Below are positions 1 through 64,000 of a stretch of 64,000 bases of DNA, piece by piece. This DNA comes from Tetrahymena thermophila SB210 (lineage: Eukaryota > Ciliophora > Oligohymenophorea > Hymenostomatida > Tetrahymenidae), in contig NW_002476507.1 of the NCBI RefSeq assembly GCF_000189635.1, forward strand, positions 868,001-932,000, written 5' to 3'. How positions within the stretch are numbered: the first letter of the stretch is position 1; each line of letters begins with the position of its first letter. The notes beneath the pieces were generated by a model. The model saw only the letters and a list, made by a program, of their open reading frames with translations, did no database searches and was not told the origin of the DNA. A program made the position numbers and the translations under genes.

Positions 1-2584
1 TATTCAAAATATTTTTCATAGAATATAGAAAATAAAATGTAACCTTAAAACGAAGGAACTTTGAGACTAATAATGCCATGGCTTAAGGTTAAAGCTTTGA
101 TTGTTCCAGGTTCATTGCTTACAACAATCACGTGAGCTGTTGGTCTATATTTAGATATTAATCTAGCCATCTCTCCATACATTGTAAAAACAACAATAAT
201 AGGTGCTTTTAAATCAAAACTCATTTATACTGCACTAGTTGCCATACTCTCAGTGTCAGAAATTTCTCTAATTTTATAAAATTGGATATCAAATTACTTA
301 AAAAAAAATTTCTTTTAATTAAATATTTTATTTTAAAATAAAGTTTAAATGAAGGAAAAATTTAATTTCTTTTATATTTATTATATTGACCTTATCAGTT
401 TTGTTCTTTTGAAAAAGTTGTCTGCATTATTGTAACACATTTCTGCTTCTCTAGCAATTTAAGAGGTAATTTCGACACATTCACAAGGATATTACCCTAC
501 AGATGTTTCTGTAGATAGCATGACAGCATCTGTGCCATCTAAAACTGCATTAGCTACATCACTAGCTTCAGCTCTAGTTGGTCTTGGATTTTTTACCATA
601 CTTTCCATCATCTATGTTGCAGTAATTACAGGTTTACCAACCTTTTTATATTAAAATGAGCAATTATATAACATTCAAAATATTATATTTACTTCAAGAC
701 AGCGATCTATCATCCATTTTTAGGCAACGAAAACTTTCTATGCTGGGATGACCATACCTAAGTCACCTCTTTTATTTAAAAAAATAAAAATTAATAAAGA
801 ATTTACTTTTCATGCCTAGATTAAAATAAAATCTTAAATTAAGCTTTATTTAAAATTAATAAATGATCATTTTTTCATGCTAAGATTTAAATAAAACCTT
901 AAAATAAATAAATAATTAAACAATTAACTAAATAATTAAACTGCTTAGTCGATTTAATTTATTACAAACAAAATAAATTAATAGTATTAATGATTATACA
1001 TACCTTGCTACCATAATACCATCAGAACTTTTTAAAATATCTTCAAAGTTCTCCATACCTTCTATATTTTCAATTTTTGCTATGATTTTAATATGCTCCC
1101 CTCTAGGAGATAAAAGATCTCTTACATATTCAATATCTTCCCCACTACGTACGAAAGATACAGCTATAAAATCTACACCTTTTTCTAATCCTTATGAAAT
1201 GATAAAATCTTCATCTATTAGTATTAATTAAAATTATTAATCATTTTTAAATTGTATTATGAAAATACCTTCTTCACTTATTGTTGGCAAATCTATTTTA
1301 ACACCTGGAAGTCTTACATTTTTTACTTCGTTTAAAATTCCCTCATTTTCAAACTAGACAACAATATCAGACTTTTATTTATTAAAAATAAATTAATTTT
1401 AATTTAATAATTAATATTTTGTTTAGCTTTTATGCTAATTAATGAATTCATTTTTTATGTAAAAGTGTAAGTAAATTAAGTTTATTAAAATAAAAAAGAG
1501 TAAAGTAATGTTTACCTCATTTACTTCAACAACATGAGAATATATTGTATTATCTGATAATAACACATGTTATCCAACTTAAACTAATTTTGAAAGAGCT
1601 ATAGAACAACCTATCCCTTACTCATCTCCTTCATATTCTGGCTGCTCATCCACTTTTTATATTAAAAATCTATTAAAAGCTGTTAATAAAATTGCAAGTT
1701 TGCAATTTAGTATTCAATATAAAGTTGGAAAAAATAAGTTGCTGTGACTTAATTTAAAAAAATATATTTTCAATTATTTTATTTTCTATTTTTTAGTAAT
1801 ATAATGCTAAGAAAGACCATTTGAAGCCATAAAAACTATTATAATAAATAGTTCATCTAATTTATCAGATTACTGTTATGATATTATATTCTATTAAAAG
1901 TAAGAAGATAATTTATAAAAGACTTGCTTACTTATTTTTAATTTTTATCCTTTCTTTATTTCAATAGGTTTTTTATCCTTTAGTAAAGAAGTTCTAATAT
2001 CTGGACCCTACATTAAATATTTTTGAATAAGAATAAATACCAAATATGTTCATTTTAAAATAATCATTTTTATTTTTATTTATTTATTGATAAATTATCA
2101 AAATGTTAAATATATTTCTACCCTTGTATCTAACATAATAGAACATTGAATGCTTTTTCTGAGTTTGAATGCTTATTTCAAATTGCTAATTACTGTTTCA
2201 TAAAACTATTTTAAATGAAAATATTATTTAAATAAAATAACAAACTTATTTTAAGGAAATATTTTTTTTTAAAACTATTCAATTAATCCTTGAGTTCACA
2301 TTTTATAATAAATTTATCAAATTTACTTGCTTTAATCCATGACAATAAGTAATTCTTGCAACATTCATTCCTGAATCAAGAAGCTTGCATATCATTTCTA
2401 CACTAGAGCTTTAAGGGCTATTTAGAAATAAATAATTGCATAATTTATTATATGTCGATCTATTTTTATTTTAATATATTTATAATAATTACCCTAATGT
2501 ACAAACTATTTTGGTTTTTCTTTTTGAGTAATCAGTTTCCTTTAAAACCTTATTTAAATTGAAATTTTATCCAAATGTGTTCAT
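1..2584 (-). CDS. Pyruvate kinase, 3' end beyond the window
   Basis: Cytosolic glycolytic enzyme that transfers phosphate from phosphoenolpyruvate to ADP. The start ATG is at 2584-2582; the first exon ends at 2493 and splices into the signature CTLGPQSSSVEM. Later exons give GPDIRTS (about 2005), DLPTISEE (about 1275), [19 protein letters not shown] with the catalytic Lys (about 1080), RGDLGMVIP (about 750), [14 protein letters not shown] and [20 protein letters not shown] (about 540-640), then the C-terminal domain [16 protein letters not shown] (about 150-200). Order and spacing match the whole family. At least seven short AT-rich introns interrupt it. No stop is seen before base 1, so the last part is missing. 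Oddities: the usual R-x-N-F-S-H loop reads RITYCH, and the residues before GPDIRTS differ from the usual D-T-K. Gln is often coded by TAA/TAG. Family assignment is certain; exact exon ends are by eye. Confidence 0.93.
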
Positions 2585-4077
2585 TCCTTTTATTGAATTC
2601 TATATCTATTTTAAAATGTAAAAAACTATTTCTATTTTGCAATGTGGAATAAAATCTACTTTGGTCTGCCTTAGCTATCTTAAAAATAGTGTTATGATTT
2701 GCTATAACTTTTAATTATTTTGAAATATATATTTAGTTTTGCGTTTATATCTGTTTAGATAATTCACTGTATACGTAATATAGATTTACTTAATTAATAT
2801 TTTATGATATAGTAATCTTTAAACATTCACTTTAATATAAGTATTACAAATTTTTAATAGTAAATTAAATCTTCCTATATTAGATCAATTTGCCTTGGTA
2901 TCTTAGGATTTATGACATACTATTTCATAAAAATTTTTGTGTTCAGAGTTCAAAAAATAATAATAAAAGAATACCTTAGAAACAACAAAAACTTATGAGA
3001 AACTCATTATAAATTGATTTATAGATTTTTCTTATCTAATAACAAATAATTTTATTTACCATAATACTTTAAATAGATACAATTTAGTGATTAATAAATA
3101 CTGGTTAAAAATGATTCTTTCTAATAAAATTTTCAATCACATAACTTCATTATAAGTTTAAAAGCTAAACTATTATCAATTAATTATATATGAATAATTA
3201 TTTATAATCATACTAAATTTGTTCTCAAAAATGATATTTTTTTATTATAGTGAGTATTAAAAATTGGCAAATCCATAATTGAGCTTTTCTCCATTTTTTT
3301 ACAAGATTCTTACAATATTTCTAAGTAAAATATAAAACTTTATATCAAAAAATCATTAAGAATAATATTTATAAAAATATGACTTTTTAAATTTGTTTTT
3401 AAAATAAAATGACGTTAATATCTTTTTTTTATGCTTATTTGTTTGCTTTCATATTTAAGATCAATACAAAAATAATAAATAATTTTTTAGATGAAATATA
3501 TTTGTTTGTTTGCATGAATATGTATGAATGTATGATAAATGATCTGATAATTAATAGAAGGAATTAATTATTAAAAATTGAGTTGTTGTAAATTTTAATG
3601 TAAAATTTGTGATGATTTATCTAAATGAAAATGGATGGCAATTTTAGGAAAACTTTATGCGTTTATAATTAATTAAATAGTTAATTAATAAATTTTCAGG
3701 TTATTAGCATACTATAAAGTAATCATGATTTTATGTGATATATAAATTAAATATTTTTTCTAATCAATCAATCAATAAATGAATGAATATGTTTCTTTAT
3801 CAATAAGCCAATTTCCATCAATTTATTAATTTTTTGATTTAGTGTATGCATGCATTAAATATTAAGAAGGAATAGAGTCTTACTCTTTTTACAAAAACAC
3901 ATAAATAAAAAGAATAAAAGCAAACAAAAAAAAAAAGCAAACAATTTATATAGAGAATAATATTTAGAGTAGTAAACAAGTAAGAAAGTAAGTATAAAAC
4001 GCGAAAATAGGGGTATAATTTCCTAATTTACAAAATTAGAAAGTAAAGAAATCGAAGGAGTAAGCTTAGAAAAGCAA
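2585..4077. other. Intergenic, between divergent genes
   Basis: AT-rich spacer between the starts of the pyruvate kinase gene (minus) and the allantoinase-like gene (plus), so it should hold both promoters. It contains a degenerate run of AATC/AATG tetramers at about 3761-3790 and purine-rich tracts at 3900-3990. No convincing coding frame was found. Confidence 0.6.
3761..3790. repeat. Short AATC/AATG tetramer run
   Basis: About 30 bases made of imperfect 4-base units (aatc, aata, aatg). Non-coding, in the shared promoter region. Confidence 0.6.
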
Positions 4078-7000
4078 ATGTCATAGAAATATGATGGAAA
4101 GGAAGAATAAAATATAACTACAGCAAAGAAATATTGTATACGCTCTAAAAATGTTTGGATACAAGAGAAATCAGATTTTTTAGATGCATACATATTTGTT
4201 GATGGAGAAATTACAGCAGAAGTCTTATGCACTAATTAATAATAGAGGTAAATAGAGGAACTTTTAAAAACGTTTCCTCTTCACCAAGACTATGGAGATT
4301 TATATATTTTTCCTGGACTAATCGATTTAAATGTTTCCCTTCATATAGGAACTGATTGGGAAGAGATTGAGTAGACAACTGAACTCTATCTTAAAGGAGG
4401 CGTAACTACTATAGCTTGCTAGCCTTTACTGACAAACGAGATTTATTTGAAAGATGAGCTTGTATCTATAAGGAATAGAAAGCAAAGGATTTTAAATAAG
4501 TCAAATACTGATTACTGCTTTTTTGCTAATCTCTATCCTGAAAATATTTCTGAGTTAGAACATATATATTAAGAGCCTGGTGTAGCTGGCTTTAAGGTAT
4601 ATACTTATACTATACAAATTTAATTTCTTTTAGTTATACAGTTCTTCAATTTTTTTTTGAAAATGGATGGAGGGAAGATGAAGACAATAAAAAGCAAGAA
4701 CTTTAAAAATAGAATAAAAATCTAAAAATTTAAATAGGATTTTCATTAAAAATCATGGAACTTTTCATTAGATATTTTAGATATAAAACAATTTAAAGAA
4801 TATAAAATTCAATTTTTCAAACAATCAAGAGTTGATTTGGCTACAAATTTTAATATCTTATTATTCTAAATGGTTTTATAGCTGAATAAATCAATAGATT
4901 TAAATTTCCTTAAATGCAATCTATATCTTTCCAACATCATTTTATTCCAAATTAAAATGCCTATTTTCTACAAAAAAAGTACTAAAGTTGATTAGCTCTT
5001 GTGATATTCTAAATATTTGGAGTAATTATTGAATAAATATTAAAAACTTTCTAGTATAATCTGACTATTTCTTACTTACTGACATAAATTGTTTAATTAT
5101 TTATTGATTGATTGATTTCCAACTATTCAGAAAATAACTTATAAAAACGAAATAGATTTTAAGGCAAATTAAATCATGATTAAATGTTAATTAATGCTGG
5201 ACAAAATATTTCAATTATAATATTTTGGTATAAAGTGGTACTAAACAATTTATATCATAGAAAAATAGTAGTAAAATTAACGATATTCATACTCTATCTA
5301 AATTTGAATTTTCTTCTCTTCCAATTATTAGAATTTTTTCAAATTAATTAAAGCTCCCACAAAATAATCTAATAAGCATTCTTCATATCCAAGCGTTTTG
5401 AGTAAATATTTTGTCTAGAAGATTGTAACTAAAATTTAAATCTATGATATCTAAACTAATAGTGACTTTTAAAATTCTCCCAAAAATCTTTCAAATTTTA
5501 CCGCAATTATTTCAAAAAATAAGAAACATTTTCATATGTTTGGCTAAAATTCAAAATTATTTAAAAAAGTAATAAAATCCATAATCCAAAATTATAATAC
5601 GAATTAATTTTGACTAAGCAATTCATTTTTCCAAAATAAAAAAAATAAAAACATTCTCATTTACTTAAAATATTTTTTATAAAATAATTTTAATACATAA
5701 ATTTCTTTTGAATTATAACAAGATATACTTGACTTCACCTTTCTAAAATGGAGCAGGATGGGTAGAAACGAAGAGAGACATGGATTTTGTTTTAAATAAA
5801 TTAAATTAATTCAGATAAAAGTTAGAAACTCAAGATATATCTCCAACTTTAATTGAAAATTAGTGCTAGAAGTAATTTTAGTGTAATCATAAGAATTTGT
5901 TAGTTACCTTCCATTCAATAAAGAGTGGTGAAAAAGAACTAACAATAACATCACCTTTAAGATAGCGCAAAATAGAGGAGAGATGCGATAGAACAACTCA
6001 AATTAAGCGTACATAGGGAGATTCCATTCTTGGTGAAACCTAAAAAGGAAAAAAAAAATAAGAAATCAATTACGAAGATGATTAGTTCGACAGCTTAACT
6101 GTAATTAATTATATTTAACTCTTTTATTGTAAATAATAGAGTTGATAATAATTCCTTTACAACGCATTATAATAAAAATTAATTTTTAAAATTAGATGGG
6201 TCAAATATCAGAATGTATTAATGACAATATCTTAAATTTTTAAAATCAAGTATAAAACTCTGATGAAGAATTAAGTGCTTAGGATTTACATCCAGAAAAT
6301 AATAAAAGCTTATATGAAAACCCTTTTAAGGAAAATGAGAATAACTAAGCTAATTTAAATGGAGATTAGCCACATTACAGCTCACATTCAAATAGGGAAA
6401 AATTAATAAAAATGTATGGAAAGGCTTCTATTAATTCTACAGAAAATTTGTAAATTTAACTTTTATCTAGAGCAGAAAGAAAAACTTACAACAACCAAGG
6501 TAAATAAATAAATTGCTAGTTAGTTATCTTTTATTGTTTTTCTGCAAAAAAATAGTATTTAACAATTTTTTACTTTTGAGCTAATAAGAAAAAATTTCAG
6601 ATTTGTAATAAAAGAAAATTATTATTTTTCATTCCAAATTTATTCACCACCAATTTCTAATTTTAGAACAATTTTCACTACACCAATTAATTTAATAATA
6701 AGCAATTTCAGATGCTTTTTAGTGTAAGATAAATTATATTCAAAATCTGTAAATTTTTTAAATTTTGCTTTACACCTATTTGTAGCATGAATTATATTTA
6801 GTTTATTTTTATGAGTATGGTTATTAAAGTTAATTTTTCATCCAAGTTTTTCTAAAATTTAATAATGAACATAATTATTTTTTCTGAAAAGAATGCTTTT
6901 CATAATAAGTAACTTATCTGATTTTAGTGATGAGTTTTTCTAGTGCATTTCATTTAATATTTTAGTATAACTTATACTGATTTAAAATTTTAAGTTATAA

Positions 7001-9487
7001 CGCTTTATTGTTGTCTAATGCGTAGCGTTAATTATTCTCTGTTTTATTTTAGATGAAAGTGATGAAGATGATGAAGAATACCTCTCTTCTGATAGCAAAC
7101 TGAGTGAAGAATAAGAATAATCATCATCAGGAAAAGATGATAGCAGCTCATAAAATGGAAATAATAATCTAAAAATACATCAATTAGATGAGACATGCAG
7201 TCCTACTTAAGAAAACCAAGCAAAACTTGAAAAAAGTACTTCATTTTGCTCTCCTATTAGCTCACCTTCATCTTAAAGATATGATACGATGTCCCCCAAA
7301 AGTGAGTTATGTCAAAAAGAAAGTAGAAAGGAAAGCCATGAAAGTTCTGATGAAATCAAATTCTAAGATTAAATTCCTTTTCCAGCATAAAATTAAAATA
7401 CTTATTCTTATGATATAGAACCAACTAATAATATAGATTCCATCAAAAATACTTGCAAAGTAATTAAAATGTAAAAGGTATAGCAAGATGATTGCAACAT
7501 TAGTTATCATAAAGATGAAGATAAAGCTGGAAGTCTGCATCAAATAGACGAAAATGCAGAGTCTGCTAGGGATTCTAATTCAGAAAATGAACATGAAAAT
7601 AGCTTTAACTAAAATTAAACATACAAATAGGTACATAAAAAATCATATAACGATTATAGTGAAAGATCTGGTAGTGGATGTAGCAGCTACATATTAGCAT
7701 ATAAGACAAAAAGTCTAATTAACTCAAAGAGAAGTTCACATGATATTACCTATATAAACTAAAATTAAAATAGTGAAGGGCCCTAGATAAAATTAATAAG
7801 AGACATGAAAAGAGGTTCATGTGAAAAGGACTCTCATACTTTTATTAACGATAATACACACACATTAAAAAAATCGAATTTTAGAGCATATAACAATGAG
7901 GTAAAATAGCAAATTATATATTAAAAAAATAAATAAATAAATAAATAAATAAAATACTTAAAATCATATTCCTATATAAAGGTTCAGTCAATGGTAGAAA
8001 TAAATAAAAGTGAGAACAGCTCTCCTTCTCTAAATGCTAGATCTTCCAAACTATTTGAGAAAAGAAAGAGTAGGACTTTAACTGTTTAGATTGACTTAAA
8101 ATTAAACTAAGACAACAACAATTTGGGTAAATCTCAAAATAATAACGAAGATGAATCTGATTAAAACATGCATGAACATATAATTTGCTTGAAAAGTTCA
8201 GGACAGATAGGAGATGACCAAACATCTTGCTAAAGTTTTAGGGATAATAATAATCACGAATTTGGAGGTTTCTTGACTTAGTAAAATAATCGCTATAATA
8301 TTCCTCACTGCAATAGTTCTATTTTTTTAGCTAAAATACATTAAGAAAAAGAAGATTGGAATGAAAATTAAATATTCAATAATGGATTTAAAGAAGAATA
8401 TTCCACTCGAAAATAGAGTTCTGATTCAGGTTCAAATCACTCTATCGGCAATCATTTATTGAATTAAAGTGTTTCATCTTTAACAGGGACAAACTTTAAT
8501 TCACAAACTATCGTACTTAAGTAAAACAATGATAATTCCAAGCTATGTGAATGTTATAATCAAAATTGCAAATGTCTTCACAATAACCAAATATAAAAAA
8601 GTTCTAAGTTTAATTAAGATTACCTAACGTTTTTAGCTTTTCGTCCTCCTTATTGGGAATATTTTGGCATTCAACTGATTAGAGATTCTCTTGAAAAAAA
8701 TTTGATATCCAGCAAAGTTAAACTAAATGTAGTTTTTGCTAATATTGGAAATTCAAACTCTATGTATAGAATAACAGTTCTAAAATAAGACCTAGAAAAG
8801 AAGAATAAAAACATACATCTATTTTCTGAAACTACAGGAGCTTATCTCTTTTTTTCTTCTAATAATATCCACAACGGTTCAACTATATTTAAATGTGAGC
8901 CACCAATAGGTGGAAAAGAAAACAAAGAATTTCTTATCAACGCATCCAAACTTAATATGGTTGATACAGTTAGCAGCTACCATTTCCCAGTTGAATATAA
9001 ATTTAAATGTATAGAAGATGGAGATTTTCGAAAAGCATTTAGTGGTATATGTACTGCTGGATTTACTTTGTAAGCCACATGGACAGCCTTATATCAATCC
9101 TATAAAAATATTAGAAATAAATCTCTTAGCAAGAATAAAGATGAAGAAGGAGAACTTAAAAAATTAAAAGCTCTTTTAAATTATTTGGTAAATATGTTAA
9201 GTGCTAAACCAGCAAAAATTCTTAGCATCCATAATATGAAAGGATCTATTCAAAAAGGCAAGTATGCTGATTTTGTAATTTGGGATCCTTTCTCAGATTG
9301 TCAAAGAATAAAAATACCTCCTTCCTATCGCTTTAAGTCAGTTCATATCTTTGATAAAAGAAAGGTTTATGGGCATGTTTAAGCTACTATATTAAGAGGA
9401 AACATAGTTTATGACAACTAAAATTCATCTTCATAAATATTTTTAAAATCTCAAGGGAAATTAATAACTAAATGTGGTGTAAAATGA
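4078..9487 (+). CDS. Allantoinase-like protein, probably catalytically dead, with a huge insert
   Basis: Five exons read in frame: 4078-4596, 5723-6100, 6196-6499, 7053-7900, 7982-9487, giving 1184 residues. Exon 1 has the amidohydrolase start (FPGLIDLNVSLH) and ends at GFK; exon 2 continues IYLTSPFQNGAGW and NLLVTFHS. After about residue 290 come some 600 Asn/Ser/Gln/Glu-rich residues, then the barrel resumes at about 890 with YLTFLAFRPPYWEYFGIQLI, FKCEPPIGG, GDFRKAFSGI and KGSIQKGKYADFVIWDP, all typical of allantoinase. Normal allantoinase is about 450 residues. The metal ligands are gone: HxH is NVS, LVHAE is LLVTF, the HLS strand has no His, SDHSP is SSYHF; only the Lys of GFK remains. 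Family membership is clear, catalysis is unlikely; a scaffold or regulatory role is inference. The next ATG upstream in frame was not found, so 4078 is chosen. Confidence 0.85.
7924..7955 (+). repeat. (AAAT)n microsatellite in an intron
   Basis: About seven AAAT units inside the 7901-7981 intron of the allantoinase-like gene. Read through in frame it would add Gln-Ile-Asn-Lys repeats, so the intron call rests on the GT at 7901 and AG at 7980-7981, which keep the frame. Confidence 0.7.
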
Positions 9488-11065
9488 ATAAATGAATGAA
9501 TAAATAAATAAGATATTTTCATTGTATCCAATAAATAATCTCTTGTGAACAAAAATAATTACTAATCAACCATATTTCAATTAAACTAAAACTTAAATAA
9601 AATTAGTAGCAATTATTTATTAAAAATACTAACAATCAAATTTAAATTATAACGACTTATTTTCTCTCTTCAATAAATTTGTTAAATAAAACCTAACTAA
9701 GAATTTAAAATGTGTGATTTAATTAAATATTACAAATTAATTACTGTCACTTTGATTTAAGCAACAACAATATAACTTAAATATATAAACATAAAATGAA
9801 AAAATTGATTGATTATCTTTCACCCTTGCTTGATTTAGGCATTTTATAATTTTTGATTTACATAAATGCTATTTCAAGAACTAACTAAATAAATAAATAA
9901 ATTATTATCTGTTAAAGGTAGTAAATAGTACTTTCTTTATTTAATAATTTAAGAAATTAATCTTTCTTTTTATTTCACAACATAATTAAAAAATGTAAAA
10001 AACTTTATTTTACTTAAAATATTTTCATATGTATATTTTGGTTAACAAAATTCATTAATAAATCTTTTTTTAAAATACTTTTCAGCATCTTTAAAAAAAA
10101 TTTCTTTCCTTTTTTTAATAAAATCTAATATTTTTTTATTTTAGAATTTTGTTACATATCTTTTGTAATAAATTTCTACATATAAAACTCAATTAAACAA
10201 TTTATTAATTAAAAAGTCTGCATCTATTTTATTTATAACATATATAAAAATATAATAAATAGTATAACCTAATGTATATTAATATAGCTAAGATAAAAAT
10301 GAAGTTTTTTACAGTAAAAAAATAATCTTGAGGAAAATTTTAATTTTTTAACACAGACTTTACAATCAAAGTATTTTGTAAAAAATTTAAAGCTAAAATT
10401 TATTTGGTTATTTTTAAAATACTTATTTACTAATAAACTTAACTGCAAAAAAAAAAATACTACAATTAGAAATAAGATAACTAAAAAATTTAAAAAAACA
10501 ATTGATTTTATTTCTCAATCTTGAATATTTTCATAAATAAATTAATAATTTAATTTGTAATCACCGATAAATAATTTTTAAAGATTTAAATATTAATATC
10601 ATTTTAAAATTTATCTAAATAATTAAAATTATACAATAAAATTAATTATCAATTAATAGAAAATATTTAAGGCTGATTTAGAAAAATTAATATTTAATAG
10701 AAATTAAAAACTATATTTTATATTTAAATTTTTTTATTTAAAATAAATTTATTTTAATTTACAAAAATAAAGTTCATTCTTTCGAAGCGAATTAACTTTT
10801 TTTCAAGATCATATAATCTAAAATATAAACAATTTTTTTAATTGGTATTTAAATCACTAAGAAATTGAATATAATTATCAATAGTTTTTCTAATATTTAG
10901 TAATATATATGAATTGATTATTTTATTTTATTTAAATAAATTGCTTAAGCAAAAAGAATAAACATTAGAGGTAAGATTACTTTCAATTCAAACATACTAT
11001 AAATTGCCCATTACATTAAAAAGTTTACTTAAAATTTAATTATACATATAATTATTAATATAGGT
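9488..11065. other. Intergenic
   Basis: Very AT-rich spacer between two plus-strand genes. It begins with a short AATG/AATA tetramer run (9483-9512) just after the upstream stop codon. Near its end, a GTAAGA at about 10972 and an AG just before 11066 look like a 5'-untranslated intron of the next gene. No other coding signal seen. Confidence 0.55.
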
Positions 11066-11395
11066 ATGAAGGATAGACTTTTTAGTTTTAGAATTGTTTC
11101 TAGAATTATACTCTTAACCATAATAATTGGGACTATTATGGTTATTTATAATAAATAATAAGAGAACTTTTTAGCAAACGAAACTTCCTTTTTTAAAAAG
11201 AATTAGCTAGAGTCAAATGTATTATCTTATACAGAGTTGAATAAAAAGTGCATGTAGGCTTGTTCTGATGCTGATGGTATCAATTGTGGAAAAGTAAGCA
11301 AAAATTGCTGTAAAAAAAGAGGTTGCTTAAATAAAATATTTGGAGAATATTGCACTGATTATATAGCTATAATAGGATGTACAACTCCTTCTTGA
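11066..11395 (+). CDS. Small Cys-rich single-pass membrane or secreted protein
   Basis: Unrecognised gene of 109 residues in one exon; ATG at 11066, TGA at 11393-11395. Residues 1-11 are basic and hydrophobic, then about residues 12-27 (IILLTIIIGTIMVIYN) form one membrane helix or uncleaved signal anchor. After a polar linker the C-terminal half holds eight cysteines: KKCMQAC, GINCGK, KNCCKKRGC, EYC and IGC. An even count and this spacing suggest a compact disulfide-bonded domain placed outside the cytoplasm, but no known family was recognised. An AG right before the ATG and a GTAAGA about 95 bases upstream suggest a spliced leader exon without coding sequence. It stands alone in a non-coding region. 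The high G+C of the Cys part compared with its flanks supports a real gene. Confidence 0.7.
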
Positions 11396-13231
11396 ATTTT
11401 TAAATATTAAAATTTAAAATATGTTGAGTATATTTGTCATAGAATTTTGTATGCTGTTTACTTGGAATAAAAAATAAATTATCTGACATTAAAATCTAAT
11501 ATAAAAAATATTCATACGAATTATTTATTTTGACTTTCTTGTAATTTTTTAAATTATTAAAATAATTTTCACAATAATTGGTACTCATCCAAGATTATTT
11601 CTTTTAAATCCCTACATTTTTCATTTAAATATATAATGATTAATATAATTTTAAAGGCTTTATCAAAAAATTAACTCTAAAAATACAGTAAAATTATGAA
11701 TAAGATATTTGAAAACAAGAAAAATATTAATTAGTTTTCAGAAGTCAATATAATAATATAAAAAATTTAAATGAATAACATTGGTTAAGAATTGAAAAAA
11801 ATCTAATTTACTTTAATTAGATCAATATTTTATTTCATATAGCCGTTTATCAATATTCCAATATAAATTGATTTTTCAGCAAAATTAAATAATATTTGTT
11901 ATAAAAAAATTAAGAGATAAAAAATATTCATCAATTATTTAATAGAACTAATATTTATATTAATCTGACGATGTTAATACATATATTTAAACGAAGATTT
12001 AAATTATTATTTTAAAATAGGATAATTTACTAAATATCAATGAAGGTATAAAATATAATTGATTTTGTAAATTTTAAGTTATTCAAAAAATATATTTCAT
12101 TTTTATAATTTTGCATTAAAAGCTATTGTAATTTTCTTTTGTGATAAAAACAAAACTCACTTATATAATTATAAAAATAACTGTTTAACAAAATATTTTA
12201 TTAATATAAAAACTAATTTATTAAATAAAAGAATATAATTTATTAATTTTAAAATTTTTTAATCATACTTAATTTATTAGACTAAGAAATATTTTTGAAT
12301 TTTGAGATGTATTTTTAAAAATTAATAGTCTCAAAAAAAATTATTTATTGAGGTAGTTTTTATTCAGTAATGATTATATCTTTGCTTTATTATTTATTTT
12401 ACATCTTTGTAATACTAATATTTATTTTAAGGAAACTTTTGATTACTTATTTGTAACAAATTTATTTTTTAGCTAAATGAATTAATTATCAAAGTAATGT
12501 TAGCATTTTAACTGAGCTAAAATTATATTAGTAAGATTATTTTAATTTTTTTTAGGAATTGAGCTACTATAATATATGTTGCCATATTGAATTTAACATA
12601 AATTTACTTTACCCTGATTGGTATTATGAATAGTTTAGATTTTATATGAAAAATAAATTAGGTTTTATTTATTTATTTAAAATTTGTTATTATAATCATA
12701 ATATTTTTTGCTAGTAAAGTTGCATGAATAATTTTTTACAAGGTTATATATTTCTTTATTTGTTTCTTCTATAATTTGAAATATTTAATAAGCTTAGCAT
12801 TTCTTAGACCTTAATTTTATCAATTAAATAATTCTGGACAATATAATAAATATGTTATATGATATCGAATAAATATTTTTAGCGTTAGATTCAATTTATT
12901 TAAGCTTACATTGACTTGTTTAAAAATATTAAGATGAATAGTAATTTGTCGATTTTACTATCATTATGGAAATTAATAACTGAACAAATATTTTTTAGTA
13001 ATAGTATCTTCAAAATAATTAAAATTGAGGTTTATTTAAATAAATACAGTAAATTAACAAAACAATTGCTTATTACTAATAAAAATTTGCATATTTAACA
13101 TAAAGAAAACAATAATTTTTAAGTATAAAAAAAATCAATTTGGCACATTCGATTTCATTTTTGTTCTTTAACAAAAGAGTAATCTGGTATACGCATAACA
13201 AATTTTAAAATAATTTCGTTTTTCATACAAA
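11396..13231. other. Intergenic, AT desert
   Basis: About 1.8 kb of nearly pure A and T with long A and T runs. Open stretches here (for example 12916-13098) have random composition (Ile, Lys, Asn, Leu, Phe) and no homology cue. Nothing supported. Confidence 0.6.
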
Positions 13232-14098
13232 ATGAAGAAAGTTATTCCTAGAATATCAAGAAAGTTTCCTGAAGAATTTTACTCTGAAGATCGCTTAAAT
13301 GCAAAGTCTTAAATGCTTAATGATAATCAGTTGTCTAACTCGTCTAAGTATAATAATGAATAACCTTTATCAAATTCCCCTTCATAATAAGTGAGTACTT
13401 TCGAAGATGACACCTGGTACGAAAAAACAGCCAATTTCAACATTAATAACAAAATTATGAGGGTTTCTTAATCTCAAGATAGTATATTTAAGCAAAGTAA
13501 GATAGAATAAAAAAAGCAAATGGATTTCACTTTTTGTGCCACAGAAAAGTAAAAAAATCCAATGTAAATACCCTTTAAAATACTTCCTCCATTGCTTTAG
13601 AAATAAAGCAAGTAAATTTAAGAATATGAAATACATCCTTTAAATGTCTATTAATTAGACAGATTTGTAAAGCCAATGATATCAAAGGAGAAATAGCAAA
13701 TGAACTACTCTGAAATAAACCAAAGTGAAGCAGATTCTAAATTAGCAAACGATTAAACTCAAGCTTCAGAATTTAAAAATGGAAGGAGAAGAGAAGATGA
13801 TTCAATTGATAAATAAATTAATGAAAATGAAAGACAAAGGTTTTAATCATTATGTTAACCAGAAAAAGATCTTTAAAATATAAAAATAAATATTGTAAAT
13901 ATGATAGGAAGGAGCAACTTTGTCAGCTAAAGTTAAATTCTAACCACTAATCAATAAAAAATCTTTACAAAACCGTCTCCTGTAAATATTTCTTTAGTAT
14001 CCAATTCCTCTGGGTTAGAAAATATTCATCCAAATATAAGCTGTTCTAATATATAAATTGGCTAAAAGGAACAAATAAAAAAAAGTAAAGTTACTTGA
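13232..14098 (+). CDS. Unrecognised Gln/Ser/Asn-rich protein
   Basis: Single exon of 288 residues, ATG at 13232 and TGA at 14096-14098. It starts MKKVIPRISRKFPEEFYSED and is polar throughout, rich in Gln (mostly TAA/TAG), Ser, Asn and Lys, without membrane segments. The most ordered-looking parts are KILPPLLQKQSKQIQEYEIH and YQLDRFVKPMISKEK in the middle and INIVNMIGRSNFVSQSQI near residue 215. No known domain was recognised. G+C is higher than in the flanks, and the frame stays free of TGA for its whole length, which supports expression. It is followed after 326 bases by another low-complexity protein on the same strand. Function unknown; likely intrinsically disordered. Confidence 0.7.
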
Positions 14099-14424
14099 AA
14101 ATTTCTTACAATTATTCAAAAAATAAATTTTAAACACTGAACTTTGCTATTTTATTCAAATGCTCTTTCATTAATTATTTTGATTTTTATTAAAAAAATT
14201 GATTAATTAATAATATTAAAAATAAATTCTTTTGTAATTTTAATTGATGAAAGATGAATTAATTTATTTATAAAATGAACTTCTTAATTAATAAAAATTG
14301 AATTAACAAATATTTTCAAATAAAAAAAGAAAAATAAATTGAAAACAAGACAAGATAGTACTGTGCACTACCTTGCTCATAATCAGTTTCTAGAGGCAGA
14401 GATCCCTTAATTTTATAACAGAAA
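14099..14424. other. Spacer between two low-complexity genes
   Basis: AT-rich spacer of 326 bases. The last 70 bases (from about 14350) are less AT-rich and are probably the 5' leader of the next gene. No ORF supported. Confidence 0.5.
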
Positions 14425-15459
14425 ATGTCTACATTAAATAATCCAACAAGGCAATCATACTAAAGTTTATTATAAGGAGAACTTAAAATAAACTAAAATT
14501 CATTTTAGCTAAATAATATAAATTGCCCTCAATTAAATGACTAAAAGGATGAATTTTTAGCTGAAGAAAATCGCTTAAATAATTTCTAAAATGTTTAAAG
14601 CTAACAAAATGAAAATGAATTTATACAGAAAGATTTAAGAAATATTTATCTCTTAAAAAATAATAACAATTTAAAATAGTAATTGAAACAAGCTAGTGAA
14701 TCTTTAGACCCAAAAATGGTTAATAAAATAGAAATATAAACTAAAATATTAAATAATTATAAAATTGCTTAATTACCTTTACTTAATAAATTATAAAATA
14801 ATAGTACAAAACTGTCAAGAGAATAATATTAAATTTTTAACACATAAAATAATAATTTATTTAAAAAACAATCCACAAACACAAATAAACCATTCAACAG
14901 TATTTCATCAAAAATAACTGATACATCTTGTTACTCAGTGGCTAATGGCTAATGTATATCCAGAAATCCTTCACCTCTTATCCTCTAATAGAAAACAAAG
15001 CTTAATAATTGTTCTTGCACTTATATAAGCAATAATTTAAAAACTGATCAGGATATTAGTATTTTATCTTTTAAAAAAATAAATTACAATTAATAATTGT
15101 AAAATTCTCCTAAAACGGAGCCTGTAAAGCCAACATATTAAATAGATATTAACTAAAACTAATTAGATAAGCTTTAAAACCCTGAGTGGTTCTATAATTA
15201 ATTAGGGAGACCTAATCTATTATCATATTAAGAGAAAAGAGAAAAAGCTATTTAGTACTACTAACGAAACATTCATTCTCAGCAGTAAAAATAAAATGAC
15301 CAATAAAATACAAATTAAAATAATTTAAGATAAAAATTAGTTAGAAGAGAAAATAATTCATATAATAACAATTCAAATAATGATTGCCATATCTTAAATT
15401 TAAAATCTGAAAATGCTTTTTTGGGATTAGCCAATGAAGAGATTTTAATTGAAAATTGA
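14425..15459 (+). CDS. Unrecognised Asn/Gln-rich protein
   Basis: Single exon of 344 residues, ATG at 14425, TGA at 15457-15459. Asn, Gln, Ser and Lys dominate, and the protein is probably mostly disordered. Two pieces look more constrained: a possible short helix LDPKMVNKIEIQTKILNNY near residue 95, and NPEWFYNQLGRPNLLSYQ near residue 252, followed by EKREKAIQYYQRN. There is also a Cys pair in NNCSCTYIS. No known family was recognised. It follows the 288-residue gene on the same strand; both are polar and intronless, but I saw no shared motif that would make them duplicates. The NPEWFYNQLGRPNLL block is the best handle for a homology search. Confidence 0.68.
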
Positions 15460-16421
15460 AATTATTAAAATTATATTAAAAATTGATATATAAAATACTT
15501 TATCACTTATACTAACTTCTTTTATAGTTCTTTAAATAATTATAATACATAATATTATCTTCTCTCAAAATCTTAACTTTTTACAAGAATCTATTGTTAT
15601 CCTTATCAATTAAAATGGGCTTATTAATTTATAATAATAAATTTATAATTTTCCAAAAGAGCGAATACTTTCACACATAAATCAAATATTTTGATTACCT
15701 TCATTATCTTATTTCCTAAAATTAAATTTAAAACATTTTACAAATTACAAAAAATAAAAATTTTAAATGACATTTAATAAAAATTTAAACTTAAAATAAC
15801 TTTTTTAATATAGAAAAATAGATTCTGATAGATTTTAATGTTGAATAATAAACTGAATAATTTTATTCAGTATAATAGATGACTATGTTATTTATTTGTT
15901 GAATGAACAATATCATTATTTTTATATGAAACTTAAAAAAGTTTTTAAATTTCGTAAAATAATTGAAAATAAATAAATTATAAATCTGTTTTTGATCATC
16001 CCCACAAATACAAAAATAAGCTAGAGTATCTCATATAATCATTTAATTACATTAAAAATATAAAATATATACATATATTAGAAAAATCAACACTCTCTCA
16101 ACTCTTTAATAGTTTATTGGTTAAATATCTAAGGAAAAGATACACTTAAAAAAATTTAAATATTTCTTTCTAAAAAGTAATGCATTTTTTTAAAATCTTA
16201 ATTATATAATCTCCAAGAGCTAAGATTGAATTTTCTATCTTCTACTTTTCTATATAAATTTACTGATAAATTAACAAATTTAAATATTGAGTTATATTTA
16301 GTATTTCAAAGAATACCAAAGCTTACATTAACTAAAAATAAGATTACAACATATACTACTTGGCTTATAATTTATATAGATCAGCTTATTTACTTAGTAT
16401 TTGTATAAAAAGATTAATAAG
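15460..16421. other. Intergenic, upstream of the NEK-like kinase
   Basis: AT-rich. Short open stretches such as 16226-16408 lack coding character. It should contain the kinase promoter and leader; no specific element recognised. Confidence 0.5.
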
Positions 16422-19400
16422 ATGTCCGCTTTTGATATTTAAGATGACACTCAAGAAAAAATAAATAATAAATACGAAAAGGTAAAACTTTTAGGTTCTG
16501 GAAATCAAGGTAAAGCCTATTTATGCAAGCATGCCTAAACAAACTAGTAGTTTGTTATTAAACAAATCTAATTAAGCTGCATGAGCGATTAAGAAATTCA
16601 AAAACAATACAAAGAAGTATCTATCTTGAAATCTTTGAGTCATCCAAACATCATAAAATATTAAGATTCCTTCTTATTTAAGAAGAATTATTTATGCATA
16701 GTCATGGATTACGCAGAAGGTAAATAATTCAACATTCAACTTTACAAAAATGCACACAATTGCTTTATTTAGAAGCAGAAACCATCATACAAACAATTAT
16801 AATATGCTTTTCATATTCACTGAAGAATAAAAATAAAAATTTTTGCTACAAATATGGATTTCATTTTTAGAAATTTTGATAATATAGTGTATTAGTAGTT
16901 TATAGTTTTAATTAAAGATTCAATAGCAAGTAAATGCATTAGTGGAGTTCATGGATATTATTGATGATTACTAATTAATTATCTTAGTAATCAATCGTAT
17001 ATTTATTATTGTTATCCAGTTTCTTAATTAATTTTTAAATCATAAAATTTAAAAATTGAAAGATTTTACAATCAGAGTATCTAATAAATCATTTATTTAT
17101 CAATAGCAACAATCACAAAAAAAAATTAGCATTTCAATGATCAATTTTTCATATAAATTTTATAATATTTAATACTTGAAAAATTATAAAGATGTATTTG
17201 AGATTTATCTTTCATTCCATACCTCTGAATCTAAATTACGGATTATTCTTTATAAAATTTAAATTTATTAACACTTCTTTATTTCAGAAACTCCCTATCG
17301 AAATCTTGCAAAAATATAATCCTCTCTTTTAGATATTTAAATATCTGAAATATAATAATTAATAAATTTAAATAACTAAATAAGAAGTAGATTATTTTAT
17401 AATTATGAATTAATGACTGACTGCTATAATAAATTAGTTTACATTTTATAAATTTATTTTAAATATTTAAAGGTGGTGATCTAGAATAGAGAATTATTTA
17501 AGCATAGAAAGCCAATACACTTTTCGATTGCAAAACTATACTAAAGTGGTTCACTTAGCTATGTAGTGCAGTCAGATTCATTCATAATTAAAAAATCATT
17601 CATAGAGATATTAAGAATAGTAATATTTTTCTTGATTCAAATGATAACATTCTTTTGGGAGATTTTGGGATCTCGAAGAAGCTTCAGAATCCTAAAGATA
17701 AGGCCTCTACTATTATTGGTAAGGATCAAATATTTGTTTATTTAATTAATTAAATAATTTAAATTTTCTAATGAATTAAAATTTTATTTTTAATAAATTT
17801 ATAAAGGAACACCATACTTTATGGCCCCTGAAATATGTAATCAGCAACCTTATACAAATAAAGTAGATATATGGGCTATAGGTATCGTTCTTTTTAGGCT
17901 AGTATATTTAAAATACCCTTTTGAGGGATTTGAAATATTTCATCTGATGCTTGCAATATCTAGAGGATAGCTTAAATTTCCTTAAACTCCTTCCTCACCT
18001 TTAAAAAACTTAATTTAAAAACTCCTGTAAAATGATCCTAATAAAAGGCCATCTATCGAACAAGTATTTGGTAAAAGAATATACTTTTATTTTAAAAATA
18101 ATTCATCGTATTGTTTTAATTAAAAAACGAAAAAGATTATTCTTAATATTAACTTTATAACTTTTTTATATTTAAAAAGAATTCGAAGAGATTAAATAGT
18201 ATCTTGACAAATCTAGATAAGAAAAACAGATTAATTAAAACTAAGTAATAGTTTCTTTAATTTCTTTTCAATTATTTACCTTAATTAATTAATTTATTAA
18301 TTATTTAAAATTTAAATATTTAACTTAATTTTTAGACCAGATTGAACTCGTGCAGATAAACTCGATTGACTAAAGACATAAGCACAGGAAATTTCGAGCT
18401 TTAATATAATCGAGCATAATCACCCTCCTTAAAAAATATTCAAAAAAGCGAATAAAAATTGTTTGAATTTGCTGTTTAAAACTAGTAGAATATCTAAAAA
18501 AATATTATACAGAGGCAGATGAGTAAGCATTAGGCGAGAGATATATCACCTGGAATATAAAAAAATCAGAATGTATTGATTTATTTAATAATTTTTAATT
18601 GTTTCGAATTTATTAGTCTCAACATTTATTTATTTAAAAAATATAGATAAGTAAATTGCCTTCTCTAAAATCTCCAAGTTCTTGTCCTTAAAATAATTCA
18701 AACTCTAAACAAAAGATTTAATATAATGTTGCTTCTTCCCCTAATATTATGGGAAAACAGAATTTTGTAAATTTAAAGTACAATTCTAATTTAGAAAATG
18801 AAAAAAATTTTTTAAATAATTTAAATAATAATTATTCGCCTAAAAAATTGAATAAATAATATTCTGACTGCAGTACTTCAGATAGCAGTAAAGAAACACC
18901 TAAAGTCTTATTTAATAATCACAAAGCTGATGAACTTTCACCAGTAATTTAAATATAAAAAGTTATGAGAAATAATTTATTTGCTAAGGGCTCTGAAGGA
19001 TAAGTAAGCTCAAGTTGTAATAACAACCCTTTTTAATAGTAAAATTTCTAGCCAAGACTAAAATTTAGTGCAAGAAAATACAACAATGCTATCCGTTTAA
19101 GTGAACAAGTTGTTACTAATACCCCACAATTAAAACCATAGATAATATAAACTCAAGACAACTCAACTCCATAGTATTTATTTGCTCCTTAAATTAATAT
19201 CCCTTAGTCATAGCAACAGTAATAACAATAATATACTCCAATAATTATAAACTACAAACAGCCTAAAAACGACATAAAGACAAGACCTTCTCTGAATCTT
19301 AAGTAATAGTTTTCAGATAATTCTGTTTCTGTGAAGGAAAATATTCACTAATAGAACTAGTATATTGAAGCAGTAAAAAAGTAAATGAATAGACCGAGTA

Positions 19401-20530
19401 AAGAATTTTAGGTCAACTAATTGCAAGGATAGCAATAACCATAAATAATACATTAAATATTTAAATAACCATAAAAAAATCAAGAACCTGAGAATTTTTA
19501 GTAAGCTGTGCAAGATTTTCATGATGTAATGAAATATTTAACTTTTTACAAAATTAAATAGGAAATAAAAATATTTATTTTTTAAATTAATTAGGATTTT
19601 GAGTAAAATTAAGAAGACCAAATGATCTGCTCTTTAAATACAGTGCTTTCTCAAGATTTTATAGAAAATAATTAAAATATTTAAGAGAATAATTCAATTG
19701 AGAAGACTAATATGCTAAGAATCTTCAAAAGAAATAGTAGTAATAATTACAACAGCTAAAACAGTCACCAATTACAAAACAATGGAAGTAACATTTTAAA
19801 TCCCAACAACAATAGCAGTGGAAATTATGCATTTTAAAATAATATGAGTGGAAGTAGTAGTAATAATAGCTAGAACTTTTACAACTTTGGTGCTAATTTG
19901 ATATCAAATAGCAGTAATTTATTTAATAACCAAAGCAATAACTAGATTCCTTAAAGCTTAGACAATAAATAAAATCAAGATTAGTACTAAGATATTTAAG
20001 AAATGTTTAACAAGAACTCTAATTTAAAAACATCTTAAATGCAATTAGAAGACATAGAAAATGAAAATAATAATTAGTAGCTGCTTAATAACTATTAAGA
20101 TGATAACCTAGCTATATCATATAACTATACAAGATCATCTTTGTCTGACATAAACTCTATTTTATAATCAACTTAAAACAAAGAAGAAATAGTAGCAAAT
20201 CCAGAAGAAATAATAGAGGTAACTATCTATTTATTATACAAATATTTTTAATAAAACATTTCTCTAATATATTTTTTTTTATAGTAATTAAAGCAATAAT
20301 TGATACTATTATTAGGCGAAGAACTATTTTTCTAAGTATCTCATTACGCCACTAGACTCATTTTACATTACGATATTTCTAAAATAATCAATGAGAATAT
20401 GCTAAAGGATAACTTCCTTTCATAATGCAAATAATATAATTAGGCGAGTTAGCTTATGAATGTTGATCAAATAGTATATAACCTCTTAAAAATTGTCAAC
20501 TATGAAGAAAACAACATTTTAATAGGCTGA
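16422..20530 (+). CDS. NEK-type serine/threonine protein kinase with long Asn/Gln-rich tail
   Basis: Seven exons keep one frame: 16422-16719, 17473-17718, 17807-18070, 18180-18244, 18336-18572, 18647-20218, 20285-20530; 975 residues. The N-terminal 285 residues are a complete kinase domain: glycine loop GSGNQGKAYL, VIKQI with the ATP lysine, IIHRDIKNSNIFL with the catalytic Asp, LLGDFGISK, activation segment STIIGTPYFMAPEI, VDIWAIGIVLF and NDPNKRPSIEQV. The G-T-P-Y-F-M-A-P-E-I segment and the short C-lobe spacing fit the NEK family, kinases of cilia, basal bodies and division. The remaining 690 residues are Asn/Gln/Ser-rich with poly-Q and poly-N runs and no domain seen; the last 80 residues (after 20285) look more ordered and helical. 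All catalytic residues are present, so it should be active. The NEK subfamily is a judgement from motifs. Confidence 0.88.
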
Positions 20531-21298
20531 AAGAGTTGAAATAAAAATAAATAATTATATTTAAAAATAAATTCTTCAGTACAATTTACCTTTACTGGTC
20601 TAACAAATTTTAAGGTTCATTAAACTGCTTTTTGAAATCACTAAGAAGAAAATTTAGAAATAATCTATTTAAAAAATATACTTACTATTTTTCTACCTTA
20701 AAAATTTAAAAAAATTACTTATTATTTATTTATTAAAAAAATAATAATATTGTAATCAGTTTTAAGACAAACAAAAAACTACTAGAATAATCATTTTAAT
20801 CTAATAGCATATAATATCAATCAATAAATTAATTTATTAAATAACTATTTATTTTAGTTTAAATTATCCAATCTCTACTAAATTTATAACTAACTAAATA
20901 ACCAATTCACTCCTTACTATCTTTAATTTTAAGTATGTATTTTTTTTGAAAGATAAATGTTGTATAAGTCCAAAAATAATTTTTAAAGAAAATTAGGTGT
21001 AAAATATCAAGCTGTTTGAGCATTATTTATTTTTAAAATGTTTTGAAAATACCTCTAAAAATATAAATTAAAATTATATATTTGCATACAGTTCTTCAAA
21101 CAATTTTTCATAAAAATAGGCAATTATTTTCCAAAATTAGCAAAAAATATTACTACAAATGATATGTATTACATATTTAACAATTTTTATCATTTAAATT
21201 TACTAATCAGATTACTTAATTTAGAGTATAAAATTCATTTTTAGATTAAATACTTATTTATTTATTTATTGTCTATTTCCCAGAAAAAAGTTAGTTTT
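20531..21298. other. Convergent intergenic region
   Basis: Lies between the 3' ends of the NEK-like kinase (plus) and the bromodomain gene (minus). AT-rich with a short TTTA run at about 21252-21270. Expected to hold both polyadenylation regions. No coding signal. Confidence 0.5.
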
Positions 21299-22454
21299 TC
21301 ATAATGAAAATTATTCTTTTATTTTATTAAAAACCATTTTAGTGAGTGTATTAAAATTAACAATATAGTGTTCTTTTGATTGCTAGGAAATGTGCTAAGG
21401 CTCATATTCTTATATTGTTTTAATGCATTTAAAGAGTTCTTCTTACGAAAAATTCACAACCTTCTACTTCAAAAATTACTTATCATCTTCAGTAATAAGA
21501 TTTTCTTTAGATTAGATTTATTATTGCAATCCTATCACAATACAGTTGTAATTTGAAGATTTAGGAGGGTGAATTATAGTTTTTTTGTCAAATATTAAAT
21601 TCTAAGGGAGAGCTGGTATTTATTGAGCTTTTTTTAATCCTAACAAATCTTGCTTTTTCCCTTTCTTTATAGCCTTTGCCAATTTTGCTACTCCTTTAGA
21701 GCCTCTTTTTTCTAGATATTAAAAATAATCAACATATTTATTTTTGTAAATTTTTTATCTTTTTACCTTTTTTATCTACACTTAAGGATGTTTTTCTGGA
21801 AGGAATACCATAAGATGATGCATATTAATAGTTTTAATTTCCATTTGTTTAAATCAAACTTGAGTTTAACGAATCCTTCACACGATTGTATTTTCTTTTT
21901 TTAATTGGAACTCCATTCTCATCAAATCTATAATGAGCTTTAAAAGGTAGAAGATGCTCCTTTAATGACTTTTTTGATAATCTTTCCAATCTTAAAGATG
22001 CTTTATATATGTCACTATTTTCTTAATTGTAGATTCTACAATTACTCCAAATCAGATTAAGATCGTTTTCAAATTCTTTATAGCCTACATACTTTAAAGA
22101 TAAAAAATGGGAATTAATGATTTTAAAACAGGTTTAGAAAAGATTAAATATTATCTAAATATAATATGAAATAAAATAATTTTTGTCAGAATTAAATAGA
22201 AACGATAGTTATTTTGCAAAAAATATATTCTAAAATTAACTTAAATATAATTTTTGTACTAATTTTACCTTTTTAATTTTTTTTTGCATGGTTTATAAGT
22301 CCATAGGCTTTGCTATTTTCTTTGTATAATCAAAAAACAGCTTAGTATCAACAGGAAGATAAAATATTTGCTAAGGATCCTGAACTATTATATCGTTTAG
22401 TACATTATTTAATGCCACTGTTAAATCTAATTTATCTTTCTTGCCTTTGCTCAT
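21299..22454 (-). CDS. Bromodomain protein
   Basis: Three exons on the minus strand (22454-22269, 22091-21767, 21711-21299) give 307 residues. The bromodomain, an acetyl-lysine reader in chromatin, fills about residues 10-105: LPVDTKLFFDYTKKIAKPMD (ZA loop with the KPMDL signature), then after the first intron YVGYKEFENDLNLIWSNCRI and YNQENSDIY. The Asn that contacts acetyl-lysine is present in NCRIYN. The rest is basic (KKSLKEHLLPFKAHYRFD, KKRKYN, ARLAKAIKKGKK-like stretch) and could bind DNA or carry a nuclear signal. No other domain seen. It is much shorter than BET proteins and has a single bromodomain. The next gene upstream on the same strand also looks like a chromatin factor. Both splice junctions keep the domain in frame. 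Confidence 0.9.
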
Positions 22455-24275
22455 TTTTATTTAAGTATTTCACACAACCAATTTATGTAAAAAGTAAAGT
22501 AAGAGAGAAAAAATGAATTATAATTTCTATGTAGAAAAATTCTTCTCTTGCCAGATGAGTTTGTGGGAAAGTGAAAAAATTAATATTATAACAAAATATA
22601 TTCAAAGAATATAAGTATATATTTAAATAAGTAAGTACAATTTCTTTTTTCAACTTAATTACAAATTTATATGCACTATAATGAAAGGACAAATCATTTT
22701 AAATAATAATTTTGTAATCCCCTATTTAAAAAAATATATTTATTATTGAATAAAAGGTCACGATAATAATTTTTTTCAGTATCCTTGATAGCTAATTAGA
22801 GTAATTGTTAAGTAATTAATATTATAAATAATTAGTTATAGTAAATCTATTCCTGCAAGTATTAATTATCAATTTTATTTCTCTCTAAAATTTAATAAAA
22901 CTATTAAAATAATTAGCAAAATTTCAAGTTTATGTATAATTCTTATTGAATAAATTAGATAAACATTTTAAGTACTTTTTATTTTTAGGTAGAATTATAT
23001 CAGAGAGTAAAATCCAAATTTTAATTCAATTCCTTTAATATTTTTAAAATTATAATATATGTATACTAGTTTGACTATCTTAACTTTTTTAATTTTTCAA
23101 TTATATGCAAATAAAGAATTCTTTTAATGATCTGAAAAATTGGGTATATATATACATTTGATAAAACATCTTGTCTTACATCTAAAAATTTATGTATTTA
23201 TTTAAGCCTCACTTTTAATTATTATCTATGAGCAAGCAATAAATTTAATTTTTTAAATCTTAATATTTTTTATCATAAAGTGAAAGCACAATAATATTAA
23301 TTTTCCACGATTTGACAAAATAGTTAAGGAAATTCTCTTCAAGTGTTTGCATCATCATATATTTGTATTTTAAATTAAATATTTTATTGTCTACAAATTT
23401 AAAAACTGTTTTTATATTAAATAATTGCTATTTCAGCAAGACTAAACTAATTTCAGAATAAAAAGATATTGTAGTTAGTGAATGCTCTGAATAATACATT
23501 TATTTTTATAATAAATATTTTCCAAATTAAAAATTTTAATTTTATTTTTATGAGAATATGTTTAAGAAACTAAATAACTCTATTTTATAATTTATTAAAG
23601 GCCTAAAAATGATAAAAATATTTAAATTAATTTAAGAAATTAGATTTGATAATTTAATTGCAAATGAATATACTTTAACATATAATATATAATATATATG
23701 AGTGTATAGATTATCAATGGTTGTTCTTTAAAATTATAAATTAAATTTTTTATAATAATTAAATTGTTTTATTTAGATTTAAATATATTTAAAAAGTTTT
23801 AAGTGAAAGAAAAATTAACTCGATTCTTTAATGTATTGTTTATATTATCTGGCCAAATCAGCAGGAGTATAGCAAGAGAGAGTAATGCTAGCATTTTAAA
23901 ATAAGCTATAGATAGATTAAATTGGAAAATGAATCTTTGTTTGAGAGCAGAGAATTTAAGTTTTTTGTTTTTTTTTATATAGGTGGATAGATAAATGTTC
24001 TTTCTGAATGTAAAATAAGTTAGAAAGAATTATGCAAATTTGAATGAAGTATTAATTTTGTAGTTCTGTTCAAGTAAGAAGTTTATAAATAAAGAAGAAT
24101 TGAAATTAAAATCTAAGTAATAATTAGTTATGGAGTTTTCTATTTATTTTTGATAAATTTTAAGAAGATTTAAAGTATAAAATAATTTTATTGCTTAGTA
24201 ATTTTAATATAATTAGTTTATATATTAGAGCTTTTTTTATATTTTATTTAGTTGATTTTATTGTCAAAATTAAGA
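22455..24275. other. Intergenic
   Basis: About 1.8 kb, AT-rich, between two minus-strand genes. Contains the upstream region of the bromodomain gene and the 3' flank of the ELM2-like gene. A TATATA-rich patch at about 23680-23705 is not enough to call a promoter. No coding frame supported. Confidence 0.5.
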
Positions 24276-26669
24276 TCATTTGCAAGAAAATAAAGATTTC
24301 TTTTTAATTTTCTTCTTTATAAATTTAGCATCATATTAGTTATAAATATTATAGAAATAGTCTTGATTTTCTTCTAAAAACTGATTATATTTACTATCAT
24401 CAAACCCCAAAAGCATTAAATGTTGAATGCATTATTCTTCATTTCTTCTATTTCCATACCATTATTTTAGAGTTGCGGTACACTTCACTATAATTTTTTA
24501 TTATTTTTCTTCTATCCAATCTCTTCCCCAAACTTTCTATTGAGTCACCAGTCTTTACAAGTGATTTTACTGATTATTGTAGCTACCTAACTCAGGTATA
24601 ACAGCTTAATAGCTACGTCCAACTTTGGTAGCATAGTCTTAGTTACGGATGTATAGGTGTGGAACTTATTACTAATCCAAGTCAATTTCTTATTGATTGA
24701 TTTACAATTGCTATATAGCTGCAGCATTATTGTTGGAGTTTTCGAATCCTGACTCCTCAATATTTAGTTCTTCATCTATTTTTTCTAAATTTTATTCTGA
24801 ATCTAATGAAGAAGTTGAATATGTTTTTTCATTCTGAGGTATATTTTTACTAAATTAAGACTTTTTGTTTGGAATATTAGGAATGCTTTATTCATACAAA
24901 TTCTCAACAGAACTATTCAACTCAGCTTAAGGTCCTCCTCTAAGAGAGGCTTAGCTGGTTTACTTATTAAGATTTAAAGATAATATTTATCCTTGTAACT
25001 CTGCTTACTCAAAAGAGTTTGACTCTAACTCTATTTGTGAAGAATTTTAATTACTGTTTGAAGTTTCATCGAGTTTTAGATTAAATTAATTTTTATTAGC
25101 TCTCTAATTCTTCTTTTAATTATTGTTATTGTTATTATCTTTTTTTTATTTTTTGTTTTTATCTATCTAATTATCATCACCCGCCTCTTGAATAGTAGAT
25201 GATTTGCCAATTAACTATTTATTTTTACTTCCTTTCAAAGATTGTTATCCTTTCTAGCTTTCTTCATTTTCTTGCTAAAGTTCTTTCTCATTTTTAAGTT
25301 TTGAACTACTACCATCTTTTATATTTTAAGTTTTTTTAGATTTTTTTTCTGGGGTTTATCCAAATTTTTCGTTTTCACCATCTTTTTTATTCTATTTAGT
25401 CTATGGACTTTCTTTTAAAGTTAGTAATTAGTCATTATTAGATATGACACCAGCTCTCGTAATCCTTTAGGTTTGATTTTTAATAGATCTATCTTTGATA
25501 TGAGGCTATCTGATATGATTATCTTAGTGGTCTTCATCTCTTGTAGAAGCATCACTGTCGTCATATGATTAGTTAATTACAAGAGCATCTTCATTCAAAC
25601 GGGAGGAGGTGGGGGAGCGTTTGGTTTGAGATCTAGTCTGAAGAGCTACTTTCAAGTTTTCATTAATACACTTGTCTTTTTTAGTTTCCTCTTGATTAGC
25701 TGTGCTCTTTCTGCTTTTTTCACTAGAAGGCTCCTGTGAACAATCATTTTAAGATTTTTTTAAAAATTTTTTACAATATTATGTTTTTAGCAAGTTAAGA
25801 GAACTTTCTTTAATTTAGGACGAATGGTTAGTGTTGGAAGAATTATCTTAATACTTATTTTTTTCATCTTAAGTATTAATGGCTTTAGAAACTGTATTAA
25901 TCGAAGTCTCATTGGCCTTAAGAGAGTTACTTTTATTTGATTTCCCTGATTTACTTTGTATTTTCTACTGAGAGAACTGAGTTTCATTAGTGATTAATTT
26001 ATTCTATTGTGTCAAATCTTCTCCTTACTGAGCTTTTAATTCGCGCTCTTTTTAGGACTTTTGACGAGTTTACTTAATATTACTAATGGGTTTATCCTTT
26101 AAATCACCTTTAGGTAGATTCTCTTCATCAAACGAATTATCCATACCATTTTACTTTGAGCATTGTTAAAAACCTTATTTCATTTTATTAGCAACATTAC
26201 TTGAATGATTATCTTTTTCAGAAGATTTTTTCTATTACTTTGATACATTAGGTTTATTACCCCCACTGCAATTTTTTTCTGCAGTTGTAATTATTTTTAA
26301 TGAAGACATAGGGCTAATTAGTTCATTTGAATGAGAAAGTGATATACTGTCAATTTTACTGTTTGACCCAGTTAAACTGAATGAGCTTCCTTATATGTTT
26401 GATGTAGAGTCATTTTTATCAAAAGATGTGCATAATTTCTTTCTTTTCTTTGTACATCTCATCCAAGGAGCTTCATAAACTTGGTCATTCAACACGAGGT
26501 TATCATAATCCAGCACTTGCTCCCAGTCTATATTTTTAAAGCGATTTCTCTTTTTCTTTTACTGTGACTCCTAAGTTGAGAGCTCTGGCATGTCATTGAG
26601 AAGTTTGTTTTCATTACATTTCAATTTATTTATCATTTTAAGTTAGGGTTTTTTTTAAGAATCTGTCAT
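24276..26669 (-). CDS. Large Ser/Lys/Gln-rich protein with ELM2-like C-terminus
   Basis: One open frame of 797 residues without introns, ATG at 26669-26667, TGA at 24278-24276. The N-terminus has a more ordered segment (FKNIDWEQVLDYDNLVLNDQ, then EAPWMRCTKKRKKLC). Residues 100-650 are charged and low-complexity (Lys, Ser, Gln, Asn). Near residue 680 comes YATKVGRSYQAVIPEL, which matches the core of ELM2 domains (VG-x-x-YQA-x-IP), found in co-repressor and histone deacetylase partner proteins. It is followed by a helical segment (KVWGRDWIEEKQQKIIVKC, then ATLKQWYGNRRNEEQCIQHL) rather than an obvious SANT/Myb domain. ELM2 is therefore inferred from one motif. Nuclear location is likely. Neighbouring bromodomain gene lies downstream on the same strand. 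Confidence 0.75.
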
Positions 26670-27068
26670 TTCTTTTGTTTTTTTTTCCCTCAATAAAAAT
26701 AATCAAAAGAATTTTTTTTTTTTTTTGATTTCTGTAAATTTTTGCATTATAAAATATAATAAAAATTTAGCGCTTCTCTTCCCCATTTCAATCGATCTAT
26801 TTAATTAATTTAATTAGTGATTTATCATTCTAAGATTCTTCTTTCAATTATTTTAAATTGAAAATATATACAAATTTTGATTTAATTGTTTATTAATATA
26901 TAAAGGGAAAAAATTTGTTCGATTAATCTAAAAACAGATATGATATAATTAATTAATAATATTCCTGGGGATAATAAATTTTTCTTTTTTATTTATTATT
27001 AGCTATCATTTATTTACTTTTCCTTTTAACTCCTAATAGTAAAATTATAATCATTTACTCTTTATAGC
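26670..27068. other. Intergenic
   Basis: Upstream flank of the ELM2-like gene, AT-rich with a run of 14-15 T just after 26709. One reading frame on the minus strand stays open across much of it, but composition is random. Nothing supported. Confidence 0.4.
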
Positions 27069-27786
27069 TCACAAAGCTTTTTTTGCTGTACAGATAATTA
27101 GATTAATACTTTGAACCTTCTTGCCACCATGCCACCTCTCTACTAGTCTAATTTCATTTTCCCCATCAAATATCTTTTTTCAACATTCAGATTTATTATT
27201 GAGCTTTTTTATTAAAATTAAATTTGGATTTGCTTTGAAGAGCATACTTAACATAAAACTCATTTATCCCTAGCATATCACTAGCTCAATATGGATAGAA
27301 GAATAGACTATGTAATCAAGTACTTTAAAATAAAATCCCGCCATTTAAAAGTCTTTTAAATAATCCACCCTTAAAATAGTATTACAAAAATACTTAAATT
27401 CTTCTATCACAAAAGAATTCTTTTAAAATATATACTGGATAAAAGTTATCGATGCTAGATACTTTCTGGAAGACAGTCATTACAAGTGGGAAAGGTGCAC
27501 TGAATAATTATAATTTTCAATAAATAACTTCTCCCTAGAATAGAGTTACTTAGTGTTAGAAAAAATGTATAAATCATCAAATAGAATTATTTCCAAAAAA
27601 AATTAAATTAAATTAAATTAATTTCAGTCATTTATAGAAAATTAAAGCTAATAAGCTTTATAATTTAATTGGCTTCATACTTATCTATTACCACTATGTT
27701 CCAAAATTTAATTCATTAATATAATTTACTATTAAAGTTTATCTTAGTTGTTTTATCTTAATAAATTCCTTCAATTTAGCTTCCAT
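27069..27786 (-). pseudogene. Doubtful or broken gene with an in-frame TGA
   Basis: The G+C content here is higher than in the flanks and several minus-strand stretches look coding. One begins MEAKLKEFIKIKQLRQ at 27786. Another, with residues such as FCNTILRVDYLKDFQMAGFY and then KANPNLILIKKLNNKSEC, runs into TGA at 27182-27180 and continues in the same frame with DGENEIRLVERWHGGKKVQS to a second TGA at 27071-27069. I could not join the pieces with plausible GT/AG introns of normal size. It may be a decayed gene, a gene with unrecognised introns, or chance. No family recognised. Confidence 0.3.
27599..27623. repeat. (AAATT)n short tandem repeat
   Basis: About five perfect AAATT units within the doubtful gene region, non-coding. 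Confidence 0.6.
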
Positions 27787-30700
27787 TTTTATCTCAAAGC
27801 AATCAAAGCACAAAATATTAAATACAGAGTGATAAACAAAAAACAGTACACATTATATCTTTTAGAAGCTATTTGAATAAATAGCTTGTTATATTTTCGA
27901 TTAATATTTGTGATATTTTTAAAGAAATTTCTTCTATTTTATTTTCAAATATTTTTTAAGAGCAGACAGAAGAGGAAGGTTGATGTGATGTGGAAGTATA
28001 AAATGCAATATTTAATTAAATACTTTATGTTTGTTTAAATATATTTAATTTCTATAAGAAAATTGTTTTATCACCAGTTAATTAAATTTGCTTAAAAAAA
28101 TACTAAGACACTATTCAATAAGTCTTATCTTGTTAGTCATACAGAAAATTAAGTAAATAAATGAAAGAAGGATGAACCCTCATTTTTTGGAATTATATCC
28201 ATAGAATCAAATTTATTCTATCATGAAAATTAAAACTTATAAAAAATGTAAATAATTTGTGTTTCTATGAAATTTCATACTAAATTATCGTTATAATTCT
28301 TAAACGATAAATAGTATTTTTGATTCATATTTATTACAAACAATTTTCGGCGTAATTTATAATATTATTTCATTATAAGTGCTTTTTATGAAAAATATAA
28401 AAGTATTTATAAATTAAGATCTGTACTTTATTAGGTAGGTAGTAATTACAAATAGAAATATCAAATTTAATAAAAATTTTCTTCTCTTGATAAAATTATT
28501 TGGTTATTAATTTATCCTTTACTTTTCCCATAAACTTATCAATACTAATTTTTAATTTTCTATTTTAATGATTTTATTATAGAATAACAGATTAATTATT
28601 TTAAAATTAATATCTTGCAATAAAATTGTTATATTTGTAATAATTAAATAATTGAGTAATAAGTATTATCAAGAATAATAATTTTGTGATAATTCGATGA
28701 CCAAATATTAAATAAATTGTGTAAGACTTATTATTTCTAAAAATTAAATTACACAACATAATTTACAATCAGCCAAAATACGCTATAACTACAAATCAAA
28801 TTTATAGATTTAACCTATAATAACATTTTAAATTTATAAATATTCTTCAATTTAAAGCTTTAAAGTTTTTGTTTAATAATTTAATTTTTTATATAAAGTT
28901 TTAACAACATCTATGCTTCTAATCTCAGAAGTAGAAAATATCTAAAGCCATAAATTAGAAAATTTTAAATTTCAAATTCAATTTAAAGAATTTTTTCTAA
29001 ATTATTCAAATTAAACAAGACTAAATTATAAAATGTTTAATCGATTACAATACAAAATATTTTTTACATTCATAACCAAAACCTAAATATGATGACACCA
29101 CAGTTACCGTTTTAATGAAAATTTTTTACAAAAATTTTTAAAAATAGAAATTTAGAAACAAAAAATTAAAATAAATTTAACGATAAAAGTAAATTTAAAT
29201 TAATTAAAGGGATAGCTATTTAAAATTAATAATATCATTTTTAAAGAGCATAATTAGTTAAAGTATTAAAACCAAATGTTATTTTGTAAAATTTCTTATT
29301 TAGATTGTTTAACAAAGAAATAGAAATAAATTATTTTTCTAAAGTAATAATGAATTAATTGCTTTATTAAGAATTAATGCTAAAAAATTAAATATATTTT
29401 GATAAAATTTCAAAGAATAAATGTATTATTTTATTTTTATAAAATTTTAGATGAACAATTAACTTTTTAATTCTTCAAAATTTAAAAATATGTCTATTAA
29501 TAGATAAATATATATAACTATATTTCCTTTTAATATTATATTAATTTAAATATAATTTATTTGCAATTATGGCGTTATGTTTATAAAAATATGACATAAA
29601 TTATAGAGAATGAATTTTATATTAATAGGTAAATACTTAAAAAAGTCAAAATAAAAACGACTTCCAAAGCTAAAATAATTATTATTTTTATTGTAAACTA
29701 TATTTAATTTTTCAGTTTAGGCTATTTTATAGCTTGATATATATTTATTTCGTTTAAAAAATTAAATTAAATAAAGAAAAAAATTTTCACAAATTAGAAT
29801 TTTTTAAATTACAAATATTTATAATTTTTTAGCATTTATACTTCTGAAATATGATAAAAAATGTTCATGTTTTTGTTATAAAATTTCATAAAGATTAATA
29901 ATAACACTTTTCCTAATAAAAAAAATAATTTCTGAATTATATTTTTATTATTCGATTTAAAAAATGTGACTGAGTTTTTGGTAAAATTTGTCTACAACCT
30001 AATTATTATGCTTATATTTTATAAGCTTACATTTTTATTTTTAGTTTATTTGCTTTAACCGAATAAGGGTAGATTTTTTGCTTAAAATAAAATAAATGAT
30101 AAGTTTGGATGAAACTACTTATTGTTTAGTTGCTTCAACAAAAAGTAAATTAGTAGACGTAGTTTTTAAATAGTAAATATTAATATAAGAAATACATATT
30201 TGACGTCAAAATTAGATTATTGGGTTTCGTTTATAATATATAAATATTTGAATTCTTGATTAGTTGATTTATTCAATAAGGCAACTAAAATTGAAAAAGA
30301 AATACATAATTAAAATAGGGGATATTGAAGAATTAATGACGACGAATATGAGGCAAATTATAAAATTATTAATAATTGTTTATATGAAAAAGTATTAATA
30401 ATTGAGTAAAAGAAATACACTTGATACTCTTTAGATAAAATTGATTGTAAAAATAATGACATTACTATTTTTGATAAATACACACACAATTCTATCCAAT
30501 TTGATTTTATTTTCTTATAGTCGATAGATTAGGATATATGCTAATTAATGCTTTACATATACTAATTTAATTGAAAAAATAATTAAAAGAAAAAGATATA
30601 AAGAATATTTAAACAATATTATATAAATAAATCAAAAACCCAAGCTCAAAATCAACAAAATTCAATTCTAAAAATGTAAAATAATTTTATTTACCTCATT

Positions 30701-30869
30701 CCACTAAAAAGATCATTAAATTTACAAGTGCCCGCTGATCTTTTCTAAAGCTTTTAAGAATTTATCATCATTAAATACTTTTTATTTTTGCTATTTAAAG
30801 CTTAAAGTAGATCAAAATCCTAATCAACAAAAAGGAGTAAAAAATTTGGTTAAAAAAATAATTGACAAA
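27787..30869. other. Long non-coding AT region
   Basis: About 3 kb with long A/T runs. Short ATG-started frames (for example near 30098) end quickly in TGA. The last 500 bases are the upstream region of the transporter gene. No RNA gene or repeat family recognised. Confidence 0.5.
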
Positions 30870-33265
30870 ATGGAAGATAAATTGATTGTAAAAGATTTGA
30901 GCGATCAAAAAAGCTAAATTTCATAGCTTTCAAATGGCAAAAAGGTTGACCTTGAGAGCAAGTGGTTGCATGCATTGGTCCATACTCTCACAATGAGTGG
31001 TTATTTCCATGCAGTTGCTTTCAATCTTTTAACTTAGCTCATGGTTTATGCAGATACTGTTAATCATATGTATCTATTTTGTTTAGGAACAGTATTTGGA
31101 CTAGGAATGGCATTTGGTTTGTCTTAAAATATGAATAAACGTAAAATTATTGTCTTTGCTGACTTTGTTTATGCTATTGGTATCGGTGCGGCATTTTTAA
31201 CATATAGCTATTATATGATATGCTCTGTATTCTTAGGACTTTCAGTCAGTGTATGTATCTTTGCATTGCTTCTTGATATTAAGGAATTTGTCCCTCACTC
31301 AAGCTACTTGGTAAACATTCATTTTGAAAAAAATTACATTTTATAAGGATGAATTAGTGTTAGTAAAGAAAGATATATTATTTGTATTTTAGCCAAAGAT
31401 AAGATATTATGTTACACTTTAAGTAATGAGGGAAGAAGTTGATTTGTGATGTCATAAATATATACTTTTTAATAAAATTTCCCTTATTAAAAATTTGTGG
31501 AGAGTAAAATTTCAAATAAACATTTAAGATTACTCTTAAATAAAAACTCAAAATACTCAAATGGGATGATTCCAATATATATTTTATTTAGCCATATCAA
31601 CAACTAATTAGCATTTTTTTCTACTTTAACTTAAAAATTAAAGTTACATATAATGTATAATAACAATTTTCATTTTGAAAAATGTAAATTTAGTGTGCAT
31701 TACTCTTAAATTTTCAAGTAAATTTGACTCATTAAGGCTTAACATGATGTTTTAATTAATTAATTTTTTATTTAATGATAAAAAATCATCGAATTCCAAT
31801 CACACATTTAAAGTAAACCAAAGTAACTAAAGCTACATTAATAAGAAAAAATTATCTAAATTTACATATTTTAAGCAACTTATAACTTAATTTTGTCTTT
31901 AGCTCCATAGTATCAAATAAAATTGACTGAAACTGGCTATATATTTTTTAATTAACTTCAAACTTTTAAATCATATATCCTATTCTGATATTATCAATAA
32001 GTTTATTTAGATAAATTCTATTTTTTTTCTATTTTAAACATTTTGAATCACCCAAATTCACTAATCTTATTAAAAGTTTTGATATTTAATTATTATTTAA
32101 GGAAATTAAACCAACATATTAAACATATTAGCTTTTTTTCCTATTTTTTTTCAATTATGAAAATAAAAAAAATTATCAAATTTTATTTGCAAAATTTAAA
32201 AGCAAAATTAATAATTTATTATATTAATTATACTAAAATATATTTTATAAAAAGGCTAAACACATGAGTATATATTAAGTTTATTACTGCATAGGTCTAT
32301 TAGTTAGTTAGTTAACATAAATTAATCTTAATAGCATTTATAACTCTTCATCTGGTGCTTTTAATGCTAAGGAATTTGGCAATGGATAACTTGCTTTCTT
32401 AATCGTAACACTTTGCTTAGTTGTAATCAGAGGAATAGTTTTGATGACTGTATTTAGAATCTCTACTCCATTTGAAATCATCAGATTCTAATAACCTAGA
32501 GATAAATTCCTTACAAGTGTTCATAAGCTTTACAGTGTTCACGACGAGTAATCTATACGTTCCTAGGTTGTCTAGAAATATAACTAGTCATACATCATGC
32601 CTGAAAATAAATCTAATCCTAAATTTTGGAAAGAGGTCTTTGAAGGCTTTTTACTTAATTTCTTTGCATAAACTTCTGGATGTTAGATATTTATGAATAC
32701 CCAATAAATAACTATTGGTAATGAAAATTTATAAAGCTTATCAAATTGGTTGCTTCTTGTGATCGGTTTATGTGGATTAGTTGGATCAGTCGTTGCTTTC
32801 TTTATTGTTAATAGATATACTCGTATCAGATGGGCTTAAATAGGTTTGATTTCTACAATTATTTGCTAAGGTTTGTTAGCTGTTTTCACTAAAAATAATA
32901 TTGATACTTTTGGTATTTTCTGTGCCTTCCACTTATTAATTAATATTTGCTTTTTATAAGCTATTTACTCTTTCTGTGCTTAGAAGTTCCTTGAAAAGGG
33001 TCTCGTCATATGTCATTTTGGTTTATGGCTTGGTTTCTTCGTTTCTATCATAGTATTTTACTATGGATTTATCTAAATGGATACTTACAGTCCAGTTAGT
33101 TTTATTGTTTTCAGTGCTACTTCTTTTGTTGGTTTAGTGTTTATCAGTTTTTATGCTGAAGAACCAGCTGAATGCCGCTATCTTGAATCTGAATAGAAAA
33201 AAGTTCCTTTTGAACCTGATATTTCTGTTAACGGAGATAATAAGAGTTAACGTAGTGGATTTTGA
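30870..33265 (+). CDS. MFS transporter, sugar-porter-like
   Basis: Two main exons. Exon 1 (30870-31310, 147 residues) has a short polar N-terminus and four membrane helices, including FCLGTVFGLGMAFGL, IIVFADFVYAIGIGAAFLTY and VFLGLSVSVCIFALLLD, ending in IKEFVPHSSYL, which resembles the E-x-x-P-x-x-x-R-G loop after helix 4 of sugar porters. Exon 2 (about 32312-33265, 318 codons) holds the cytosolic loop and about seven more helices (WLLLVIGLCGLVGSVVAFFI, LWLGFFVSIIVFYY, SFVGLVFISFYA), ending with a polar tail and TGA at 33263-33265. About 464 residues, normal for the family. The junction is uncertain: the best protein match would start exon 2 at GGTCTA (32294), but the AG there is one base out of phase; the AG at 32310-32311 keeps the frame. 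Substrate unknown; low similarity to classic sugar motifs. Confidence 0.7.
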
Positions 33266-34104
33266 AGCAAATATAATTAATAGAGCATATACTTAGTATA
33301 AAGTATTTATCAAGTAAAAAAATTATTAAAATTAAATATTAATTTCGTAAAAAATTAAATGCAAACAATTTTTATTTTTGAATAACAATCTTATTTTTTA
33401 TTCTTATTATTAATTATTATTAAGACTTCTTCGCAATTTATTTCATATTTTTAAATTATTCACTCATCATTTTCACCAATTAATTGTTAGAATATAATTT
33501 AATTATTTGAAAATCTAAATTTAAATTATTTAAAAAATATCATTTAATAAATTAATAATAAAAATATTAATTTGCTTATTAAAATTAATATCTAAATTTA
33601 AATAGGTTTTTTAAATTATAATTACTTATTTCAGCTTGATTTATTTTAATAATGTTAGAAATCTTAACAAATTAATGTTAGCTTTAATATTTAATTGAAT
33701 AAAATAATTTTTTTAATTAAATCAGTTTTTTTATGTGAAATTTATCTTAATTTACTAAAGCTAAGTTTTATCAAATAATAAAAAACAATTAGAATTGTGT
33801 TTTAAATTGTTAATTTAAGATATTTGAATACAATTATATGTGATATAAATACGGTTATAAATAATCTATGAATGATTTAATAATTAAACTTTAAATTTTT
33901 AATATTTTATAGTGGAATTAATAATATAAATATATTATCTTCAAACTTATTTATTTTTTATTTTATCAAAAATTTTAATTCATTTTTTTCAACTATAATT
34001 AATTTTGGTTTTTTATAAAGTATGTATAAGAAATATTTATTGTCCTTTGTTTATTTATTTTGTTGTTGTTATTAGATTTGTTAAAGTCAATAATAATTTT
34101 ACTT
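33266..34104. other. Convergent intergenic region
   Basis: AT-rich spacer between the 3' ends of the transporter (plus) and the WEE1-like kinase (minus). Nothing coding seen. Confidence 0.5.
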
Positions 34105-36280
34105 TCATATAAAATTTATTTTTTTAAGGATGGGAAGTGATTTTCTTCTAGTAATTTGTTAGGTTTATTAATTTTTTTCCAATTTTTGAATTGAGATGAG
34201 TAGTAAATTTTTCAATATTTTTTACCATTTTATTTCATTAATTAAATGTGATTTCATATATGAAGAATCTAAAATTTCTTATGTTGATAATCTTAATTCT
34301 GGATCAGGATTCATCATTTATCTTATCATTTATTTCAGCTCTTTTGGACATTAATTCAATGAGTCTAAGTTAGGTAAATGCCCCTATCTTATTTGCAGCC
34401 ATTCATCACCATTGGTTGGAAGTTATTCTTAAGTTACTAGATGATACATCATTGCCCCTAAAGAAAATATATCTGCTTTTTTAAGATCAACAGCTTCATA
34501 ATAATTTAAAATTTCTTTTGCTAGGTATCTAGCATCTCCCTCTTCAATTTAGTTATATTTTTCGTTGTCCTTATTTGCAATTAAAGCAAGCCCTAAATCA
34601 GCTATTTTAAACTTATTTTACTTTTTGTTATATAAGATGTTTTCAGGTTTTAAATCAAGGTGAACTAAATTCTATTAATGCAAATAATGTAATCCTTTAA
34701 CTACATCTTAGAAAATTTTCTTAATCATTTAATAGAACTAATTATAGTTAGGAGGTTAGGGTAAAGGAAAGTTTGCTAAGTTGCTATCACAAAATTCCAT
34801 AGCTAAATGTAGCTATCTGTCTTCTATCCAAGCACTATGATAACAAACTTTTATAATAAAATAATTTGGTTAAAATTATAATTAAATTTGAATTTATAGA
34901 ATCTAAAACACAACAAAATTGAGTTATTTTTTGCATTAAAAATAATTTAAACAATTTACCTATATATTCTACCTCATCGCATGCACTTAAAGATGCAAGA
35001 GCTTAAGCTTCTTTTAAAATCTATTTTTGAGAATTTTCTCCTCTTATTTATTCTTTAGTCACTTTTACTGCATAAATATTTTTATCTATCCTATTTTGAC
35101 ATTTATAAACAGTACCAAAGAATCCACTGCCTAAAACTTATAGAACCTCATAATCTTATTCAAATCTGTCCATTTCTTCTTCAAAAAAAGGTTAAGAACT
35201 TGCTTTAGAATTATTCTAATTATTATTTTTTGAAGGTGTTTGATTGAGAATGTTGTTACTATTATTATTGTTACCATAATTACAGCTTCTACCTGAATTT
35301 ATACTAAAGCTAGATATACTATTATTATTTTATTCATTATTACTATCGCTATTAGATGTATTACTTCTATTTATTTAATGCTTTTAATTAGCTGAATTCA
35401 TTATTTGATTTGTGAAACAGTTGACATGAGGGCTCTAATGATCTATTTTGTGAGTGGAATTTAACTATTTAAACTCTTTAGGTGAAGGGAGAAGTATTTA
35501 ATTAGCATTTTTATTGTTATTAAGATGATTCACAGCATTTATAGATACTTTTTTATTGTCTCTTTAATGGATAGTCATGTTCATTTGCCTGTTTTCTCTA
35601 TCAAAAGGTGCCACTATCACTTAATTTTTATTTGTTAGTGTCTCGTTAGATGTAAAAGGATTAACTTTTCTTGCGCTCTTTTAAAGTTGGCTTATTTAAT
35701 TTTGCCTTTTTTATGCTGGAACTTCAGAAACTGCAAATATATGATTACGATTATTTTTTTTATTCTTTGAATGAGAATCATTTTCTTTGTTTTAATTCGA
35801 GTAATAATGATTATCATTCTCTCTTTCAGTACTACTCTCTTACGAATCAGAGGAGAATAAAGATTTTTTATAATTATGCTATTTTTTGGGAGTTGAATGA
35901 TCAAATTCATTTTTAGTGTTATATTTATTTATCTATTAAGTGAAAAGCCTTTGCTATGGAATTTTTTCATATGAAGGCAGATTTTTTTAAACATTTGGTG
36001 TTTATGTTAAAGTAATTCCATAATTAGGTTTAACAATGCTCTCAAAGTTAAATTAAGTTTTTTTAGTTTTAGAATTTTCATTAGTCCCATGTAAATGTGG
36101 TTTTGCTGTGTTATCAAAATGGCTTATGAAGTTATTTTTCTTAGTATTGCTACTGTTTATATACTATTCCTTTGAGTAAAGGTATTTATTCGCTTTTTCG
36201 GTGTCTCTTTTAGAAGGAGGAGAGGCGTATCCTTCTTCCATTTTTGTTTTATATGTACTCTTTTTAGGAGTCGATAGCAT
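34105..36280 (-). CDS. WEE1-like protein kinase
   Basis: Two exons (36280-34960 and 34847-34105; intron 34848-34959) give 687 residues. The first 365 residues are polar and low-complexity with several SP/TP sites (MLSTPKK, YASPPSK, LLPSPKE). The kinase domain begins MDRFEQDYEVLQVLGSGFFG, with YAVKVTKEQ (ATP lysine), SAWIEDRQLHLAMEFCDSNL, LVHLDLKPENIL (catalytic Asp), IADLGLA, EEGDARYLAKEIL, LKKADIFSLGAMMYHL and MMNPDPELRLSTQEIL. The AWIED...E-x-C, H-L-D-L-K-P, D-L-G and E-E-G-D-x-R-Y-L-A motifs together are the hallmark of WEE1/MYT1 kinases, which put inhibitory phosphates on cyclin-dependent kinases. No membrane segment follows the kinase domain, which argues for a WEE1 rather than a MYT1 type. 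Assignment to the family is firm; target is from family knowledge. Confidence 0.9.
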
Positions 36281-37778
36281 GGCTAAACTTGTTATAAAAA
36301 TGGTTAAAATTCTAAATTATTTATTATATAAATTTTAGAATTGTGTTGCTATTTTTATTATTTACCTAAATTTGCGTGTAAACAATTAATATTAATAACA
36401 AATTATACATATATAAATATCATTTGAATCTATCTATCAAATATTTTCAAATATCAAGCTAATCTTAATGATTAAACAAATAAATATAATATAATCAATC
36501 GGCGGAATGATTATTATCCTCTCTTTTGGCTACTTCTTTGCAATTTATTAATAACTCAATCAATTTATTTTTCAAAAATTCTTTTTATTCAAATTTTGAA
36601 CTTCAAAAATTGATTTTTGAAATAATGATAAAAATCGGTCAAAACATGGTTAATTACTTTATATTTCATGAGCTTAAGTAATAATTATTATTTTAACTTT
36701 GAAAAAGATATTTAAGTGTAATTATTTTATATTTACTATTAACAATTAAAAAAATTATTTATAAAATCATTTTTTTTTATTATTTAACATTAAGTCATTA
36801 AAGTATTAAAATAATTGCTAAAATATATTCCTCTTTGATTGTTAAAATTATTTGAAAATTAATATTAGAAATCTAATTAATTTCTTTATATATACTGTAA
36901 CATAAAATATAAATATCTCACTATCTCTCTTTTAAATAAATATTAATATTCTTTATATTGTATTTTAGTACATTTTATGGTAAAATATTAATAAAAAGAG
37001 GGATTAAAATAATTTACATTAAATTTTAGTAAAGTCTTCTTTTTGCATTTTTTGATATTAAACAAATTTTTAATCAAGATTATTTTACTAATTTTATTAA
37101 AAATATTTTATTATTTGAATAAATAATGTAATTTTATTAAATATTTTTGTTAATAATTTCTCATGCTATCGTTTAGATAAAATTTTTTTTGTTGCTAAAA
37201 GAGGGAAATATCATAAGTAATTTTAATTATAATCTTTTATATATAATTTTTTAATTTGAATTTATACAGAAAGTACTTCCTTAATTCTTTTGTCTATGGA
37301 GGAAAGAATATTAATAAATCAACTCAAAAATAATAATATCAAAGGAATTTGATAAAGTTTTATTCATTTTAAGTTTCTTCAAATAACTTTCAATTTGAAC
37401 TTCTTTACTGGATTTAAATTTAAAAAATTGATTCATTGAGCTAAATGAAAAGCAAATATAGTATGTAAAATAGAACAAATTATTTATTTATTTTACTTAG
37501 TAATTTATAATATTAAATAAATTTAACATTACTATATATATAATATAAATATTAATTGATTTTTGCTACTTAATTAAAGTATTGCTCATAAATATTTTAA
37601 TTTTATATTTTAAAAATAGAAAATTATTTGGTATAAAATGGTAATTTTTAATTGGATTATAAAATATACTTATTTTTTGCTAAAAAGCAAATGTATTATA
37701 TAGGCATGAAAGTCTTAATCAAATTGTTGTTGGTATTTTTCATATAAATTGTTTATTTAATAAACACTTTGTTATCAA
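36281..37778. other. Intergenic
   Basis: AT-rich spacer upstream of the WEE1-like gene and downstream of the methyltransferase gene. No coding frame or RNA gene seen. Confidence 0.5.
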
Positions 37779-40265
37779 TCATGATAAAATATCAATAAGT
37801 TAAACAGGTTTAGTTTGTTTGATGACCTATTTGTGATTTTTTTTATCAGATAAAGACTTATTATTATTTTAAGTAGTCCTAGTCTATTCTTTCTTTCTTT
37901 TGAAAGAATCATTAAATTCTTCATCATCATCCTCAAATTCAAAATCATAACTTTCTTTGTGCTTTTTATGGCTGTTTTGAAAATCATTTTAAAATTTTTT
38001 AAACTTAAAATTTGGATTTTGTGAGTTTTTGTTTTAAAATTCTTATGCATTTCTTTTTTAATCGTTTTACTAATTATCGTATTGGTAAGATTTATAATAG
38101 TGAGTTTAATGTTTGTTACCTTAAAAATTACTTGACTATTGTTTATATTTATTGTATTTATGACTCTCATATTTATCTGCCCAGTTTTTAGAATGCTAAT
38201 CATTTAATTACTCTTACTGATTTTTTATTTGATTGCGCCATATTAGAGGGGACTCTTTTCTATTGTTATAAAAGCTACTATTTTCTTTAATCTCATCTTT
38301 GTTATACGAATTCGCTCTATTAGATTCTTAGTCCAAGCTTGAGGTTGTTACTGAGTTTGATGCTAGAGGAGAAGTAGAAAATTTTTTTTAAAACAAGTTA
38401 TTATTAGATTTGTTGAGCACACTATCTTATGTGGACTTCTAGCTCAGGCAAATTTATTCTTAAAGTTTTTCACTTTCTGTTGATGATTGAGAAAGTGAAT
38501 TAATTTCATAATCTTCATTTTCTATTTCAAAAATTTTTACTTTTATTTCTTTGATATTATTTTCATAATTATAATCTGTTTCTGAATTCTTACTATATTT
38601 TTTATCATTACTTGATAGATTTATTTAAGAAATTATGGTTGGTTATTGCTATTCGGTATTTTACTGGTTTTACTGGTGTCCTTCAGATATTTAAACTGAA
38701 ATAAGTTGCTCATTCACTTACTTAAGATGCTCACTACTAAATTAAAATAGACTGTGATACACTTTTTGTCTGTTTGGGCGATCATCTTCGTAAAGAGAAT
38801 CACTTTTATGAATAAATCCAAATTAACTTAATTTATTTCTCAACTCGTTTTTTCCCCAAAACTTCATATATTAACCACAGTCATCAAATCTTTCATGCTT
38901 GTATCTCAAATACTTATCCAGCTCAATATTTTCTTATGGAACATCATGCTCTCTTATATATAAATAACCACCATCTATAATAACTCTCTAAAGTTCTTTT
39001 AGATTCGTATCAAGATTTTCAATATGGTGTAAAACCATGAAACAAGTAATTAGATTTAAGCTTTTGTCTTATACAGGTTGTAGACTGTCTTTCTTGTTTG
39101 CTATATAAGTAAATTAAATATTACTAGGAGTATCTGCTGGACGAACAAATTGATCTTCAGAATAAATGTCACATCCTACGATGTATTTTGCCCCATAAAC
39201 TTTACCAATTTAAGCTGTTATTTCACAATTTCCGCATCCCATATCAAGATATCCATTTATATTAGCAATTTATGGACTCAGCACAGATGTAAGCATTTTT
39301 AGTCTATCCTCCTACCTTCTAACTTTTATATCTTCTTGATTTTCTTTTTAACGTGTAAAGCCAGGAGATTGCGTAAAATGTCTATTAAGAGATCCTTCTT
39401 CTTCGTCATTTCTACGGTGGTGAGCACTATAGAGACCACGCTTAGAAAATTGCTAGTAATAGTATTGTTGTACATCTGTTTTTTTGTTTAGTTTTTTTTA
39501 AGGTGTGTAAAAGAGATTAGCTCCTTTTTGCTGCTTAACCTGACTTGGCTAGTCTTACAATAATTTCTACTCTCTGTCTTACAAAAATATATTAAACTCT
39601 ACATTTCCAACAGGTTCATTATTGCTTTCAGATTTCTTCCTACTTTCAGTACTTATTCTTTCACTTACATCTGCTTCTAAACGAGTGTTCTCTTCATTAG
39701 CACTTAAGGATTCTATTTTATCTGTATTTAATGCACTAATTTATTAATTGTCTTATTAGCTACTCTCAACTTTAGAATATTCAGTTTCTACTAACTTTTG
39801 TATTTGACTCATTATTTCTAAGATCTTTTATTGCTCATCCTATTCTTCCAAGCATTTTTAAATATTTTCATCCTGTTATTAACAATTTTGTAATTGAGGG
39901 ATATCACATTACACGGGCTATGGATTTTTTCTTACATAAATAACTTTGTTTTTTTTTTCTTTTTTGCTCTTATTTTATGTTGCATCATGCTTCGAATTAG
40001 GTTCAGCATTAATTTATTGCTTAAATTGGTTTATTTAGCAATCCTATGAATTTTTAGTGTTCTAACTAATGGCAGAAGTCTTTTGTTTCAAATTTTATTA
40101 TTCACTGTTTTTGATTTTATCTTTTGGTAACTTTAGTTTTTTATGATGCTTATCTTCTTCATTTAATTATGATTTGTGAGAGCTTGTACAGTAAGTCCAT
40201 TCATCATTATACTCTATTTAAAATGGCTTATTGCATTAATTAGTGATATTACTTGTTTTAGACAT
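37779..40265 (-). CDS. SAM-dependent methyltransferase with long disordered flanks
   Basis: One exon of 828 residues, ATG at 40265-40263, TGA at 37781-37779. The class I methyltransferase domain spans about residues 305-510: motif I is YLDMGCGNCEITAQIG (near residue 340), then YIVGCDIYSED (acidic end of strand 2), NLITCFMVLHHIENLDTNLK (motif IV region), RVIIDGGYLYIREHD and a C-terminal part ending KVYHSLFQF. This pattern fits the Methyltransf_11 type. The IREHD sequence after the GGYLYI strand is a useful search handle. The N-terminal 300 residues (many Gln, Lys, Ser) and the C-terminal 320 residues (Asn/Gln/Ser/His/Lys-rich, ending in an acidic DDDEEF patch and basic tail) show no domain. 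Substrate cannot be told from sequence; RNA, protein or small molecule are all possible. Confidence 0.82.
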
Positions 40266-43200
40266 TTTTTATTCAAGGCTTATAAGTGATTTTCCTAAAC
40301 CAAATACTTTTTGAAGTATGATTTTGAGGTAAATATTAAATAAAAGCTAGTTGGTATAAATGCTATTACAGTGTTTTCTTACTTTTTAATTCTTTGATTT
40401 AGTAAAATCATACAAACCTTTTATATAATTTATTATAAACAGAAAAAAAATCAAATCACCTCTACTTAATAGAAAAAATAATAATAAAAAAATGAATAAA
40501 GAAATCTCTTCCATCTATTTAAATTCTTTATAACAAATCCAAATATGTTTCTATCGTTTTGCTGATCAAATAGTAAAAACAATTAATTGCCTAACTCTAC
40601 TTTTTACATATGTTGTTTTGATAGCTTAAGTCAATATTTTTTATTTTGATAATTAAATTTGCAATTAGTGATATTATATCACTTTAGACTGTAATTTGAA
40701 TTTATTTTAGGATATATCTTGTCATAAAAAAATTAAAATCTGATTTATTCATGTTTTAACTATTTTTTTATTAAGAATTAAAGTATCTCAGCTTAAAAAA
40801 ATAAACATTAACATGAGAAAAATTTTTATTTTTTATAAATAGATTATTGCAATCTTTACATAATTTATCTTTTTCATTTAAAAATTAATCCGAAATATTA
40901 AATTTTTTCTCGACTATATTATGAAATATTTATCTTATGCAAAGTATTTTATATTTATTATTTCTATCATAAAATTTATTACAACAGAGTGTTAAATCAA
41001 TAATTAAATTAAAATAAAATCTTAATTGTTAATTTTAAACTATTTATTTTTATTTAGCTTTTTGAAACTTGCATCAAAAAATCCAATATGAGTTTTACAT
41101 AATTATCTTAATATTATCCTAAATATAAACTCTTCATATATTTTTTTATAAAAACTCCCTATATGAATACTTTTAGCATGGTAAATCTCTCTAGAATTAT
41201 GAAATAATTTTGCCTGTAAAAAAAATATGTCAAAATTAAATATAAAACTGTTAAATTTTCAATATATTTTTTGAAATTTGCTCAAGGTTTTTTGTAAAAA
41301 ATGCACCTTATTGTTTTTTGAGTTAAGAATATAAAGTTATTTCTCAACAAATAATATTTGGCTAATATTTTAAAATTATTAAATTTGAGAGTATTTAAAA
41401 ATTATTTTATTATGGAACACAGAGAATTATTATTTTAGTATAAATGAGATTTAAAGTATTGCTTTGCAATTATTATATTAAAAATTTTATATAAGAAAAT
41501 TTAGTTCTAAATAAATTTAAATTGTATAATAAAATTGAATAAGTTAGTTAAAATAATTTAAGATATTAAGTTATCAAGCTTCAATAGCCAAATAAACATA
41601 ACTTGAAAGACAACACTCATTTATTTTTTTTTAAATATTAGAACCCAAAAATAATTTAAAAAAATTGAATTTATGACTCTTAATTAGCCTTTAATTAGGT
41701 AAATGATTTTCTAAATTTTATAATGTAGGTAGCTAAAGGAATAATGATAAATAAATATTCTTTAAAAATAGAAATTTAATTTTCTAATAATTTTAAAAAC
41801 ATTTAAAATTAAAATTCTATTGATTTATTATTATTTATCATGTTATAATTAATTAAGATATTAACTAAAATTTTGTTTTTTGTTAAAATTTTTTTTTTAA
41901 TTATTCTAAATATTTATAAATTTAATTCATAATAAATATATATTGTTTAATAATTCTATAATTAATTTTTAAATTATCATCTTTGATAATCTATTATCAT
42001 TTTAAATTAATTATTTTGAATCAAAATAATATCTAACTTAATTTAAGGAATCCAATTTAATTTTATTTATTACTTTTTATTTTTATTTTTTTTATAATTA
42101 ATTAAAATTAAAATTCTGCTTAATTTTTCTATTATAGAATAGTCAAATAAAAATAATAAACTTAAAATTCAATTAGTTATTGATTTAAATACATAGTTTT
42201 CATATCCTTAATTTAGACTATAATGTACTTTGACATAAAGATAAATTTTATAATTGATAAAATTAGTATTTTCTATTAACATCTAATAATATAATTTGAA
42301 AAAATATGAATATTTGAAAAATAATATTTTTTGAATCTAGATTTATAAAGGTACTTTTTTAATTTAAAAAAATAAATTTAAAATTAATAGATTATTATTT
42401 TCCATAATAAATTTAGCTTTGAATAAATTAATTAAAACTAATACAATGATTCTCACAACTTAAATAGTTAAAATTCTTCATTCATTTCAAAAATATATAC
42501 AAATGAACTGTTCACTATCTAAATACATATATATATGATGTTAATATTAAATTTATTTTATTTAGTTATTTAGAAATTATTAAATGATTTTAATAAAAAA
42601 TTGTAAATAAAATAAATTAATATCATTTAAAGGCATTTTGCTAATTAATTTATTTAAAATCACTATTAATAAGGAATATTTTTATATTAAATTTAATTTT
42701 AAAATTTTAATGGTTTTTATTATATTTTTTAATATTGGTTAAATAGAATTGAAAAATAATAAAAATGTATAATTAAAAAATTTAATTTATAATCCGCTAA
42801 GCATCGTAGAAAAAAAATTTATACAATTCTTTTTATTAGATTTCACTGATAAATTTGTTATTAAAACAAATTGATTCTTCTAATTATATTTGAATTAATT
42901 TAAACAAATAAATTATTTATTTGAAATAAAATAGATAATTATTACGTTTGGGTGTAAATTTTTATAGATCTAAATTTAGCAAAGTACTAATTTTAATTTG
43001 AATAATAAATTCTTTATTTTTAATTAACAAAAATTAGTAACATATTGAGATAAGTAATAACTTTGTAAGAAATTTTTTTATAATATTCATTTTGTCAAAA
43101 ATAACTAATAAAAATACATTTTTATTTTTTACTTTATTTTATCGATTAAGAAACAAGGAATCATAATATTTGTAAATTTTCATAGAATTATATGAATATA

Positions 43201-43496
43201 AGTAAAATTTATTATACTTTATCATAAAAATTCTAAATAGAAAAATTTGTTAAATGTTTCAAACAATATTAGGCAAAGTTACATTAAAATTTATTTATTT
43301 GGCTTTTATCTAGATTGAAACAAATTCAAACTAATTTAAAAAAAATTTTTGCTTACAAAAATAAGAAATTAAAATTAGTTAGTGATATTTCATGTAAATG
43401 AATGATGATTTTAAAATGATTATAAAAGAGGCGTTATTTTAATTTTTTTAGACTAATTCATAGATATTTATGTAAAGCGGTATTTGAAATACCATA
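40266..43496. other. Long non-coding AT region
   Basis: More than 3 kb, among the most AT-rich parts of the window (41.0-43.4 kb is nearly G/C-free for long stretches). The right-most 200 bases before 40500 are the upstream region of the methyltransferase gene. Nothing coding or structured recognised. Confidence 0.55.
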
Positions 43497-43988
43497 ATGT
43501 ACTCACTTTTATTTTCTGACTTTAAAAAACTTGATTCAGATAAAGATTTTAGTGTAAATGGCTAGGATTCATTTTTGGTTCGTCAGAAATAATTAAGTTA
43601 GTTAGCAAGAAATTAATTAGGATTTATTAGTAATTAAAAATAGTAGTTCAAATAATTACATTCAATTACATCTTTTATGAATGTTTTTTTGATCAATCCT
43701 ACTTTATCAATAATTTATCAAAACTCGAAATTTAAGTATTCTCCTAGATAATTTTTCATTGAACATTTCTTTAAATAATAAATATTTAAACATAGAAAAC
43801 TATCTCCCTAATCTATTGTTACATTCAGATTAGTAAAATCAATGTTACCAATTTTTGTTAATCACAAAAAGTAAATTAATTAGAGGGCTTTGAATAAGAT
43901 CCTATTTAAACTTCTGCAAAGTACTTATTACAGCATTCAATAATTTATGATTGCAGTCTAATTTTATCAATAAAATAAATAAAATTGA
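43497..43988 (+). CDS. Possible small protein, unrecognised
   Basis: Open frame of 163 residues, ATG at 43497, TGA at 43986-43988. It begins MYSLLFSDFKKLDSDKDFSV and is rich in Gln, Phe, Lys and Ser; the middle has hydrophobic stretches such as SFMNVFLINPTLSIIYQ. It has no known motif. With TGA as the only stop and such AT-rich DNA, an open run of this length is not rare by chance, so the call rests mainly on somewhat less extreme base composition than the surroundings. It could be the first exon of something longer. Confidence 0.3.
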
Positions 43989-44443
43989 CAGAATAACTAC
44001 CTACTTCACTAATTTTTAATACAAAAGAAGGAAAAACTTCTATATAGTATTTGTTCTATAGAATAAAATAAACATTTATGAAAGAGATATTTATTTTATT
44101 TTAAAAGTAAAAGCGAGAGTAATAAATAATAAGATTTTTTGAAATTATATCAGTAGAGAGTAATAAACAATTATAAAGTTATATATTATACGATATAGGA
44201 AAATTATTTTGTAATAATCTAGTAAATATTATTGCTAAGAATATAAGGAGGATAAGGAGAGAGATGTTTATAAATAGCCAATATTTGGCTAAATTAATTG
44301 TATGGAATTATTTATATTGAAAAGATATTTTTTTCTGATGTGAAAGGTTTAATTTTGATTTGAGAAAGTAATTGTTTTTATATTTCAGGTTTTTATTAAA
44401 TAAATATTAAGTACATTCAGAAGAAAAGTAATCAATCAATCAA
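43989..44443. other. Intergenic, 3' flank of the PAS-like gene
   Basis: AT-rich with purine-rich patch near 44245-44265. A short ATCA tetramer run (44431-44446) overlaps the stop codon of the next gene. No coding frame supported. Confidence 0.45.
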
Positions 44444-45886
44444 TCAGTTTTGTAATGTAACATATCTAAAGCCGCATACTTTGTTAGTTTATTTGAAATT
44501 TGTGTTTTGAGATAGTTCAAAGCCAGTGTCAGCAGAAGTGTCTTCGTTGGCAGAGTTACAATAGGATTCACAGTTGTTTTATGATTATTATTTGACCATA
44601 GCAGGAGATATATTTAAAGTTTATGCAAATTCATATGCTTATTAATTTTATTATTAGTTTTATTAAGAGTTTAGGGGTTATTATTTTTTAATTTTTAGAG
44701 GAGAGTTGCTGTAAAATTTATCTACAAACAATTAACTTTCTAGTTCATAGTATATGTCTTGCTTAATAGCATCATTGAAATCGTAGTTGATTTCGCGACG
44801 CATATTGATAACTTATCTTAGAGCTGACTTTGAAATATCATAAGTACTTATTTCTATCATTGCAGAACAATCGAATAAGTTATTGTATATAGGAGTGTTG
44901 CTATCATAGAAGGGAATCAGCATCATATCTAAGTGGGTGTCTATTTCAATACCGTCTAAAGAGACTAGTTTGCATTAGATATTGTTTAATTAGTGTTATT
45001 TTTAAGAGATTTGCTTCATGTGAGCTTTAGCAACATTCTATCTTGTTTCCATGGTAAAAATCTCGGGAAGGCCTTAGTGCATGATTTAGCCTTTAAATTG
45101 TTAAACTCCATTGTAGCCTAGGGTTTTTATGAAATCTTCTGAGTATCCGTAAGACTTCATCTTGAATTCAAAATCAAATAAGTCAAATTTATAAACTCTG
45201 TAAGTGAAAATGTTATGGTTTTTCTTTACATTCTATACAGTCTTCTATAAAAATTTATCAAATTCGTCAAACTTGTTGCTTACTATTTCAGAAAATTTAT
45301 TGAAGCCTTCAACTTGTTCACACATATTCTTTTTGCGAAGTAGATTCTAAATAAAATTGTAATAGCTTTCAATGTCGTTTCCATAGGTTTTCATTTATTC
45401 AGAGGATGAAGCAGACAAGATATCAGACAAAAATTTAAAGTTGGTTAGACCTTTTTGTGTGTTTTGGATTTTAACTTCAACCAATCCCTACTCTTCAAAG
45501 AGCTCGACACCAAGGACTTGCATGAACTAGTTAAGCATGGAAGGAGAGCCGTTAGCAAGTACTTCACTTTTTGGTTATTATTCAGTTTACATAGATTCAA
45601 CTTCAACAGAAACACCTCCACAAAGATAGTAAGAAGTACCTTAAGGCTGTTGTTAATGAGTACGACGAATAGGAATAGCTCCATAATCATCTCTGTGTTT
45701 CATTTACATTTCACGGTCGTATTCCTCACGTTTCATGATTTTTTTCTTTTAATTTTATGTTTTGTTCATTTTAAATATCTTCTTGTAAATACTATTTAAA
45801 TTGACTTTGGTTTTTTTATCTTTAACACTAAACACTTCATTCAAGGTAGTGCTACTTTCACAAGAATTTTTCATTAAGTCTTTCAT
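44444..45886 (-). CDS. Protein with PAS-like segment, C-rich codon use
   Basis: One exon of 480 residues, ATG at 45886-45884, TGA at 44446-44444. A basic stretch with many charged residues (KKKIMKREEYDREMQMKHRD) lies near residue 50. Around residues 225-350 comes FEFKMKSYGYSEDFIKTLGY, then CKLVSLDGIEIDTHLDMMLI, whose order resembles a PAS fold (sedF...lGy, then strands with DG); this is inference, not a firm domain call. The last 100 residues are Gln/Asn-rich. Codons ending in C (AAC, TTC, GAC, GGC, GCC) are much more common than in neighbouring genes and TAA/TAG Gln are mixed with CAA, as in highly expressed Tetrahymena genes. Upper-strand open frames over this gene (45455-45799) are shadows. 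No transmembrane segment. A regulatory or transcription-related role is possible but unproven. Confidence 0.75.
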
Positions 45887-46272
45887 CACTTTGAGTTTTT
45901 TTTTTCCTAAGAGTTAAAAGAGATATAAAACTTTCGTTTGTATAGAGAGAGATTGTTTAGTGTGGATATTCAGTATAAAGATAGTTTTTAGTTGTTAAGA
46001 TAAGGTTTTTTGGTTAATAATTATGTTGCCTTATACTTTTAAAATTATAGGATTTAAATGATTGCTTTTTTTTAATTAGTTATTTATATTTGGTTTTTAA
46101 TTGATTTTTAATGATTATATGTTTAGTGTACAGATTGTTAATTATTTTTAAACAAAAAAAATTCATGTTAAATTATCCGGAAAATATCCATAAATCTTAC
46201 AAATTCATTTGTATTTAATATTCCGATTCTGAGAAATTCCTATTAACTCCCTAAATAGAAAACCAATAAAAA
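45887..46272. other. Divergent intergenic region
   Basis: Upstream region of the PAS-like gene (minus), probably also of the small plus-strand ORF at 46273. AT-rich, no element recognised. Confidence 0.4.
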
Positions 46273-46464
46273 ATGGTTGAAAAAGACTCATTTAGAATTA
46301 AGGGTTGGAAAAAGAATTTAGCGCAAGTTCCTACTTAATTTTACTTCTCACACTATGGCCATGCCATTCCCTTGCTTAATTTCTTTCCAGTTATAAAAAA
46401 AGTAATTCAGAATGAAAAATATGTTTTTTTACTCCATTAATATGAGATTTATGAAGTTACTTGA
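46273..46464 (+). CDS. Possible very small protein
   Basis: Frame of 63 residues, ATG at 46273 after a stretch of less AT-rich DNA, TGA at 46462-46464. The first 35 residues look coding: MVEKDSFRIKGWKKNLAQ followed by VPTQFYFSHYGHAIPLLNFF. The rest is less convincing, and a GTAATT at about 46401 could be an intron donor, in which case this is only the first exon. A small mitochondrial or membrane-associated subunit is conceivable, but no family was recognised. Confidence 0.35.
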
Positions 46465-47811
46465 AATGATTTATGTAATACAATTTTTCTAAAATATACT
46501 TACTAATATAATATTACATGATAAAATTAAATAATTGCATCTAAATTTGTATAAGATTATAAATGGCTAAATCATTTGCTTCGAAAATATCTTTTTACTT
46601 AGTAAATAAATCATTTTATTTTCCAATAATTGCGTAGTTATTAATTCTCTCAAGCTTTTATTGTATATATTTTTTTAAGTAATAGTTTTATATGAATTAG
46701 GAATTAAGGCTATATAATTATTTTGTATCTATATCATGTACTTCTTCATCTTGACTGAGGTCTTACTTCTAAAATATATTGATAAATAGGTTAAAATCAT
46801 TTTAAGTAACACAAAAAGTTCTTCATAGTATGTATAAAAAAACATAAAATTAATTTGAACAGCTTAAATAAAAAATATTTTTGTATAATTAGTTTATTTT
46901 TGTTTCTTCTACATTTCAAATTACAATTTCAATCAACTTTATTCATCTGGAATATGCTTAACCAAATCTTAGATATTTTATATTTTAGGTTTTAAAAATT
47001 GGGTATTTATTATAACACATAGTAAAAAAAATTCTAGGGTAGCTCATTTTTATTTTTAGCCATTTATGTCTTTTAAAAAGTTAACCTTAACTATTGTTTT
47101 TCAATTAATATCGGAAGTTATTAACAAAAGTATGAAATCTACTGTTTTTACTTTAAAAAGACTGTTTGGAGAAAAATTTTGATTGATATTAGTTAATAAC
47201 TTGATAATTCAATAATATATATTTAATAGAAACCAAAATAGATTGAAAGAAAAAATTACATACTAAGATAAATTTTTATTCAATTTAAAATTATTAAAAT
47301 TTAAATACTGAATAAAAATTGATGTTTATACTTTTGCTCATCTTTTTTATTGCTTACAATTTATGAAGAACTAGGATTCAGATAAAATTTATTATTTTTT
47401 GAAAATATTTTAACTGAATTTATGTTAAAAACTATTTGAATTTTTAATAATTATTTTGTTATAACAAGCAAATTAAGTAATTAATTTTTTTAATTCTTGA
47501 TTTCATTTTAACATTCTTAATTTGGGTATAAAATTCTGCTTTTTTTTTCTATTTGAAGTTTTGTAAATAATGTTAATAATAAAAAAAGTCAAGCCAAAAC
47601 GTAAAGATTAAATATAAATTATGAGCAAGTAAATTGTATTAATATAGAAAAAATAACCTAAAATAATAACAATAAGATAACCTTAATTATAATTAAAATT
47701 ACCCACTTGCTTCAAAAAAATTATAAAATTGATAACAAATTATTACTTTTATTAAAGTAATAGAATTAATAAAGAAATAGATTGTTTTGTAAAATGCTTT
47801 TTTAAATTTAC
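46465..47811. other. Intergenic or uncertain 3' exons
   Basis: AT-rich. The right part (about 47500-47811) may contain the last exon and 3' untranslated region of the coiled-coil gene, whose final splice acceptor I could not place. Otherwise nothing recognised. Confidence 0.4.
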
Positions 47812-50090
47812 CTACTCCATACATTTCTGCTAACTGATGCAAATTAATATTATTTTTTTATGATCTCTTCTAAAATTGATCTTTAAGTACTTCTTTTTCG
47901 TGGCTTAATACTCTCTGCATATCGTTTCTCATTTAAATTATTTTTTATCTTTCAAGTTCTCTATCTTCTAGCTTCTTTTTCGTTGCCTCTATCTTTTAGA
48001 TATTAGCTAATAGATATTGCTTTCTCTTATTGTTAATTATTTTTTGATTTTCTCTCACCTACAAAAACTTTATGTCTTCTTTTAATGCCCTCTACTTTTA
48101 ATTAAGTAATTGCATAGTTCTAATATACTCTGCTCTTTCATCTAGCTGATGAGTTAACCTATCTCTCAATTAGTCTTAATCTTTAGCGCTATGTAAATTC
48201 ATTGTTGAGGCACTTTTTGGTCTATTCTGCTTAAGCATTAGTCTTATAAAAATTTAACAGTTATTTTATTATTCATTTAATATTTAAAAGTAACTTTATT
48301 ACTCATTTAAGTATTTTTTTAAATTAAAAAAAATTTAAAATAATTACTTTTCTATTTCAGATGCAAGTGATTGGTCATAAATTTTTTTAGATTATAGCAA
48401 CTAAGATTAAACAGACATGGTTTCTTTTTCCATTTTTTAAAAATATTCTAAATTCTTGCTTAAAATTTGCTTTTCTACTTCTTTTTAATTTTTTTAAACA
48501 ACTTAGCTCTTTTGAAATTGACAGCTTTATTTTTGTAATATTTCCATTTCTTTAATTCTTTAAAGCTCCATTTATTTTTTTTCGTTGGCATCTTCTTTTT
48601 ACAAATACTAAAAAAAAATAAAAAAAATATTATTTTATCAAAAGAATTTACAATTTATCTAGCATTTTCTACTTTTTATTTTTCAAATTTCCTAATTTTT
48701 TTAATTTAAGTTAGAAATATTTTATTGTTATTTTTAAAATAAAAATATTTATTTACCTCACTTATGTTAATTTTTATTCATACATAATTCGTTTTTGAAA
48801 ATTAACTTCTTTCCTTTATTCATACATACTATGTATAAGTATGTTTCTTTAATGTTCTTTCTTTTCTATTTCCTCTTTTTGCATCTTAAAAGCTATTTCC
48901 TTTTATCTCTAAAATACTTTTATTTATTCTTATAATCTTATCTTTTTTTGCTTTCTATATCCTTCTTTAGATTCTATCATTCCTAACCTAATTAATTCTT
49001 TCTCTTTTTTAGAGCTTTAAAATGCCTATTCCTAATAATTGTATAAAATTAAAATATTTTAAAGCTAATATAATTTAAAAAATAAATAAATACTTTGACT
49101 TCTGCTTTTTTTTGAAATTCTTTTATTTTTATACTGTCAAGCTTTTCTTTATACTTTAACTTTTAAGACATCTCTTGTCTTTTTATTTCAGCCTTTTATA
49201 ATAAATTACATATTGTAAAATATAAAGTATCTCAATATTAATTAGACCTATTAGCGTCTCCATTCAAAAATTTATTCTCTTTGTTCTTCCATTTTTAACA
49301 TTTTCTGCTATTTCAACTCAGCTTTATCTTTGATAGCTTATATCTTGAATTCACTATTAAGCATTTAAGCTATTTCTTTTTTCTGTTTCATAAATACAAA
49401 ATATAAATATTATATAATTCTATAATATATTTGTTTAAGCATATAAACAAATTGATAGATACCTATCTATTTCTAATTTTATCAATCATAATTTATTCTC
49501 TTTACTAAAAATGCTAGTTTTCTTTTTCTAAAATTTTATTAAAATCCATATCTGATCTAGTTTAATGACCTGTTGATCGGAGCACTTCTTCTTGTTTAAG
49601 TTCTCTTCCTACTTATTTTCTCATCTAAAAAACATAAATATAATTATCTTTTTTTTGGAAAAACAAATTAAAAATTTATTTTACTTATTAAACCATTTAA
49701 ACCTTTTTTTATCTTCTAATTTCTGCATAATTTTTATATTAATCCAAAGTCAAATTTGGCGCATATTATTTTTCATTTTGGTATTAAGCCTGTAAAATCT
49801 TTTCAGCTGGAACAAATAAATCTGAAGGGTGTATACCAACCCTTTAACATGCTCTAATGCTCCTAGGACTAATATATTTAATTTGTGAAATATTTGATTC
49901 TAATCCATGAATTAATAAAAAGGAGAACTATTGATTACCTATCAATTTATTGCAATTGATTATATGGATTGAAATTATCAAGACTGACTTTGCTAAATGA
50001 CTTAATAGAAATAAAAAATCTTAATCTAATGTAAATTGAGCATCAATTAAGAGATTTTACTTATCTAGAAATATTTTAAGCTGATTTCAT
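47812..50090 (-). CDS. Multi-exon coiled-coil protein, probable ciliary or basal-body component
   Basis: At least eight short exons on the minus strand. Exon 1 (50090-50061) codes MKSAQNISRQ; exon 2 (50000-49939) and exon 3 (from 49868) join as QQIDSPRSIRACQRVGIHP followed by SDLFVPAEKILQAQYQ. The pattern S-P-R-S-x-R-A-C-x-x-x-G-I-x-P-x-D-L recurs at the start of coiled-coil proteins of ciliated organisms (family resemblance from memory, not searched). Later exons are long charged helices: QHFQQREQIMIDKIRN, QKMLKMEEQREQIFEWRR, EMSQKLKYKEKLDSIK, KMQKEEIEKKEHQRN, KEVEKQILSKNLEYFQ, LTHQLDERAEYIRTMQLL and a last one ending LHQLAEMYGV. All are typical coiled coil without membrane parts. The frame is kept at the junctions I tested. 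The last supported exon ends at a donor at 47812; the C-terminus is missing from this model. Confidence 0.72.
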
Positions 50091-50525
50091 TTTTAACTTT
50101 TAACTAAATTGCAGTATTTTAAATTTTATTGTTGCTATTAAATATGTTTTTATCTATTCAACTAAAGCAAATAATGCACAAAAAACTTATATCAATCAGC
50201 AATTACAAAAAATAAAACTGGCCAATAATTAAATGAGTAATTAATGTATTAATAGTATTTAATTATTTTAATGTGATCAATCAATAATTCCAAAATGATT
50301 TTTCACATTAACAATAAATATTTTTGTTATTAACTGTTTTTCTTCCACTTAAATTACTAATAAAATAAAATATATATATATAAATTATACATCTATCTTT
50401 ACATAAATTTATTTCTGTGTTGATTTTAAACATAATTAAAATAAATTCATTAATTTCTTTTTCCTTATTTGTATTTAAAAATTTATTCAATCTATCAAAT
50501 TAACAAGAACTATTCAAAATTTGAA
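50091..50525. other. Intergenic
   Basis: Upstream region of the coiled-coil gene and 3' flank of the next minus-strand gene. Contains a short (AT)n tract near 50370-50382. No coding frame supported. Confidence 0.45.
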
Positions 50526-53500
50526 TCAAAAATTAACATATTCTTTGTTTTGTTCTTTCACTCCTAAATCTAGAAGCTAATCAAAATTATTTAAATCTTA
50601 ATCTTAATATAAACGGGTTTAGTGTTAGTTTCTTGTCATCATTTTTTAGTCATAGAAATACTAATATCTTTTTCTAACATGAGCAAGCAAATCCCATTAA
50701 GTAGTCTTTGCACTTTTTTAATTATTTTTATTTGAAATAAAAATGTTAGTAATAAATAATATATTTTTTTTACCTTGTCAAACCTAATGATTTCAACATT
50801 ATTTTTGGACCATTTGAGCTATTCATTCTTTCTAACAACAAAAGAATCTTTTATTAAAAAATTATTTTTTACTTTTAATTTGGTTTATTAAAATTAATTA
50901 CCCTATTGACATATTCTTTTTCTATAGTATAAATTTCGATTGCACAGTGAACCATTGCTTCTGTGAATAGTTAAGGGTTTATATAATCTGTGCTATCATC
51001 TTCTCCTTTCTAATAAATAGAGTGCTATTTTGATTCACTTTAACCATTCTACTGCTTGTATATGAAGGAAAGAGCAGTAAAAATGTAATGGAGTTGTGAT
51101 TTAGGCATTAAATTAGGATATACATCAAAATCTTTACAGAATTATAAAAACTAATCCAAATTCATTTTTGTTTCTTTCGGGAATGCATATCTTTTAAAAT
51201 AGCTACTAAGATTAGGATGAATACCTACCATTAAGTCAGTCTGTTTATTTTTTGAGATAATGTATAATTTATTTTTAACAAAATTAAAATAAGCTTACTA
51301 TTTATCTATCTTCTATAATCGCATTATGCAATGCTAAATAATTTTCAGAAACTTTACGATTATTTGACCTATCTTCGTCTACTTACGCCTTCAATATATT
51401 ATCTTGAATAACTTTATTAACAGAGTCATAAATATCTTAATCAGGATAAAGTTAAAATGAGATTTCTTATATTATTTTTAAAAAATGTTCATATTCAAGC
51501 TTTCCTTTAGATCCATTGTTATCTGTTTTGTTGCTGGAATAGCTGAGAAATCCAATATTAGGAGAAGTGATTTATCTATCAAACTCACTCATTTTATTAG
51601 TAAACTGCCTAACTTAATTTGGTCCTATTAATTTAGCAATAAGGCAATCAATGAACGTTTGATCAACATATTTTTCATCTTTGTCTCTGATTGAATATCT
51701 TTGAGGAGAAATCTGTTAACTTTCTTATTCCTATATTTTAATTTTAAGAATTCAAAATTCATAAAATAACAAAATTACATAATTTATAGGCTCTCTTTTT
51801 TTCATTAGACCAGCACTTTTTAATAGCTTTGTTAGCTTTATTGTTTTTAAGTATTATGTGTTGCAAGGCTCTCCATATTAGCAAAATGAAATAAATGTAT
51901 ATTACAATTCACTCTAATATGTCTCGAAAACTTCTAAGGCTCTATCATCAATACCTAAGCTCATTAAAAGTTATAACTTTCTATTTTATTTAGATATTGG
52001 GCTCTTAGACATTGTATATTAGTCATCAAATTAACTCACAGGACTAATTTTATTTAACTTTTCAACACTCTCATTAAATTTAATTGTCATTTCTTTTTGA
52101 GGGGTATGTATGGAGTGCTAATATCCCAACTGAATATTTCCTAATTCTCTATACTAGTCCAAAATCTAAAGTATTTTAGAGTTAGATTATTATAAATTTT
52201 AGTATTTTGCAATTTAAAAAATTTTTAAACAAAAATAATTAATTATTATAATAATACTGACAAATTTTAAAACCAAAAAAATATAAATTTATTGACAAAA
52301 TTTAGATAAAACACTTTGCTGATCGAATTAGTCGAGAAATTCAAATAATTCAAGTTTATTCTTTTATAATTCAATTAAATTTTACAAAAAAAAATGTTTC
52401 AAGTTTTTAATATATCTTATAAAGAAAAATGGTAATAGATAATTAATTAATTACTTCTTTAATTGCTTCAGGTGGAAGTATTAGGGATGTTGTGGAGTTA
52501 TGAGTAGAGTGGATTTTTTTTTCAAAATTTTAAAATCCTTCACTCAACTCCATCCTTTCTAAAAGAGCAATAAATTTTTAAATTGGATGCTCCATTTAAA
52601 ATTATTGAGCTTCTGGTATTTTACTAAATGCTATCTCTGAAGTTTTGATTATAAATGTAATAAATTTATTTAATGTAAATAGTTTTCCAATATCATCGTA
52701 ACCAAAAGGATTTACAACTGTTGTATTTATTCCTACATTGTTACTTAGTATTTGATTACTGCTAGTTTCAACTAATTAGTCATATAATAAGAAAGAAGTT
52801 GATTTGGTCATTAAGTTTGGGAAAATATCAAAATCTTTAAGAAAATTAAATAAACCATTCATCGATTATTTAAAATTATCTGCAAGCTTAAAAGAATTAG
52901 TTGGCTCCCAAGAGAAATATGCCTTGAATTTTTAGAATAATTAAAAATTTTAATTTATATCAATATATAAAAAAGCATTTAGTTAATTTTTATTTAACGA
53001 ATATCAAAAATTGTATGATTTATACAATCTAATTCGTCCATTCGTTTAGAATAATAAATCTAATTAAAAATATTTCTTTACTAAATAGATTCTTTTGAAT
53101 ATGAAGAAGAGATGCTTGGCAGAAGTTTTTACACTTTCATGAATGGGGTTTTCAAATTACTTTAAATCCTTTCCTAACTCTGTATCATTCATAATATGTT
53201 TAAATAATCCCCAAAAATGTTTATCTATTACATTTATTAATGCTTAAGCGGGAAGCATCTATTTGTATTTTTCAGAAGAAATTTTAGCTAAAATATTGCA
53301 AAAGTTGTTAAAATCCATTGGTGTCTTATTTTGCGTATATTATGTATATAAAAGATCAATATATTTCTAAGTTATCTTATCATCATCAATTATTTATGAT
53401 TCTATCATTAACCTTCTAAACTTATTTGATTTTAGAATTGTAGTATTTGTTCTATCACCATATGAACAATAATATGTAAATATTATTTTTAGGTTTTTTT

Positions 53501-53806
53501 TAATGCTCTATTTGCCACTTGTGAATTTATAGTTTTAATCATATTAATCTTCATGGTTGCCATCATAATACAATTAATTTTCTCTTGTTGGACTCTTAAA
53601 CATTCTATGATTGCTATCATCTTGATATACATTATTTTATCCAAATTCTAAATTATCATTTTATTAACTTCTTAAAGAGCCTTTTTATAGAATTGGATTT
53701 GAAAAATGCTAAAATGCTATAAATCAATATTTTGATAAGCTTAAACTATAAATTAATGTAAAATAAACATACTGCTACTCTATTGTTAGTTTCTACTTAG
53801 ATTCAT
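50526..53806 (-). CDS. Protein with two tandem copies of a ~400-residue module, p25/TPPP-like
   Basis: Minus-strand gene of many exons, ATG at 53806-53804, TGA at 50528-50526, roughly 900 residues. After a short polar N-terminus, copy 1 has FTYYCSYGDRTNT, KFRRLMIESQIIDDDKITQK, MDFNNFCNILAKIS, then FNFLKDFDIFPNLMTKS and FIALLERMELSEGF. Copy 2, from about 51.95 kb, repeats the order: FISFCQYGEPCNT, IKLTKLLKSAGLM, LEYEHFLKIIQEIS, FLQFCKDFDVYPNLMPKS and ILLLLERMNSSNG. The first part of each copy (compact helices with a FxxF-L-xxI pattern) resembles p25-alpha/TPPP folds of microtubule-associated proteins; that link is inference. No membrane segment or enzyme motif. The junction GCAATTAAAGAA to ATTTTGGAC (about 52455 to 52170) joins the copies in frame. 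It lies just upstream of the coiled-coil gene on the same strand, but each has its own flanks. Confidence 0.75.
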
Positions 53807-54635
53807 AAACAAGATATAAAAAAATATTCTTCTTCCTATGAAAAATTAAAAATATTAAATTATTAGCTGTTTTTTATGCTATTTACTGTATTATTAGTAT
53901 ATTATAAAGATATTCTAATTTTTGTAGAGCTATCTTTCTTTACAAACAATAATAAAAAATCAATTTTTCTTTCTTAAATTTCGAATAAAGTCAAATATAT
54001 GAAGCTTAACAAATTATTTTTAAGAAGATAATGTATAAATAAAAATATTTTAAATACTTATATTTTTTCCTTTGTAAATTATAAAGTATTTAATAATTTA
54101 TTGCTAATAAGTATTCTCATGACTTTAAATATTTTAGAAATTTTTAACTATTACTAATTAAAAATAGCTTTTAGGAAATAATATCTTAAAATATTATAAA
54201 ATATTTAAATCATCAATAAAAAATTTAAATTTGATTTTTAACTTTTTTAATTTTCTTCCTCTTATTAAATTAAGATAGCAGTTAATATTTAAAATAAGTT
54301 TCTAAAGTAATTCATTCTTTATTCATTAATATAATAATTATTTTTTAAAATAAATACTTATTAAATTATATTTAAATTAAATTAAAAATATTGAATAATA
54401 TTTATAAAAAATTAAAAATAAATGATAAAATTATTTTTAAACTCAAAAAACTAATTTAAGACTAAACTTCTCATAAAATATAAATTAATTCTTATTTTTT
54501 GAATAATAGATTTTGTCAGCAAACAAAAATTAATTTTTGTATATAAAAATAAATTTAATCTTTGAGATAAATGAATTTACAATTTATACAATAGTAATTA
54601 ATTAATTTAATGTAAAGGAAAATATTTTCATAACT
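53807..54635. other. Intergenic
   Basis: AT-rich spacer between two minus-strand genes: upstream region of the tandem-module gene and 3' flank of the giant surface protein gene. Nothing coding seen. Confidence 0.5.
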
Positions 54636-57600
54636 TCATTTTTTAATTTATTTAAAATCTAGTTCTTTTTTATATTTAAATTACATTTATTTTCTTTACT
54701 ATAATTGGCTTAATTCTTCAAAAATATCAATGTTTTAGTCTTCCTCATTTTAAATTATTGATTTATTTTTAACTTATTCTTCTTAATAAAATAAACTGTG
54801 ATTTCTGCTTATTTACTTTGGATAATTTTCTTGTTTGTTAGAATCTATATTATTTTTTTGGTTTATTCTAAATTAAGAATAATTCTCTACAGAAGGACTG
54901 TCTTGTAAATTCACAGATTTTATTGATTAAATCTTATTTTAAAAACCTTATTTTTTGTTAAAATATTAATTGTTTTGCAAATGATTAGCTGAAAAGTCGT
55001 TGCTCTAGTTTTATAGATAGCTTACTATAATTTAAAATGATAAATAAATTTTAAGTTAAATAATATTTATTTACAATAGTTTTAAGTGGTAATCAACTGA
55101 GTTCTTCTCTTATTATCTATGAAATTTATTTTGTGTATTGCTTTATTACTTATCAACATTTTAAGGTTTAATTTTATTTTTTTCCAATATAAGAACACTT
55201 TTATGTTAATAGTGTAGTATTTCAAATATAAGTTAAAAAGCTTTTTAGGTAATATTTTCATAAAAATACTTTTGAATATTCTTCCAATAAAAGTGTTAGG
55301 ATTGCTAATTTTGAAAAAAATAACATAAAAAAATAATACCAGCAAATAAGAGTAGCTTAAGAAATAAATAATTGGTATTATAAAAAACTCATTTAAAGAT
55401 ATGTTGATTGCAGATAAGATGCAATTTAGAATGACTACTTGATAACAAAGTATATCTATACTCTAAAGATGATTATTTCTAAAAGGAGTTATTGCAAAGC
55501 TAGCTTTTGTGTATAAATAGAGTATTAAAATTATGATTTGGTAGTTTAAAAAAGAGTTTTAATCTTTCAATAAGCTATTAATTAAAACTATCAAAATTCT
55601 AATGTATATTCTTATGAAATCCCAATAGTAATATTTTTATTTAAAATCTGTATAATAGTATCCATAACAATACCTAGTTATGCAATAATTGAGTTTCTTT
55701 GAATTTCTCTTTAAATTAAATAAAATAACTAAAGGTAATAGACTCCAAAAAAATAAGCAAGGTATTGATATCGCATAAGTAATTTTTATATATGATGGAT
55801 CATTGCAATTTATTTATAAGTCAGAAGTCACATATTTATTTTATCCTATCTATGTGCAAGTTAGCTACTTTGAAAAGAAATTAATTTAATTAGGTTAAAA
55901 AAGTATGTAAATAAAGTTTGCTAATGTAAATAAATGGAAATTTTTTATTCTGAATAGCTTTAACTTTTCTAGTATTTTTATTAAGATAGCCATGATGGCT
56001 AGGAAAAGTAATGGTAAGATAGCGTATATGATCTACATTATATGTGTGTACCCGTAAAGATCTATTAATTTTTTGCTTATTATACAACTTAAACTAATAA
56101 CAATTCTGTTAGCAGGGGAGTTTAAAAAAGCTGGGAAGTACATTAAAAACTCTGTAAGAACTGAAAAAGGATGAGTAATTATCAATGAGCTCAATTGAAT
56201 ATAATTAATGAAAATTTTTAGATAAAAGATAGATTAATCTTTGATTTGGCTTTTATGAATTGGTATTATTTGCATAAGTCTTAGGTATTAGCAAATCTGA
56301 AAATGCACAAAATTATTTGTAAACATTATAACGCTGATCAAAATATACAAGCACAGCAATAAAAATGTTAGTACAATAAAAATAATCTAGTATTTTTCAC
56401 TACTACATTTTTCACACTTACCAGTATCAATAAAAGAATTAGTATATCGATTGTCAATCCAATATTTTCCAGTTACATCACAAACACTGCATATAGGGCC
56501 TATGTATCCTTCAGTACAGCCATTTAAACTTTAAGGATCATTTGGTTTACAAGAATCGGTATTCTAATTGCATTATATAATCTCAGAAGTTTTATTATTT
56601 GCCCTCCAGTATCCATCTTTTATTTAAATTTCATTTGATTAACAGCTATTTGCCGTGTCAGGGCATTTTATACATTGAATTTAAGCAGTGTTATTAACAA
56701 TTTTCTCCTATAGAGTTACTTAATTCCAAAGTTAATCACTTGTTGGATCTTCTAATGAATAGTATCCTAGTTAACATTACTCACAATTATATGAATTAGA
56801 ATCCGCTTATTTTAGTACTTCGCCCACTTTACAAGCTCTGAAATTTAGCAGTAATAAAATCGGCTTAATATCTGGGTTGTCTTATAATGAGATAGAGTAT
56901 GATATCTACAAATATTTTTATTATGTTGGTATAGAAGAAATAGTGACTTGGCTGAATGAAAATAATGACTATCCTTCAACAAATTGTTCATAAGTTACTA
57001 TATTTTATCCATTTATATTTATATTGGTTTAGTTATTATCTTCTATTTTAAAGTAAATGTTTTTTATTTCCTCAATTATTGACGACGGATACATGTTTTG
57101 TGTTAAATTTTTAATCGAAAATTTAAATACACTCCCCTCAATATCAAAAATTTGTAAATTCATCATCAAATAAGAACCACTTTTAAAATTACTAAATTAT
57201 GCAATAGATTCCCACTATTTTTTTTCTGTCTCATTCATTTAATTTTATTCTATAAATCTAAAATCAGGAGGTTTATAGTTAATATCTGTGTCAAATTAGC
57301 TTTACTAAGAGTTATTTTGTATTTTTATCTCTGTCAAATATGTTGCGAAATTGTTCCCGTATAGACTAGCACAATTTTAATGAAATTATAATCTATATTT
57401 TAACCAAAACTAATCTTCGTTATTATAAAATTAATTCTTTAATCTCATTCCTCCTCCAATCAGTGCTTTGTTACTTGTAATTTCTACTTTTTTGTCAAAA
57501 TAAATATCTCCATAAAATTCCTCAATGTAAATGGCACCTCCGCTTGCTAGTGCTTAATTTTTTACAAAAGTAGTGTTTTAAATGTTTATTAGACTTTAGC

Positions 57601-60600
57601 AGCTAATCAGCTGTAAAGAACCTCCGTCTTCTGAAATATTATTGATAAAATTACTGTTTGAGATATTTATATCCCTAGAAAATAAAATTTAAATATTGCC
57701 TTAATTATTTTCATAATTTGAATCCTGAAAAATAATATCAGTATTTTGAAGTTGAATTAAAGGTTTTAAATTTTATTAAGTTTGATAATTTCCTGAAATA
57801 TTTAGCTATTAGATAATGATGCTGTCTGATAGTAAAATGTAAAGTGCTTAGCTATTATCGTATTATTTAATTGTTTGTACCAATTATAAATTACTATTAT
57901 TTATAAACTAAAAATTTTAAATACTCGTATTTTGTAAACCAACTAAGTTAAAAACATAAGAATAACTTTACGTTTCACTTTCATTATTAAGCTTGTAATA
58001 ACTGTTTGATATTTATACATCTGAAAAAAATGTACTTTGAGCTATTTTTATATTAACTAGCTATGCTAATATTGTATTAAACACTTTAAATCCTATTATT
58101 TTCAAGTTAGAAACATTTTCAATTGATAAGAGATATTAAAAATGTTAAGCTTTTCCAGAGTTAGAAATAAATAAATTATAAATAAACACTTCTGAGCAAT
58201 TCCTAAAAAGAAACAATGGAATAGCATCTTAGCTATTTTTATTTATCCTTTCATTTTATGAGAAATTTAAATAGTTAATTACAACTCTTTATAGGTTTAC
58301 AAATTAAAATTATACCTACCCTAAATTTTATTTAGAAATAAATATATTTTAAAGATTTACAATTTGTGTTGCGCTGTTAAAAGTGATATTTAATATCGGT
58401 TAACTGAATTCAAATTGAAAATCTCTTATATTGACTTCAAGTTTTGTGTATTACTAGAACGATTAGGAATCAATAAATAACTTATTTAAATCTTATTTTC
58501 CTAATTCACAGGTTTTTTACGATGAGATAACCAATGAATTATCTTGTGTGCCTTGATAACTAATTGTGTTTAAATTAGAATCCTAAAGGATTACCATGTA
58601 TTAATTTCTTTATTTAACTATATTACTCACAGAAGCCGATTAAAATGTAGGATCAAAAGAAATAAAAGGTTTTACATTCTATATTTTTTAAAGCATATCT
58701 AAATAGGATGTTACATTCATGCTTACTCCGCACTATTTATTTTAATCTTGAGATACCTCATAACTTAAATTGTATTAAAATTCTTATACTTTATCCAAAG
58801 ATAATAATATCACTTGCAGAATTTTATTTGTAGAAGAATATTAATCTTAAATAATTTAGTAGTTCATCAAAAGAGGATCTGCCATTTGTTACTAATCTAT
58901 ATACTATAAGGAATAATCACTATTTAGAGATATTAATTCATATTTAGATTCATAGGTAATCAAGAAATAAGTGTCTTCTAATACAATTAAATGTTTAATA
59001 AAATTGTAAATATTAGCTCTCCTTATAGTTTGTAAATATGCTAAAGAACTCCTATCTCTTATTATTATGGTAGAGCTAGAATAAAAAATTATCATATTTG
59101 CTGTAATCAAAAGCTAGCTGTGCTACTTCTTAGATAAAATTAAGTAATCCATCTGTAAGATATCTTATTTATAGTTATAAACTCTGACAATCTACTCAGT
59201 AGCAAAATTTAAGAAAAACCTTTAATATGTATCATCTACTCCAAAAATATCAACATTAACATCCTATTAAAATTAAAATGTCTAAATTTAAGAGAAATCT
59301 AATATCATCTTAATATCTTTGCTTGACTTTGATAATTAATAAACACCATATTAAGTCAGATAGCTAACCCATATGCTAGACTAAGTTTCTACGATTTGAA
59401 CTATAGGCGAAAATATATTTTTGGATTATTAAAATTTAGCTTGAAAATTAATTGTCTCGATGAGAATTGCTGTTGCATCATATATAATAAAATCACCATT
59501 ACTTATAGCTAGATATAAAATATTTTGTGATGATGAATATAAATCAAATGTTATTCTATCATTCAAATTTTTTAGTTTGAACTTAAATATAACTTTTTAA
59601 TTTTCAAAATCAAAATGCCAAATCTAGTTATCAATAGTTAGCAATAAATTTTCATTATAAAATTTTACAAATGTATTATTGTCCAAGTATTGCTAGGTAT
59701 AATTTAGATTCCAGCCAGATTGATTGAAAATAGATTAATAAGATATTTTTTTAAAATAAGCAATACTAGTTGTTAGACCAACCAAAAGGTAATTCTTTTT
59801 AGAGGAGTAATATATTTATGTTATATTTTCTTTGAAATGGTAAAAATATTTAAGTTAATTATTTACATATTTGTAAAGAATTCCTTATTCGCCAGCAATT
59901 AAAATTGCACCATTTAAAAGCAAACTCTAATTTTGTCCTTGTAGTTGGGTATATATATTACTGTTCCGTGTTTTTATTCTTATCAATCTATTACCAAGAT
60001 CTCCATAGCTTACTTAGTACACTGTGTATTATGTGTAAATAAAGAGATTATTAGTTCTAAAATCTAAACTAAAACCTTTCCCTTGAGCTTTTGATTAAGG
60101 AGTTAATTCTATTATTTTTAACATATTTAAAAGCTGAACCTACTATTGATAGTATACACACTAAAAATTACCTGTAAGGTCTAAAGATAATAAGAAACTC
60201 TATTCTTTATCAAATGAAATTTAAACAACTTAAGACTTTTGATTCAATAGGTAAGAGTTAGTATATATAGAGTATAAAGCTAACGATTTCAGATCATAGG
60301 AAAAAACTTACCCGTATTAAACATTATCAGTTGAGATTACTAAATGATAAAATTCTTCTAGGAAATACATCTGTTATATGACTGCTGATCCCTAGCTTTA
60401 TATAGATCCTCTAATGTTTAAGGTGTTTCTTTCAATGATAGTAATCTCTGTAAATTATTAAATTTAATTAAATTGATAAAGTTATGGTTTGTGTAAATTT
60501 GAATAATCAAATGAGAATTAAATTTAAAAAAAGATTAATAAAAATTTTACATGTTTGAGTTCTACAGGCTAAAATATCTTCAAAAAAAGTAAGTTCATTT

Positions 60601-63600
60601 ATTGTACTTTATTCCAAATCAATTATTTTCAAGAATTCTCCTTTAATAGAAAAAATTTGAATTAAGCTACTGTAAAGATAAATATTTTAATAAAATTGAT
60701 CAATAATCATTTAGTAATTTATTTCATTGGATATAATTTGGTAAAGTTTATTTAAGGAAGTTGAATTAAAAAATTATATTTCTCCAGTTTATATTTAGCA
60801 AGCAATCATATTTGAAATCGGAATACAATTTTAAGCTATTGCATTTAATCTATTTGTTTTCTATAATATATTTAATTGAAAGTCTAGCAAAGTTAACTGA
60901 CTTCCATAAACAATAATTTAATCTTATTACATGATAAAGTTATTTATTTATCCTAAACTACTTTATAAAAAAAGACTACTATTCGCTTAATAGTTCTTTA
61001 AATACAAAATATTCTATTTTAATACTATTATTGAATTTAAATCTTCAATTATTTGAAATTATTTAATTTGCTGAAAGGGCTCTCCGAAATCCAATTGCTC
61101 AATCAGTAAATTAGTATAAAGAGAATACACTAAGATATTACTTTTAATTATGAAGTATTTACCCATTATTACGCTTTATTTTACATATTATATTTCATCT
61201 TCATTATCTAAATCTTATGAACTCATTTTATAAATAAGACTATATTCTTCTTTTTAAATTGTATTAAAGCCAAAAACTCCATTTACATCTCCGAATATAA
61301 AAAATTGCTTCCTAGATAATAATTAAGAAAAATAGACTCCAAAATAAAATTATAAGTCTGAGTTAACAGCAGTAGGTTTTTCTAGATCCCAAGTGTAAAA
61401 ATTAAACACAGAACAGTAGCTCAAAAGGATAAAGTTTTAGTAAGTATATTAATCAATTTCACTTACTTAATTAAAACTTTTTTGAACATTAAGGAGCATG
61501 TTTCCGCTGAAACTAAAGCCTGATAGATAAAAAGTATTTTAGAATTTTGGAATGATATACATTTAAAACTAATAAGTCGCATAAGGATTATACCCAAAAA
61601 TAAAATAATAATTATCATTTGGATCGGATTAAACAAATAAAATATTAATCGCTAAAGTAAGAGGAATATTATTTATTTAGTAGATTATTTACAGTTATTC
61701 ATTAAAAATTATAAATTGTGAATTGCTATTGAATATTATTATTTCTAGAATCTATTGATTTTAAACTTAATTTGTGACAGGAAAACTGCGTAGTTATATT
61801 TGTTATATAGTATAACTGCTTTAGTAGTTTTAGATGAATTTTATTTGAATATTTTAGGAATCGAATTAAAATACATCTATTTATTTGTCCTTTTATAAAA
61901 TAATATATTAAGAGTTATCAAAAAAAAAATTAACTATATTGTCATCAAATATTTATGAACAATTTCTAGTTACTTCAGAATAATTAATATTTAAAATAAC
62001 TAAGCAAGAATCATATAAAAGAGCAGCAAAATCACCTGCTTTAATGAAAAATCTTTATAATTACTTAGATTAGCTATTTTAGTAAAATATTTAATTTATT
62101 ATTAAAGTGTGAATAGTATCTAAAAAAATAATTGATTTATCAAATATAGAAACGAGTGTACTTTCATCTGCATAAATTACTTATTTACAAGTTCCTTAAT
62201 CATAAATTAGCTATTATCCAATATATATTGGCTTATATATATTGGAAATATCCCACGTAGTAATTAAACCATTCACTGTACAAGTAGAAATCATACTTGT
62301 ATTAGAATTTAAATCTATACTATTAATTTATTCTTGTGGATTTGTGTCACGCTTTTAAAAGTAGCTTAAAGAGTATTAGTCTTCTATAGATATTTTGTTT
62401 GTTTAAATATTGTACTAGTATATTATTGTTTATACACTTTGTGAATATACCAAAATGTAAAGTTAGTATATTTCATTGTTTATTTAATTAATCTAAAGAT
62501 TTAATATAGTTTATGGGTTTTGGATTGTACTTTGGGAAACATTTATAATTATAAAATTTTGTAATTATTCGTTAAAATTATATATATTAATATCATTATT
62601 ACTGAATAAAATAGCCAATAATTGTAAATCTTTATTGATTTTGATGTTAATGAAATCTATTATTTCATTTTAATTATTCAGGATTTACAATTTTGTCAAA
62701 TTGCTATCGAATAATATAAATTTTGTTTAGAATTAGATGGTGAGATAGTTTGTGATATTAACAGTAAAAACCTAAATATCAGTTGGTATTTCTTCTAAAG
62801 CTAGAATAGAGCAATTTTATGATGATAATTGCACTAAATTTTTGGAAAGAGATGAAATTAGTAAGTATTAATCATCTTTCAATTAAATAACTTTTTTAAT
62901 GTTTTGAATATTATTAACACAAATAAATTCTTTGCTAATTTGCTAAAGAAGGAGTGAAGAGCTCTCGAATACAACTTAATAAATTGAGATAACATTTCTG
63001 TTTATCTTAAACAAAATATCTTGAAAGAAATAAATTAATTAATCTGGGAGTAATTCTACACTTATCTATTCTTAAAAAATTAATTGATTATTAATTTTCT
63101 AAATTAATCTTAAAAAAACCTTTGTTTATTCCTTTTCATAATTGATTAAATAAGCAAATTAATTATTAACATCAATTAATTAAGTAGAAGAATCAAAAAT
63201 ACCAAATTATTAAGTTATGTTCTACATTTATTCTTCTAATAAAGAATATTATATGATCATGTTATTATTATTAAATTGCAGCAGATTCATGTTTAAATAA
63301 TAAGTAAAAATTGTGTCTTATTAAAATTATATAGAATAGAGCAAATTACCTTCTCTCATGTTGATAATACTCCCTTAACTTTAATAGATTACTAAAAAAG
63401 TACTGTTATCTATCACAACAATTTCTTTTATATTATTATTTGGTAGGATTCCTGTTGATAAATTGAACTATTAGGAGCAAGACAATATAGGCTCACAAGT
63501 ATTAGTTAAAGAGTTTGCTTAAAAGCCTTAATCACATATTGCTTAACAGAAATCTTGCTATGTAGAGATATAATCCTGTTTTTGCTAAAAAAATAACTTT

Positions 63601-63770
63601 TATTAGCAATTTTAGTATATACAAACATTGTTAAAACTATCTAACAAGTAGCTATCTTCACATTAAACACATATGCCTTATTAATCACATTATTTACAAC
63701 CTATTGAGCATAATTAAGCTTATTATACTGATATTTTAATTAGCCAAATCGCAATAAAAATTCTTTTCAT
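54636..63770 (-). CDS. Giant surface protein: Cys-rich, beta-propeller-like, beta-helix, multi-pass membrane domain
   Basis: ATG at 63770-63768, TGA at 54638-54636. It starts with a hydrophobic signal sequence (MKRIFIAIWLIKISVQQ) and a Cys-rich block (CSIGCKQCDQQGICVQCE). From about 63.4 to 58.5 kb the frame carries beta-rich repeats, some WD/propeller-like (MISTCTVNGLITTWDIS). At about 57.1-58.4 kb a parallel beta-helix follows, with NISNSNFINNISEDGGSL and TTFVKNQALASGGAIYIEE. A second Cys block at 56.4-56.85 kb has CEQCQLGYYSLED, CIKCPDTANSC, GYWRANN and GCTEGYIGPICSVC. About eight or nine membrane helices occupy 55.1-56.4 kb (IIFIVLTFLLLCLYILI is the first), then a polar Gln/Asn-rich cytosolic tail. 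The last intron is 55025-55074 and keeps the frame; another lies near 60.3-60.5 kb. Members of this architecture are common in ciliates. A single gene is assumed from the domain order; a split into two genes near 60 kb is not excluded. Confidence 0.75.
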
Positions 63771-64000
63771 TTCAAATTGATGAATAAATTCTACTTTTGG
63801 TTTACTTCTTTATATTTTTTATAAGCTTAATAATCTTTTTTTATTAATATTGCTTCTATTTATTAACTTTATATTTAAGTTAATTTTTTTAATCATAACT
63901 TTAAAGCGAATTAAATTTACTTATTCAAATAAAAAAAATAATATTTAAATGAAAATTGCAAACAAATAATTATAAATATAAGAAATAAATTAAAAAAAAT

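Follow-up and report, generated by a model that had tools for sequence, protein, structure and literature searches.

A predicted ciliate family of the allantoinase lineage that has lost most of its metal site and was probably reused as a scaffold

Results

A predicted allantoinase-like protein with most metal ligands gone

We describe a ciliate gene whose predicted product keeps the general fold-motif residues of allantoinase, an enzyme that degrades allantoin (a waste product of purines), but has lost most metal residues, and which carries low-complexity inserts between the barrel blocks. Since two sister genes share the loss of metal ligands, the protein was probably reused for a job other than that of an enzyme. 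With moderate confidence, we read the three genes as a conserved, catalytically dead family of the allantoinase lineage, reused as a protein scaffold whose barrel is interrupted by a long disordered loop.

The window, that is, the whole stretch of 64,000 nucleotides analyzed here (C65:868001-932000), belongs to a genome of 101 Mb in 445 contigs. Its GC content is 16-28% in 2-kb steps and it reads under the ciliate code. From this code and the GGGGTT repeats, the genome is taken as Tetrahymena-type macronuclear. A tRNA scan returned no gene, and a scan of viral contigs, in which 26 stretches matched, returned no relative. Exact GGGGTT-repeat matches run to thousands in the genome; the matches listed all belong to contig C4, some at its beginning and others in a stretch some 466 kb in.

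The gene occupies positions 4078-9487 of the window on the + strand, from an ATG at 4078 to a TGA at 9487, exactly where the initial annotation had placed it, and under ciliate code 6 it gives an 1184-aa product. The model, predicted from sequence only, has five exons and four GT-AG introns, with the 1184-aa frame free of interruption and a GC content of 0.26-0.31 in exons versus 0.10-0.20 in introns. Exon 1 (4078..4596, +; aa 1-173) encodes the N-terminal strands and beta1, in which NVS stands where HxH would be; the final codon of the exon, Lys173, abuts the GT of intron 1 (4597-5722), which is 1126 bp long. Exon 2 (5723..6100, +; aa 174-299) holds the beta4 strand LLVTFHSI, including His237, and then a motif of the SPxR type. 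This family-specific motif after beta4, LTITSPLRQRKIEER (5939..5983, +; aa 246-260), shows the same L, S-P, R and R in each of the three paralogs. A portion of a low-complexity insert makes up exon 3 (6196..6499, +; aa 300-400), and the insert continues in exon 4 (7053..7900, +; aa 401-683), where it is rich in Ser/Asn/Gln/Glu and predicted to be disordered by composition. In exon 5 (7982..9487, +; aa 684-1184 and the TGA) the insert comes to its end and is followed by beta5-beta8 and, C-terminally, by the KGSIQKGKYADFVIWDP block. As a whole, the insert covers about 600 aa in the loop after beta4 (aa 291-886; 6074..8590, +, a span that includes introns).

Placement in the allantoinase branch

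The initial annotation had recognized the blocks of allantoinase, in order, in this protein, and both profile and structure searches agreed. With the insert left out, the allantoinase model TIGR03178 was the top NCBIfam model (E 9e-40, 136.8 bits), ahead of hydantoin-5-propionate amidohydrolase (90.2 bits), D-hydantoinase (78.5 bits) and dihydroorotase (71.2 bits). The score falls far short of the curated equivalog cut-off of this model, 357.85 bits; three bacterial relatives tested with it reached 516-542 bits. Both paralogs also ranked TIGR03178 first, at 124.2 and 92.8 bits. The placement of the C184 paralog is weaker, because a second allantoinase model scores lower with it (60.7 bits) than the D-hydantoinase model does (64.5 bits). 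In Pfam, the amidohydrolase C-terminal block was the sole match of the window protein. Among the best 60 of 80 matches to solved structures, the allantoinases 3hm7, 3e74 and 8hfd ranked top, and CRMP entries were weaker, at 4.7e-6 at best. When the three ciliate proteins, stripped of the insert, were compared with 67 bacterial relatives by hhalign, the result was Prob 100 and E 7.6e-57. The profile and structure-entry scores thus show the predicted window protein to belong to the allantoinase (AllB) lineage. Descent from CRMP or dihydropyrimidinase is disfavored, as the best allantoinase model and structures outscored the D-hydantoinase and CRMP entries, in what is a ranking of scores and not a tree.

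Loss of four or more of the six metal ligands

For the bacterial comparison, a contig scan gave 174 confirmed loci, of which the best 80 were taken. A frame matching the query was obtained from 78 of these, and 74 were of at least 380 aa; the final ligand table comprises 67 relatives of 380-560 aa, 13 of the 80 having been dropped. The six ligand columns were nearly invariant in these relatives (H in 66, H in 66, K in 67, H in 67, H in 67 and D in 67). The same columns read N/N/N, S/S/T, K/R/K, an alignment-dependent beta4 residue, N/N/N and Y/N/F in the three ciliate proteins.

In the window protein, the HxH ligands of beta1 are replaced by N85-V86-S87 (4330..4338, +, with N85 at 4330 and S87 at 4336), the triplet being NVS, NVS and NVT across the paralogs. 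The beta5 ligand His is replaced by Asn937 (8741..8743, +), and the Asp-His pair of beta8 by Tyr1016-His1017 (8978..8983, +), in which the His is present in all three proteins. Hence four of the six ligands are lost: both His of HxH, the beta5 His and the beta8 Asp. The bacterial CPPIR block has also lost its Arg, and the PGR block has kept neither P nor G. The four ligand losses did not arise by chance, since two paralogs carry the same four, and with at least four of six ligands gone there can be no binuclear metal site of the usual kind. The position of the carboxylated Lys is occupied by Lys173 (4594..4596, +) in the window copy, by Lys again in C184 and by Arg in the C179 paralog.

The beta4 site is a case apart. 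His237 (5912..5914, +) is invariant in the three paralogs and is possibly the beta4 ligand His, the alignments being split on this point. Both hhalign and a profile merge, run with the insert behind His237 cut out, set it on the ligand His (67/67). MAFFT placed E/E/G in the ligand column in one alignment and E/H/Q in another, and hmmsearch placed Glu in the window copy and Phe in C179, with C184 unplaced. A gapless BLOSUM score favored the His in all three proteins, but solely through the His match itself; without the His column, Thr, which belongs to the LLVTF of the initial annotation, scored better in the window copy and Ile in C184. The initial annotation had claimed that HxH, two later His and the Asp were all replaced. 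Against the 67 relatives, this held for HxH, for one later His (N937) and for the Asp (Y1016); for the other His, assigned to LLVTF, it depends on how the adjoining His237 is aligned. Its further statement that only the Lys remains describes the window copy in so far as Lys173 is there, but does not extend to C179, and His237 may remain as well. A different splice model restoring the His and Asp ligands was also considered and is ruled out: none of the four firm losses is restored, because each of these sites sits deep within exon 1 or exon 5.

The four firm losses recur in two divergent paralogs

The two paralogs, C179 and C184, lie in the same genome and share 37% and 31% identity with the window copy over the aligned core; the C184 value was computed without one C184 piece, which is included in the ligand table. 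Both share the four firm ligand losses and the new SPxR motif, and, as judged by eye, each of them carries large low-complexity inserts, partly in different loops. In bacteria, 67 columns are conserved at a level of at least 95%; the three paralogs all keep 29 of these and have all lost 24, and 14 are mixed.

There was no in-frame TGA in the 588 codons of the window core, whereas the other two frames held 6 and 21; a first-order Markov model predicted 12.65, and the lowest value among 300 simulations was 4. Over the full frame of 1185 codons, TGA occurs solely as the final stop. The C179 and C184 frames were open too, but they had been chosen as open frames. By the Nei-Gojobori method, the three pairs gave dN values of 0.67, 0.75 and 0.68 and dS values of 1.93, 1.67 and 1.76, that is, dN/dS ratios between paralogs of 0.35, 0.45 and 0.39, which are rough because pS is near saturation (0.67-0.69). 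These ratios, a check proposed along with the initial annotation, together with the lack of in-frame stops argue against decay, and we see in them signs of purifying selection on the three-paralog family. The proposal that selection had kept the scaffold while removing the chemistry is thereby supported, with four firm losses common to three paralogs, open frames and dN well below dS. As for the suggestion of a new family in ciliates, it stands as a family of three members within this one genome.

The purine and amidohydrolase set of the genome

A TIGR03178 profile search of the genome, in which the best candidates were scored, returned the three paralogs and the C115 dihydropyrimidinase only, none of them above the cut-off. 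There were 8 amidohydrolase matches in the genome, in 6 genes. Three other genes were considered as hidden active allantoinases and rejected: C115 is a dihydropyrimidinase by homology, C398 is a guanine deaminase, and C428 resembles a second guanine deaminase by eye. The C115 enzyme looks intact, its ligand motifs (HSH, SFKFF, HAE, VVHL and GTDN) being present by eye, and its frame also holds a CN_hydrolase domain. The uricase model had no match in the genome (control positive in 2/14), nor had the HIU hydrolase model (control positive in 4/14). The allantoicase model had no match either, but this search was uninformative, since all 14 controls were silent too. The absence of active allantoinase, uricase and HIU hydrolase is likely and not proven, as the search was made exon by exon and on the best candidates only, in an assembly that is perhaps incomplete. 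Without urate breakdown there would be no obvious substrate for an allantoinase, a situation that fits relaxed catalytic constraint followed by reuse.

Discussion

In the reading we favor, the three paralogs would be old, and the barrel and the C-terminal beta block would have been retained to serve as a folded platform for protein binding, probably an oligomer, as its relatives are. The Ser/Asn-rich loop after beta4, with the further inserts of the paralogs, would most likely carry regulation or docking, much as the phosphorylated tail does in CRMPs. The fold, the scaffold role and the disorder are likewise predictions. The 596 aa of the insert contain only 5 SP/TP sites, which speak little for CRMP-like phosphorylation.

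The losses themselves, the long low-complexity insert and an intron 1 of such length could suggest a decaying pseudogene or an artefact of the gene model, the gene being known from its DNA alone. We consider this extremely unlikely: the sole TGA in frame is the final stop, exons and introns differ in GC content, the lost sites lie inside exons, and the losses are common to two divergent paralogs with dN well below dS. Decay was rejected on the stop counts, the paralogs and dN/dS. It is very unlikely that the protein remains a single-metal hydrolase acting through Lys173, His237 and other residues. Lys173 is present in the window copy and His237 is invariant, but four ligands are gone, one paralog has Arg for the Lys, His237 is perhaps not a ligand, and residues of the CPPIR block (Arg) and of the PGR block (P and G) went as well. 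We also regard as unlikely a role as regulatory subunit of the C115 dihydropyrimidinase, in mixed tetramers such as occur among CRMPs. One dihydropyrimidinase persists in the genome, its ligand motifs being recognizable by eye, and heterotetramers are known for CRMPs (PMC4051505, in part); against this, the three paralogs are allantoinase-like and not dihydropyrimidinase-like, and no link to C115 appeared in anything tested.

Another view is that metal chemistry was exchanged for a conserved small-molecule site, built from N85, Y175, F180, N937, H1017-F1018, K/R173 and His237, in a sensor or an unusual metal-free enzyme. Among the 24 columns lost in all three paralogs, 5 carry one identical new residue in 3/3 (H to N, F to Y, G to F, H to N and S to F) despite an overall identity of 31-37%, and none of the three has lost the His that follows the missing Asp. 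Such identical replacements could point to a pocket that was rebuilt to hold a ligand and is not empty. The other 19 columns, however, differ among the three or are gapped, and three sequences are few, so that we hold this view to be rather unlikely. A bolder version of similarly low probability sees three pseudo-allantoinases, perhaps ciliate-specific, whose rebuilt Asn-Asn-Tyr-Phe-His-Phe pocket would be controlled by the disordered barrel loop; they would form a new sensor or cytoskeletal scaffold, independent of CRMPs, in an organism where no active allantoinase or uricase was found.

The open-access literature on allantoinase, amidohydrolase, dihydropyrimidinase and pseudoenzymes in Tetrahymena and other ciliates, covered mostly through titles and through part of PMC6320678, yielded nothing on such a protein; most subscription papers fall outside this scope. 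We rate the protein as a pseudoenzyme whose superfamily is known but for whose branch, that of allantoinase, we found no report. If the scaffold reading is true, it would be a second, independent case of a barrel turned structural, belonging to a ciliate and to the allantoinase branch and retaining about as many ligands. This would suggest that the cyclic-amidohydrolase barrel is prone to reuse once its metal site is lost, and would offer a tractable knockout system.

Among known systems, allantoinase AllB is the top family for all three paralogs, and the window protein resembles it in block order, in the motifs RP..E, K..P and KG....G..ADF..DP, and in the C-terminal strands. It differs from AllB in being without at least 4/6 metal ligands, in its insert of about 600 aa, in the SPxR motif and in its score (136.8 vs 357.85 bits). 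The C115 dihydropyrimidinase shares the amidohydrolase superfamily and the block order with it, but has its ligand motifs and a CN_hydrolase domain. The well-known example of a structural protein made from the barrel of a cyclic amidohydrolase is that of the CRMPs. Like CRMP/DPYSL proteins, the window protein is of a related barrel family with few metal ligands left (one or two here), several paralogs and a long extra segment. As described in the accessible part of PMC4051505, two of six metal residues remain in CRMP-4, and CRMPs form tetramers, including heterotetramers, and carry a phosphorylated tail. The Lys is lost in CRMP-4 (Leu165), whereas the window copy keeps Lys173. The CRMP tail is C-terminal, whereas the low-complexity insert is internal, in the barrel, the chain ending soon after the last block, at aa 1184. 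The parent of CRMPs is dihydropyrimidinase and that of the window protein allantoinase. The comparison with CRMPs drawn in the initial annotation is thus a good analogy, given the two of six residues in CRMP-4 (PMC4051505, same part): the window protein, too, has the barrel sequence of an enzyme with a lost metal site. It does not extend to descent, as dihydropyrimidinase and CRMPs both come behind allantoinase in the scores.

Other genes of the window and amidohydrolases elsewhere in the genome

Upstream of the allantoinase-like gene (window 4078-9487) lies a fragment of a pyruvate kinase barrel (766-1713, minus strand). The window also holds two protein kinase domains, the first on the plus strand (16639-18204) and the second on the minus strand (34108-35058). 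The minus strand carries as well a methyltransferase domain, located inside a long low-complexity protein (37782-40562), and an adjoining pair of very long open frames (54914-60628 and 60507-63998), the first of which gave no match in a Pfam search.

Elsewhere in the same genome, the gene on contig C398 (locus L017) codes for a guanine deaminase, scoring above the NCBIfam cut-off, and the one on C428 (L018) looks, by eye, like a second guanine deaminase copy. On C115, the C-terminal half of dihydropyrimidinase and a CN_hydrolase domain, judged by eye to be beta-ureidopropionase-like, occupy a single open frame on the minus strand (L019, G000:C115:239000-246000, reverse-complement 4237-6336). 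This shared frame suggests a fusion of two successive enzymes of pyrimidine breakdown.
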